A DNA stretch of 64,000 nt from Polytrichum commune (lineage: Eukaryota > Streptophyta > Polytrichopsida > Polytrichales > Polytrichaceae), in contig OX485806.1 of the NCBI GenBank assembly GCA_950295325.1, positions 43,088,001 to 43,152,000 of the forward strand, read 5' to 3'. The first letter of the stretch is position 1. Each line of letters opens with the position of its first letter. The position numbers and the translations under genes are program-made. Below the pieces are notes generated by a model. It made no database searches. It worked only from the letters and a program-made list of their open reading frames with translations, and was not told where the DNA came from. Below, piece after piece: positions 1 to 64,000 of the stretch.

Positions 1-47
1 ATATTCATATAATATGAGACTTTTATGTCCATCCAAAGCAAGCATAT

Positions 48-60
<13 letters not shown>

Positions 61-88
<28 letters not shown>
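61..88. repeat. (TA)n microsatellite
   Basis: An uninterrupted TA dinucleotide run of about 28 bases lies close to the window start. It is a simple repeat with no associated gene. Confidence 0.95.
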
Positions 89-91
<3 letters not shown>

Positions 92-139
92 CAAGCGAGT
101 TTCTTATAAGCACAATATATGTGATGCTTGAAGGTTATG

Positions 140-1905
140 ATTATATCAAAGATATTCAGGATGTTTTTGTAATGAATTAACAATCAAACTTTGGATTATT
201 AGATGCAATGTATGTAGCAATTTCATATTTGGATTTAAATGCTCCCATTTAACATGTGATTGGATTCTATACATTTCTTCTACAACACAAGCGTCCACAT
301 TAAAATCATATCTATTTAAAGGACGTAATAAATATGGATTTTCTCTTGTCCATGTTTGAGGGACTGCGATATAAATAAGACCATGTTTAGTTACAAAAGT
401 AGGGTCAAATGCCATTTCATCATTTGTTAAGCCTTGAGATCTATGATTTATTCTTGTAGCAACAAGTTGGATGGGAAATTATATTTTTGTTATAAGATCA
501 ATCTTATTCTTTCCTATTTTAATTTCTTTCATTTGTGGTTCAATAGGCGTCCAATAACCTTCTATGTTCATATCAATAAATAAAAATAATCTTTTGTGGC
601 AAATCATGTGACATGTTTTTATTAAATTTTTCGATCCAAATATTATTTTTATCATAAAATAATGATATATATTTGAATAGGCCATCTGCACTATTCACAA
701 TTCCATTATATAATAAATAATTAAAAACACATATTTCAACCAACATGTTTTTTTACAAATATTTTTGTGTGCAATCTTGCGTTTTTATTTGAATTAGTTG
801 GTGGTTCGTAATTGGATAGTAATGAACGATGACGTATATCAATTGCTTTGAGTACAAATGTAAGTGATGTTGTTTTATCAAACACCATGGTGTTATGCAA
901 TTTTGTAGCTCTATTTATATTATATAAACATGACATTATTAAATTGTTTGGAAACATATACAAACAATGTCTACTTATGGTTTAATTTCATTATTTGTTC
1001 GTGATGCAGTCTGAAATCTATTATGGATCTTAATGAATTGAAGTACTTTCACTCATGACATCACGTTATTCATGGCACCTGATATATTCTTGCCATAAAT
1101 TGGTAGTTAAGACATCAAAACCATCTTGAGGCCTTCTAAAATCCAATTGTCACAAACTAGAGTTGTTTGACAAAAATCCCATGTAAAAATGATCACTATA
1201 TCTACAAATGATTTGTTATGATTACATTTTATTGCTTGAAATCTCAAATCTATAACATTCAACAATCCATAACCAACAAGTCAAATTTCATCAATTACTA
1301 CAAGCCGTAACTGTTCATAATGACATCTAAAATTATTTAAAACTTCATATGTCATTTTTGAAGATTTGAAAGAGGTTTAATTTTTGGATTATTTAATGTT
1401 GAATGTGTTGTTGACCCATTTATGTTGAATGCAACTTTGGAAAAGCCATAAGGGAAACCCCCTGTTTTAAGTGAATCATAATCTAGTTTTTGTTGCATAA
1501 CCCCCCGTTTTACCACAACTGTTTGCACGGGGTTTGTCATGGTGTCTTATTTAAATGTTGTTATAATTGCACACTTGATAAATGAGCTTTACAAAATGCA
1601 TTGCCTTTCTTCACTCACGGCATGTTGCCATATTTAAGAAGTCCTTGAATGAATGCGTTTAATGGAATTTTAAATAAATCATGAAAACCATGACTTGGTT
1701 TATTAAGCACTATTATTTGTCGGTATATAATGACATGATATATTAATCTTTGTTTGTTTTTTAATTTATAAACTATAATTTGAAATGATTTTCCGTTCAT
1801 TAATTGTTCATTTGGAGATAATGTGAAAGAAATATCATTTTTAGAATATGAAGGTGCAGTACATGGTCTAATATTGATATAATATTCCAAATCACAATTT
1901 TCCAT
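140..1905 (-). pseudogene. Decayed PIF1-like (Helitron-type) helicase remnant
   Basis: Reading the minus strand from about 1900 down to 146, pieces in changing frames follow the order of a PIF1-family helicase as carried by Helitron transposons. A nucleotide-binding-side segment lies near 1352-1540. A stretch at about 1330-1200 reads RLVVIDEI, the Walker B/DE region. A fragment at 736-963 contains IDIRHRSLLSNYEPPTN. The C-terminal piece at 146-415 reads KHGLIYIAVPQTWTRENPYLL, the degenerate counterpart of the conserved 'GLTYTALSR' helicase tail. Several stops and frameshifts interrupt it, so it is a dead relic. No Rep/HUH domain and no Helitron ends were found, so Helitron origin is inferred from the helicase type. 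A host PIF1 retro-copy is the alternative. Confidence 0.6.
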
Positions 1906-2889
1906 GTTTGAGCAATATGTGATTGGAAGGTTTGATAAGTCATTATTATCAAAAATTGATGTATTGGTCCATAAATCCTGAGAATCGTTTGCATTTTTTT
2001 TTCAAAATGGTCCAAACATCATTTTGGTTTGTAAAAACAATTTGGATAAATTGAAAATAAAATTTGATGGTATTATTTAATATTTAATAATTTTCTTTCT
2101 TCATAAGCTTTGTGCCATGTATTGTGTTATATTATTTGTATGAATTTTGAGTTTCTAAAATGATAGTACAATTATAGTTCTTGCCTACACCAATTTTCTA
2201 GATCTTTGAATTTATTGGAGTGAACATATTTTATTATTTTTCTTTATAATACATGTAAATTTATTACCCTTAACAATGCAATTGACTATAAATTATGCTA
2301 ATGATAATGTTTTTAAAATTAATGATCTTTCTATGTATCTATTATTTATAGATTTGCACATAAAATTACATTTGTAGGATCTCAATCTAATTTCATCAAT
2401 TGACATTGTGGTTTCCATATAGATGTTTTATCTTGACATGATGATGTATTTATGAATTTAAATTTTTGTGATGAATGATATAATGGTAAAGATAAAATCA
2501 AACAAACAACTAATTGTGTTGCGTTTGTCGTGTATTTAAGAATGCACTGTCTGATTTTTGATATCTAAAATGTGCCTCGGTTCTTATTATTGCACATATC
2601 GAATGATGAAATTAAGTTTCAAAGTGATAAAATTCCATTTGGTCATATCGGATGTGCAATATGTAGTTGTAGCATAATGATCAAGAATAAATTGAATACC
2701 GGTATTTGCAAATCATATATATGCAACATTCTAATTAAAAACATAAATCCGAATATCAATTGGTTATAATTGTAGAAACTTGTTATAATTGCAAAATTTG
2801 TTTTAATTGCTTAAGTACAACTTGTTCAAAGATCTAATGTAAAGAAATTTACAACCTAAGATTTCTTTCGGCTTTTCTTTTTAGGCAAA
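1906..2889. other. AT-rich stretch with no gene seen
   Basis: Short ORFs here are isolated, have no recognisable motif and look like chance. The interval may be the upstream half of the decayed helicase element, but I cannot support any feature. Confidence 0.5.
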
Positions 2890-3525
2890 ATGTCGGGTAA
2901 ACTTTAACGTCCAACACCATGATGTGATAGTCGCTTGTTAGCATGGTCTATAAAATCCCAATATTCTTTGAGTACTTCAAGACTCAAATTAGATTCAGAA
3001 TCCCAAGAGTTATGCTCAGGCCCAAAACCGAATCACTTGATGAGGTAGTATTTAACGGGACGGGTACGACTCCCTCTAAACTCATGTTATAGAACATGTT
3101 CCACTTCATATCATATATCATGACTTACAATGATTGGCGGTGGTGGAGGCTTTACCTTGCCATTAACCTTGTAAGGCTTCAACAAAAAGACAAGGAAAAC
3201 ATTATGAATTCCTATGGTCTTTGGCAATTTCAAACGGTATGCTACAACGCCAATTTTTTCAACAATCTCAAATGGACCAGTCCATCGATGAAGTGATTTC
3301 TTTGCACATGGGGTTTCAACTTAATGTTGGAAGTATTAATATCACCTTACATCCCACCTCATATGACACATTATGTTGTTTGGTGTCAACGTACTATTTT
3401 TGTCTCTGTAGGGCTGCCAACAAATGTTTTTTAGCTTTGCTAAAAACATTACTCATGGCCAAAGAAAAATCTTTTGCAGCTAGGGCTTGAGACCAACTGA
3501 TCCTTCTGTTCACATGTGTTGAAGG
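2890..3525 (-). pseudogene. Ty3/gypsy chromovirus integrase C-terminus and chromodomain, decayed
   Basis: On the minus strand, starting about 3520, the translation follows the end of a plant chromovirus polyprotein. It begins with AAKDFSLAMSNVFSKAKKHL, then WTGPFEIVEKIGVVAYRLKL around 3290-3230, then the 'IHNVF...LLKPYKV' block around 3210-3170. A chromodomain-like stretch follows with YEVEHVL near 3110 and FGFGPEHNSWDSE near 3030. Several in-frame stops break it. The order (integrase tail, then chromodomain) is diagnostic of Ty3/gypsy chromoviruses, whose chromodomain is thought to guide integration into heterochromatin. No LTR was recognised beside it, so this is an isolated 3' pol fragment. 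Confidence 0.75.
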
Positions 3526-5220
3526 ATGCTTGGGGAGGTGACTATCAAAATTTTAAAAACCACGTGAGATAAAAAATAAGGTCAATTTAATTCATGGAGG
3601 GTAAATTTTATAAATTCATTAGATCTACCATAGCATTGGAAATATGTCCCCTACATGATTATTTGCAAAATAAGGTGGTGAATAATTCTTCCATTTTAGT
3701 AATCAGTGGAAAAAATAGGGTAATAGATATTGGATCCCCCAAATGTGTGTAGTAAGATCAATAAAATAATTATGGGTTTGACTACTTGGATGAAGAATTG
3801 TGTAAATTTTGTCCAAATTTGAATGAAACGCGTTAGTATGAAAGCATATGTTGTGGATTTTTTTTTGGGAAGGAATGTTGTGACTTCTCAATGGCCCTTG
3901 GGCTTGCTTAGGGTTGGGCAAGCATAGTGGCGTGAAGGCGGTGAAGCATTCGGGTAGGAGGTCTTGCGTTGGTGAAGTGTGGCGCAAAGGCGGTAGGTAA
4001 GATGCATTTTTTGGAGCTTTCTTCTTTGCTCCATAATATTCACACAAGGTGTTTCACGAGTGCCAAAGATTCGGCTTGTTCCGCTCCCATGCGGTAAAAA
4101 TTGATTTCAAACTCCAACTCCTTGATTTTCCCCCTCTACTACCCGTTTTTTGACGACATGCTATTGATTTCTGACGCCCTCCTCAATGCGAGATGTAGAA
4201 AGATGAAGAGTTACAAAACTTGAATGTGAGCATAGAAAGATGCGATGATTTCTAGGTTTTTTTGTACTTGTATATTGTTCTTTGAGACATCTACCTCAAG
4301 TGGGATGTTCTGATGTCGCTACCAATAGTTATAAAAATGTGTCCGTTTTGATGAGATGTGTCGTTCGGATTTTGTGTAACACGTGGATTTGGAGTCAGAG
4401 GACGAGGTCATACTGAAAATTGCAGTGTCATTCCATGAGAGGCCAATTTTGTCATCGAATAATAACTAATGTCGTGAAAACTAAAAGATTACTTAGATGA
4501 AAAACATATTAAGAAAGTTCGTGATGTTGGAATTGGGTTCCAGAAAGGTCGATATTGGGATCATCGATCTCAGAAATGTGAGCCAATTTTTCTCATATGA
4601 CCTTTTTCAATCCTAGAATTATAGGTTTCTTTCAAAGATTTCAAACATAAAATTACAAAATCCATTCTGTAATCCTAGTATTGGTAGTAGTGTCCAATAT
4701 GCCAACATTCTATTGATTGCATTTTTGCTACAACAATCTTTTGTAGATGATCGATTGTGCGCTATAACATTTGGCAACCTCGTCGTGGTAGACTTTAGGG
4801 ATTGCGCTTTGCCTTGGAGGAAGACTTGGTGGAGTGTTGCAGACTTTGAAGGTTGTCCGCCTCATGCCAACAATTAGTTTTAGTTATTTGTCATCATTGG
4901 TGTTAAACAAACCTCTCAAAAAATTTTAGTCTTATCATGACGTTGTAGAGGATATTCACATATATTGGAGGGTGCATAGTTAAATCCTAACCCTTCACAT
5001 TGTAAATATTTGGTACAAGGTTGAATGTGTTTGTAAACACAATTTAAGTAAATATTTTCGATTTGTGTATTCAGTTTTCTTTCATTTGAATGCAATCTTT
5101 TGTTTTTGGAGTACATAGTTGTGCAAAAAATCATGTCTTGTAACAATTGATTGTGTTTCTTGTTTTCTTCTATCCATGTTTACAACTTATTTATGTTAGC
5201 TTGTACATTTTGTTATCTCC
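3526..5220. other. Non-coding stretch, nothing recognised
   Basis: No ORF with a recognisable domain, RNA gene or clear repeat was found. It may include the remaining decayed body of the chromovirus fragment to the left, but I could not follow it past about 3520. Confidence 0.5.
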
Positions 5221-5224
5221 ATGT

Positions 5225-5869
5225 TTATTGGTAATCTTTTAAATAATATCTAAGTGTTATTGGTTGTGTTTTGAACGGCATCTTGAATAGTTTAGCATTG
5301 GTATAACTAATTGAAACTGACTGAATGACAAGATGGATGCTATGGAACGTTTGTTGCTTACATAATCGATTTTGCAATACTATAGTATTCCGTCTACTAT
5401 TTGGTACTTGTACGATTTGTAAAAAAATATGATGCCTTAATTGTTTGCTCACTGCCATGACTATGGCTGAATTTTTTGTTGTGGGTGTTTTTAATACGTC
5501 ATTTGCAACGCACTGGTATGTCATGTCCAATGATTCATGGCATTTGTCATTGGCCACAGTGTGATCATGTACACCAAGATGAATACAAACCTTGAATATC
5601 CTCATGGATGTTGAGTGGATGTATATTATTCAAGCATAACACAAAGCAATGCATACAAATGTGGAACGGCATACCTTACACCCAATAGTGGACCTAGTAG
5701 GGGCAACATTACCTACAACAAATGGGAGAAGAGTTGAACCGGCCCATTCAATGTTGTTCTGCACAACCCCATTGTGATGCATGTAATCACAATAGTCATT
5801 ATGGCATTCGAGATGACCTATACAATTAGAGCGCCGGATTGACAATCCATAATTATTTTGGATGTTCAT
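5225..5869 (-). pseudogene. Cys/His-rich unknown protein, broken by one in-frame stop
   Basis: Two ORFs (5869-5630 and 5605-5225, minus) are in the same frame and separated by a single TGA, together about 215 codons. The first part contains CHNDYCDYMHHNG and CKVCRSTFVCIALC. The second has VCIHLGVHDHTVANDKC. The spacing of Cys and His, ending in an HxGxHxH-like cluster, suggests a zinc-binding module such as those in transposase-derived or WRKY/GCM/FLYWCH-like proteins. I do not recognise the family. The surrounding sequence is AT-rich and undefined. It is probably a relic of a transposon protein, but it could be a decayed host gene. Confidence 0.4.
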
Positions 5870-7830
5870 GGTTTTGGTGGTGCATCAAGGGTGACCGTCG
5901 CACATCTTGTCAATGTCGTCCATTGAGCATCCATATGTATTGGAACTCTTTATGCCATAGAGGACAATAAAATCAAAACGTCGCCATTAAAAAAAATGGT
6001 AAATATTTGACATCACAAACATCTATATTGTCAAAATCAATGGATGTCAGATCTAACTTTAATTTTTTTCTTGATTTTATGAGCTTCAAGATATCAATGA
6101 TAATCAATCTAATATATGAAGGTAAAGGGAGTAATGGAGGATGTTGAGAAGGTGTGATATGACGAACTAACCTCCCGTACATAAGACTGCATGGGAATAT
6201 GACTACATGCATGGGAGATTATAAAATTATAAACTTAAAATTATAAATAGAAATGATGACGTGTCTGAAAGATCAACAAATGTACAAATATCAATCTTTG
6301 AATCTGGTAGCACAAACACATTATCATCAATGAGCTCCAATTTAACAATTATGACAAAGGAAATTTGAATCATGGATGAATCGTATTTGTTTGTCAACAT
6401 GACAGTTGAAGCTTGCATCTGAGACTAAAAAAACTATCACCTTATGTGAACCATACATTAAAATCCACATGAAACCAACCTTAATTTTATTTTTTTGAAC
6501 CAAAAATCGGTTCATACACCTTTCCATCCGTAGAGTACATCTTTTGTTCTAAATACATGGTTCCTATCTGGAGGTTGAACCTCAAACTAAACAAATCCTC
6601 CGAGACATCCACATGATTATGATCATGAAATGCCAACATGAACGGAACAAAATATCCATGAGCTCTAATGGTAGCCATGGGGAAACAAAATAATAGATGA
6701 ACATCACATCACAATAATATTGGATTGGTGAAGTTTTTTATATTGAGTGGTGTATAGTGTAATAATGGATGGACATAAAAACGTGTGATACCATAGCATC
6801 TAATAATACAAAAGTAACAAATCATAATAATAGTCAGAGAATATTTGTAGGCAAGGCATAGAACCCTAAACTAGATCCACAAAAATATCTCCTTTGAAAA
6901 CTAAACCATAGGGAACCCCAACCCACAAGGGAGTTGTGAATTATATGTCCATCACATGACAATAAAAAAATATGCATATCATAGAAAATAATAACATGGG
7001 ATAAATGCAAGCACGGATATTATCGAGAAAACGACGTCAAATAAAAAAGAACTTGGTAGAATTCTGAATTGTGGTGGTGCAAGTAGGATGTAGATGTAAA
7101 AACCATCAAATTTGGCCAAAAAAACAAAAAAATGCAATTATAAATAGAACCAAGTGGTTGTGGAAGGCTAGTATGTCAAAGAAATTTGGCAAGTATAATA
7201 AAAGTAAAAGTAAAATAAAAGACGCATACAAATAACTCGGTCATTGGACGCCAATTGCAACATGGATGATTGTTATATATACCATGTTCATGTGAGATAA
7301 ATACATTGGACGAATGTATGAAAAATGATTGATAAAGGACATATCATTGACATCCGTGAGGCCAAAAAAAAGTTGTAGGAAAGCTTTTGTATTTTACCCC
7401 TAAAAAAAAGGTTCAAGCTGAGGATGGGAAAGGAAATGCAACCAAGGAAAGGGAAAAAAATATGTTGAGTATGAAATAAGAGACTGTAAATGCAGTAAAT
7501 GCACTAGAATTTGATATAATAACAACAATGGCGATGGAAGGCGATGAAGGTGCAAAGAACAAATAACATGCAGATAATCATATATCCAAGTCAAACATGA
7601 AGACAAGTTCAAAATACAAAAAATAATAATTATATATGTATATATAAGTCTCATTAACCTTCATATAATTTGATAGTGCATTGAATGGAAATGAGCTATA
7701 ATATGATATTTACATTTGATTAAAAATTGGCGAATGGCTCAAAATGATGGAAATGTTATTCAAGTGAACTATGTACGTCGTTACACAAGGTATGTGGCAG
7801 CGACTTAGAGAGGTTATAAATTAAGAAAGA
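5870..7830. other. No supported gene
   Basis: Short minus-strand ORFs between about 5970 and 6680 are arranged head to tail and might be pieces of one decayed coding region. They carry no domain I recognise. The rest is AT-rich with A/T homopolymers. Confidence 0.45.
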
Positions 7831-7836
7831 AAATCA

Positions 7837-8498
7837 TGTGCGTTGACGCACATGGTATGTTGCGGCGAGTAAAGGAGCTTGAAAGTAAGGAGGGAAAATT
7901 CTATGCGTTAATGCACACGGTACGTGTCAACGATTTGGAGAGCCTAAAAGTACAAAAACCACCTATTGTATGAATTTGAAATGACGTATCAATGTTTGGA
8001 GCAAAAAATTCGTCTAATATGGGGTTGAGATGCAAAGAGTGGAAAATATGTATGATAGAATATACATGTAGTATATGACAAGGGCTAGAGAATCATAAAA
8101 AATAGTAGGAAGTTTTTTTGCCCGATAAGGTGGCCAAAACAATGAAATAAATAGAAGAATGAGTACGGAAAATGATATTAAATAAGAAAAAAAATATATA
8201 AAAAAATAAATAGTGGGGATTTGAATTATATACAATATTGTAATTTTTTTCTCGAACATGATTTAAATTATTTATGGATTTTACAAGTTTTGGCAAATAT
8301 ACCAAAAAAAAATTCAAAGCTATATGAACAAACCATGTGCATTAATGTACAACGTCCAAATCACCACTTCACACTATGCTGACCACTTTCAAATGTATGT
8401 AGCCAAGCGCATAGACCTTGTGCGTTAATGCACACGGTCTATGTGCACATCTTTGAAATGCCTCTAGCTAGGCATAATGACCCTGTGCGTTAACGCAT
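7837..8498. repeat. Five dispersed copies of a GTGCGTTAAYGCAC palindrome
   Basis: Near-palindromic 13-16-mers of the form GTGCGTTAATGCAC occur at 7837-7852, 7904-7916, 8336-8350, 8420-8435 and 8485-8498. Most are followed by a purine-rich CGG/AGG/TGG. They are embedded in otherwise dissimilar sequence. No gene lies between them. They could be binding sites, or remnants of a repeat family whose unit has diverged except for the palindrome. Confidence 0.7.
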
Positions 8499-8499
8499 A

Positions 8500-10070
8500 G
8501 GATTTGCCCTAGTTCTTTAGCGCGAGCTGCCACCCTAATCATACAATATTTAAGTTGCCAAGTTCACACCCTAGGAATTTTTCCCTTTTTGTTTTGTTGG
8601 TGGTGGTGTGTTGTTATTATTCTTCTTGTATTGTTCTTGCTCATATGCTGCTACTATGATTTTTTTTGGTGCTGCTATTATAATTGTTTTTTACTAATAG
8701 TGTTCATGTTTTATTGTTGGTGATGTTGCTACTAGGTTTAGTGACTAATTTTTTGCTACTGCTGGTGTTGGTGCTCTTCTTTTGTTGTTGGCGCTGGTTC
8801 TACTACTTTGTTATTGTTGTTTTTGTTGTTATTTCTCTTACTTTTTTGTTCGTCTTCCTACTTTTAGGTATTTTCCTTCTTTAATCCCCCTTCTTTCAAA
8901 CACATTCTCTTTTGCAATTTGTGATTTTAAATATTTATTGATATGTTTTACTTCATTAAAATGATTTTTAAAACTTACTTCATTGTTTGCATTTAGGACC
9001 AAACAACGGATGTGAAAAAAATAGTATATAATTTTAGAGATAATGATTTATAAATATTCAACTTAAAATCATCGATTTGTATACGTTCATCATGATCAAG
9101 ACATTACATCAAATTTCCAAAATAAGAAAAAAAACTTACATGAAACCCTCAATGTTTTTTTACTCCGATGAAGATAACATGTGATGGTAAAATCTATCAA
9201 GAGAAAATGTAGGAGTTCAAGGACAAAGAAGAGGTCAACTCAAGTGCCACAATTTTTTCAATCAATGCTAAACCTTACATGTACCTTTATGCCGCATGGT
9301 TGCTATGCTTATTGTGCATTATGCCTTAAAATATGATATTATTAAATTGAAGGTTGATTCTTTCAATGATTATCATGATGGTGATTGTGTATTTTACATA
9401 TCATGAATTGATTTGAAGGGAGCTTTTCAATTTGTGGAGGATAAAATTTGTGCATATTGGAGCCTAAATTAAACTCAAGCCAATGCCGTGTTTAAATCTC
9501 AATTTAATGCAAATTTTTCATTTACAACATACAAGAATAAAATGTTCTTTATATAGGATGGTAATCACAAGTTTTTTTTGGAAAATTTATGTTGACTGCA
9601 TACAAATCAAATATTATGAACATCACATGTTTCTAGATTCTATCATTTTGGTGTCCCAACCTGATGACATTTCAAGTTTGTTAACTTCTATGCACAATAT
9701 TAATATTTATTTCATTTCAGTTATTTGCGGTTTCTATTCAATTTGTTCAATTTATTAATTTGTAGTTTATATCATCCTAAATCTAATCTATTCAATATTT
9801 TTCAATTCCATAAAAAATGATTATATTTCTATCAATTTGGTACACTTTGTATTAGATGCAAAGCATTGGCACCATGCCTTTGACTTCTTTAGAAAAATAA
9901 TTGGATCCAAAAAGCTATAAACAATGTGAAAATAAGTCAGTCAAAATTTGGTATTATTTGACAAAACCAATTTTTTTGAATTATATGTACAATGTAACTT
10001 CACCAAATTTAACCTACTATATATATTATGTTTACTCATCTATATGTACCCATAATTTGTGGAATTTTTT
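8500..10070. other. Low-complexity and AT-rich stretch without genes
   Basis: A (TTG/GTT)-rich low-complexity block spans about 8590-8880 and produces hydrophobic Leu/Val/Phe shadow ORFs. The remainder is AT-rich with no recognised feature. Confidence 0.55.
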
Positions 10071-10072
10071 GT

Positions 10073-10098
10073 TTTAGGGTTTAGGGTTTAGGGTTTAG
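10073..10098 (+). repeat. Short interstitial telomere-type tract (TTTAGGG)3
   Basis: Three perfect TTTAGGG units plus a partial fourth lie in tandem. This is the Arabidopsis-type plant telomere repeat. So short a tract can arise by chance, by break repair or as a telo-box. It supports a plant origin and does not indicate a chromosome end. Confidence 0.85.
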
Positions 10099-10185
10099 AA
10101 CTTGCTTAGGCTAGCAAAAATATTTTTAATCATTACATTGAAATTCATGCCTTTGAAAGAACATTAGAAGGAGATTTCAAAAGCA

Positions 10186-12715
10186 ATGTCTATAGCTGTG
10201 AACACAAAACTTATAATGTTGTCTTCTGGTTTTATAAAACAACTAACGATTGCCAATATCAACCTCACACATGTTTTCCTTATAGAAGCTAAGCACCATT
10301 GGGATTCATTTTTGGTATTTAAAATGTTACAAGAGGAATTTCATTGTGTTGTTGTCAGTAATGTAGATGCAAAAGTCAAAGTCGGATGGCTTAAACTTTG
10401 GAATAAAAATTTATTTAAATCGCCCCTATATGATTTTGCATTTGATAAGTGATTATGAACGTCTACATAATGGGCATAGTTGGAAAGAAAAAAAAAAAAA
10501 TTTTTTTACAATATTCTTTCATTTCTTCTTCAATTGCCATGAAATGTCCCTTCTTTCTCTAAGTATATTCAAACTTGGAAGTTTGTGGCTTTTAATTCAA
10601 GATTTTATCGTGCATTCACAAACAAAATAGTAAAAAAACACAACGTTTGGAATGAACAACCCAATATTGATCTTGATATGAAATATGTACTATACATATA
10701 TAACTTTTTTTAAATTTTTGTTTAATTTTTTCATTATATTTATTAAATAATCATCCAATATTATTGTATAGATATTTCTTATATGTTTGGATTGCGCACA
10801 AGTGCATTACAAAATAACCTTGTTTTTTTTCCAAATTGGCATGAAATGAATACAAAATATTCATGCATGTACACTATAAAAATTTGTTTAAATTGGTCGC
10901 TCTCACACTTTGAGGATTGTTGTTGGTATCTTCATTGTCCTAAGGATGCATGCCTATCAAATGAAATGGCAATCCATCAGATAACTGATAGAAAAATATA
11001 TATCCTCTTGATACTGCAATCTTGTAGACTCAAATTGTACAACTCAAATTTCTAGAGCCATAATAAAAAAACAAAACGTTGTAAGAGAAAAACATATTCA
11101 TAAAAATAAAATAGAAACTCAATACAAAATTTCACAATATGATTTTAATAAGAATACACTTGGAGATGAGAGCCTAAAATATGGGTGTAATGTATTGGAA
11201 TTTCATTACTCAAGCACCTTTGACGCTATTTATTATTTACCAATAATTATTTTGAGAAAATAATTATTCATATTCAAAAAAATTCTCACAATTTCTTTTG
11301 CTTGATGTATTGTTATGAAAAAAAATTCTAAAGTGGCGGATGTCCTTTGTGAGTGGATCCTAAAGCGGACATTTATTGAAAAAATAATCTTGATTTTGTA
11401 TTTTGTCTATTATTCTTGTTTTTATTTTTATTTAATTTTGTTTCTAATTTTTATTTTAAGATGTATTGTGGTATTCCAATTCAATAACAATCGGGAATTT
11501 TATGTCATGGGAAGTCTAACCTCTTTCGTTGTTGATTTGGTTTTTCTCCAATTTCTTGACAGTTTTGATTTCAACCTCTCAAATAGACCTACATATTTTC
11601 CTCTATAGAATAAATATGACAAGGACAATATGATTGCAACAATGTCCTTGTGCAAGTCCATATTGTCTGACGATGGTGTCTTTTTAATAAATTATGCTAT
11701 CAATATGCAAACCAAGAAGGTTTTGAATTCAACCCTAAACAAGGGCAACATAAAATTATTTAGGATTTTATTTTGCATGAATCCGTACATGGTTTTCAAG
11801 GATCCAGAGTGTCCAACCTACACCGTAAGTATTACAAATCACAATGGTTTTTATGTAGTTATTTTGATGTTCTTTGTATTATAAAAAATCTAAATATAAT
11901 TTATTTTTTATTGTAGACTCCGACATTTATGGTTCATGTCTTGGTGAGGGATTTTACTACCACAAAGCCACGAGACAACCAAGGTCCATGTTTTTTGGTA
12001 CTGGATTGAAAACAAAAACTTGTTTTCCAATTTTGTAGATGAAAAAAACATGTTTTTTTAGAAATTGGAAAGACCTTAGAGGGGGCCATATAAAAAATGC
12101 GGTAATTTATTCAAAACCCTATTGAATTTTTTACACCAACAAATGGATGCATTGATTTGACATGTTCCACTAGAATTTCTATCCTAACTACACGCGCATG
12201 TAGTAATCATCTTCTTACATATGAGGGTGATAATGACATGTTTGAGCACATATTCAAACCACTTTTGGAAAGGATTCCGAAAAAATGTCATCTATGGAGA
12301 ATATTCAAGATTTTACATATGGAGATGATGACTTATCGGATGAGAAGATTCTTGAATTTGAGTGTGAATAAGTTTTAGTATGATATTTGTTGATTCAATT
12401 CATTGATTAGTTGATTTTTATTTTTTTCAATTTATTTACATGTTTGATCGATTTGATTTTAGGAATATGTCTGGAAAGAGGAAATGTCTCCCATTTTGGG
12501 CACATAGACAATTCTTACAAAGTCCAACCGTAGCCCCCGTTTCCTATCATATGCCGAGAATGTTGCGATTGCAATGTTAAATATCAAAGATTTAGATCTA
12601 AATGAAAATTCTTGCTATAGTTCCAAAATCAATTTTCAATATACAGTTGTTCAAATATATATAGATAATGAGGCAAAAGATAGTAACATGTCTAGTCTTA
12701 CTAGTGATGAATAAA
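10186..12715 (+). pseudogene. Decayed multi-exon gene of unknown function
   Basis: A run of plus-strand coding-like pieces is separated by intron-like gaps. The clearest junction follows ...DPECPTYT: a GTAAGT donor at about 11825 and a TTATTGTAG acceptor ending near 11917, after which reading resumes with TPTFMVHVLVRDFTTTKPRDN. A second candidate intron lies between the acidic piece ending near 12366 and a piece starting near 12463. A segment at about 11640-11690 reads SLCKSILSDDGVFLIN, which recalls the late strand of class I SAM methyltransferases, but the motifs needed to confirm this are absent or eroded. Stops and frameshifts occur in most exons. I do not recognise the gene. It may be a host gene relic or transposon cargo. 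Confidence 0.35.
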
Positions 12716-15295
12716 TATTTGGATTTCATGTTGTTTATCTTCTCCACCCCTCTTATTACTAAACCCTAAAATCATAATTTCTTAAGCCAAAATTCCACAG
12801 TTATAGGATATTAGTGGCCCTATTACCAAATATTTCACCTTCCTTGCTGGTCACAAGTTACCGCTCATCGCTCACAAGATAACACTCCCCACATAACATA
12901 GATGAAAGTAATTTCAGCATTAACTACCTCTTTAATATGACAGAACCGAGATTCTAAATGTCGCATTATCGAGTTTCATAGTCATATTAAAGAAAGAGTT
13001 TTGAACTACAAAATTTGGTCTTGCAAAAATAAATCGTAATATCAAGGGTGTCATATAAATGAGTGTCATATTTACGAGGTTAGACTATATTTGATAACTT
13101 GGTAACCAATGAGATTATAGACTTTGTTATTAGTTAGCTTGATAACCAACAAACCAATGGATTTGAATGCATGATAATTTGATAACCATAACCAAGGAAC
13201 TAGTAGACTTGAATACTTGATGACCTAACAACTTGATAACCAAAGGAATGTACACTTGAAAACTTGATAGTCTGATAATTTCAATCGTATGTCAAAATTG
13301 ACAAGATGCAAATATGAAAAAATGTTCACCATAACCAAAAATATATAATTTTTTATTTCATTTCATTCAAAACATACATTTTTCACATAGTGTAGTTGAT
13401 AAAAAAATTAGTAGACTTTTAAATCCAATTCATTTATGTCCTTTGAAACCTGTACATTAAATCTATTTCTTCATGTTTCTACCACATGATTGAGAGTCAA
13501 TGCCAACGTTTTGTTTGTTCTTTAGCTTCCAACTGCATCATATCTAGGTCTACATGAGTGATTGTTTCTCATGATTAACCCAAATCTTCTTTAAGTTGGG
13601 TCAATTGTCTTGTCTTTATTTGACCATTAATGGGCGAAACATCAAGGAAAATATTTGTATCCTAAGAAAAATTGAAAATAAAGTATAGACTCTTCAAACC
13701 TTGCTATACATAATATTTGCATCAAGTAAAATATACTTTGCACACATATGAATGAAAATATTTACTTTTGCTGACCTTTTGAAATTACAAACAATTAATT
13801 CTCATTCATGTGCAAAATTGCATGTAACCATTGATTTTCTGTGAAAAGGTGTGTGATTTGTGCACAATACGTGATCTTGACCCTCACAAATGATACTTTG
13901 ACACCCTTTTGAGAAGAATGACACACATTATAATAATTATCACCTTTTGGAAAAATGAAACAACATAATCAACAAATTTGCTTAAATGGTGCAATGCAAA
14001 GCTTACAATTAATAAACTTACAATGACACGTCATAACAATATCAATTTTAATTTAATTTTTTATCAAAATATATATGATTGATAACATTTATATCCAAAA
14101 TAAAAAAAATGATGCTTTAAAACTTACCTCCCTTGTCAATGTTGATATTGAAAACCATTAATTCTAGAATGGATCATTTGTAAGTGTTCATTTGTAAGTG
14201 TTCATTATAATTGAAATGATGGTATCAATCCTTGAATTTGTACTTGCAATGTTCTTAAATAATACCATCACGCATCGGCTTGCATTATATGTTTGAACAA
14301 TCTCCTTCATATTTGAAATGGAATTGTGGTGCTAGTGGAACAATATCATGATTGTTTGAAATCAAATCATTTTTTTTTCAATTGGTGGTCACGATTGAAC
14401 TCTTCTCTAAGTGCCACCACTATACTTGCAAGGTTGACATATGACCATGGCTCATGTGATATCTTCTAAAATTCCTTGATGATAAAATTTTGAAATGACT
14501 TGAGGATTAAAAGCAAGCATGGCGCTCACCAAAGATGTTGAAAGAACTCGCATCACGATTCGCATGTCTCATTTCTTAAATCCTTTTGAAGTTTTGTTGT
14601 GAATCTAAGATTTTGACCTTGATACAATTACCACCCTTCAAATTATGCTCATGTTCATCAATAATAATGATTGTTGTATAATCTTCTTTATCAAGAAGTT
14701 TGCAGTGCGGGTACAAACATTTAATTTTAAGTTCCCTAGTTGTGTGTTTTATCATAAATTCCAAATTACTCATGATTTTTGCTTCAAATGCCATATCGTA
14801 AGAGCTTTCATGCAAATCATCCACAGTTGTAGTAAGTGGAGTGGTTAAAGCCACCAAAACTCAAAAGTTGTGCATAATAATGTACATATTTGAATTAAGT
14901 ACCAAAATGCATGGCAACCAATCAAAATAATATATCCCACAATCAAAACCCCAAATCTTAAACATTAGATCTTGTCCCACATTTAATAATCACTAAAGCA
15001 AAAAAAATAGTATGTGTCTAGTCATCTTAAGCATGCCCCTAATGAATTTTCTTGATTGTTGGTTATATCTTCACTCTTATACCATAAACCCTACTACACA
15101 ATCAACAAAGCAATGGTATAGGAACATAAGGGGATGATTCATATGATAATTGTTTGTTCAACACAAGTCCCAAAATCTTGCTATTGAGCATATATTATGG
15201 ATTCCATTGATCCAAATCTTTGAAATCTTTCAGTAGTTTTTTTTTTAGCTACAAATTTCACTTCAACTCCTTTCCAAGGAGCATGGTGGCAAAAT
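12716..15295. other. No gene; degenerate short repeats around 13.1-13.3 kb
   Basis: Between about 13090 and 13290 the phrase CTTGATAACC or close variants recurs roughly every 25-40 bases, suggesting an eroded minisatellite. Otherwise the stretch is AT-rich. A pair of overlapping ORFs at 14576-14857 on opposite strands has no recognisable motif. Confidence 0.45.
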
Positions 15296-15317
15296 ATGGT
15301 CGCAAATTTTAGATTCA

Positions 15318-15770
15318 AGAAAAAAATGGTGAAAAATAAGGGGAGTTTGATATCACTGTGATTTTTTTGCTACAATGCCCATTCAAAGAGGTCAATCCAA
15401 AGGAAATGACTGGTGACTGGATTCTACCACAAACTAAAAATGAAACATTAGGGTGGATGGTTTGCGGATGTAAGGTACACTCACAAATGGGCACCACGGT
15501 CATTTTTGCCACAATGGGGGAAGGGCACAAACATTTGTCATATATTTGAAGAAAAATGGTGAAGAGGCAAAAGGAATCTGACATAATCGTGGTATTTCAT
15601 TACAACACTAACTCAAATAGGTCAGTCCATAGAAAAATGAAAAACGGGGTCAAAATGCACATCACGCCACAAAAAATTAAATTTTTAGGGTAGTTTGTAG
15701 AGGTAAAAATACACTCACAGAAAGGCACCGTGGTTTTTTTGGCCATAATGAAGGAAAAAACACTAACCAC
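15318..15770. repeat. Two-copy diverged tandem duplication, period about 235 bp
   Basis: The segment starting near 15318 (AAAAAATGGTGAA ... CACTCACAAATGGGCACCACGGTC ... CAATGGGGGAAGGGCAC) recurs in the same order from about 15548 (AAAAATGGTGAAG ... CACTCACAGAAAGGCACCGTGG ... AATGAAGGAAAAAACAC). Many substitutions separate the copies, so the duplication is old. No function is evident. Confidence 0.6.
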
Positions 15771-18700
15771 ACATATCCATGGTGACATTAAACAATTTGG
15801 GGAGCTGCAACTACCTTGTGATGTTCCCAAAGAGGACATTAAGTTCCCCTCCACGAACTTCTAAAGGGCACTTGGATGAAATTTCCAAGGGTGCCCATTC
15901 ATGGGGCCATGACAAGCCCAACTGGTCAAGAACGAACGGATGTTGAGGGAGGATGCATACCTCGAGGCATGTTCTTCAAGAATTCAAAAGGACACCTAGA
16001 AAATGAGGGGGGTTGTCCCTCGACAATTAGGTATGCATGATAAGGTGGTACATGTTCCTCAGGCAATGGGTTTGGGGGACTTTGTGGGTGGTTGTCCTTC
16101 AACAATTGTTTATGCAAAACAGGTTGGACGTTGTTCCTTGAAAGTTGTTTGTAGGACAATTAGATGTTTGTCCCTCGATAATTAATTTGATGTTGTTTAG
16201 GTCCATGGTCAGAGCAAAAAACTTATCATTTTCCATGTTCTCCTCTTCTTCACATGGTGTCCTGCGTTTCTTTTGTCCTTTGATCTAGCAAGTACATATT
16301 GATGTGGGGATTTTTGTGGATTGTTGGCTACAGAAATCATGAGTGTGGCAATCTGATGTTGATTGATGTGGAAATTTAGGTTTGATTGATTTTCACAAAA
16401 CAATGTTGATGTTTGAGGATACGTCTTTTGGTTTTAATGGGTTCGTTCAATCAATTTCAAGTGGTGTGCAAGTAGGATTTGAGATGGTCCAAGATTTAAT
16501 GAATAGTTGCATAGATTGGAGGAGTGAGCAAGTTGGAGAATCTGCATTTCAAGAAATTAATTGGTGGAGGATAGAGTGTGCAAATTACATACTGGTACAT
16601 ATGGGGTTTGGTTTCAATATGTATCAAAGGGGTTTGAGTGCATGTGCTCGAGTTGTTGCCTTCATGTACATTTTGTGAGTTCATTGCAAACATTCTCAAT
16701 CTGTATCCCAATGCTTTTGAGATGGCAGGTTTAAGGTTTGACAGAGATGCATGCCTACAAGGCGATATGTTAGTGTGTGAAAAAATCTTCGCAGTACAGA
16801 TTTGTGATTGTTTAAGGTTGATTGTTGATGTTCATTGTGATTTGTGTTTTTTTCCACATTGGTGCTAGGATCATCAATGTCACTCAATTGACGTCTATTG
16901 TGGCAGTGAGATGGCAAGTTGAGTTATGCAAAAAATTAATGCCTTCAAGTGTATGTGGCCAATTCATGTTGTTGTTGAGTGATTGCAAACATTATTGGCT
17001 TAAGGTTTAATTGTTGAGTCTGGTATTTTTGGGTACACTCAGATGCCATTACTTACACGCATTAATGGTGACACCTCAAGGATTATCCAATGTAGATCCT
17101 AAAGTGAAATCATCATCCAGAGTTCCCAAGAAGTGGACAACAACAAATTTCTTTCCAGAGGCGCTTGCCGTAGATTTGCATGTCATGGAGGATGGAGAGA
17201 TGATAAAATTGTTGGGCTTGGAGAAATTTGTCAAATTAAACATCCATGGTTTACTTGGTTGGCAACCTGGGATAAGTGGGTGTTCATGTTACCAAAAACT
17301 AACGATGTCCTTGATGTCTCCTCATGTTTGCATTTTTTGGGATTTAGGGTTTTGGGGATGGTTTTGTTTGTGTGAGCTTAGTTTCATACTCAATTCCTAT
17401 CATCCATACCCAATTTTTGGCCACAATCACTTGTAGACACGTCCACAATAGATTAGTGTTTTTACAACTCACATGCACACTACCTTCCCTTCAAAGTTCG
17501 AATAGGGTCTTCCCCAAGATATTTTTTTATCTGTTTAGCATAATCTTTAGTTCATTTCTTATTCAACACACACATTGATGTCATGCTTTATACAAATTTT
17601 GCAAGCATGTAGCGCACATGCTTGCCCATTTTCCAAAAATACGTTTTGATTGTTGGCAATTACTTTGTAGATCAATTATTGGAATGGCGTTGTTTTTCAA
17701 AGATGTATATGTTCATCAATGTTCTTTTGGCCTTAATACTATGCTAGTCAGTGTTATTTCAATTATATATTCATGTCTTTCATCGTTTTGCAATCTCCAT
17801 ATACAAATGTGTTTTCTTCTACTTATTAAATGAATGCTCCATGTTTATTTTGCAGGTCTTCATTGATGTCGATGGGAAATCTAGGATGTTTCATTGCATT
17901 ATGAAACAAAATAAAAGACATTATGTAAAAATCTATTGCAAAAATGAGTACAAAAGACTTGTTATGGATGCACATTAGCAAGCGAGAGCCAAAACTAAGA
18001 TGGCAAATAATAGATTTTGATTTACTTGTATTCACTATAATGAATCACATAAGGATAAGAACAAAATTTTAAACCGTAGGATGTTCAACCTTTGCAAGTT
18101 CTATAAGGGAGAGGAGACACTCAAGATTAATCATACTTGAAAGCCTAGCAATCATGTCAAGAAGTAAAGGATTGTTGTTAAATATGGAATAGTTGTGTCA
18201 CCCACAACTTCACAAGCTCCATCCCTTGCCATATTCCCACCTCCTCTAGGCCTAGATGCATTTCATGTTAGTAGTAGGACATTAACCATTTTCCCAACAA
18301 AACATGATCTTCCATCTAGGAAATGCAAGCTACCATTGAAGGCTTCCTTTTATTCCTTTCCTGGTAAAAAATGCAACCTATGTATATTGACATTCCCCCA
18401 TTCTCACCCCTTCCCAAGGGGCAAACCTTGCAATGAAGGCAACACCCAAAACCCCCATGTCACCCCCGTCCACTAAGCATAAGACGAAGGCAAAGAAATT
18501 GCCTCTCAAGCCCAATATTAACTCCAAAGAAGAAAATTAGAATTCATTTAGTTCGCCTAGCATGTCGCAGTCAACATGATTTGACGCCACACATCAACAA
18601 TTTCCCTGCAAATCCACATTGTGAGTTTTATGTGGTGAAACACGAACGCGTCCTTCATATCCACCAACCTCGCCTCCTGTCGCTTGAGGAATTCAAACAA

Positions 18701-20940
18701 CAAGCGCACAAGTAGTCTTGAAAAACACAATAAATATATGAATAGAATAAAGGCCCATGTAATGTTTTTCAAGTATAATTTAGATGTGCAAAGGTATGAA
18801 GAACTAAAAAACTTCAAGGATTATCTTCATTATCGCATCAAACAGAGGGAATATGAAGCCAAAGTCATCGCTGCCCAAGTCAACTTCAAGGATTTCCATA
18901 GAAATCATGTTGATGCCGAGTTGCAGAAATTTGACCTCGTTGAGAATGAGAAGGAATAGGCTTCAAAGTGGAATTGGTCCCCATTGTACCACATATTTTG
19001 AAAGTGGCTTCTTCAAAATTTTGAGGTTGGCACTTGGAACCACACAAATATTGAGTGGCTAGAGATATTTGTTGTTTTTATAGAGAACACAAAGAGTAAG
19101 CTTCTATCACTTGAACATGACTACTTGCATATTTTGAAGGCCTTTTTTTACTTAGTTGGGACTCTAAAAGGATTTATACATCCATTTTCTAACCCAATTA
19201 GAGGTTTAGATCTTTGATACATATTGCAATTTGCAAGAGACAAAGACCACTCTGTCACCTTTAGAAGTCTTGTGTAGAATCTCCCAATAACATGTTGGAG
19301 CATTATCTCGAGCATCCATGATGTTGCAGACAACTTTGGAGTTATTTTCTCGGACATTGTAGTTTTTCTTGGATACGATACATCAAAGCATGTAGAAATG
19401 GTTGAGAAGATATAGTCTTTCATCGAGAGGATGGCGCATTGAGCCATCGCAAACATGGTTTGCATGCATTGTCAAAACAAGCTTGATGACATGTGGTTCA
19501 ATGATGACATTGCCACACAACAACATGAAAAGTGTGAAGAGGTATGTTTGACCTTCATGTAGTCAATTTAGTAGCCCAAACATGTTTTTAGTGTGTTTTT
19601 CTTACAACTACATGTCAATCGGATGTTATTCACGTGTTTTTCATATGTGTTCAACGTATTTGTTTCCCATGTATTCTTCATATAGGCCAACTTGTAGTTC
19701 AATTTTCTTTAATTGCTTTTCATGATGTAATTGAATGCTATGTGATACATGAATTATGGTTTTCATTGATTTCCCATGAAGATGTGGACCTAGGCACAAT
19801 GGTGTTGGGCAACCAACACAAGAAAAACACTGCATATAGTTGCAGGTGAAGAGATTGTCTTCGGCTTGAAATATGTAGGGTCAACACAAATGCATTTCTT
19901 CAATCGTAGGCTAGGTTGGAAGATCCAACAAATGACATAGTCCTTGACATAGACTGCACTAGGGCAATGTTGGGCGAGACGGTGGCAATGGCGCATGATA
20001 AACCAACTCAAATATCATTGGCCTTTGTAGTTAATGTACATGAGACCATGGGTTTGGAGAGTCTTGATGCAATACCAATGCATTGCAATTTCCATGGGGT
20101 TGACCACATCAACACGCAAAATTTGTCCCTCATACACTTTAACTCTAAGTTGCAGGGCATCCCAATGAGGTTTGTATCTTATCCCATACCCTTGTCATCC
20201 CAAGAGTTTTTGTACAACTTGCACTCCAAGAACCCTTGCACCCCTATGCCTCTTACCAAAGGGTTAAGACAAGGACTATGGTTTCTAGGATGCCATCTCT
20301 TACGCTTGCCATAAGGCCTCCTAGTGATAGGACAATGGTTTTGCCTAGACGCAAAATCAACCTCAAGGACATTATTTTGCATGATTTTGCATGCAAACCA
20401 CCATTGGAATCGTTTGAAGAACTTGTCAACGATATCATTATTGATGCAAGTTGGACAATGGTTCAAATTTGAGTCTGCAATGGGAACGGTACATGAAGCC
20501 TCTAACACGAAATCATGGGGTGTTGAGCAACTACATGATGAAATGGGTTAGGGCGTGGCTCAATCCCCAAATTGAAAATGTAAAGTGTCATGTTTGTTGT
20601 CCTTACCATACTTCACTACTTCATTCGCATTTGGAAAAAAGGAATAAAGGACAATTTAAAGGTCTATATAGGGTTCATACATAACAAGTTTGGGGTGCTC
20701 CCCAAGTTGGACATCACAACTCTAATAGTTTTTTTATATGTGGGAAACAATAGAGCATCTATGTGGTAGGGAATCATGGTTTCTTCCAATTTGATTTTGT
20801 GATTATATCATGATTCCACTTTGAGGTGAGAATTTGGGTGGGCCTGGTGAAGTTGTGGACTACAAGAAGAGGCTAAGACAAACATTTTGACATATGGTTG
20901 TAGATACACTCACCACAAGTGTGGATACAACCATCTATAT
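15771..20940. other. Long stretch without a recognised gene
   Basis: Several plus-strand ORFs of 60-140 codons lie here. A coiled-coil-like piece at 18684-18959 is rich in Lys/Glu. A series of fragments from about 18960 to 20570 may be exons of one decayed gene, for example 19916-20314 and 20236-20472. None contains a motif I can name, and stops are frequent. Between about 16000 and 16180 variants of TTGTCCCTCGACAATTAG recur three or four times. Confidence 0.4.
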
Positions 20941-20941
20941 A

Positions 20942-22234
20942 TGAGCCCAAAATGAGTGCTCATATTTGTTTTATGTTTAGAATTCAATTAGAAGTGCAAT
21001 TGGAGTGTTATTGAAACAATCAAAAGTAAAAAAAAGTGAGGCTTTGTGTGGATTTATGTTTAGGCCTTAAGCCATTTTGTGTGGTTAAGTGGAGGATTAG
21101 TAGAATTAAGAAGTGTTTTATTAGGGGAGTAGTGTTGGATGAAGCAAGGGTAAGTACCTTTGATTTAAATGTTTGAATTAGAACATGTTCTTGTTGGTTA
21201 AGGGGATAGGGAGTTAGTAGATAGGATAAGGTCCTACTAAGTAGGAAAGGGTTGAGGGGTTTGTGGTCTTGGGTGTCCTCCCTTCTTCCTCCCCTCTCGT
21301 TCTTCATTCTCTCTTCCTCCTCTCCTCTCTAGGATTGTTTTTTGAGCTCTTAGAACTAGAACATGTGTGGGAATTAGGTAGGAAAATTAGTGGAATTAGT
21401 GGAATTAGTGGAATTAGGTAGGGAAATTAGTAGGGGATTTACGGGAATCTTTAGGATTAAGTGAGGTGATTAGTAAGGGACTTTGGGAATTAAGTGGTTG
21501 AGCTCTTTGAGCTAGGAGCTCTCTTACTACTACTAGAATACAGAGGTTACTACTGCTGGGATTACAGAGTCTACTGCTGTTGGGATTGCAAAGTCTACTG
21601 CTACTGGAATACAGAGGTTTCTACTGCTGGGATTACATAGTCTACTGCTGCTGGAATACAGAGGTTATTAATGCTGGGATTGCAGAGTCTACTGCTGTTG
21701 GAATACAGAGGTTACTACTGTTGGGATTACAGAGTTTACTGCTGTTGGAATACAGAGGTTACTACTGTTGGAATACAGAGGTTACTATTGCTGGGATTAC
21801 AGATTTAATGGTGGTGCTTTAGATTACAATGCAAGCTGGGTGGATGTTAAGGTTGGGTTGTTTAAGGGTAAGGGCTAGTGGTTTGGAGAATACATTAAGC
21901 TAGAGTGTAGCTAAGTAGGCTTAGCATGAAGCATTTAGCTAGGGAGTTAGTCATTAGGGTGTGAAAGCCACAAGATGTTAGGAGATGGTATTAGTGGGTT
22001 GGACTTGTGGTTGAGTGATGTGGGGGTGTAATAGAGTACACTAATAGTGCCATCATAGAGAAAAATGTTCTTTAACACTTGTAATCTTGTTATGGAATAA
22101 ATTAGTGTACACGAATTGATGAGAAATGTATCGAATTCTCACACCTTTGGTAAGATGGAGTCATGCGAACACGAATGTGATATCCACTCCCTCACCCGGA
22201 CTAGAACGCTTAAGGGTGGGTGGTTTGGCCCCAC
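20942..22234 (+). repeat. Probable solo LTR of an old Ty3/gypsy family
   Basis: The start (TGAGCCCAAAATGAGTGC) resembles the LTR start at 47151. The end (ACTAGAACGCTTAAGGGTGG ... GGCCCCACA) matches the ends at 58524 (plus) and 24985 (minus). A conserved stretch ACTTGTAATCTTGTTATGG with an AATAAA-like signal lies upstream of the end in the copies compared. No primer-binding site or polyprotein follows, hence a probable solo LTR. Flanks CTATA and CTATG could be a worn target duplication, which is weak evidence. Confidence 0.5.
21535..21805 (+). repeat. Minisatellite inside the LTR
   Basis: Alternating units of about 20-24 bases, typified by TACTGCTGGGATTACAGAG and TACTGCTGTTGGAATACAGAGG, run for about 270 bp with little divergence. 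The array is absent from the related LTRs in this window, so it is a copy-specific expansion. Confidence 0.85.
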
Positions 22235-24984
22235 ACTATGCCCCAACAAAATTTAGGTTGGGCATGCATGCTCTATATGTTGAATAACATTATGAAGTTC
22301 GCAAAGACATTGAAACATAGATCCCAAAACTTGTATGAGATAAATGAGACATAAATCCATAAACCACTTGTAACATAGAGCCTACGGATAATAGTTCACA
22401 ACACATCAAGAAGTTAAGTAAAAATAACTTAACAATTATTAGTTGTTTTTCTATGTTTTCCAACATATGTTTGGACAAGTGATCATGTTATTGCAAAAAT
22501 ATATTGAACTATAGTAGAAGCATGCATTGCACACAAGGAAGATCATTAAGAATGTATTATCGACGTGATCCAAAACAGACAACGCAGTGAGAGTGAGTGG
22601 AATGTCCAAGTTGTAAAGCAGTTGGAAAAACAACTTGTCGCCAACCGAGGAACTCAGGCCGCACACAGTCGCAGAACGAGAAAAAAAATCGGACCTCAAC
22701 AAGCAGATGAGAGCAAATAGTGTGTATTTTTACTATGTTGAAAAAAACAATAAAAAGTTCTTTGAAATGTACAAATCAAAATTTTGCGTAGTCTTCAAGT
22801 TCATAGAACACAAATCACTCATTGGTCAAAGACCACTTGTAGTGCATTTATATGCATCCATTTTGATATAAAGCAAATTCATTATACAATGTCAAGAGTG
22901 AATTCAAGGGGGTAGTACACAAGGACGGGTCAATATTATATAGTGTAAGTAAATGAATACAATGTATTGCATGTCCAATAAGCAATAGTTATTGTATTCA
23001 TCACATAATAATTGGGAACATGCGTGAGAATACTACTAGAAATGCTATGGCAAGCGTCAAAGAGTGCATTTCCTTGAAGGGGCAAACAAAAGTGTTGGCA
23101 AAGAGCATTGATAGTGCATGAGGACACTTGATGGACATGAAGGGTGATTGTAAGTAATATATTGACAGTTAGTAATATACAATATGCAGGATAAATCAAT
23201 GTAACATCATTTATTAGTATAATGTTGGCTAATGTGTGTTATTTAGATGTGAATTTTAGGACATTGTAATGGGTATGACCTCAAATATAGTTGCAGAACA
23301 CATGAGGGACACTATGACGCCAAACATGTTTGTAGGACATTATGTATAGTAGCAAGGACATCTAGGCAACATAGTTGGATTGTTTTGCACGGAGTTGTAC
23401 AACGGATGGAGGCGCAAAAAACACATGCCATGTAAGTGTCGAACCTTCCTACCTTATAGAACATCTTTTAATATTGTCCTATATATACCCTCCTAAACAT
23501 ATTTTTTACACATTTTTAAAACACCTACCTTGTAGAACAAGTTTTGTAACTCAATTAATTTGTTGAACAAGTTCTATAAGCCATCCTATCCACTCATAGT
23601 TTGATCTGCTTGAAATTTTGAGTTTTCCCCCAAAATTTGGTTGCTACATGTGCCTATAATGGCGGATCTCAAACTCCAACCTTTTGGGTTAAACCTTCCA
23701 TTTAAACCTAAATTTGAATTTTTAATCATCAAATTTAAGAATATTAGGGAGCAACCTTGGGATACAAAGCGCCACCACCTTGGACACATGAGTGAGCCAT
23801 AGAATCTTGGCCTGCCAAATTTGCAAGTTAGTGATCGAGTTGTGTGTGATTGACAATTGCAACCCCATAATGTGAAATATCTAAGCTAGACTTGCAAGAC
23901 TGCCATTACTCAATACAACAACTATTATCTCTAATAAACTATGCATTAGCTATGGTTCTTGAATTAGGTAAAGGTAAAAAATGGACGTTTAGTACCCCCT
24001 TGAACTTCTAGGGACAATCGTGATGAAATTTTTGGAGTTGCCATCTTGTTGAACCAATTTACAAACAAATAAGTCCTCAAATTGCAAAAAAATATTGAAA
24101 TTCACTATGATCCATCAAGTATTTAATCTAAAATTAATGAAAAATTTCAACTTAGAGACAAAGAAAGAAAAACAAATATTTGATGTTTGTATTTGCATAA
24201 TAGTTGGTTAGATTAGTTTCAATTAACAAATCAAATCAGCCATCCAAAGAACTTCAAAATATTCACAATATGAAATTGATCAACTATATAATATAGATTC
24301 CTTTTGCAAATTTAAGAAATAACAAGTCTTATACAAAATGGTTTGATTCTATATGAGAATGAATATAGCTACAAAACACATGAAAAACAATTTTTTTTCA
24401 CGAATTATTGCACAATTTCAAGTATAGCCACCATAACATGTAAAATATATAAAACGGTTGGTGAACATCTATTGGCACAACATACCACATAAGTAAGGGT
24501 GGAACAAGGGTCTCATTTGACAATGGAAAACCCATTCCTCAATAGTGAGAACTCAAAAACCTTTGACAACATTTTAGATAGTTACTAATCATTCCCACAA
24601 ATGAAGTAGTCATAGGGGTCGATGGCATTTTTGTGTCACTATGTGCTATCGATTGGTATTGTTTGCCCTTGATTTACTAAAGGCCAACAGTCCAATAATC
24701 TTTCACAACATGATGTTGTCCGGCTTTCAGTGCAAGTGAAGTGGATATTTTGTGTGCGGTTGTGTCCAGAGCTGCCTACAAAGAAGTCTTTTGGGAAAGG
24801 ATTATGAAATTTATGAAATCACTGAGTGTAAATTGAGAGTAGAATTGAGAGATGTGCTCTGACTTAATGAATATAGGGTCTTAAGGAGTAAGGGAAATAT
24901 GTTTTTCATTACCATCGATACGAATAATATTGTCATGCACCACAAGTTTAGTTGCGGCAGGGCTGGTGACGTTGGATGGAGTAT
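22235..24984. other. No gene recognised
   Basis: Only short, motif-free ORFs occur here. The stretch is AT-rich with A and T runs. I see no RNA gene or clear repeat structure. Confidence 0.5.
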
Positions 24985-25886
24985 TGTCAGCCCTAAACTC
25001 CCACCCTTGTGCGTCGTAATCCGGGTGAGAGCCTGTGGCGGACATGTGATTGATCAACCCTCTTGGCCTTAGGATTCAACTTCCCAGGTTCCACACTGGA
25101 ACTTTAAACACACATTTCTTTATTCCAAGAACACAAGGTTACAAGTATTCACAAATACTGTTTCCCCTTGTGGGTATTTCCAAACCCCTCACTTCATAAA
25201 CCTTCAGCACACCACACTTAAATCCTTAAACCCTAATACAATAAGTTACCCTACGGTTGGTTGATACCAACCCAAGTTAGCAGTTGGGTTTAATCACCCT
25301 TCCCGCTACACATTCCAACTTGGCTCACATCCACACAACTAAAACACTTATTAATGATTTAGCCTCTATTCTACGGAATACTCCAATCTGACTATCAAAC
25401 TCTCATGTCACTACCCCCTACATTCACCATGTGATCAATTAGTGCCTAATCATGTTTGGTGACTAAGCCTTATTTCCCAGCCCAAGACCATTACAACCAC
25501 GGTAATCACCCCCTGCCTCCTAACGGCTCCACATTACCTTCCGACCTTGCTAATCCTTAAATATGTTCTCTGCCACCATACTCCCTTGCTTCCAGCTGCC
25601 TGCATTGCAGCAATGGCTCTGTATATTACCGAGACAGGGGACCGTGGGGCGTTCCCACCCTCGGTATTGTCTCGATCTCACCAAGCAGTCAAGAGGCAAC
25701 CATGCCACAAAAGCTCAAAACTCCCAACCCCGAAGTTGGCTGCCCCTTCGCAACTCAGAGTTATCCTTTGGGAGGAGACTGAATCAGACCACTTTCTTCT
25801 CCCAACAATATCAAAATTCACAGCCGAGGTATTCACCTCCGACTTGAATCACAGCCTCTCAACTGAGCACGCCACTGCCCTTCCAG
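24985..25886 (-). repeat. Distal part of a minus-strand gypsy LTR, split by the giant hAT
   Basis: Read on the minus strand, this segment ends with the family signature CACCCGGATTACGACGCACA ... GGGTGGGAGTTTAGGGCTGACA and carries an AATAAA signal about 120 bases before it. The same elements occur in the LTRs ending at 22234 and 58524. Its other half lies at 42636-43648. The interruption point carries the 8-bp duplication that belongs to the hAT insertion. Together the halves make an LTR of roughly 1.8-1.9 kb. Confidence 0.6.
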
Positions 25887-25894
25887 ATGCCAAC
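25887..25894. repeat. Left target-site duplication of the giant hAT (ATGCCAAC)
   Basis: ATGCCAAC immediately precedes the CAGGG terminus and is repeated perfectly at 42628-42635, immediately after the CCCTG terminus. Eight bases is the length made by hAT transposases. Confidence 0.95.
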
Positions 25895-25914
25895 CAGGGT
25901 TGTCTATCGCGACG
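25895..25914 (+). repeat. Left terminal inverted repeat of the giant hAT
   Basis: CAGGGTTGTCTATCGCGACG pairs with the complementary right end at 42608-42627. The first 13 bases are identical. Beyond the TIR, to about 25980, the sequence is rich in GACGTC/TGACGTCA-type palindromes. Confidence 0.92.
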
Positions 25915-26171
25915 TCCTGCCACCGTCATGACGTCATGACGTGTCGTGTCGGGGCGGACCCCTCCGTCACGACATAATAGGGTCCACGTAGGGTCATACT
26001 AGGGGGAAACTAGTAGGGTGGGTAAAATACTTACCTTCTTGCCAAGGTGGCATCCAATGTGGCAGAAAAATCCGACATGGATGTGCATATTTCCCTTGCC
26101 AAGTAAATCATTTTGCCTTTGTGTTTATCATTCTGTTAAAATCAAAGTAGTAAAATATGACAAATGAAGGT

Positions 26172-26262
26172 GTGGGGGGGAGGGGAACGGAGCGGACGGG
26201 GACGGGAACGGGGGCGGGAACGGATGCGGACGGGGGGAACGCCGGATGGAGGGCCAGATGGG
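26172..26262 (+). promoter_or_regulatory. G-rich array upstream of the RING-gene TATA box
   Basis: About 90 bases consist almost wholly of GGGAACG, GCGGACGG and GGATGGAGG variants. The array ends two bases before a TATATAAG box. Related arrays lie at 36767-36994 and 42207-42394, each also next to a TATA box. Runs of three or more G at short intervals could form G-quadruplexes. A role as promoter element or transposase-binding subterminal repeat is inferred. Confidence 0.7.
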
Positions 26263-26292
26263 GTATATAAGTGGAGGGGACCACTTATATAC
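26263..26292. promoter_or_regulatory. Palindromic TATA box
   Basis: A perfect 12-bp inverted repeat (GTATATAAGTGG, a 6-base spacer, CCACTTATATAC) contains a TATATAAG box on both strands. On the plus strand it stands about 330 bases before the RING-gene ATG and directly after the G-rich array. The symmetric arrangement could fire in both directions. Confidence 0.65.
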
Positions 26293-26598
26293 CTCACTCC
26301 ACTCCTTGTGGGTGCCCGGACGGCCCTCCTCTTAAAGAGAGCGTGGGGCACGCGGGGCACTCGGGGGAGTTTAGGGTCCCTTTTTTCACATTTGGGATTA
26401 CTCACGTGTTTTGTGGGTGTGTTTTTGGTGGCCGTTTATTTTATTTTATTTTTTTAACAAAAATTCAAACTCATTCCAGAGCAACACTATTTTGAAGTGT
26501 ATGTTTGGATATTTTTGTAGCACTATTATGAAGTGCAATTAGTATTTAAATAATTAAAGTTATAGATTAGGCTTAGAAACTACAATTGGGGTGGATAC

Positions 26599-28932
26599 AT
26601 GGCAAGTGGAGGATCCAGCGACATGACAAATGGAGGATCTAGAGACATGGCAAGTGGAGGATCACCTAAACCCAAAAAATCAATACGCAAGCATTGTGGG
26701 TTGGAGTGGGATGTTTACGACGACCACACCCAAAAAACCCGGATAGGTTGGGAGAGGGTACAACAGCCGTGGTCTTGGGAGATTGCATTGCAGTTCGTGG
26801 GCTTCCCTCACGTTGATCAGTTGTGGCCAAGACATTGTCACGAGCGATATTGTAGGGCCCTCAATGCGAATTATTACCAGCTTGAAGATGTGGACGTAAA
26901 ATGGAGATTTTTAACAATACTTAGGAATATCTCCAATTTGACAAGATGGCCAAAGAACGCAATTCCGAAGTCAGTGGCATGTATGATGTATGCGGAGCAC
27001 GTGTTGCGAGTTACAGTGGATTGATTAAGTCTGGCTGTTCTAAGCAAGAGGCCATTTGGGGGTTTAGGAATTGCATTCACTAAGTGTACAGTTTTAGATA
27101 TTCCATATACTACCATTCCGGAGTGGTTCAGGAGGAATCCCAGACTAGTGGATGAGCCTGGGACGCCAATTCCAGAGGGTCGGACACCAAAAATGACACG
27201 TCATGTTGGTCGAACGGACAATGACATGGATACGGTAATGGGGGAGGCGGACGCAAACATGGACGGCATGGATGACATGAATGACCAAAAGAACATTGCA
27301 GAAGTTAAGGTCAACAATTTGATCAACCAGGTGGTTACCGAGGTAAACCTTGGTGAACTTGGAGCGGACACGATGGAGAACAGAATGGAGGAATTGCGTA
27401 AGCAACATGCCGAGAAAATTTGTAAGTACAAAGCAAAGATTCTCGATTTGGAAAATCAAGTTGCAACACTTTCGATGGGGGAGGCTGGCAGTTCAAGTAG
27501 TACACCAATTGTACCAACAATTCAGTCTTTGAAAGCAGAGAGGGACGCAACTTTACAGGAGGCCAAGATTGCAAAGTCACAAGCTTTGGAAGTATGCATG
27601 AGGAATGAAGTAATGCGAGAAAAGATGGAGGCTTTGCAAAATGAGGTGGTGGACATGCAACAACAACTTCAAGTGGTCAATGAAGTGGTTGTTAATCACC
27701 TAAACAAGATTGGCGGACTGGAGGAGTAGAATGTAAGGTTGAAAAAAAATTTGTTGGATGCGATTGTAGAGCGCAAGAATATGAGGACAGACACATTGTT
27801 TACTATGGCCAAGGCTCGTCCATTTGAAGTTGAGTTTGAGAGCATCCAGAAAGAATGGAATTGCAATCATAGAATGTGGAACATGATGCTCACGTCATGG
27901 CCAGAAGATGAGCAGATGTACCCTAGTTGGTGGGATGAGATTTAATGAGTGGACATTGCCAAGCGAGAGCATCAATTCACAGAAAGTGCCCGAAGAGGAT
28001 CACCATTGGAATGTGCAACAAGTGCATGAATATCCATTACGCATGACTGGTGAGAAGTTATGGCCAAATCCACATGCGATGGTTTTTTACGGATCCGTGT
28101 GCGCGATTTGCCAATGTCCGTTTGGCCCAGAGGGATGCTTTCAAGTTGGATCATGTGAGGCCCAATTCCATCCACAATGTCTAATAGGGAAAATGATCAA
28201 GAACCGACAATGTGCTCATTGTAGATTACCCTTCCACCCTCGTTTGTACCTCCAATTTGGCCTTCGAGATTACCTGCCTAACGACTGGGTGTTAAAGCCA
28301 TGGGACTTTCCTTTTGAACTTCAAGAGTTTGATGGGCAGTGTGTTGAGTGGAGTTGGTTATATAATTGTGCCAAGGTTGAGCTATGAAACGAGAACATGA
28401 ATGGATCATGGACACAAAGTGCACGTCAAATTTTGTATGTTGCAGACGAGTTGTATCCCAACAAGCCCCCCGAGCATAGTTTGAAAATATTTTTTTACCA
28501 AACTCTTGGTTGGATTGGGATACAACAAGAAGACAATTAAAGAGCGGCAAGCATCCTCCTTGGTTCAATGCAGCGGGTCTCGAATCAGTATCGGAGCATG
28601 ACTTGGAGCAAGATGCGGATGACATGCCTATGAAACGGGAGGCAAGATTTGAATTGGAGTTAGAGGATGGGTACCACCAGAACAGGCTGTAGTTGAGTGC
28701 AATTGATGCACTCTTGCACAGAGTTACGGATGATGCGGTTTTGAGATGGCTAAATGGTGGGCCTAGACCACGTAATGCCGCTCCATTGTCTTCTGGAAGT
28801 CGCCCATATCTCACCCGTGGAGCAGCGCGTAACATGGAAGCCGAGGAATCATCACGAGTACAACGAGGATTTCATCTTCATCCAGCTAGGTCAGTTGCAA
28901 TAGACCTTGATTCAGATTCAGATTCGGATTAG
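26599..28932 (+). pseudogene. Coiled-coil / RING-finger cargo gene of the giant hAT, broken
   Basis: About 775 codons can be followed across one locus. The N-terminus has a GGS-type repeat (MASGGSSDMTNGGSRDMASG) and a Trp-rich basic segment (WSWEIALQFVGFPHVDQLW). Next is a long Glu/Lys/Gln coiled coil at about 27280-27850. A RING-type zinc finger follows at about 28100-28230, with CAIC, a further Cys, FHPQC and CAHC pairs. The tail is acidic and Ser-rich (DLDSDSDSD). RING fingers usually mark E3 ubiquitin or SUMO ligases, so that is the inferred role. Lesions are TGA at 27022, TAG at 27727, a 1-nt shift near 27942, TGA at 28385, a shift in a T-run near 28490 and TAG at 28690. All lie in a readable order, so decay is recent. 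It converges with the transposase gene to its right. Confidence 0.7.
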
Positions 28933-29502
28933 GAATTTTTGTATGATGTTGAGAAAATTGTATAGAAAGATAAGAAAATTTTGGACACAATGTACATATT
29001 TCATGTTCTAACAATATGTAATATGAAGAGGATTTGCTGGCAATTTTTAATTTCTAAGTGATTATAGCGTGTAAAAGATATCATATGGATGCCACATATT
29101 TTGATGTTTTTCGGGACTTTTAAAGACTTACTTGAATATTAATAATTCATATGATCGTATAAACAAGAGTATTATAAAAGCATTTGCTTTAAGAAGCTCA
29201 ATAAATAGTAATAAAACTCCATTCACCGTAAGAATAATACACCATATTGTACTAATAATGACATACCATTGTGTTGGAGTTAATTGCAATGACAAGTTGA
29301 CAACCATATGGTATTTGAGAGATTTTAAAAAATATGCAATAAATAATTTTATTACTATAATAAACAATACAACTGCGAAGGATGCGGTTGCTTTGTGGTC
29401 TAAATGTGTTACCGAAGGCCCTAAGGTTGTATCAATTTTGACGTAAGTAATAAATTACGGCAGTACATGTGATCACCTAAAGACCATATTTGTGCAAAAC
29501 CA
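28933..29502. other. Convergent intergenic space within the giant hAT
   Basis: About 570 AT-rich bases lie between the stop of the plus-strand RING gene and the stop of the minus-strand transposase. They must contain the 3' untranslated regions of both. No ORF here has a recognisable motif. Confidence 0.6.
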
Positions 29503-32500
29503 TTATGTTCGAATCCGTACTGTGGGATCATTTGCTTCGACACATCTTGGGTCCTCTTCAGACTCGTCTGTACTGAAATCATCATCTGTTTGGGGGGTCC
29601 CGCTCCGAAGATGCAACTCTCGATCGCGTTGTGAGATAATTAACTTCTTGGTGGACCGGGAGCCTTCTGCATCTTGTATGCCATTTTCATCGAGATGTGG
29701 TCTACCCTCATCTTCATTGTAGTCTTCAGTAGTAAACGGAAGCGATCTTCCTTGATACCTTTTCCTAGTACGTTTGACACATGTCGTAGTTCTCTGGCGC
29801 CCTCCACTCCTACCACGACTTGAGTGCACTTCATCTCTACTTCCATCTATAATTGCATCCCCCACAGTACTTCCACCTCCAACTTCAAGACCACCTCTTC
29901 CATTGGATTGACTCTGTGAAAGCGAAACTGATGCGGATGTATTTGCGGATGGTATGTTTTGAACAACATGTCGACGAAGAGATTGACGGCGTGGCGCCTC
30001 TATAGCAATATTTCTTGAAACATTGTGTAGTGCAACCAAAGTAGCACCCACAGCATCTGCACGTGAAACACCCAATCTAGAAGTATTGGCAATACTTCGA
30101 GTGAGAGGACGATGTTGACGTTGTGCATGCACTTGCACCGTAGAGGTGGATGCACTTCTTTGAAGAGCACGAAATCGAGTTGTGGGCCTTTCAGCAACAT
30201 TGGACGTTAAAACTTCTATACGATGGTTGGATATGAGGGGGGCGTCCATGGATTTAGAATGTACTATGGCTGGAAGTGGATCATGTTGAACATGCGTTGG
30301 CTCGTTTGCTGGTAGTACATTGTCACCTCCACCAAAAGAAAGAGAATCGCTATGAGGTTGCAAGGAACCTACTTCAATTCCTACATTCTCCGGTGCTCCC
30401 ATAGCAACATTATGGTCAGAGCGAAAACCTTGTCCAGTATGGACGGTATCAAAATGTGGTCTTCCAATAGGTCCCTCATGATCATCGTGCATTACGTCGT
30501 TATGATGGGGGACATCCGCTTCATCAAAATCAAACACCCCAAGGTTTCCATCACTATCATTACCATCATCATCATCAAAATCACGATTATCAAAATCGAG
30601 ATCATCCAAATCAAAGTCAATGTCATCAACATTGTTGTCGTCATCATTTCCGGTCCTATCATTTGGATCCACGTCATCTTCCACATCATCTTCTTCGTCA
30701 AGGTCATTGTCGGAATGGACCTCATTCAATTCGTACCATTGCGCATGTCTTGGGCCCCTCTCATGGCGAATGAGCCTACTATTGGTATATATGTAGATGA
30801 GGTCCTCGGCACGACAATGCTTCAAGCGATTGCGACTCTTGTTGTGAACATATGAATACATGCTCCAATTGCACTCACATGCGGATGCGGAACATACTTG
30901 TGCAAGGATACGTCTTGCTATTGTTTGGAGGGCCTTAGCTCCACCTCCCATTGCATCCCACCATTCATGGAGAGGTGCGGCATGCACGTTCGGGTCTGTA
31001 GAATCAGCAAAAGGCCCTCGATTTTCAAGGAAATCTTGGTACTGGTGGAGGATTTGGACATAAGTGTCCCCATCTGGAGTAAGCCTACGAAGAACTCGAT
31101 TTAGGATTGTCCTCGAATTCTCATCCTCATGGAGTGGGGCCCACCCACGTAGAAACGGATTTAACATCGCTCCAGCCCAATGAAGATCATTCAACATCAA
31201 CCTCCATCTATTTTGAAACGTTAGCATAGCATTTGCAGCAAGCTCAGGGCTTAAGCGAAACGGAGATTTATTGAACCCACGAATATGGGTTTGTAAATCA
31301 TGCATGACCTTCCAAGCCAATCCCATTGCAGGCGCCTTGCCATCAAATACACGAAGGACTTTAACAACCGGGATCACCATATACAGGAAATTTTTGCACG
31401 TGTTCCAGAATCCATCGGAACATATAAAGCGTCGCACTGCAACGCCCTTCATGTAAGCGGTGGCAGATCTCCTCTTCAAATCACGCAGTAGAGTAGGCCA
31501 ATTCTCATCAACCACCATTCTTTCCAAAGCATTGCATACTTGAAGAAGACGATCTATCATGATGAAGTTCGTTGCAAAACAGGTCTCTACAGGTAGGCGG
31601 AGTGAGAGATTTGGTGACAACCTCCGGAATATAGCTTGAGAAGCATGATGGTTTTTGATAAAAACACAAATATGGCGCGCCTTTTTTACCAACTTTTTCA
31701 CCCATTCCTCCTTTCCCCAATCTTCTAAGAGGAGATCTAGGCAATGCGCAACACATCCTTGAAAATATAGATTGGGATTTGCTTGAATCAAGTCGCGAGC
31801 AGCGGAGGCCATAACTGGGGCATTGTCGGTGCAAATCTGGACCACATTATGTCGACCAACCTTTTCCACAAATGGTTGAATTTGAGCAGCAACGTATACA
31901 TGATCCTTGTGATTTCCCGTGGTATCAATGGTACCCAAGAAAATGTCTCCCTTTGTGCCGCATTGGAGAACGTTTAGGAGAGGTCGGTTTTGCATGTTGT
32001 CCCATCCATCACAACATATTGTAACACCGTATTTTTCAACGGAATTCCTCAGCTTCTCCTTCACTTGCCTATCTAGTTCAACCTTTTGATCAATTAACAA
32101 CTTCGTACGGATGGCATTGTACGATGGTGGTGTGTAGGCTGGCATTCGATGACGGGCAGTTTCACGCACAGCATTAACAAATGCAGGATGTCTCACAATG
32201 TTGAAAGGAATGTTAGCTTCATAAAAAGCCATTGCCCATGCTCTATCAAGGAGTTGTTTTGTTGACACATTGAACCCCTTCGTTATGTTGAGTTGACGTA
32301 GTTCACGAGGAGGTGTGCCATATATCACATCATCATATTGTTGAGTGGGTTGGGACATAAGCAAAGGCTCTGTTTCACTAATTACGGAGTCCGCTATAAT
32401 AGGCTCCAGAGGTACAATATCTCGCACCGGAGAGTCCTCATTTACAATGCCTACATGTAAGGGCACAATGCCTCCGCAATGTTCAAACAAGACCCTAATA

Positions 32501-32577
32501 TGCGGGGGTACCATCCTACATGAGGAAACATCAGAAGCATCCCCTGTAGGAGGTCTATAACCAAGGTGGGCCAACAT
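29503..32577 (-). CDS. hAT-family transposase with DUF659 and C-terminal dimerisation domain
   Basis: The ORF has 1,024 codons and is uninterrupted from Met at 32577. A DUF659-type hAT catalytic core spans about residues 140-300. It includes CCDGWDNMQN with the first acidic residue D190, CTDNAP with D251, and the C-x2-H motif CVAHCLDLL at 275-278. The hAT dimerisation region lies before residue 620, with CSASACECNWSMYSYVHNKS. The following 400 residues are unusual for the family: a very acidic Asp/Asn-rich stretch, then a Ser/Arg-rich tail. hAT transposases cut and paste DNA with 8-bp target duplications, as this element shows. A BED zinc finger upstream is cut off by a TAG at 32632-32634 (see separate entry), so translation from 32577 would lack a full DNA-binding finger. 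It is the presumed mobiliser of the whole element. Confidence 0.88.
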   Translation of the reverse strand: MLAHLGYRPPTGDASDVSSCRMVPPHIRVLFEHCGGIVPLHVGIVNEDSPVRDIVPLEPIIADSVISETEPLLMSQPTQQYDDVIYGTPPRELRQLNITKGFNVSTKQLLDRAWAMAFYEANIPFNIVRHPAFVNAVRETARHRMPAYTPPSYNAIRTKLLIDQKVELDRQVKEKLRNSVEKYGVTICCDGWDNMQNRPLLNVLQCGTKGDIFLGTIDTTGNHKDHVYVAAQIQPFVEKVGRHNVVQICTDNAPVMASAARDLIQANPNLYFQGCVAHCLDLLLEDWGKEEWVKKLVKKARHICVFIKNHHASQAIFRRLSPNLSLRLPVETCFATNFIMIDRLLQVCNALERMVVDENWPTLLRDLKRRSATAYMKGVAVRRFICSDGFWNTCKNFLYMVIPVVKVLRVFDGKAPAMGLAWKVMHDLQTHIRGFNKSPFRLSPELAANAMLTFQNRWRLMLNDLHWAGAMLNPFLRGWAPLHEDENSRTILNRVLRRLTPDGDTYVQILHQYQDFLENRGPFADSTDPNVHAAPLHEWWDAMGGGAKALQTIARRILAQVCSASACECNWSMYSYVHNKSRNRLKHCRAEDLIYIYTNSRLIRHERGPRHAQWYELNEVHSDNDLDEEDDVEDDVDPNDRTGNDDDNNVDDIDFDLDDLDFDNRDFDDDDGNDSDGNLGVFDFDEADVPHHNDVMHDDHEGPIGRPHFDTVHTGQGFRSDHNVAMGAPENVGIEVGSLQPHSDSLSFGGGDNVLPANEPTHVQHDPLPAIVHSKSMDAPLISNHRIEVLTSNVAERPTTRFRALQRSASTSTVQVHAQRQHRPLTRSIANTSRLGVSRADAVGATLVALHNVSRNIAIEAPRRQSLRRHVVQNIPSANTSASVSLSQSQSNGRGGLEVGGGSTVGDAIIDGSRDEVHSSRGRSGGRQRTTTCVKRTRKRYQGRSLPFTTEDYNEDEGRPHLDENGIQDAEGSRSTKKLIISQRDRELHLRSGTPQTDDDFSTDESEEDPRCVEANDPTVRIRT

Positions 32578-32700
32578 TCTATTTCCTCGGTCAGATATGA
32601 CGAACGAGCAAAACCTACATTTAACCTGCCTCTATGATTTACCGGGAACCATCCCCTTATCCTCGAACCAATAATCCCATGCATCATTTCGGTGTGGCAT
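32578..32700 (-). pseudogene. N-terminal BED zinc-finger exon of the transposase, interrupted by TAG
   Basis: In the same frame as the transposase, an ATG at 32700 opens MPHRNDAWDYWFEDKGMVPG. A TAG at 32634-32632 follows, and then VKCRFC...NRMLAHLG runs straight into the 32577 ORF. The Trp/Phe spacing, the C-x2-C pair and the His of AHLG (with a further Cys at residue 20 of the downstream ORF) fit a BED finger, the usual N-terminal DNA-binding module of hAT transposases. The single stop separates the aromatic half from the metal-binding half. Confidence 0.75.
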
Positions 32701-32795
32701 GACTTCAACAAAACTTGCAAATACAAACAAGGTAGAGCAAGTTCCTTTGATCGCATACTAACACATGTTGAAGAGTGCCACAAGGGCATCCCCAA

Positions 32796-32803
32796 TTCAC
32801 AGT
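32796..32803. repeat. Left target-site duplication of the nested hAT (TTCACAGT)
   Basis: TTCACAGT precedes the nested element and is repeated perfectly at 36617-36624. Confidence 0.85.
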
Positions 32804-33480
32804 CTATGAACGGGGAGTACCGGCATTTAGTTACGACCTAGCCGGTTGAAATTGAGAATTTCCGAATGAAATAGCAAAGTGTAGGATGAGCTTCCGGATG
32901 AATTTTTTTTTTTGTAGGAAATGGACCGGTCTAGAAAATTATGTGTAGGAATTTTGCCTTTTACCTTTAGTGTAAGGGGGAAATTTACCTACTGTAAATA
33001 GTTCTTGTAGGCTAGTAGCCGGCCAATCTCATACTTTATAGGAATTAATTTTCATACTATCCATACAACATATAAGTGATTAATTGTGTTAACCTCATAA
33101 AATAATGTTGAACACCTTAACTCTCTGAAGTTTGAATACCCTAAGTTTGAATACCCTAACAGGCATGTGTTCGTTAAAGTCTAGAAATTGTTGATTGTAG
33201 TGAACCAGCAAACTTCGGTACTAGTGAAATTGTTGATTGTGGTCGGCACTGGTGGTTGCTTACATTGAAATTTGAAACCAGCAAACTTGTAGATCGATAC
33301 GGTACTCGATCTTGACGTGGGCTAGTGCTTCCGTGTGAGCTCATCTCTCCTGCTCCGTAAACCCAAACCCTAAATTCATGTAAGTAATAAGTACCTCATG
33401 TTTCAGTCGCCGAGGACAGATAGGTTGAGTTTCGCTGAGGGGAGAGAGGTCTGTCTATGTGTTTAGCTAATGGTAGGAGG

Positions 33481-33725
33481 AAGGAATTTCGGCAACAGAG
33501 TTCATTTGTGGCTAAGTTGCTAATTTTGGCGACAGTGGTCTCTAATCCCGGCGACAGACAAAGAGACATAGAGGGCGGAGGAAGGAATCTCGGCGACAGA
33601 GTTCATTTGTGGCTGAGTTGCTAATTTCGGCGATAGTGGTCACTAATCCCGGCGATAGACAGTGAGATAGAGAGGGCATCGGCGACATAGTTCATTTGTG
33701 GCTGTGTGCTAATTTCAGCGACAGT
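33481..33725 (+). repeat. Three-copy tandem repeat in the nested transposase leader
   Basis: The unit GGCGACAGAGTTCATTTGTGG ... GCTAATTTCGGCGACAGTGG recurs with spacings of about 101 and 89 bases. It ends roughly 115 bases before the transposase ATG. It could be promoter or subterminal repeat DNA. Confidence 0.75.
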
Positions 33726-33840
33726 GCAATGAGTGCATATTTTTTCTGAGACTGCGAATCAGTGTACTGCCACTAGCTTCTTCTAGGTCGCCTTCATTTT
33801 TGTCCTTTTCCTCCTCAACCTCCCCAGGCGTTCAGGCCTC

Positions 33841-36096
33841 ATGGCTAAAAGGCAGAAGTCTTTGAGGGACCATTACTTTGCTAAATCAAGGGAAGTTGAG
33901 TGTATCGAAATTTTGTCTTCAGGCTCTGAAAACTCATCTCCTGAAACCGGGGATTCATCAGTTCCTTGCAATCCGCCTTCAGAGATCAAAATTGCTGCTT
34001 CACAGTGGAAAGAGCAATGGGGAATTCAGTTTCCTTGGATATATTTTTGTGCAAAAGTTGGGAAGGTTTTTTGTAAGGTGTGCAGGGAGAAAGGTGGGAG
34101 ATCAACATATGCCAAAGATGGTGCCAAGAACTTGAAGGTTAGCTCTTTCCAAGACCATGCTCGATCTGGAGAGCACAGGCGACTAGCTTGGGCATTACAA
34201 AGTGGTGAGAAGGTTATGGAGAAGGCAATCTTGCAAGGGCAGAAAGCATGTGATGAAGCAGTAGCTTCACTCTTCCGGGCTGCATATTTTTTGGGGAAGC
34301 AATCTTTACCCTATTCCAAATTCCCTGCTTTGTGCAAATTGTTGGTCACTGTGAAAACCCCCATGACCTTGTCAATGTACCAAGATGAAAAATCTTGCGC
34401 TGATTTGATGATGTGCATTTCAGTTGTGATACAGAAGCGAGTCCTTGCTCGTGTGAAGAATTCAGCGTTCTACGGTGTGATGATAGATGAGTCAACCGAC
34501 ATTAGTGTCACAGGACACCTTGTCGTGTTTGCCACCATCATTGAGGAGGGTTTGCTGGTTACTTTGTTTCTTGGCTTGTTGCAGATAGAAGAAGGCAAGA
34601 AGGACTCAACAATGATTTATGAGACCTTGATTTCTAGCATCCGAAAGTGGGGGTTGGACTTCAAGAAATTTGTCGGATTTGGGAGTGACGGTGCCAACAC
34701 CATGGTGGGCAATTCAAGGGGAGTGGCTGCCCAAATCAAGGAGAAGGTAAATCCTTACCTTTTAGCATGTCACTGCGTTGCTCATCGAACGAATTTGGCG
34801 GCCTTGGACGCAGCCAAGTCTCCTGATTGCAAGGTAATATCTTCCCAAGTTGATTCTCTATTGAATTTAATTGCTGGGTTTTTCAACAAGTCTAGCAAGC
34901 GCAAGCATGCTCTTTCTAAACTTCAAGAGGAGTTCTTTGATGTTAAAAAATCAATGAAGCGTTACCACAAAATTAGATGGTTGAGTCGATGGCAAGCTGT
35001 AACAACCCTATGTGAGTCTTTAGAGTCTGTGTTAGCATTCTTTCATGATTGCAAGGGCCGCGATACAGATACAGCCACTCCAATCTTGCAAAAGTTAGGG
35101 CAGTTCAAATTCATCTACATATTGTATTTCCTTGCTGACATCTTGCATTGCTTGGCTATATTGTCAAAGGTATTTCAGTGCAAATTTGTGGATGTGACCA
35201 CTGTTGGTAGTATTGTCCGTTCCGAGATAGCCCAAATTCGTATGTTGTTCATTGTGGAAACTACAAATCTGAATGCACAAAGAAGAATTCAGCGAAGAAT
35301 CAGGCTACCATGTGCTTCCTGAGTATGGCTCTTTTGGTGGATTTCTTAGGAAATTGCCATCAGAGATTCGAGGTAACATGTATCATGGTTTTAAGATTCA
35401 ACGCTCTAGGTTGGGAGTAGACTTAGAAGAAGCTCTACAATTCCAACGGTCATTTGCTGAGGCTGTTTGTGATGGTTTGCAAGATTTACTGACAATGACT
35501 TGATTTCCTGCTTCAAGATACTAAATCCCTCTAACATGCCATCAAAGCAAGTTGGATTGCAGAGTTGGGGGATTATTGAGTTGGAAAAGTTGCTTGAGCT
35601 TTATGGAACTGATCGTAGTCATGCAGGTATTTCTTTCCCTCCTCTTCTAGATGTGCAGGCTTGTAAGAGGGAGTTTTTGTCCTTCAAATTGCAATGCACA
35701 ACCGAATGGGGGAACAAGACCTTCCGAGATTTGTGGGGTATGATTACTTGGAATCATGCTTTACAAATAAGGTACCCAAATCTACTTATTCTTGCTGAAA
35801 TTGCTAGAGTGCAATGCGTTTCCACTGCTACATGTGAGAGAGCCTTTAGCATTCAAAATTTGATTAAAACACGGGTAAAAAACAGATTGGGAAGCAAAAA
35901 CTTGGAAGCTTTGCTCAGAGTTGCTTTAGAAGGGCCTGAAAAGGAGTATGATGTTATTTTGATGGATGCCATACCCATGTGGAAGAATGAAACAAAATAC
36001 AAGTTTCTTTATGCTAACCCAGCTACTTATCTGTCTAGTGCAGCCACGGGTCCTACAGCTAGCACTTCCACTTCGGTATATGATGATTTGTCTTGA
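33841..36096 (+). pseudogene. ZNF862/KIAA1586-like hAT transposase with two frameshifts
   Basis: The product is about 750 residues. The N-terminus is basic and Ser-rich. A TTF-type zinc finger follows (C78, C81, H106, H112; CKVC ... DHARSGEH). The hAT catalytic landmarks are MIDESTDIS with D216, GSDGANTM with D283 and the C-x2-H motif CVAHRTNLA at 312-315. The C-terminal dimerisation region (STATCERAFSIQNLIKTRVKN, ending near 36000) is clear. The frame changes near 35270 and is restored near 35490, so two small indels flank about 75 codons read in another frame. These make it a pseudogene unless there is an intron. The start at 33841 is the first ATG and opens a basic region typical of the group. 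Confidence 0.85.
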
Positions 36097-36296
36097 TACC
36101 TTGCATTTGGTTGCATCTTATGCTTTCCATTATCTTCCCACATGTTTTGATTGTTATTAGTGGTGGATTGTATGTTCTCTCCTCTATTTTTTTAACACAT
36201 GCTTTGATTTTTGCATATGTGTGGGCATGTCGTACTAACTAGCTTCCCAAAAATGCATGAATCTTATTCTAGGTTTGTGCATTTTTGGAAGGCTGA

Positions 36297-36350
36297 ATCT
36301 CTAGCCCTAATTTGGTAGGGGCAAAGCCAGGTTCAAATCCTAACAGAGAT
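36297..36350 (+). other. tRNA-like fold lacking an anticodon arm
   Basis: ATCTCT pairs with AGAGAT at the two ends. CCC TAATTTGGTA GGG forms a D-arm-like hairpin, and GGTTCAAATCC matches a Pol III B-box. Only about eight bases separate the two arms, so there is no anticodon arm. This is probably coincidence or a tRNA-derived relic, not a functional tRNA. Confidence 0.2.
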
Positions 36351-36616
36351 ATGGAACAAAACAAAACTTTAGAAGTACGAAAAAATGAAAGAATACATGA
36401 AAATAAAAAAACCGGCTATATTTTTTTAGTGTAGGAAATTTGCCAATTGAAATTGGCCAATGGAGGCAATGTCATCGGAAGAAATTGAAATTCTAGGAAA
36501 TTTTCCAACTACTCTTACCACCTCACTGTCACTTCCGGGCAGATTTAAAAAAAACCGGGATGAATGAAAATTTGCAAGAAATCTACCGGTTGCCTCCCAG
36601 AACTTCCCGGACTATG

Positions 36617-36624
36617 TTCACAGT
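36617..36624. repeat. Right target-site duplication of the nested hAT (TTCACAGT)
   Basis: This is a perfect copy of 32796-32803. Confidence 0.85.
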
Positions 36625-36695
36625 GACTAGAGTGGACAAAGTATCCTCTGCAATCGGGTCTCACGCATTCAATCCTCACTCCTTATAAGAGAATC

Positions 36696-36749
36696 AAAAG
36701 TCTTGAGACACACTATGACAGTGGAGGCAAAAATGGCACCTTGAACTCT
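36696..36749. repeat. 54-bp segment duplicated at 38501-38554
   Basis: AAAAGTCTTGAGACACACTA and the next 34 bases recur at 38501-38554 with only a few substitutions. This copy lies next to the presumed transposase TATA box, and the other precedes the second cluster of 81-bp repeats. It indicates an internal rearrangement of the giant hAT. Confidence 0.85.
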
Positions 36750-36752
36750 CAA

Positions 36753-36758
36753 TTTATA
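36753..36758 (-). promoter_or_regulatory. Presumed TATA box of the hAT transposase gene
   Basis: The minus strand reads CTATAAAT. Removing the nested 3.8-kb insertion would put this box about 230 bases upstream of the BED-finger ATG at 32700. A G-rich array lies immediately upstream, as for the RING and kinase genes. Confidence 0.5.
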
Positions 36759-36766
36759 GTACTCAC

Positions 36767-36994
36767 GGGGGCGGGAACGGTACGGGAGATCGGGGAACGC
36801 GGGGAGCGGACGGCGGGAACGCGGGGAACGAGTAGCGGACGGGGGGCCGAATGGAGGGCCGGATGGAGGGTCGGATGGGGGCCGGATGGGGTTCGGATGG
36901 AGGGTCGGATGGGGCCGGATGGAGGGTCGGATTAGGAGGGGGGTTCGGATTGGGGGGGGGTCGGATTAGGGGGGGTGTTCGGATTAGGGGGGGG
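36767..36994 (+). promoter_or_regulatory. Central G-rich array
   Basis: About 230 bases of GGGAACG, GGATGGAGGGTC, GGTTCGGATTAGGGGG and similar units lie on the plus strand. The same units occur in the left (26172-26262) and right (42207-42394) arrays. The array abuts the minus-strand TATA box of the transposase. G-quadruplex potential is strong by eye. A regulatory or transposase-binding function is inferred. Confidence 0.7.
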
Positions 36995-37020
36995 CGATTT
37001 AGGCTACCATCTTCATCATT

Positions 37021-37250
37021 TGAACAAACATATGAGACCATATGAAACACAAATGTGTGATTTATTGAATGAAAGTGGAATTTGGATGCGTGTGGGTTGT
37101 AAAACCATATGAACCACTATACATAAAGCACAAATGTGTGATTTATTGAATGAAAGTGGAATTTGGATGCGTGTGGGTTGTGAAACCATATGAACCACTA
37201 AGGTTGAAGCACAAATGTATGATTTATTGAATGAATGGATAACTAATCAA
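37021..37250. repeat. 81-bp tandem repeats, cluster 1
   Basis: Nearly three copies of an 81-bp unit (AACCATATGAACCACTATAC ... GTGTGATTTATTGAATGAAA ... TTTGGATGCGTGTGGGTTGT) lie in tandem. Cluster 2 lies at 38570-38735. Copies differ by few bases. Confidence 0.9.
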
Positions 37251-37452
37251 ATATAGAAGCTTCGAAGAGATATCATAGAGGTTTCCAATGCGGATGTCGG
37301 GAGACTTTTTCAAAAAGTGCATCGATCTTTTTGACCTAACCAACTTTCTTTTTATTCCGATTAAGTTGTCTTTATTTTACCAAATAGAATTGGATCCTCT
37401 ACATCTTAAATACCTCAATTATTGTATATATGATGAAGTCCTTTGAGCTCAA

Positions 37453-37460
37453 TATATAAG
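37453..37460 (+). promoter_or_regulatory. TATA box of the 186-aa ORF
   Basis: TATATAAG lies 50 bases upstream of the ATG at 37510, a normal spacing for a short-leader plant gene. Confidence 0.6.
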
Positions 37461-37509
37461 TAGAGCATTTAGACTCATACATATAACGAGGGACCGAGGG
37501 TAGAGAATC

Positions 37510-38070
37510 ATGGATAGGAAGGGAAAGGAGAGAGACACGTGTGGGGGTCTAGGATGGGATGAGAATATAGATAATTTAGGAGATCCACATATTCCATTCA
37601 ATCCAACATCCAAGCGTGAGAGAGATGAGAGAAGTGCGATTGAACGATTTCGTGATCATTATGTCATGACCCCCTTCTCACAATCTACACAAGTATGGAA
37701 GTTGAGGGCGGAGGAGGACCAACGACGATATGCAAACAAATTTGAGATCGATGCGGTGGAGAAGGACCTAACAAAATGCGTGGGTAGAGATCCAAATGAT
37801 GTGGTTGATTTGGGTGGGGATATTTTGAGAAAGCCCGGGGATGTGGATGTGGAGGATAATTCATTCGACATTGAAGAAGTCAAGGTGGCGGGAGAATCTT
37901 CAAAGACTTTGTCTTTTCGTAAGAAGATGAGAGGATTATCGCCTCATCGGCTACCGTTAAAGGAACGGATGAAAGACCGAACGATTAGCTATGTTGATTT
38001 ACTTCGGCCGAATCCTCTTCCAAAAATAGACCCTCGCTGGAAGCCAGGAGCATCTACGAGGTTGGCATGA
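37510..38070 (+). CDS. Unknown 186-aa protein inside the giant hAT
   Basis: This intact ORF is framed by a TATATAAG box 50 bases upstream and an AATAAA signal 85 bases after the stop. The protein is highly charged, with no signal peptide or membrane segment. Notable stretches are SKRERDERSAIERFRDHYVM, an acidic middle (DVDVEDNSFDIEEVKV) and a basic, Pro-rich tail (RPNPLPKIDPRWKPGAST). I do not recognise a domain. It is the only gene of the giant hAT without a visible lesion apart from the transposase core. It could be element cargo, an accessory protein of transposition, or a truncated captured gene. Confidence 0.55.
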   Translation: MDRKGKERDTCGGLGWDENIDNLGDPHIPFNPTSKRERDERSAIERFRDHYVMTPFSQSTQVWKLRAEEDQRRYANKFEIDAVEKDLTKCVGRDPNDVVDLGGDILRKPGDVDVEDNSFDIEEVKVAGESSKTLSFRKKMRGLSPHRLPLKERMKDRTISYVDLLRPNPLPKIDPRWKPGASTRLA

Positions 38071-38154
38071 CGGAATGAAGTGGAATATTAAAATTTACAT
38101 GATTTGTTCATCATGTATATGATTAATGAAGGGCATTTGTACCGTTGTTGCAAT

Positions 38155-38160
38155 AATAAA
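38155..38160 (+). terminator. Poly(A) signal of the 186-aa ORF
   Basis: An AATAAA hexamer lies 85 bases downstream of the TGA at 38068-38070, followed by a T-rich stretch. Confidence 0.5.
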
Positions 38161-38429
38161 GTTATGATTTGTATAATATGTTGTACCATTTCTATAATTT
38201 TTATTTTTTTATTTTTTAAATTCCCCAACCGATTATTACTCCATACTTCTATGACTTTAGTACATCATAACACCTATCAACAACAACCCTTAAAGTTCTC
38301 ATTGGCCCCCAAATTCCATCGAAAGTATTGAGGGGGACCTTAGCGACCATGGGCTAGTCCTCACCTACTTAACCCTTAAAGGCATCTGCTTTTCTAATAC
38401 CACATCCAAAATTTCTTTCAAATATACAA

Positions 38430-38464
38430 CACAGTTGTATTTTGCTTTGTGCTTGTTCATCTCA
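38430..38464 (-). repeat. 35-bp stray copy of kinase-gene coding sequence
   Basis: Thirty-five bases match kinase-gene coding sequence at 40367-40401 with one mismatch, in the same orientation. The source encodes the charged MNKHKAKYNCAG stretch. Nothing else of the kinase gene is present here, so it is a filler-type insertion or rearrangement scar. Confidence 0.8.
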
Positions 38465-38500
38465 ACAGAAACTATACATCAACTTCTCAGTTCCAAGAGT

Positions 38501-38554
38501 AAAAGTCTTGAGACACACTATGACAGTGGAAGCAAAAATGACACCTTGAATTCT
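38501..38554. repeat. Second copy of the 54-bp duplicated segment
   Basis: It matches 36696-36749 with a few substitutions and is followed by the second cluster of 81-bp repeats. Confidence 0.85.
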
Positions 38555-38569
38555 ATCAATGCGTGAGAT

Positions 38570-38735
38570 GGGTTGTGAAACCATATGAACCACTAAGGTT
38601 GAAGCACAAATGTGTGATTTATTGAATGAAAGTGGAATTTGGATGCGTATGTGTTGTGAAACCATATGAACCACTATACATAAAACACAAATGTGTGATT
38701 TAATGAATGAAAGTGGAATTTGGATGCGTGAGATG
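38570..38735. repeat. 81-bp tandem repeats, cluster 2
   Basis: About two copies of the 81-bp unit described for 37021-37250 lie here. The two clusters flank the 186-aa gene. Confidence 0.9.
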
Positions 38736-39971
38736 GGTAGAGCAATATGTTCTTACAATTGCATGTGGTGAGAAAGATAGGACAAAAATACACCAACTCT
38801 ACATCATCCGTCACAAAAATTCCAACACATTTACACAGGGAGTTCATGATTTCTTATGAGGACTGATGCGGCTTCGGAGTTTTTGGTGGGGATAGTAGAT
38901 ATAACTTGTATGAGGACTTTTGGCAACTTCTGAAACCCTAAGGATTGACCTGGAAACAACTCCATCTCTCAAAGGTCATTTGGGCAATGTTCAACAAAAT
39001 GTTTGAAATGAATGGTACAAGCCCATTGACTGATCATTGTAAAATGATCATTTACAGCCATTCCGCCGACCATGATGATCAATTCTGTGGAAGGCCAATT
39101 TTTGGGCCTCCCAGTAACTGCACAAGAAAGTGTGAGGACTTAATGAGAGTGAATAAAAACCGATCGCCCATTCGAAGCTTATTATCGTCGCAGAATGATC
39201 TCCAACCACATCCAAAATACTGTCTGTCTATATTCTTCTTGGTTTCATGATAACTACTCCGCATCACCCAAGTCACTTGAGAATTTTGAAACTCCAGTTT
39301 AATCAAGTCGTGTATCTGTTTTCGGTTAAGTCAATCAGGAGGGCCTTTGTAATCACTTCAAGAGAAATATAATCTTCACTTTGTCATGCTATAACTTTTG
39401 CAATGACATTAGGAATGACAATCTTCATATTTTGCAATATTTTCTAATAAGATGGGACAATTTTTTTGAATTATCCAACAATCAAATGGTGACTATGAAA
39501 TTGCAAATGCCCACAATAATATCTCAGTTGGGTTGGCCCCTCATGGGACCATAATGGTTTTGGGCCAAGCAAAGTGGACGGGGTTTAAGCAAAATTTAAG
39601 TGTAGTGGACTAAATGGGAATTGTATTGTTGAGGATGGAAATAAATTGCATGGATGAATATCCAAGACTAAGAGTCGATTGACGAAGAGTTGGATGATTT
39701 TTATCCATGTGAAGAAAAAAAGAAAGTAATTCAAGCATATAGAAATGATACTTAAGTTTATATATAGAAATACTTGAGGCTTCTAACGTATCTATATTTA
39801 GACAGACTTGCGACTTCTAAAAGTATCTATATATAGACAGACTTGAGACTTCTAAAAGTATCTCATAGATACTATGTATAAATATGGCTAGGGGGAAAGA
39901 TTGAACATTGCACTAAGATCCATAAACATCATACAATATACAAGTTTTGTATGAAAAATTGATGGCTTTAT
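38736..39971. other. Intergenic stretch in the giant hAT
   Basis: No gene was found. Between about 39765 and 39870 an AT-rich unit of about 38 bases (GACTTCTAAAAGTATCTATA ... GACAGACTT) is repeated two to three times. This lies just downstream of the kinase gene's stop. Confidence 0.55.
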
Positions 39972-41768
39972 TTACATCTCCACGGTTACAAAATTGGTAT
40001 GATTCAAAATTGATGCAAAAGAAACTAAAAAATTATATTTTGCAGTGTCACGGAAGCACATTGTTGGGCTAATCATGTTGTAGGGAGGCGACTTCAACAT
40101 GTTCACTACGTGTGTGATGGTTGACCTTTCCAATGGATTGGTCTTCGTCAATTCATCCAATGCTACCTCAAACCGCATCTTCAAGCCATTTGGATCACGG
40201 TTTAGCTGAAACAAGGGGGAAGTCGAATCTTTCTGATAAATCTTCTTTGCCAAAGCACCCACTGAGAAGGACTCCGAGATATATGTGTGCCTATGTTTCC
40301 GAGCCATCCTCATTGGAGAGGTGGATGTTCCATGTTGTCCTCGTACATGGAATAATTCAGGACCAGCACAGTTGTATTTTGCTTTGTGTTTGTTCATCTC
40401 ATCCACTGAATCTTTTCCATAGTTAGAGGGTGCATCTTCATCTCCCTAGGATGCCATGCCCCAATCACACACACCAATGAAAACCGTGTTATCCCGGTCT
40501 TGTAGGAAATGCAGCATGACATTGTTGGGATTAAGGTCATTGTGCAACACGTCATGCTTGTGCACGACATCCACAATGCACATTAGAGCCCATGCCAAAT
40601 AAGCTCGATGCCTTCGATATACAACCAACCGTTTCCGTGCTTCAAAGTCTGGCCCTGGCGTTTGAAGGATTGTGCTCTCGTGGACATCCGGAACTTGGTA
40701 GTCATAGGCCCTCATGTGCTTCAAAGAGCCTCCATTCCACCACATTGAGTAGGATTCGTATGTTTTCGGGTGCAAGTATTGTAGCTTGATTACCCCAGGA
40801 TGATCTACTGGGCATGCCAATGCTTCAACTGAACGCTCCTTCCGATTCTCCAAACTATTCATGGTCTTCCCAACCCACTCTATCCAGCTAGGGATGGATG
40901 ATGCTCCATGAATTGTGACCCTCCGCACCACTCCGAAGGTCCCTTGGAAGATTTCCTTATCCAAGGCTTTGATCTCCGCATTTCTAGGCAACCATATGAC
41001 ACCATGTCGGCCCTGAGTGGCAATGTTGTCTGCCATTTGTCTGTCAATAAACACGGGGAGGTTGCAGGCGGATGTTCCTTTTGCTATTATTACGCCTCTT
41101 TTCCAATTCTCTAGCTTATCGTACAGTTCAGACTTCATGCCACTACTACTTCCCTCGCCAGGATGCAAAGCATCATATGCCATTGTTGGATTGTAGACTG
41201 CTTCCGTGGCTTGTTGTTCAATCCACACATCCCAATCGTCCGTGCCCCTAGCTTCTTCAAACTCCGATCCAGCTGTGCCTTCCGTGAGAAGAAGCATCAA
41301 CTCGTTCTTCACCAACTCTAAACCCTTTGTACCATTATTGAGGTATTGTTTTTCCAAAAATACCATGCTATGGTTTCTAAACCATTCCAAAACCAATGTC
41401 CTACAATGGTTTCGAACCTCATCGCTCCGTTTATCACGTTTGCCTCTATTTTTCCTTCTCTTTGATTGCGAACCTAATGCCGTGGACCCCTCATCCATCC
41501 CTTCCGAATCTGTTGCGTGTTTCAATCCCCGTCGTTCATCACCTTCCGAAGACCGATGTACATCACGTGCAGGGCTAGTTGGGCTTGATGTCCCTCGGGT
41601 CGGAGATCGAGGTGTCACGTGCTCCCCACGAGTCGGTGCATGTATACCAGTGGAATTGCCTGAGCTTGGTCCCCTTCCTAATCTCCCTCTATATTCATTA
41701 TTTCCCCGACTGCCACGTGTTCCATGGCTTCCCCGTGATTGGTTGCCTCCAGAATGACCAACAGCCAA
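39972..41768 (-). pseudogene. Protein-kinase-like gene of the giant hAT, interrupted by one TAG
   Basis: A single frame of 598 codons runs from Met at 41768 to the stop at 39972, broken only by TAG at 40446-40448. The N-terminal 120 residues are Gly/Arg/Ser-rich and basic. The kinase domain starts near residue 272. It has a Gly loop QGTFGVV (275-281), candidate VAIK lysine K301 (WVGKTM), catalytic loop HNDLNPNNV (D411) and metal-binding DWG at 435-437 in place of DFG. After the stop, GPELF stands in for APE, SESFSVGALAKKIY for helix F, and a basic LERST segment for helix I. The key catalytic residues are present, so the ancestral protein probably was an active Ser/Thr or Tyr kinase. The stop falls in the activation segment. 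A TATA box lies 385 bases upstream. Confidence 0.82.
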
Positions 41769-41949
41769 AAACTCCTGATCAAATTAAAAAAGATCTCTAC
41801 GTGCTATACGTGCTGCAGGACTTCCACTTCTGGGCTCGCTTCCCTCGCCAGTATTCGGGGATGCATTGCTTTGTACCCAAGCACGGTGCACCCTTGAATC
41901 CTCGTCTTGGTAAGGAGCAATGTCCTCCCCCTCCATCCCCCAAAAAACC

Positions 41950-41975
41950 ACGTGAGTGAGTGAGTGAGTGAGTGT
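41950..41975. repeat. (GAGT)n microsatellite in the kinase leader
   Basis: Five to six GTGA/GAGT units lie in the presumed 5' untranslated region of the kinase gene. Confidence 0.8.
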
Positions 41976-42152
41976 AGAAACGAGTGCGTGAATTTGTAAA
42001 AAAAAAATTGCGAGGGTTACCCCACAGTTTGCCCTGCCCTCCCAAAACCCTTGAGACCCGCGCGGTGCCGCTGTCCCTTGGGACGCAACAAGGTCTCGGG
42101 TCCCTAAGTGATGGGAGGAGAGGAAAAATATTTGAAACTAAGCCCCCCCGGG

Positions 42153-42161
42153 CTTTATATA
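42153..42161 (-). promoter_or_regulatory. TATA box of the kinase-like gene
   Basis: TATATAAAG on the minus strand lies about 385 bases before the ATG at 41768. An ATTGG (CCAAT-type) motif lies about 25 bases upstream on the same strand, and the right G-rich array about 50 bases upstream. Confidence 0.6.
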
Positions 42162-42206
42162 GGGCAAGGGGAGCCCATGGGCCAATCATGACGAGGTACG
42201 GTCAGA

Positions 42207-42394
42207 CGGATGTGACGGGGTGCCGGATGGAGGGCTGGATGGGGTCCGGGTTCGGATTAGGGGGGACCGGGTTCGGATTGGGGGGGGGGCGGATTGGGGG
42301 GGGGGGGATGGGGGGCCGGATGAGGGCCGGATGGGGTGCCGGATGGGGGAGGGGAACGTAGGGAGCGGGGGGAACGGGGGGGGGGGGGACGGGC
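42207..42394 (+). promoter_or_regulatory. Right G-rich array
   Basis: About 190 bases of GGATGGAGGG, GGTTCGGATTAGGGGG and GGGAACG units with G runs up to about twelve lie near the right end of the element. It shares units with the left and central arrays. Confidence 0.7.
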
Positions 42395-42607
42395 GCTAGT
42401 AATTTTTTTCCCACTTTACCTCTACTTTGCTGACATGGCACCATATGTGGACATCGTAAATCCTACGTGTCCTGATTGGGGTAATGTAATTACACAAAAA
42501 AATACGGTAAAATTCAAGTTCGTCAGGATAAAGACGGCATCCGGCATAATGTCGTGACAGATACGTGTCGTGACGCCACGACATTATGTCGGGATTAACC
42601 TCCGTCA

Positions 42608-42627
42608 CGACACAATAGACAACCCTG
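42608..42627 (-). repeat. Right terminal inverted repeat of the giant hAT
   Basis: The sequence ends ...ATAGACAACCCTG, the complement of the left end. It is followed immediately by the duplicated ATGCCAAC. Confidence 0.92.
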
Positions 42628-42635
42628 ATGCCAAC
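42628..42635. repeat. Right target-site duplication of the giant hAT (ATGCCAAC)
   Basis: This is a perfect copy of 25887-25894. Confidence 0.95.
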
Positions 42636-43648
42636 ATCAGGAGCCCAAATGTGATTGTTGGGTCGCTAATTAACATTGATCATTTAAGATTCCTGCACTG
42701 AATTCCAGCATGATACCCACCTTCCCCAAATGTGCAGAATGTGGCCTAACAACCAAACCGCTCCTCGAATGTGTGGTTTTCTTCTTTGGCACCTAGTTTC
42801 TCACAGTGCCGGCAGAAGAATTGACTGTCTTTTTCCTCTCTGCCACAGGTGTTGCATTCAATTGAGCCGCAAGTGCCTCTTCGGGTCCTCCCGCATCCTT
42901 TTCAACTAGCCTCCACCATACTAGTGCGTCTCAAGAACCAAGGAACCCTTTGAGCTCTTCCAAATTCCATGTGCACAACCGGGCTTATGCCGCCAGCCCT
43001 CGCCTGTAGCCACATTACTCCCACAACATCCTTCACTTCTCCCCCTCCTGTTACTGTCCTTGCACTCCCGCTTCCGCTTGTTGGCCGACCATTCCCCTAG
43101 CCCCCTGCTACTGCCCTTGCACTTCCCCGAGGAAAGAGAGAGGAGCAGCCACCGAACACCAAACAGGGCCCCTGGATCTGGAATTCCGGAACCCAATCTG
43201 GAATTTTTGAAGGGACCCCCCCTTGAATGAACAATTAACTTACCCTACTTGCCCAAATAATCTTGGATCAAGGCCATTCACCAAGGTGCATCCAACTTCA
43301 CTTATCCCAACCCACTTCTTTAGTTTCTTTTTCACTTTTAATAACAAGAGTTTCTCAATCAACCCCACTAAATCCAATTAGCACCTAACACCCTTAACTA
43401 ATTCTAAACTTACCCCCTTTAGCTACCCACTCCCACCAATACTAAGTTTCAATAATTTTAATGATTAAAAAGACATGGGGGCATAATATCAGGCTCACAC
43501 TCACACACTCACCTTTAAATCACTTAAGGCTAACTTCAAGAGCTCTAACGCTCTACACTTACAACTTACCTTAACTGAAACACAATTCCATCGGCTGGGG
43601 AGTTGTTAATGCAACATACAAGTGTGGGCACCATATTGGGCTCACATA
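42636..43648 (-). repeat. Proximal part of the split minus-strand gypsy LTR
   Basis: On the minus strand two LTR-start-like sequences are present, TGTGAGCCCAATATGG at 43648 and TGTGAGCCTGATATTATG at 43499. The LTR start at 47151 is similar. The segment then runs without a gene to the hAT insertion point. Because of the two starts the true boundary is uncertain by 150 bases. In the plus direction TGGCGACCATCTGG at 43651 resembles a primer-binding site, but the adjacent integrase is on the minus strand, so I do not call one. Confidence 0.55.
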
Positions 43649-43699
43649 ACTGGCGACCATCTGGGATTGAATCCAGAACTCTCTTGCTCCGCATGCAAG

Positions 43700-46508
43700 T
43701 GTCTCTTTATGCCCTGTATTCCTTACACCGACTGCATGCCGTACGTGTCGGAAAGCTCTCACCGTTTAGTATCTCCAATTGCAATGAATTGTTTGAGAAC
43801 GCCTCACGAACAAAGTATGGTCCCAACCAAACTGCATCAAACTTACCTGGAAACTCAAGCTTCCATGCATCTTGAATCATCATCATCATACCTGGCTTGA
43901 GTGCCCTCTTCTTGTGTTGTTTGTCGAAGGTGATCTTCCTTCGCCTTTGGATGGCCTCGATGTGTTGAGCTACCATTCTCTTCCTTTCATCGAGCTCCTC
44001 TAAGGTTGTTAGCCTATTCTTCAATGATTGACTATCCGTGAGACGCGAACTTACCGCAACTCGTAATGACTCTACCTCGAATTCAATGGGTAGAGTTGCT
44101 TCCAACCCATACACTAAAAAAATGGAGTGGACTGTGTGGTGACTTTGAAGGTTGTCCGATAAGCCCACAATGCCGATGTTAACTTGACACCCCAATCCCT
44201 CTTCGAATCGTGGATTGTCTTGCGCATGATACTCACCAATGTCTCGTTAACACGCTCCGTTTGACCGTTGGTCTGCGGATGATAAGGAGTTGTTTTTCTA
44301 TGGTCTATTTTAAACATGTCTGTCAACTCTTGAAACATCTCGTTCAAGAAGTGGATGCCCTTATTACTAACTAGAATCTTGGGGCACCCAAACCTTGAGA
44401 TGATGTTTTCATACATGAAGGTGGCGGCATTGGCGGCTGTGTTCGTCTTCACAACTTTATCCTCTGCTCACTTAGTCAGGTACTCGGTTGCCACTACGAT
44501 GTAAGCCATGCCCTTCGAAGAATGGGGGTGAACCTCGCCAACATAATCGATCCCCCATTTGTCAAAGGGAACTAGAGGTAAGGACACATGAAGATGCATC
44601 TCTATGCGGAGGTCATTCCTCGCATACCTCTGACAAGCATCGCATTTCCTAACATATTTCTTAGCATCCTTGAACAAATCCGGCTAGAAGTAACCTGCTC
44701 TGAGTACCTTGTGTCCAGTGAGCAATCTTGAGAAATGCCCACCACATGCACTATCATGGCATGCAGCCAATATGGAAGGCGCTTCAATCTCAGACACACA
44801 ACGCCTCAGGATTCCATCCATTCCTCTCCTGAACAGTCTATGCCCTATCACTATTTAGTGCCGACTATTAACTCTGATTTTTTTTCTCTCTTTCCTCGTC
44901 CGATCTCCAGTTAACTGTTGGGTTGTGAGAAACTCTACGATGCCTGAGTACCAATCCGCTTTAGCTGTCACCAAAAAGAGGTTGTCATCCCTCAAACTGT
45001 CATCCACTGGACTAGATCCCACCTCCTCGGACAACCTTGATAAATGGTCGGCTTGCAAGTGCATACGCCCGGGTTTATACTCCACAATATAGTTGAACTC
45101 CTCCATTAATAGGACCCATCTAGCCAACCTCCCGCTCAACCCTGCCTTGTTGACTAAGAACTTGATTGCCATGTGATCGACAAAGAAAACCACAAGATTA
45201 CACATAAGGTAATGGCGAAATTTCTTGACTGAGAAGACCATGGCAGAGCATTCCCTCTCAGTGATGGAATAATTTCTCTCTGCTGGTGTTGATTGTCGGC
45301 TTGCATAAGCCACATGTTGATCCTTGCCCTTGTCCCCCGTTGATTGACATAATGCACTACCTACAGCTACCGCGTTAGCATCACAAAAAATATGAAAGGG
45401 TTTTCCCCAATCTGGTGGCCTTAACACCGGGTAGGTGCTAAGCTTTGACCTCAACTCCTCAAATGCCCTTTGGCATGCCTCTGTCCACTCGAACTTACAA
45501 TCATTCTTGAGTAGTTGCGTGATAGGCACTGCGATTTTTGCATAATCCGGAATCAACTATCTATACCAACCTACATGTTCTAACAACTTGGCTATGCCCT
45601 TGGCATTGGTTGGCGTGGCCAACTCATCTATGACTGCTATCTTCTCGGGATCCGGTTCCTTGCCTTTCTCACTTACCACATAGCCTAACACACGGGTAGA
45701 TCACTCCATTATCAAGTTGAACACCACGTGCGACCAAAAAAAATCTTCTTTTGGTAAGTTGTACCACCAAAATGGGTCAAAATTTTATCAATTTTTTTTC
45801 ATGAGTAGATATACACAGTACCTATGATATAGTTAAAAGTGGTAACTAAATTTGATGATTTGTTTTTTTCATAAAACATACCATTTCTAACTAGAATGAC
45901 AGAGAATTGAACTAAAAAATTTACTCAAAAAAATAAAGATGACTAAAAATTTCAAAAAAGTATACAAAAGATACTATCAATGGTTATGTATATGTAGAAA
46001 AAATATCATAAATTTTAAAATTATATATGGCATGTAATATAGGGGTAGCAAACTTTGTCCGCACGTGGTATCAACTTGACAATGAAGTGACCTCCCCGTG
46101 GCCTAACAACACGCCTTTCTGAACTCCTAAGAATGTTTTGTCAGGATTAAAAGCCAACTGCATTTGTCTGCATCTAATCAAAGCCTCTCTCACACATCCT
46201 AAATGTTGACTAGAATTCGACTGAGTGCTAAAGTCATCAATGAAGACTGTCATGGATTTGTACAACAAGTCGGTGAAGATGTACATGACCAGCCTTTGAA
46301 ACGTGGTTGGAGCGTTACATAATCCAAATGGCATGACCACCCACACAAACATGCCCCAAGGAGTGGTAAAGGCTGTTTTGTGAACATCTTGTAATGCTAT
46401 GGCGATTTGGTTATATCCCGCATAACCATCCATGAAAGTATAGCGAGCATGCCCCCCTACCTCCTCTAAAACCTCTATTTTTAACCATACCATGTCCTTT
46501 GCCAACTA
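43700..46508 (-). pseudogene. Old Ty3/gypsy pol (RT - RNase H - integrase), broken
   Basis: The minus-strand order is right to left. RT (46505-46101) has the TPWGMFVWVVMPFGLCNAP block and FIDD in place of YVDD. The RT thumb and RNase H follow (45690-44855), with FHIFCDANAVAVGSALCQ, ERECSAMVFSVKKFRHYL and HLQADHLSRL. Next come the integrase zinc region (CDACQRYA near 44630), the integrase core with WGIDYVGEV and VSNKGIHF (the second catalytic Asp replaced by Asn), and HPQTNGQTERVNETL, then the C-terminal part to 43707. Stops lie near 44855, 44690 and 44468, and the frame shifts near 44130. A MITE splits the RT. The RT N-terminus, protease and gag are missing, so the element is truncated at about 46510. 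Confidence 0.85.
45691..46100. mobile_element. MITE inserted in the gypsy reverse transcriptase
   Basis: The 410-bp non-coding element has inverted repeats about 40 bases long: CACGGGTAGATCACTCCATT on the left against CACGGGGAGGTCACTTCATT (reverse complement) on the right, continuing through TCAAGTTGA and CCACGTGCG. Perfect 8-bp duplications GCCTAACA flank it (45683-45690 and 46101-46108). Its interior is AT-rich. The 8-bp duplication suggests a hAT-mobilised MITE. Removing it restores the RT reading order. Confidence 0.9.
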
Positions 46509-47150
46509 GGCTAGGGAATAAATAACATTGATAATGTGAAAGCTATGTTTTTATAATGAACTTTTAGGTTTATACACGGCTTGGGGCCAACCAAACATTG
46601 GCCTGATTCATGTGCAATTAAGCCCTCAATCTAGCCCAACTAAATCAACTTTGACGGGCCCACCCTTGTTACATGTAAAGTGATGAGACCCGTTTTAAGT
46701 CCCAATGTTTTTGAAATGAAAATGTAGTGAATACAACTAACCTTTTATAGACCAACAATAAAGATGTTCATTATCCAACGGATGAACCCAATCCGACCCA
46801 TGTTGGAGTTCAGGCTAAGAAAAAACTTTGCCTGATTTCTTCAAGTTGGCCTGAAGGTCTGACACTAAAATTATGCCACCTAGGATGACACATGAAATGA
46901 GTGAATGTTTGGACCCAACCTTAATATAAAGCCCTTGGACCAGGTTTTATGAAATTTAGCGATCCTAGAGCCTGGCCGCACTAGGTGGTGCTGGGCCGGG
47001 ACCGGATTTGGCCAAGGCCTACCCGGAAGCTCCCAACCGGGTAGGGAGGTTAGCCGGTCCTTAATTCTGGCTCTAACTCAGAGGCCGCACCAGCTAGGTA
47101 TGTGCTGGAGAGCCTCCCACGTTCATCCACATTTTTCTATCAATTATGTG
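46509..47150. other. Junction between two LTR elements, no gene
   Basis: About 640 bases lie between the truncated minus-strand pol and the LTR that starts at 47151. The right part is GC-rich (CCGGGACCGG, CCAACCGGGTAGGG). I see no feature in it. Confidence 0.45.
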
Positions 47151-47562
47151 AGCCCAATCTAGGTGCCCACATGTGTTTTTAAGCTTTGCAACTGTCAAAC
47201 CTTAGATTCAAAATTCTTATTAATTATTCAAAAGATAAAAAGAGTTGAAGGTTTTGTATTTGAGTTGGTTTGCGTTTAAGAGACCCAAGCAAGTATATTT
47301 TGAGTTGGAAATTAGAAGGACCAGGTTAAAGATTAATTCTTTGATTGGGTAAAGGCTTAGGGTGAGGATGTTAGGATTTGACGAGGCAAGGCCTCGGTTA
47401 GGACTAGGGTGCGTTAATTGTTTGTTTTAGGCAGTAGCAGGATCGAAAGTAGGAGAGGGCCAGGTTGCTAAAGGGAGGGCCGCTCCTCCTCTGAGGAGAT
47501 GACGACCGGGATTTCCGAATCGACCAGGGAGGACCAAAGGCGAGGGAGAGCTCCCTCTTGGC
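47151..47562 (+). repeat. 5' part of an older LTR that received the methyltransferase retrotransposon
   Basis: The start TGTGAGCCCAATCTAGGTGC resembles the LTR start at 43648 and the start at 20942. Its continuation appears to be 57473-58524, whose end carries the family signature. Together these give about 1.46 kb. I assign them by family resemblance, not by a clean target duplication. Confidence 0.5.
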
Positions 47563-47995
47563 TGTCACGTGAGGTGACATCGGGGGCTAAGTTACGTCAA
47601 TTTAGGAGTAAATGGACTCCATTAAGAGTCCATGTGTGTTGGGATGAGTAACGGACTCCATTGGGAGTCCTAGTTAGTTGTTCATCCACTCCATGGATGA
47701 ACTCCACATAGGATTGGGGTTGTATGGAGAGGAAGGCCTCTTGACTTGCCATTGTTGTCAAGTCAAGTCTTGTGAGTGTGTTTTGAGAGAGAGAGAGAGC
47801 TTGTTGTTGCTTTCTCATGGCTATGGTGTAGTAGATTATGAGTAAAGCCTTTGCATTCTTTCTCCACCACTTGCACTCTTGGATTCTCCCTTTGTGGAGT
47901 GAGAGATAGCTTGACTTTTGTGTGTGAATTTTAGAGTTTCTTAAGCTTTGTAAGGAGACATTTTAGTTTCTTAAGCTTGGAGAGAGAAACCCTCA
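47563..47995 (+). repeat. 5' LTR of the methyltransferase retrotransposon
   Basis: It starts TGTCACGTGAGGTGACATCG and ends ...GAGAAACCCTCA (TG...CA). It matches 56932-57364 with two substitutions. Two hairpins of the type GGACTCC ... GAGTCC lie in the first 110 bases. A (GA)n run is near the middle. Confidence 0.95.
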
Positions 47996-49258
47996 TACTT
48001 GACAACAATTGTTCAAATTTTTCATTTTTGGTTGTATTTCTGAGCCAGAATGGCCCAGTAATGAGAGCAAATGAGTGATACAAGTGTTTGAAAGCTTAGT
48101 TCGTCATTTCTTGCAATCCTCAAGAAGATTTTGAGAGAAATCTTCCCATTTTTCTTTTGTTGTTTCTTGTATTTTCTTCAATTGTTGATGTTTGAATCTT
48201 GAGATTCCATTTAGTTTCGAGATTCTCAAGTCACATTTTCTTGCTTGCAAATTGTTAAGCAAAGTTTAATTTAAATACAAACATAAACCAAATTCAAAAT
48301 CCGATTTAGTTTTAATTTTGGTGGAGCTCCGGACGGATCCGGAGCTCACCGGACCCTCTTGGAGCTCTTGGAGCTCCTGGAGCTCCGGTTCTGAACTCTA
48401 ACGGGCGGCGCAAACCGGGCCCCACGGGCGGGCGGGCTCGGCCAAGCCCAGGCTGGCTCCCCCCTTTACAGGGGCACCTTACCTTGCAGGTAAGGCCATT
48501 TTTTTTTTATTAGTTTAAGTTAATTAAGTTAATTAGATTAAGTTAATTAAGTTAATTATTTTTTAAATTTTTTAAATTTTTTAAATAAACCGGACTTTTT
48601 ATTTTTTTATTTTTAAAATTTTTACTTTCACTTTCAAATTTGGCATTTCATTGTCACAAACTTTGAGGCTCAAATTTGGGGGCATACTAGCTCCGATTGA
48701 AGTGAAATTTGAGCCTATTTTGTGTGAAATTTGCCAAGGAATCCAATGGTGTAATTGGATTTTTGATTGGAAGTCGAAATCATTGCTGAAATTGCTAATT
48801 TCAACGCTGATTTTTGTTTTTGGGAGCAAATTAACTCCGATTGGAGTGAAATTTGAGCCTAATTTGTGTGAAATTTGCCAAGGAATCCAATGGTGTAATT
48901 GGATTTTTGATTGGAAGTCAAAATCATTGCTGAAATTGCTAATTTCAACGCTGATTTTTGTTTTTGGGAGCAAATTAACTCCGATTGGAGTGAAATTTGA
49001 GCCTAATTTGTGTGAAATCTTCCTAGGAGTCCATTGGTGCACTTAGTTTGTTGATTGGAGTTCATAATCACCTTGGAAATGAGCATTTTCAACGCTGATT
49101 TTTAATTTTAATTACCAATCTCAAACCTTTGCACAATTTTGGAATTCTGGGGGCATAAGCATTTGGCATTTGGCAAGGTATTGCCATTTAGATAGTCCGC
49201 AACAGGTGCAGGTTGCCATTACCTTGTAGATAGTTGCAGGTACTCAAGGGATTATTTT
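47996..49258 (+). other. Untranslated leader of the retrotransposon
   Basis: The leader of about 1.26 kb contains a cluster of five GAGCTC palindromes (48322-48383), a GC-rich block, A/T-rich spacers and the 144-bp tandem repeats. No tRNA-complementary primer-binding site of a known plant type is visible next to the LTR. Packaging and dimerisation signals would be expected here, but I cannot identify them. Confidence 0.6.
48660..49090. repeat. 144-bp tandem repeat, three copies, in the leader
   Basis: Units beginning GGGAGCAAATTAACTCCGAT recur at 48678 (diverged), 48822 and 48966, exactly 144 bases apart. The second and third are almost identical. As 144 is a multiple of three, both strands stay open through the array (131 and 147 codons), which explains the two overlapping ORFs without requiring a protein. 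Confidence 0.9.
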
Positions 49259-49984
49259 ATGGTGCAAACTAGGAGTCGATATTATCGATCTCCATCACCA
49301 GATTACTTGGAGGACGTGGACACCACAAATCTTGAGCCAGAGGTAGATACCAACGAGGCTTTTGAGCCTATTCCGGCGTTGGATACTACTAGTAGGCTTC
49401 GGATTTGGAGTGTCGGCACGTTCGACGAAATGGAGGACGATCGTCACAATTCAGTGCGTGATCGGTTTTCAGGTCGAGCTGGGGGCATTTCCTTGCCCGA
49501 TTGGAAACTCCGGTTTCGTACCTGGATTAAGGAGAAACGCCAAAGGTCTTCCAATTTCAATGATTGGTATGCCTTTGAACTTCTGCCTCAACATTTGGAG
49601 TATGAGGCACTCCAAACTTATGAACGCTGGACAGAGGGTCATCAACGACAACTTCGGGAGGTGGAGCAGTATTGGGAGGCTCGGGTTGAGCTCATTTCAG
49701 CCCTTAAGGATGGGGCGGTTGCTACCTTAGCTCCACCCACCTTAAAGGAGGAGGAATCGCCGGCGGAGTCTAAGGACACGGAACTGGCACTTGGGCCAAT
49801 GGTGGCTAGCAGTAGCACGGCAACCCTTTCACGGGTGGCACGTGCTACACAGGCAGCATTGACGGCTGTTGGTCCACCACCTCCGTTTAACCCCCTTACT
49901 GAATTTGTCGCACATTTGGAAGTGGAATATGGTGGATTTCGGCGAGACCAGATGCAGCGCATCCAGGATTTCCGCCGAGAGTAG
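49259..49984 (+). CDS. gag: Gag N-terminal part (methyltransferase retrotransposon)
   Basis: The ORF has 241 codons from the first ATG after the leader. It opens with a basic Arg/Ser stretch (MVQTRSRYYRSPSPDY) followed by an acidic region. The central block LPDWKLRFRTWIKEKRQRSS ... FELLPQHLEYEALQTYERW has the Trp-rich helical look of plant gypsy Gag matrix/capsid. It ends at TAG (49982-49984) followed by GAT GAT. The downstream ORF is in the same frame and begins with the remaining Gag capsid sequence only 18 bases on. The context does not match known readthrough motifs, so the stop is most simply a nonsense mutation that splits Gag. Gag forms the virus-like particle in the cytoplasm. Confidence 0.8.
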   Translation: MVQTRSRYYRSPSPDYLEDVDTTNLEPEVDTNEAFEPIPALDTTSRLRIWSVGTFDEMEDDRHNSVRDRFSGRAGGISLPDWKLRFRTWIKEKRQRSSNFNDWYAFELLPQHLEYEALQTYERWTEGHQRQLREVEQYWEARVELISALKDGAVATLAPPTLKEEESPAESKDTELALGPMVASSSTATLSRVARATQAALTAVGPPPPFNPLTEFVAHLEVEYGGFRRDQMQRIQDFRRE

Positions 49985-50002
49985 GATGATACTCCACGGA
50001 CC

Positions 50003-53000
50003 ATGTATACGCGACTCGCGCGATTTGCTGCGGAGTCGGGAGGTGTTTTTGCTGAGAGTCAGCTTGTTAAAATCTTTTTGTCTAAGATTGACAAGCGGCT
50101 ACTTGAGTTGGCATCACCTCGGATTATCCTCGACTACGAGGGCCGAGCTACGCTTGCACAAGCGTTTGCCGTGGTTGAGAAATGTGATCGGGCTCTTTGC
50201 CAACATGATGCCACGGATATGGTATCTTGGATGACAGAGAGTCCGAAACCAAGAAGAATTGTCACAGCTACTAGCAGTTTAGCTGAGACTCAACCCGTCA
50301 AGGAGCAAAAGATTTTGCATTGTTGGGGTTGTGGAGAAGCTGGTCATTCGAAGAATGATCCCAATTGTCCTAAGAAGAAGAAAACTCAGCCTTTGGGAAA
50401 ATTAAAACAAAAGATGGAACCAGTAAGGGCAGGGGACAATTCTAAGAAGAGACAATTGAAATGTAGCCATTGTGGTGGCACTAATCACGATGTGGATCAT
50501 TGTTACCTACTTCATCCTGAGATGCGGCCTGCCAGTTCTGTCACTGGAAAGTCTCCAAGGGAGCAGAGTCTTGAGGCTAAGGTGGCAGAGCTTGAGCAAA
50601 AGCTCAAATCTTCTGCATCTTTTGCTCAAATTTCTGAGCCGCATGTGGGTGGTGGCACCTCGGGTTCGGACATGTATATGTTTGGAGCAGCTGGAGAGGT
50701 GGTGGTGGCGGCTTTTATTCGCTCACAAACATTGGCAGATGCGGTGGCTTCCACGAGTGGTGGTAGCAACGAGGTGCTACATCCTCGCCATGCCGGACCA
50801 GCTGATCAAATTGGTCAAGCACGTTTACCTCTTTCATTTGGATTGGTAGACACCACTGTTGTTGGGGCTAAAAACCCTGTACCTTTGAGAGATGGGGATT
50901 CCATCTCGAAGGATGTTACGCAGGCATTGGCATATAAAATTCTCCATATGCTAATTTTCTCGGGTTCGGAGTTTATGGCTTCGGATTTCAAGCCTGATGC
51001 AGTTTTTCATTTAGTTGGGAGAATGTTAGAAGGTAAGGCGGATTTGCCATCCCTTCAAGTATCCCAAGCTGTGGTTGACGTACCTGTGGCTGAGGAGGTG
51101 GAGGACTTAGCCAATTTGCGAGCGAGTCTTGCGGATGCGGCGATCATTACTTTTGGTAAGCAAACTGATATTCCTCCAGCATCAATTTCAGCAGTGGATA
51201 CGTCGTTTGCGAATTATGCGTCCGGAGCGGCATATCTTGCAGACATTTCTGCAAGGCCTACTCGCGAACGGCATAATTTGCAACCAGGAGTTGTACGGCT
51301 GATAAACGACAAATCTTTGTTTGTCGTTTCACGTACGGATATGCCCACTATCCGTGCTACACCACTGAGAGTTATGATGGATTCCGGTGCTCAACCGGTT
51401 ATGATTGGCAAAGGACTTGCTGACAGTCTTGGATTGACGCCAGCAAGCTTGGATCCTTGTCCATTCACTATTGTGACTTCAGTAGGGGGCACTGAACGTG
51501 CAACAGGTTACACCAAGGCACCTCTACGTTTGATTTTTCATGTGGGGGCAGGGCCTACTTACACTCATTTGTCAATGAAGTGTGTTGTTATTAATGCTAC
51601 CAACTATGATATACTTGTTGGTCAGCAAGCTCTTTACCCACTTGGCTTTGGTTTGGATAATTGGACGGAAGAGGCATGGATTAGACCGGGATGGTCCACT
51701 GGAGATGGCAGGAAGGTATTTATTCCCGTCACATTTGCAGCCACTGCTATGACTGTGGTTGCGGAGGCAATGTTTGGTTGCAGCGGTTTAGTTGCAGATT
51801 TGCCTTGTGCTCCAGTTTTATTGGAGGAAACAATGGACTACACTTGTAATGCGGCAGAACAACAATTTTTACCATCTTTTCAAATTCCTGCTCGACATTT
51901 CAAGGATCCACCTCCACCATGGCGAACTCCTAAGGAGTTATCCGACCATTGTCGACACATTGTAGCGGATTTGGAGCTTGGAGAGGCACCCCCAACTTCA
52001 TCCTCATTTTCTTTTGCTCAACCCATTCGTTGGCAACCATCACCTGAAGGTATTGTCCTTGTGGAGATCTTTGGAGGCATTGGCACAGGTTTGGCGGCAG
52101 TGTTGGAAGCTGGAATTACAGTTTGGCGATATATTCATGTGGACAATGGGTATGCAGCTAACAGAGCCGTCCGACACCACATCCAACAATTGTTGTTAAG
52201 ATACCCCGCACAATTGTCAGCCTCTGCCATTCATGGATGTTGTAGTCAACTTCCTCAAGATGTCACTATGATTAGTGATGAGGATTTGAGAAGGTTGGGC
52301 CACGTGGATTTGATTATTGCAGGATGGCCTTGTCAAGGCCATTCGCGGGCAGGAACTGGCCAGGGATTGGATGATCCTAGGTCTAGTTTGTTTGCGGATT
52401 TGATGCGATTGACGCAATGGTGGTTTACCCACCAATCAACTCCGCCAGGGTACATTTTCGAAAATGTACCATTATTGGGTGATACCCGGCACAAAGTGGT
52501 GAAGGATGGTGAGTACATTAACCAAATTCTGGGTACTCCAACATTTCTGGATGCTGCATCTTTGGGATCCTTTGCTCATCGGCCTCGTTGGTTTTGGACC
52601 AACTTGGTATCACCTCGGGTGCTTTCGGCGGCGATTGCCCGCATTCCCCGCCTTATGGATCGCAAGGTGGATGACATTTTAAATGATCATCGTGTTTCCT
52701 TGGCGGTTACCAAGGATGACACCGTGCCATTTGCATTAATTAACAAGGTGGGAATTCCGAGAGGTGCACTACCTACTTTTGTGACATATCCACAGTCTTT
52801 TGCATTTCGATCTCGTGGACCTGGCATGGTTTGGGATTCCAAATTCCAAACTTATGAGGAGCCTACGGCAGATGAGCGGGAACGCGCCATGGGTTTTCTT
52901 ACAGGTACCACGGCTGCTCACGGGCTTCAGGAAGGTCAGAGACGTTTCCTATTGGGGCAAGCTATGGATCTTAATAGCATTGTGTGGATAATTGGAATTT

Positions 53001-53356
53001 GTCTTGTTGCTCAACAACGTATGAATGACCAATTGCTTACTCTGAGGGCAGAAAACAATGGTCAGGGGGCAATGGAGCCGCAATCCAAGGATCACATTGA
53101 GGTCAATGACACCGAGGGATTATTTCCTTTGAAACTTCATGTTGCGGAAGAGCTTCGAGCCCAACGTATTTTTTCGGCTTTGGCCCAAGAGTTTGGGAAG
53201 TTGGAGGCCCATAAAATGTTTCCACTTCTATTTCTTGGTAATACTTCATATGTGGGTAGCTATTTAGCTACACAAACTGATTGTAGTGGAGAGGATACGC
53301 ATTTGGATTCAAGTGCAGATGATGGGGACAAAGGTGTTGCCCTCTCCACGGACTAG
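50003..53356 (+). CDS. Gag C-terminus - retropepsin - C5-DNA methyltransferase fusion
   Basis: 1,117 codons. Residues 1-100 are Gag capsid-like (FLSKIDKRLLELASPRIILD). Two CCHC-type zinc knuckles follow at 107-122 (C-x2-C-x4-H-x6-C, unusual spacing) and 154-167 (canonical), then a short coiled coil near 190. Retropepsin has its catalytic DSG at 460-462. Residues about 680-1010 form a cytosine-C5 methyltransferase. Motif I is EIFGGIGTG (690-694 core), motif IV GWPCQGHS (Cys777 nucleophile), motif VI FENV (820-822) and motif VIII RPRWFWTNL (860-868). A motif X-like LLGQAMDLNSIVWI lies near 980. The collinear I-to-X order excludes a DRM-type rearrangement, and RPRWFWTNL most resembles DNMT3-type enzymes. 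The enzyme transfers methyl from SAM to cytosine in DNA. The stop at 53354 is UAG-CAA-UCA. Confidence 0.93.
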   Translation: MYTRLARFAAESGGVFAESQLVKIFLSKIDKRLLELASPRIILDYEGRATLAQAFAVVEKCDRALCQHDATDMVSWMTESPKPRRIVTATSSLAETQPVKEQKILHCWGCGEAGHSKNDPNCPKKKKTQPLGKLKQKMEPVRAGDNSKKRQLKCSHCGGTNHDVDHCYLLHPEMRPASSVTGKSPREQSLEAKVAELEQKLKSSASFAQISEPHVGGGTSGSDMYMFGAAGEVVVAAFIRSQTLADAVASTSGGSNEVLHPRHAGPADQIGQARLPLSFGLVDTTVVGAKNPVPLRDGDSISKDVTQALAYKILHMLIFSGSEFMASDFKPDAVFHLVGRMLEGKADLPSLQVSQAVVDVPVAEEVEDLANLRASLADAAIITFGKQTDIPPASISAVDTSFANYASGAAYLADISARPTRERHNLQPGVVRLINDKSLFVVSRTDMPTIRATPLRVMMDSGAQPVMIGKGLADSLGLTPASLDPCPFTIVTSVGGTERATGYTKAPLRLIFHVGAGPTYTHLSMKCVVINATNYDILVGQQALYPLGFGLDNWTEEAWIRPGWSTGDGRKVFIPVTFAATAMTVVAEAMFGCSGLVADLPCAPVLLEETMDYTCNAAEQQFLPSFQIPARHFKDPPPPWRTPKELSDHCRHIVADLELGEAPPTSSSFSFAQPIRWQPSPEGIVLVEIFGGIGTGLAAVLEAGITVWRYIHVDNGYAANRAVRHHIQQLLLRYPAQLSASAIHGCCSQLPQDVTMISDEDLRRLGHVDLIIAGWPCQGHSRAGTGQGLDDPRSSLFADLMRLTQWWFTHQSTPPGYIFENVPLLGDTRHKVVKDGEYINQILGTPTFLDAASLGSFAHRPRWFWTNLVSPRVLSAAIARIPRLMDRKVDDILNDHRVSLAVTKDDTVPFALINKVGIPRGALPTFVTYPQSFAFRSRGPGMVWDSKFQTYEEPTADERERAMGFLTGTTAAHGLQEGQRRFLLGQAMDLNSIVWIIGICLVAQQRMNDQLLTLRAENNGQGAMEPQSKDHIEVNDTEGLFPLKLHVAEELRAQRIFSALAQEFGKLEAHKMFPLLFLGNTSYVGSYLATQTDCSGEDTHLDSSADDGDKGVALSTD

Positions 53357-53362
53357 CAATCA
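53354..53362 (+). promoter_or_regulatory. Probable translational readthrough signal (UAG-CAA-UCA)
   Basis: The stop codon separating the Gag-PR-methyltransferase ORF from the RT ORF is UAG followed by CAAUCA. This fits UAG-CAR-YYA, the type I leaky context known from tobamoviruses. The next ORF is in the same frame and there is no ATG close to its start. Readthrough would give a minor Gag-Pol product, with the methyltransferase on the abundant upstream protein. Confidence 0.7.
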
Positions 53363-55927
53363 CAGGCTGTGCTGGCACCAATTGGCAATCCTTCTATGAA
53401 GAAGGAAACCACGGACTTTGACGATTGGCCAATTGAAGTGGGGCCAAAGCTTACTGGTGCCGAAACACGAAAGGTACGGGCATTTATTCGCTCTTACCGT
53501 AATTGTTTTGCCTTTAGTCTTCATGATCTTGAAGGATATAAAGGTAAATTTGTTCGTATTCAACTCGAGGACGACCACCCTATTTTCAGACGGCCGTACA
53601 GACTTAGTACCTCTGAAAGGTTGGGTGTTCAAACTCGATGTCAAGAGTTATTGGCAGCGGAATTGATTGAACTCTCCAATGGAGAGTATGCTTGTGCCAC
53701 GGTTATGCCGTCAAAGAAGGATATCTTTGGCAACTGGACGGAAAAACGGATGTGTGGTGATTATCGTCCAGTCAACCGCAAGACTAAGTCGGATCGATAT
53801 CCAATGCCGATGCCGGAGGAGTTGTTTGATGCACTGGGATTTTCTAGAATCTTCAGCACTCTGGATTTGAGGTCTGGTTATCATCAATTACCTTTGTTGT
53901 TGGGTGATCGGGTGAAAACCGCATTTTGGGGAATTGATAAAGATGGCAAGGATCAACTTTATCATTGGAAATTTTTGCCATTTGGTCTCAAGAATGCACC
54001 AGCTAAATTTCAGCGGGTGATGGACCAATTATTGGCTGGTTTTCCGTTTGCTAGATGTTACATTGATGATGTTATCATCTTTAGTAATAGTCTACAGGAT
54101 CATGTGAGACATTTGCAAGCAGTATTTGAACGACTTCAACGGTGGGGACTCCGTTTACATAATGGAAAATGTAAGTTTTTCCATGATCAATTGCCCTATT
54201 TAGGCCACATGATTGTTCCTGGCGGTCTTGGTGTGCAACAGGCGAAGGTGGATGCTTTGCACAAAATTCCCGCACCTAGTGATGTACCACGGCTTCGTGC
54301 ATTTCTAGGATTGGCAAATTATTATAGAAGGTTTGTCAAAAACTTTAGTTTGATTGCCAAACCTCTTACCATTCTCACAGGGAAAGACCAACCATGGATT
54401 TGGAGTCGGGAACAACAACAGGCATTTGATACATTGAAGCAGAGGCTCGGTTCAGCGCCAGTGCTTCGACGCCCGGATGTGTCTAGAGCTTTTCAATTGC
54501 ACACGGATTGGAGTGCAGTGGGATTGGGAGCGGTATTGACACAGAAAGATGAAGAGGGAAAGGAATATGTGGTGGCTTATGCATCTAGAAGCAATAATAG
54601 TGCTGAATCTAATTATTCTTCTTATGAAGGCGAGGCCTTGGCGGCCATTTGGGCCATTGCACATTTTCGACCTTATTTGTATGGGCAAAAGTTTACTTTG
54701 GTGACTGATCATCAGCCTTTAAAATGGCTTATGGAATCATATAAGCTCACCGGGAAACTTGCTAGGTGGGCATTGTTACTTCAGGAATATGATTTTGAAG
54801 TTGTTCACCGAGCAGGAATTGCCAACTTGGATGCAGACGGATTGTCTCGCAATCCAAGTCCTTCAGATGAGGATTTAACTGGAGCCAGGTGGCATGGAGA
54901 TTGTGATCGTGAGGCAGTGCCGGGTTGGCATGCTGCCACATATCTTACAATGATGTCGGGATTGGCTGCTGAGATCCTTGTAGAAGAACATGATGAGGAG
55001 GTTGATAAATCTCTCGTTGTTAGTGATGTGTGGGAAGACCACGCGGTCTTGCACAAACTTCAATACGGGATATTTCCTCTTGGACTATCTGCTATGGAGC
55101 GAGATAGAATTAGTCACCGGATAACAAGGTTTCGTTGGGCAAACAACTTGTTATTTCGTGTGTGGCCGAACGGAACGAGGCGCATCGTTCCAAGGCCAGA
55201 TCAAAGAGTTTATTTGGTACGGCAAGTGCACGAGGAGCTTGGATATTTTGGAGTGCGAAGGACGCACTCTATGTTGCGCAACCAATATTGGTGGATTGGT
55301 ATGTATCAACATGTTGTCACTTATGTTTCTCGGTGTGAAGTATGTGACCGGGTCAGGTCAAGTTTTAATACTTTGTCACCTCAACTTCAGCCTTTACCTA
55401 TTATGGGCTTGGGATATCGTTGGTCTTTGGATTTTGCCGGACCGCTTACTATTACTCCACATGGTTCCAAGTATGTGCTTGTGATGGTGGAGCATTTTAG
55501 TAAGTGGATTGAACTCGTGGCTCTTCCCCAAAATTCCTCAGAATTGGCGGCTATGGCATTTCTTGATCGAGTTTTGGCACGGTTTGGAGCACCTGCAGAA
55601 GTGTTGACGGATCAAGGGAGAGAATTCCTTGGATCTTTCGAGGCTTTGTGTACCAAGGCTTTGATTGATCATCGGACAACTTCCAGAGATCACCCTGAGG
55701 CAGATGGCTTAGCTGAACGAGTTGTTCAGACGGTTAAGCGCGGTTTGCGGAAGTATGGATTGCTTCATGGCAACCATCGCGATTGGGACTTGATGTTACC
55801 ATGGATAGCAATGGGTTATCGTTTCAGCAGGCAAGCATCTTTGGCATCCTATAGTCCTTACCAACTCTTGTATGGACGGGAACCGATTTTACCTAACTCG
55901 GTGCGAGAGAAATTGGCTCCGTGGTAA
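53357..55927 (+). CDS. pol: Reverse transcriptase - RNase H - integrase (pol)
   Basis: Residue numbers count from the GTG at 53369; the frame is open from directly after the UAG, and readthrough is the likely expression route. RT lies at about 60-290, with LDLRSGYHQ, FLPFGLKNAPAKFQ and the catalytic YIDD at 231-234. RNase H lies at about 375-490, with HTDWSAVG (D380), SSYEGEALAAIWA and VTDHQPLKW. Integrase has an HHCC zinc region (HEELGYFGVRRTH ... CEVCDRV) and a catalytic triad D688 (WSLDFAGP), D748 (LTDQGREF) and E783 (GLAERVV) with D-D(34)-E spacing. All catalytic residues are present. The frame ends at TAA 55925-55927, but integrase homology continues in the frame starting at 55921, so a 1-nt change has split the C-terminus. 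The enzymes copy element RNA to cDNA and insert it in the genome. Confidence 0.95.
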   Translation, partial: QSQAVLAPIGNPSMKKETTDFDDWPIEVGPKLTGAETRKVRAFIRSYRNCFAFSLHDLEGYKGKFVRIQLEDDHPIFRRPYRLSTSERLGVQTRCQELLAAELIELSNGEYACATVMPSKKDIFGNWTEKRMCGDYRPVNRKTKSDRYPMPMPEELFDALGFSRIFSTLDLRSGYHQLPLLLGDRVKTAFWGIDKDGKDQLYHWKFLPFGLKNAPAKFQRVMDQLLAGFPFARCYIDDVIIFSNSLQDHVRHLQAVFERLQRWGLRLHNGKCKFFHDQLPYLGHMIVPGGLGVQQAKVDALHKIPAPSDVPRLRAFLGLANYYRRFVKNFSLIAKPLTILTGKDQPWIWSREQQQAFDTLKQRLGSAPVLRRPDVSRAFQLHTDWSAVGLGAVLTQKDEEGKEYVVAYASRSNNSAESNYSSYEGEALAAIWAIAHFRPYLYGQKFTLVTDHQPLKWLMESYKLTGKLARWALLLQEYDFEVVHRAGIANLDADGLSRNPSPSDEDLTGARWHGDCDREAVPGWHAATYLTMMSGLAAEILVEEHDEEVDKSLVVSDVWEDHAVLHKLQYGIFPLGLSAMERDRISHRITRFRWANNLLFRVWPNGTRRIVPRPDQRVYLVRQVHEELGYFGVRRTHSMLRNQYWWIGMYQHVVTYVSRCEVCDRVRSSFNTLSPQLQPLPIMGLGYRWSLDFAGPLTITPHGSKYVLVMVEHFSKWIELVALPQNSSELAAMAFLDRVLARFGAPAEVLTDQGREFLGSFEALCTKALIDHRTTSRDHPEADGLAERVVQTVKRGLRKYGLLHGNHRDWDLMLPWIAMGYRFSRQASLASYSPYQLLYGREPILPNSVREKLAPW

Positions 55928-56499
55928 ACTTGGATGATCCAGATGTTTGGGCTCAATGTCTTCATGACCGAGCAACGTTCTTCCAAAAGGCCATGCCTAT
56001 GGCTATGGAGAACTTAAATATTGCTCAACATCGTGATACATTACGGTATGCCCGGATCCGCAGTGGAGCTTATCGACCTCAGGTTCGTAGATTTTCCAAG
56101 GGGGATTATGTTTACTTGCAACGGGAGGCGCCTACGACATTGGATGTCAAGGCTGGGCGCACGATTTTGCGGGTAAAAGATGTCTTGCCAAGTGGTATAT
56201 TATTGCTTGAAGGCAAGGATGGACGGGAATGTCGTGAGCATTCAAAGAATTGTGCTCCATGTCACCTTCCCATCGACGGCTCTGTGCATCCCGAGTTGGC
56301 GGTTGTACCACAGGGTCTACCTTGTTATGTTTGTGGAGAGAAGAAAGGAGCTGCAACAATGTTATTGTGCGACCAATGTCAACGTGGATGGCACATGGCA
56401 TGTTTGACACCTCCCCTTTTTACTCTTCCTTCTGGCAATTGGGTTTGTCCTCGTTGTCGGAAAACCTCTCATCCCGTGGCCGTTAATGGTCATGATTGA
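55921..56499 (+). CDS. Integrase C-terminal domain with terminal PHD finger
   Basis: 192 codons overlap the end of pol by 7 bases in another frame. Residues 1-110 are the usual gypsy integrase tail (QAL/ATFFQKAMP-type helix, then FSKGDYVYLQREAP and VKDVLPSGILLLEG, a GPF/Y-like beta region). Residues 135-179 form a PHD finger in C4HC3 order: CYVC, LLCDQC, GWHMAC, then WVCPRC. PHD fingers commonly bind the N-terminal tail of histone H3. Chromoviruses carry a chromodomain at this place, so here the PHD finger is the probable chromatin-targeting module. No slippery heptamer is obvious at the overlap, so I regard the frame change as a small indel in this copy. Programmed frameshifting is the alternative. 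Confidence 0.88.
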   Translation: MVNLDDPDVWAQCLHDRATFFQKAMPMAMENLNIAQHRDTLRYARIRSGAYRPQVRRFSKGDYVYLQREAPTTLDVKAGRTILRVKDVLPSGILLLEGKDGRECREHSKNCAPCHLPIDGSVHPELAVVPQGLPCYVCGEKKGAATMLLCDQCQRGWHMACLTPPLFTLPSGNWVCPRCRKTSHPVAVNGHD

Positions 56500-56812
56500 G
56501 AATTTTGTGGATGTTTACCACATGTTTTAGTGGTGAAGTTGTTATTTAGTTGGTTGGAAATTTTATGGAATTAAGACCACATTGAAAGAGTTATCCAAGA
56601 ATTCAACATTAATTGTTGAAGGCGATTAAGGATGGGGCTCACACGCACCCAGCCTACAGTTTTTGGATTACTTTGTCAATCACGAGTTTAATTCCTTCGA
56701 TTACTACTACCCAATTAAATATGTAAAGATGTAGCAACAACTTCATCATATTCAACAACTCTACCGATGAATGTGTTTGTTCCTAGCCGATTGGAGGGGC
56801 TCCTTATCTGCT

Positions 56813-56820
56813 AGTGGGGG
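56813..56820 (+). other. Polypurine tract
   Basis: AGTGGGGG lies 111 bases upstream of the 3' LTR and directly before the 107-bp repeat. It is the only good purine run near the 3' end. Its distance from the LTR is odd, because priming normally occurs at the LTR border. Confidence 0.5.
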
Positions 56821-56822
56821 CA

Positions 56823-56929
56823 CTTGAAGAGGTGGTTGTTTAGCATTTTAGTTTGCTATTTTATTTTGCTAATTGATGTTGACAACGACACTCAATATAT
56901 TGTGTTTAACGATCTTAGTTTACACGACA
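56823..56929 (+). repeat. 107-bp repeat on the left of the 3' LTR
   Basis: It starts CTTGAAGAGGTGGTTGTTTA and ends TTTACACGACA. It is repeated at 57366-57472, on the other side of the LTR, with two substitutions. Confidence 0.93.
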
Positions 56930-56931
56930 GC

Positions 56932-57364
56932 TGTCACGTGAGGTGACATCGGGGGCTAAGTTACGTCAATTTAAGAGTAAATGGACTCCATTAAGAGTCC
57001 ATGTGTGTTGGGATGAGTAACGGACTCCATTGGGAGTCCTAGTTAGTTGTTCATCCACTCCATGGATGAACTCCACATAGGATTGGGGTTGTATGGAGAG
57101 GAAGGCCTCTTGACTTGCCATTGTTGTCAAGTCAAGTCTTGTGAGTGTGTTTTGAGAGAGAGAGAGAGCTTGTTGTTGCTTTCTCATGGCTATGGTGTAG
57201 TAGATTATGAGTAAAGCCTTTGCATTCTTTCTCCACCACTTGCACTCTTGGATTCTCCCTTTGTGGAGTGAGAGATAGCTTGACTCTTGTGTGTGAATTT
57301 TAGAGTTTCTTAAGCTTTGTAAGGAGACATTTTAGTTTCTTAAGCTTGGAGAGAGAAACCCTCA
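56932..57364 (+). repeat. 3' LTR of the methyltransferase retrotransposon
   Basis: It matches the 5' LTR at 47563-47995 over the full 433 bases with two substitutions (AGGAG/AAGAG near the start, CTTTTG/CTCTTG near the end). Confidence 0.95.
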
Positions 57365-57365
57365 T

Positions 57366-57472
57366 CTTGAAGAGGTGGTTGTTTAGCATTTTAGTTTGCT
57401 ATTTTATTTTGCTAATTGATGTTGACAACGACACTCGATATGTTGTGTTTAACGATCTTAGTTTACACGACA
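57366..57472 (+). repeat. 107-bp repeat on the right of the 3' LTR
   Basis: This is the second copy of 56823-56929. It ends in ACACGACA, so an alternative LTR running from 56932 to 57472 would also be TG...CA, but the 5' LTR does not contain it. Confidence 0.93.
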
Positions 57473-58524
57473 CGGCGCTCTCTCTGTTCGGAAGGGGGCT
57501 AACATGCACTGCGGCGGAGGAGGGTTTAAGGGGATGCACTGCCGCATAGCCAGAGGGGGCAGATTCGAAGGATTGGCCGAAGACAAAGTCATATCGTTGG
57601 CTCTTGAGGGGGTGGTGGGCACCCAGACAATGCACCGAGGTGCTTGGGCCATGTGTGGCCAATTGAAGGTGGGAATTTGTGAATGCCATCCTCCGAAGGC
57701 ATCTGCATCTGCCTCCCAGGGTAAATGAATGTATTCCATCATTGCAGAGTGGCGGAGGGGGAGAATGTGGTTGCACAACGGTATTTGTTGATCCAGGTGA
57801 AATTCAAGCGGGTGAGAGGTGTAGGATCCTGTGGGATGCGGTGCCCAGCTAAAGGATTGTAAAAGAAGCGAGAATTGGGTACTTCGAGCACCAGGGAACA
57901 CAATGCGGCTGGAGCATTCAAAATGCGGTCCACAGTGCCAACACTGTTTGGTAGAATTCAGTCGGATATGGTCTGAGAACTCATTCCAGGGAGGAAGGGT
58001 TTAAGAACAGGAGAAGGGAACTACGACCAAGGGCCGGAAAGAACCAGGGGCTGCCACGTGGGTGGGCCAGCAAGGGGACTCCAGGGGCTATCACGGCTTC
58101 AAAGAGAGTGACAGCAACAGAGGCCAGCGCGAAGGTGCTGACCGGTTAATAAAACCGGGAGGAGCTGACGGGTTCCTGGATGGACAGGTGCTTTGGGCCG
58201 AGAGGCACTGGGACGACTGGTTTCCGTTGGGGACCAGGGGGTTGTTTAAGCCTGACATAAAATCAATTCTTCTAAGTAGGTTGATTAGGGGTGATTTAGG
58301 TGGGTAGGCTTTGAGTGTGATGTGTATGAATTAAGGGATGCTTGTGTTCCTAAACATTGGCTACCAACATTTTAATAAAGTGACCCATGAAATGTTCATC
58401 TTAGTGTAAGGATGGGATGTGAGCCTAAGGGTTAAGAGAAATCGAGTAATCACATGTGAGCTTGAAGCTTCCCCCTAGACTAGGACGCTTAAGGGGTGGG
58501 AGTTTAGGCCTCACTTTACGCTCT
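57473..58524 (+). repeat. 3' part of the older LTR containing the methyltransferase element
   Basis: The segment ends with ACTAGGACGCTTAAGGGGTG ... GTTTAGGCCTCAC, the family signature also seen at 22234 and (minus) 24985. GGCCAGCAAGGGGA and a GACAGCAACAGAGG stretch match the central part of the split minus-strand LTR. Short ORFs in it are not supported as genes. Confidence 0.55.
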
Positions 58525-60259
58525 CCTACCTCCCACGCTCCTAGATCCGCGTTGAGTGACATTGATGGAGCAAGCAATTGCAACTGCGATTGACAGGGAG
58601 CTCCGAGAGCTACAGTTTGGGTAATGTTTCATGGATAATCTTCCATTTTTTAATATGTAAGGGATTTGTGCAATGGATTGCTAGATGTACATTTGTTGAA
58701 AGAATTGTTGGATGTGCATGTTTCATGTCTCATTTCTCACTTTTTGCTTCAGTGAACCTTCCTTTGCTTCTATCTCTGTATCTCTTGAATGGAGGAGACC
58801 AAATGGAAACGAACATACTGACAAACAATATCACGATAGTGAGGTGCATTTAAGCTTGAAAGTTAAATTTCTTGGATCTGGACGCGGGGTGTCTGTCTGT
58901 CTATATCCTCGCATTGGTTTTTACTTGAGGATTTCTTCAAGGTTAAGTTAAAAGCTTGTTAGAACATGAGTCCCAAAAATGGCGATGAATATTCTCACCC
59001 TCTTCCTGTGCGGTTAGTGTGGTGCTTTTGGGCACCCCCCTCCGAGGGAGCCTATAAGTACCGCACAAGCCCTTCGGTAACAGTGGCATGCTTTAGCAGG
59101 TGCCCAAGCCGAACCCGGGTGTTATGATATTTAATGAATGTTTTGGGTTTGTGGAGGGATTTTGATAATCGCGTCGTATCCTTCCGATAGGTTGTGCCTA
59201 GATTTTAAGTGCCTAAGGTAATTATCAATTTCCTTAACCTAATGCCTAATCTATCCTAGTTTACGCGTAGACGCATCAACCTTGGGATCAAGGCAACCTA
59301 ACCTTAATAAATGAAATAGCCTTACCTTTTACATTGGGCCACATATAATTCCTTACTTTTTATATATTAAATTCTCTAAACGGGAGAACCTTAATTAAAT
59401 CCCACCCTCTCAACCTTCATTTTTAGTTTAAGATTGATTGAACAAAGCCTATGTTATTAAGTTCATAATATATGACATCACCACCTACATGTGCACGCCC
59501 TAACCCGAACCCTTCAAGGCCATGTGCGGGTCTCTTGAACGTTGATTGATATTTACACCCTCCGATCTTTGCCGCCAGAGGGATAGTCTAAATCCCCCAA
59601 ATTAAGTTTCCGGTTGGTTTTTACCCACGGGGGGTGCACGAATTTTGTTGGTTATTAATTAGTTTAACATAGTTTGACCACAAAAATTCAACTTGATGGG
59701 ACTCGGGAATAATGCAACATGTGTATTTAACCTGTTGTACAATTTTCAAGGGTTGGGGCCATCACCTCCAACCCTTGGGGCCAACAACATGATGGTGGTT
59801 TCGTGGGTCATTATTCCCACCTTACGACCTACAAACATACATAGTGGTCATGCCGGTGATTAACCCAGCTTCACTACACACAAACGAGCTATGAATGAAA
59901 AGCTACTACCACAACACTTAATTGAGAGGCTCTGCACACATGAGAGTTAGAATCCTCCTCGGTAGCTAGGTGGGTGATGCCCCCCTAGCCTTACATATAT
60001 AGTTGGGTTGGGGTGAAAATTTATCTTTGTCACGCTCTATCTATTTCTATATTGAAGGATGTATGGTTAAAAAACTTATCGATTGACTCCCATCTTTCTT
60101 TGGCAATGGTTTGTGCGGAACCCTCACTCCAATGCTCGGCTGCCCACAATACCAACTCGTACCCGCGAACCTTGGATGGACAAACTTCTTCTTATAAGGC
60201 AATAGACACCTTTTTACTTAAATGGCCACAATTTTTAATCACAAGCTTCAATTAGAACA
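58525..60259. other. Repeat-derived stretch with no gene recognised
   Basis: GC-rich islands near 59010-59130 (GGGCACCCCCCTCCGAGGGAG; CCGAACCCGGGTG) and 59500-59640 look like pieces of LTR or leader sequence. No polyprotein, RNA gene or domain was found. Confidence 0.45.
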
Positions 60260-60805
60260 ATTGTTAGTAATCTAGAAAGCTAACAACAAGAAATATAAGT
60301 CCTCTAATTATCAAAACAACTTCATGTATCCCCTTAAATATATGAACTTGCAAAATCAGCTCTTATATTTTAGGAGGCAGTTGTGATACCTTCATTCGAA
60401 CATTCATAACTCTCACTCCTTAAATTTCATTGTGACAAACTTGTACTTTCTAGAAAGCTAACAACAAGAAATATAATAAATCTAAATATCAAAGTAACTG
60501 GATAATTTGTCTTTTAGTTATATACTTGCAAAGTCAGTACTTCTAGTTTGAGAGGCAGCTGAGACATCTTCATTCAACTACTCATAACCTTTACACATCA
60601 ATTTAGATTTTAGCAAACTTACACATTCTAAAAAGCTAATAACAAAATTTATAACACACTTAAATACCAAAACAACTAAATAACTTATCTTTTAGTTATG
60701 CCTTTGTAAAGTTAGCGCTTATAATTTAAGAGGCAGCTAAGACATCTTTAGTCAAACACTCATAACTCTTGCTTTCTAACTCTGATTCTAACAAGCTAAT
60801 TCTAA
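60260..60805. repeat. 178-bp tandem repeat, about three copies
   Basis: CTAGAAAGCTAACAACAAGA recurs at 60272, 60450 and (diverged) 60628, exactly 178 bases apart. Shared blocks are TTTTAGTTATATACTTGCAA, GAGGCAGCTGAGACATCTTC and CACTCATAACTCTTGC. The unit length is typical of plant satellites, but the short array could equally be an internal LTR repeat. Confidence 0.85.
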
Positions 60806-63800
60806 CAAGCTAACATAATAAATTAGATTGACTTGAAATCAGAAGGCTAAATTGTAATTATTTTATCCATTACACTCGATTGAAAGTGACACAACTACTT
60901 AAGGGTGTGTTAAAAAACACACTACCTTCTCTCAAAAGTTCTAACTATAAGAATTCTAACTTATGCCTATATTGAATGAATGAGAATATTTTTTCTTTTT
61001 AGCTAAAATTCTAGAGTGACTTCGCCATGCTACAATGAAAATTCGGAGAGAAGATTGAAAGGAGAAGAGGGGATTTTTTATCACCCTTCAGATGAAGGGT
61101 TGGGCCCTTTCTCCCTTCCGTTCACTGAGGGATCTCATTTCTTGAACGGTGGCAACCAAACCCTCAGTGGTGAATGAGAAGGAAGGATGCCACCTCGCAC
61201 CCCACTTGCTCAAGCCCTTATAAAGGCTTTTGTATTTCTTGGCCGCGTCTGATTTTTTTTTTTTTTTTTTTTTTTTTCTTCCCGCCGCTTGACCTTTGCT
61301 TGCTTGAATTGGTTGTTCATAACTTAACCTACCTACTTACTAGCCCGCTACTTTCACAGTTCAGATTCGAATAAAGGGCATTTCCTTTTTAGCCCTTCGG
61401 TTTTTAATTTCTACTTGCCAAAGAGTTATATCCCAAGGATAAAACACCCCTAGCCAACCTACGTTAATCTAAATGGTTTTTTTGCTAAATTTCCCTATTA
61501 CTAATCTAATGATTTTGCTAAAACACCTCAATTGTGAGTCAAATTGCCGTTGGGGGTAATTTTGAGGCTCACAGTTAGGTGTGTGAAAACTTATGTCATG
61601 AGCGACCCTGTTTCAAACGTTCAGTCTGCTTCGACTTTAGGTTTGTCCAAAACTTTGTATCGTCCCGCATGAATGTAAGTACCAAATTACAAAGCGACCA
61701 CCGGACGCACTTTTGATGATTAATGTGTGGAGTTTTTTTAAACTCTTGTACAAATACCGATCACGGGTAGTTAAATTACGGTAGTAGAATCACGTTGGAG
61801 GAGGCTTTGCCAATCTTCCAAGAAGAATAATTCCATGAACTTTGGCATATCCTCAATGGTGAATATTCTCTCCACTCATGTAGAATGACCTTGTACTTGC
61901 CGCATTCATTCTTCATTTGCTAATTAGCCCCTTGCCAATAGATATTTTTGATTCCAATCCAATCTAGATCTTCCATTCAAAGAGTTGGATGCCAAAGAGG
62001 TTCATAAATCTCCGACTTTGTCATCCACCTTGGGGTTAATGACATGACGTACATATACATGCTCCTCTTTTACAGCGTGGTGTTTTCATTAGAAACATTT
62101 TATTTGTACACAAAATTTTTGGATTTCTTCAAAAGTGTTTCGGTGCGTCCGGTGAAATACACAAGCGATGGAGTATTTGACGGTGATGGGTTTGCTTTTT
62201 CTTCACTTCGATTTGGTCTTGGTTGTTGTTCTCTTCGGAAGCTAGGTACATTTTGTTGTTGATATTTTCCAGACATGACCTGACGTTCGTCAAATCACTT
62301 TCTTAAAAGTGTTTGACGAGCGTCGACCTAGTCAACTTTTTTTTTTGCCATTTTTTGTGAAAGGAACGAATGATTCAACGCCCCATCCGAGGCGTCTTAG
62401 TTTGGTGCAATATGATCATATTCGCCTTTGGATTGTTGGTGTCGTTAAAACCGTTGGTAACGTTGTTAGATTTGTTTTTACTAAGACTCAACAATCACCA
62501 CAGTCTGACGAGCTACAGATTATTGAACGCCTGCATAAATGTTACTGCTATAGTACTCCCTCTCGCAATTTTCCATTTTAGCTACGTGTGAAGTAATTGA
62601 ACATTGAATCCGACTTGAAAGTGTGACGTCCAATCTAATTTCTAGATGTGACTTCTCTTTCAATTGACAGATGAATACAATGATGTCATATTGAAAATAA
62701 AATCAATTCAAGTAGTAAATAGAGTGGATTTTTGAGTGTGCCTTGCATGGTTCTCAATCATAACATGCTTAAATTTTGTTCAAATTCGGTAACATTTGCA
62801 ATCATGAAGGTGTGTCGAACAGAGCTCTTCTTTGTATGCAATATTCAAGTGCCAAAAACCTTCAAAAACTATTCTTTTAGTAGTTATGAAATAATTTGTA
62901 AGGTTACTGCTTATACATGAAAATATGAATGTTATCTGTTCATAGTTCAATGTCGTCTGTGACTGGTTGATATAACATAGCATCTTGGTGCCATTACTCA
63001 TTTGTGACTGATTATTCTAAAGCTTGTCAAACTCATGTTATTGTCATGTTGCATGGAAGTAGTAGTAGGTTCAAAACATGTGTGTATTGTGTTTTTGCGC
63101 AATAAATGACGACCCTACTCCTTGCAGGAAACTGATGAAGTCAATGATAACTTGTAATTGTTTGATTTTGATGGAAACAAGGGTTGCATATAGTGGTTTG
63201 AGTTGCAGTATTTGGCATGTTATATTAGTTAAAATTTAACTTGCATTGAATCAACTTGCACATGCCTATGTTTCATTTGACAATTAATAGTTTTAGAAAT
63301 CATGGATTTGATTATGTATGCATTTGATTGGATATCACAGGGAGATTGGCTGTGGCTTGTTTTAATCTATTATGTACGTGGTGCATGTGGCTTCACTCTG
63401 AATTTGGAAGCATGTGAGAGGTATTTGCTTTGGAATTCTTGGCTATGGCAAATAAGATCAATTTTTGAGACTTTAAGCATTATGGTTGTTGTTTTGGACC
63501 GAACAAGCTAATGGCTGGCATACCATTGGTTGGTTCGTCATTTCCGTATCCAGAATCACTCGATCGTTGGTATGCATGTTTTGAAAGTGCCTCATCATGC
63601 TCACATGTATAAATGTTTGGTTTATCAACTTCCGGAAATATGTGTATAGGGTGGAGGATTATTAGCAAGGATACAAGATGTTCTGCTTGGCTTACTATTC
63701 GCATTCGTTGCGGCATGAGTCCAAATTTTGACAATCTAAATTAGGTTCGTGGAATTTTTAAAAAAAATTATTTTAATTTATTTTAATTTTGTTGGAGGCT

Positions 63801-64000
63801 TGTGTGTATGGATGTTGTATGTGATTTTTTAAGGTCTCCGCAATGGTTGTGTTTGCATAGGGCAACTTGTATGGCGCCGTCATATTTGGTTGCCTCTTTC
63901 TTTCCATCATATGATCTGCACCACATGCATGCAATTTCTTCCCCTTGTGGAGATGTATTGCAAGTGGGAGTTGCAAGAGGATTGCACCAATCTCTGAAAT
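60806..64000. other. No gene recognised to the window end
   Basis: Only motif-free short ORFs occur. Features are a 27-base T run near 61251-61277, a hairpin at 62282-62324 and AT-rich DNA. The longest plus-strand ORFs (62044-62262 and 62309-62581) have no recognisable domain. Confidence 0.45.
62282..62324. repeat. Inverted repeat (hairpin), 20-bp arms
   Basis: GACGTTCGTCAAATCACTTT and AAAAGTGTTTGACGAGCGTC can pair with one mismatch and a bulge across a 3-base loop. It may be a relic of a small inverted-repeat element or a chance palindrome. Confidence 0.7.

Follow-up and report, generated by a model that had tools for sequence, protein, structure and literature searches.

A DNMT3-type methyltransferase domain on the Gag side of a leaky-type stop in a Ty3/gypsy-type retrotransposon family of the moss Polytrichum commune

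Organization of the element

The window analyzed here, a 64,000-nt stretch of contig OX485806.1 of Polytrichum commune, was found to contain a Ty3/gypsy-type element that spans positions 47563-57472 and carries a C5 DNA methyltransferase domain (Table 1). The order of the protease (PR), reverse transcriptase (RT), RNase H and DDE integrase is that of Ty3/gypsy (Metaviridae-like) elements. The terminal repeats are split as A...B-A-B, with A at the left and B-A-B at the right, in rows of both subfamilies of the family described below. The B pair was observed in 14 and the A pair in 11 of the 21 rows compared (the window copy and 20 fetched copies), and the other rows reach the 10-kb limit or have no match. 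Identical full LTRs at both ends were thus not found, and the arrangement in both subfamilies rules out ordinary LTRs. Split direct repeats of this kind are DIRS-like, but a DIRS element was ruled out by the DDE integrase and the 4-bp target duplications; in the Pfam search, no phage-integrase (tyrosine recombinase) family was found at E up to 0.1, and rve was found. The family has TG...CA ends, with a perfect 4-bp target duplication in four of the five rows having both ends. Such duplications in sister copies set the start of the element proper at 47563, and the window copy itself is flanked by TGGC (47559-47562) and CGGC (57473-57476), an imperfect duplication that agrees at three of four bases.

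Table 1. Features of the methyltransferase-carrying element in window coordinates
Feature	Position	Strand	Remarks
Left terminal repeat A1	47561..48002	+	99.3% identical to A2; element proper opens with TGTC at 47563
Three 144-nt tandem repeats	48675..49106	.	Leader, between A1 and gag
gag, N-terminal part	49259..49981	+	Premature stop 49982-49984 in window copy
Remaining gag, two CCHC zinc knuckles (CWGCGEAGH.., CSHCGGTNH..)	50003..51349	+	Profile matches to nucleocapsid chains
Retropepsin-like protease (DSGAQ)	51350..51646	+	Pfam Asp_protease_2 E 3.8e-4, under Pfam cut-off; domain scan residues 450-548
C5 DNA methyltransferase domain, DNMT3 type	52037..53038	+	ORF residues 679-1012; profile, motif and fold evidence
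In-frame stop, leaky-type context TAG CAA TCA (UAG-CAR-YYA)	53354..53362	+	Separates DNMT from RT
Possible RNA stem 3' of stop	53373..53462	+	Outer arms 53373-53380 / 53455-53462
Reverse transcriptase	53423..54262	+	Pfam RVT_1 E 2.8e-30
RNase H	54383..54802	+	Pfam RT_RNaseH E 2.4e-38
DDE integrase core and zinc-binding part	55163..55762	+	Pfam rve E 8.7e-14, Integrase_H2C2 E 8.7e-15
Integrase C-terminus and PHD finger	55921..56499	+	PHD ~56323-56457, Pfam PHD E 1.9e-11; frame differs from integrase in window copy
Repeat B1	56823..56929	+	98% identical to B2
Repeat A2	56930..57370	+	B1-A2 junction is the palindrome GACA-GC-TGTC
Repeat B2	57366..57472	+	Element end ...GACA at 57472

The window copy is defective. 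Its premature stop in gag is absent from P0003, P0005, P0006, P0013 and P0017, in which reading continues past this point, and the break in frame before the PHD finger is likewise read as a probable lesion of this copy. A programmed frameshift at this site was rejected for the family, because the integrase and the PHD finger are kept in one frame in L047, a locus on a foreign contig, and in several sister copies. The anatomy and the family status described here are almost certainly correct, judging from the sequences compared.

The stop between the methyltransferase and RT, together with the next six bases, is an exact match to the UAG-CAR-YYA context of tobacco mosaic virus, in which CAR YYA is described as the essential 3' context of the leaky UAG in two papers (PMC2754532, PMC3542737). 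Its setting between Gag-PR-DNMT and RT of a retrotransposon differs from that of the virus and is known here from sequence. The motif occurs in 19 of the 21 rows and in L047. A genome search that left its nine positions free gave 141 sites, of which 100 were listed, and 98 of the listed sites have it; it is retained in both subfamilies although the flanking bases differ. Within the window, only 5 of 6839 stop triplets have this context, the DNMT-RT stop included. In a consensus fold of 12 rows, the stem 3' of the stop has eight outer pairs, of which one is changed on both sides and two are broken in one row, and single-sequence folds were more stable than shuffles in all three cases. It is very probable that RT-integrase would be made only by readthrough of this stop.

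The methyltransferase domain and its family

A sequence-only reading had claimed a complete-looking C5 DNA methyltransferase between protease and RT, with its motifs in normal order and in one polyprotein with Gag and protease. Profile and fold searches confirmed a complete domain, and the motifs follow in the order I, IV (PC), VI (ENV), VIII, IX and X. The placement in the Gag-protease polyprotein was also borne out and is conserved in the family. Profile searches against solved chains gave DNMT3A at E 5.7e-28, ahead of DRM (6.3e-16), the bacterial enzyme HhaI (8.6e-10), the tRNA C38 enzyme (1.5e-8) and DNMT2 (2.0e-6 and 2.6e-6), and none of the 57 rows within an E limit of 0.01 is a chain named DNMT1 or CMT. 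DNMT1 and CMT were also not among the 50 entries shown by VIA-align, an absence that proves no difference. In the NCBIfam search, the dcm superfamily was the sole match, under the cut-off. By profile and fold, the domain thus appears closest to animal DNMT3: the catalytic domain of DNMT3A/DNMT3B is the top match in both, although identity is ~25%, the element has PCQ where the animal enzymes have PCN, and, unlike them, the element domain is embedded in Gag. No PWWP or ADD families were found in the window element at E up to 0.1 in Pfam.

These matches also bear on whether the domain binds or methylates RNA, such as the packaged genomic RNA or the primer tRNA, as DNMT2 does with tRNA. The zinc knuckles that precede it in Gag belong to the nucleocapsid, whose partner is RNA, and this position favors the explanation; the authors of a 2018 study raised RNA methylation as a possibility for LINE-borne enzymes (PMC5890265). 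We nevertheless regard it as unlikely, given that the matches to DNMT2 and the tRNA C38 enzymes are far weaker than that to DNMT3.

The plant DRM de novo methyltransferases are DNMT3-related by profile, like the element domain, but their motifs are permuted (IX-X before I), whereas the order in the element is normal. In the same genome, the gene fragment L051, probably DRM-like by its motif order, is ~25% identical to the element domain. A recent retrocopy of this host gene, the only one compared, was therefore rejected on the basis of the low identity and the permuted motifs.

The family occupies at least 141 sites in the genome. All 20 fetched copies have the methyltransferase domain in this place, with the gag side before it and RT after it, and 18 of them have every part; L012 is without the integrase end and the PHD finger, and L019 without the protease part. 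No DNMT-free sister copies were established: among the matches listed, a DNMT match precedes RT by no more than 3.5 kb at a minimum of 114 of 138 RT places. We estimated dN/dS (Nei-Gojobori, ratio of means) from copies with the domain in one frame and pairs with dS above 0.01. For the methyltransferase, pairs within subfamily A gave 0.35 (n = 36) and pairs within subfamily B gave 0.27 (n = 15), compared with 0.32 and 0.22 for RT; the within-A values are noisy, as the required protease and RNase H domains gave 0.59 and 0.50. Between the subfamilies, the methyltransferase has dN 0.284 with saturated dS, and its identity (59-70%, depending on the segment) is lower than that of RT (79-88%), so the enzyme is less constrained than RT. 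By these estimates the domain is under purifying selection, and the alternative that it was a chance insertion in one copy failed. A functionless passenger carried along by family expansion is very improbable. Breaks in the domain are common, which would suit a passenger: it is full-length in one frame in 15 of the 21 rows, window included, and 4 of these 15 have an internal stop. Against this stand the dN/dS values well below 1 within both subfamilies, the catalytic Cys in 85 of 87 diverse sequences and the retention of the domain across the green algae, mosses and liverworts named below. As judged from these comparisons, the element belongs to a large, young Ty3/gypsy-type family in which a DNMT3-type enzyme is a fixed domain of the Gag-protease polyprotein.

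Relatives and published counterparts

The nearest named relatives of the element are from bryophytes, and the domain is carried in relatives from named green algae, mosses (including peat mosses) and liverworts including Marchantia. In a FastTree analysis, 83 gypsy DNMTs from bryophytes, Closterium, Monoraphidium and other contigs formed one clade with two domain orders, relative to outside rows consisting only of one DNMT3A fragment, two DIRS-like and eight phage-like proteins. P0053 and P0054, which we take to be DIRS-like proteins, fell outside this clade. Distances of DNMT and RT covary, with Mantel r 0.94 for 16 proteins of the window domain order, 0.69 for 18 proteins of the other order and 0.83 for all 34 (each 0/2000 permutations). 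A search of genome_contigs gave four loci, L047 and three distant bacterial ones, and IMG/VR gave no close relatives with the window domain, with 18 distant loci matching the profile, which were left out of the other comparisons.

The idea of a DNMT-carrying gypsy element is already in print. The retrotransposon-borne methyltransferases of a charophyte and dinoflagellates, to which the sequence-only reading had correctly pointed, are described by de Mendoza et al. 2018 (PMC5890265). According to that description, KnitGypsy-Dnmt3 of Klebsormidium nitens, an LTR Gypsy element, matches the element here in its non-rearranged Dnmt3-related C5 methyltransferase, Gypsy domains and DIRS-like split repeats, and its methyltransferase is under purifying selection (Ka/Ks under 0.2). 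Its enzyme was reported in the Pol polyprotein ORF, whereas that of the element here is on the Gag side of the leaky-type stop, and a PHD, present here on the integrase, is not mentioned in that paper's main text. No Klebsormidium-named rows were among the matches listed in our relative searches. In yeast, the KnitGypsy-Dnmt3 domain gave no detectable methylation, a result its authors deem inconclusive, and DNMT3 domains borne by dinoflagellate DIRS elements methylate CG de novo (PMC5890265). The dinoflagellate SymbioDIRS-Dnmt3 and SymbioLINE-Dnmt are also retrotransposons with C5 methyltransferases (PMC5890265), but are tyrosine-recombinase or LINE elements, unlike the element here with its DDE integrase. 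Orchid Ty3/Gypsy elements are reported to have likewise captured a nucleic-acid modification enzyme, recently and of a different type, an m6A RNA demethylase domain (PMC9289625).

According to a 2019 opinion paper (PMC6338049), land plants, tracheophytes for example, have no DNA-methylase transposons; the elements described here show that at least bryophytes do have them. The same paper already speculates that such a domain guards the element or host against other DNA, namely competing elements or DNA viruses, which we consider quite improbable here, since defense poorly explains the tie of the enzyme to the Gag reading frame.

In the literature searched, we did not find reports of a land-plant family with at least 141 genome sites, an enzyme encoded together with Gag ahead of a conserved UAG-CAR-YYA stop, a PHD finger on the integrase, A...B-A-B repeats combined with TG...CA ends and 4-bp duplications, or 83 gypsy DNMTs in one clade with two domain orders. 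The known range of DNMT-carrying retrotransposons, one alga and dinoflagellates until now, thus comes to include land plants, among them Marchantia, a model liverwort with easy genetics.

Proposed function of the enzyme

DNA methylation is one of the main plant weapons against transposable elements, and the elements themselves appear to carry this DNA-methylating weapon. From the conserved motif, we infer that ribosomes would usually halt at UAG-CAR-YYA 3' of the methyltransferase and would occasionally read through into RT-RNase H-integrase-PHD, so that each particle would contain numerous methyltransferase units but few of RT-integrase. Because it is encoded with Gag, ahead of the leaky-type stop, the enzyme should be present in the particle in quantity, unlike a minor component of Pol. 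Most likely it would methylate the new cDNA in or near the particle, and the copy would already be marked when the integrase, aided by the PHD chromatin reader, inserts it. A marked copy may resemble host DNA, or may be silenced at once with less harm, which would keep both host and element alive. The combination of a DNMT3-type Gag-level enzyme, leaky-stop readthrough and cDNA marking before insertion is our best explanation as a whole and has about an even chance of being right; cDNA methylation as the selected function of the enzyme is plausible, though slightly short of even.

The PHD finger raises another explanation, in which the enzyme and the integrase PHD act on the chromatin of the host where the element inserts or close by, and not on cDNA, silencing the neighborhood or competitors. 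The readthrough product would join Gag-PR-DNMT and integrase-PHD in one polypeptide, which could bring writer and reader to the site at the same time, and Pfam PHD was listed in both domain orders (P0065 of the window order and many of the other). However, most of the enzyme would be made as part of the short Gag-side product, which has no integrase, and PHD was not listed for most relatives having the window order, nor in the Closterium rows or P0055-P0059. We judge action on host chromatin to be improbable, and keep cDNA marking as the preferred reading.

No CpG depletion was found as a footprint of self-methylation (CpG o/e 0.68 in the element vs 0.57 and 0.61 around it), and C-to-T singletons are elevated alike in CG, CHG and CHH. 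Together these fit ordinary host silencing, apparently with no special footprint of a self-encoded enzyme.

A broader scenario is possible but doubtful: an ancient green-lineage clade that would predate land plants and have persisted in mosses, liverworts and green algae, in which the DNMT3-type enzyme would be a bulk particle component accompanied by rare RT-integrase-PHD readthrough, with 5mC on the element's own cDNA, chromatin reading and copies that are 'born silenced', and with a second branch carrying the enzyme between RNase H and integrase. The enzyme's place ahead of the leaky-type stop and the PHD reader are concrete, testable parts, and the family is young and numerous enough for new copies to be watched.

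Organization of the element and its family

The Ty3/gypsy-type element was found to consist, in order, of repeat A1, a leader containing three repeats of 144 nt, gag encoding two zinc knuckles, protease (PR), a DNMT3-type C5 methyltransferase domain (DNMT), a stop, reverse transcriptase (RT), RNase H (RH), a DDE integrase (IN), a PHD finger, and repeats B1, A2 and B2. Other Ty3 elements can have a chromodomain at the place of the PHD finger. The copy in the window is defective because of a premature gag stop and a frame change. Less damaged copies were present, as 19 of the 123 Pfam matches in the genome lay within open frames of at least 1300 aa.

Coordinates of the element, its lesions and neighboring features in the window
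Feature	Position	Strand	Basis or content
Element	47563-57472	+	Sequence; TGTC start, GACA end
Premature gag stop	49982-49984		
DNMT	52037-53038		
Frame change	near 55920		
PHD finger	56323-56457	+	End of integrase
RT and RNase H fragments	44855-46505	-	Relic of a further Ty3-type element immediately upstream
Transposase-like ORF	29503-32577	-	1024 aa; DUF659, hAT dimerisation region
Transposase-like ORF	33841-35322	+	493 aa; zf-C17orf113, DUF4371
ORF	40446-41768	-	440 aa; weak similarity to protein kinases (E 7.8e-5, under the cut-off)

Copies of DNMT and RT were sought throughout the genome, which comprises 407.8 Mb in 64 contigs, C4 being the contig that holds the window. The Pfam search for DNMT gave 123 scored matches among 353 candidates, and the protein search gave 120 (86-100% identity) among 582. 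The sequence-only reading had described a methyltransferase inside the gypsy polyprotein, and the count of copies speaks against a chance insertion: DNMT was placed between the gag side and RT in all 20 sister copies compared (10 kb each, the first 20 in the Pfam match list), a count uninformative on DNMT-free copies because the copies were picked by their DNMT. Every element part was present in 18 of them, while L012 was without the integrase end and PHD finger and L019 without the protease part. Among the matches listed, DNMT was upstream of 114 of the 138 scored RT places (1601 candidates). Judged by the median A1-A2 identity of 99.1% (11 rows with both found; pieces of 155-443 bases), many copies of the family are young.

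Two subfamilies were apparent among the copies. In the 11 window-like ones DNMT is 90-97% identical to the window, except in one short L022 segment at 69%; the other 9 stand further off, at 59-70% for DNMT (segment by segment) and 79-88% for RT. Between subfamilies A and B, dN was 0.284 for DNMT and 0.090 for RT, with dS saturated. Among these copies, Gag and DNMT diverge far more between subfamilies than RT; recombination or faster Gag-side evolution is conceivable.

Within subfamilies, dN/dS (Nei-Gojobori, ratio of means; copies with the domain in one frame, pairs with dS >0.01) was, for A and B respectively, 0.35 (36 pairs; median 0.44) and 0.27 (15 pairs; median 0.25) for DNMT, 0.32 and 0.22 for RT (28 pairs each), 0.29 and 0.15 for the integrase core, 0.59 and 0.41 for protease, 0.50 and 0.14 for RNase H, and 0.44 and 0.21 for PHD plus the integrase C-terminus, the pairs being non-independent and the ratios raised by post-insertion decay.

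The stop between methyltransferase and reverse transcriptase

A single stop separates Gag-PR-DNMT from RT-integrase, both in one frame. The stop and next six bases were UAG-CAR-YYA in 19 of 21 rows (the window and its sister copies) from both subfamilies, with CAA or CAG, UCA or UUA, and varied flanking bases; in the other two the frame breaks near the stop site, and one of these, L016, retains the motif. A genome stop-site search with all nine motif positions free and at most two mismatches gave 141 sites, with 0 in the reversed control, and the motif fitted 98 of the 100 sites listed. L047, a related element on a contig outside the host genome, has UAG-CAA-UCA at the same place, followed by 1047 open codons. 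Window-wide, this type of context occurred at 5 of 6839 stop triplets, including that of the element. P0003, P0005, P0006, P0013 and P0017, relatives seen as proteins only, terminate at the same point, and no stop is there in other relatives with the same domain order (P0040, P0055-P0059, P0061, P0065).

Passages of PMC2754532 and PMC3542737 describe CARYYA 3' of UAG as the essential context for tobacco mosaic virus readthrough. The RNA 3' of the stop folded more stably than mononucleotide shuffles in 3 of 3 sequences tried, and an 8-pair outer stem was predicted from 12 aligned rows (22 in hand), with both-sided change at one pair and two pairs broken in L047; the predicted structure lends weak added support to a leaky stop. 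If the stop behaves as in viruses, DNMT would be made at the Gag level.

Relatives and origin of the methyltransferase domain

Three protein searches gave 52, 62 and 213 matches (120 of the 213 listed). Among the matches listed were the bryophytes Marchantia polymorpha, Calypogeia fissa, Sphagnum fallax and S. troendelagicum, which held the nearest named relatives, and green algae (three Closterium strains and Monoraphidium neglectum). P0107, a cytosine methyltransferase labelled Candidatus Obscuribacterales, is probably a misassigned plant retrotransposon on a misplaced contig, given its 76% identity to the window domain. L047 (CADCWO010000201.1, 1-9285; DNMT 69% identical; 127-base identical ends) lies in a MAG labelled Synechococcales; it is probably plant DNA binned with a cyanobacterial MAG, and its circle is probably an assembly effect of repeats.

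The order PR-DNMT-RT-RH-IN was observed in the window, bryophytes and Closterium, and PR-RT-RH-DNMT-IN in Monoraphidium and many other relatives. The Pfam PHD was found in many second-order relatives and, among the first-order rows listed, only in P0065; the window family and L047 also have a PHD finger. In two DNMT trees, all 83 gypsy domains formed one clade (support 0.999 and 0.995), outside which fell two DIRS-like domains and eight phage-like enzymes; DNMT3A, included in the second tree, also fell outside. P0053 and P0054, which we take to be DIRS-like proteins, have a DNMT domain, as do dinoflagellate elements. The gypsy clade split into groups of 54 and 29 (supports 0.84 and 0.80; 0.91 and 0.75). 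In the group of 29, DNMT follows RNase H or immediately precedes integrase; DNMT preceded RT in 15 of the 54, most others comprising only the gag-PR-DNMT part, with the order partly visible. The RT tree (41 rows) grouped the second order weakly (0.60), with three first-order rows adjoining, and DNMT distances correlated with RT distances. From the DNMT clade, the RT tree and these distances, we hypothesize that a single capture and a single relocation would suffice for the gypsy DNMTs in the present data, with few cellular DNMTs in the tree. A 2018 study states independent capture for the Klebsormidium element (PMC5890265); this element may belong to the gypsy clade, which would bear on that statement.

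Passages of PMC12344493 mention streptophyte retrotransposon DNMT3s in general terms. In titles, abstract starts and passages of the open-access papers listed, we found no description of a bryophyte gypsy element with DNMT, of a PHD finger on such integrases, or of UAG-CAR-YYA in such elements.

Repeats, integration and proposed function

A1 (442 nt) matches A2 and B1 (107 nt) matches B2, giving the arrangement A...B-A-B; the B pair was recovered from 14 of the 21 rows and the A pair from 11, the remaining rows being truncated by the 10-kb limit or yielding no match. A perfect 4-bp duplication (TCTC, GTAA, ATGT, CTTG) flanks A1 and B2 in four of the five rows with both ends, and the window copy is flanked by TGGC and CGGC. 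In 14 of the 21 rows, and also in L047, the B1-A2 junction is GACAGCTGTC. It resembles a retained two-repeat circle junction, with TG...CA ends separated by two bases. No primer-binding site was identified in the element. A circle-like cDNA intermediate has been proposed for DIRS elements; here the cDNA may pass through a circle-like form, with the inner B-A as template, which would then be inserted by the DDE integrase, unlike in DIRS elements.

In the likeliest reading, bulk Gag-DNMT inside the particle would methylate new cDNA, and the PHD finger on the integrase would read chromatin during insertion. Counting against cDNA methylation, the CpG content of the element showed no footprint of self-methylation, and the Klebsormidium domain, according to PMC5890265, had no activity in yeast, an inconclusive result, unlike the dinoflagellate DIRS DNMTs, which were active on CG. 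C-to-T singletons per site at CG, CHG and CHH were 0.18, 0.23 and 0.15 in subfamily A (11 rows, L017 excluded) and 0.24, 0.21 and 0.16 in subfamily B (8 rows, L019 excluded), compared with A/T transitions of 0.04 and 0.07. They were thus up in all contexts, as ordinary plant silencing would give, which counts against the self-methylation reading.
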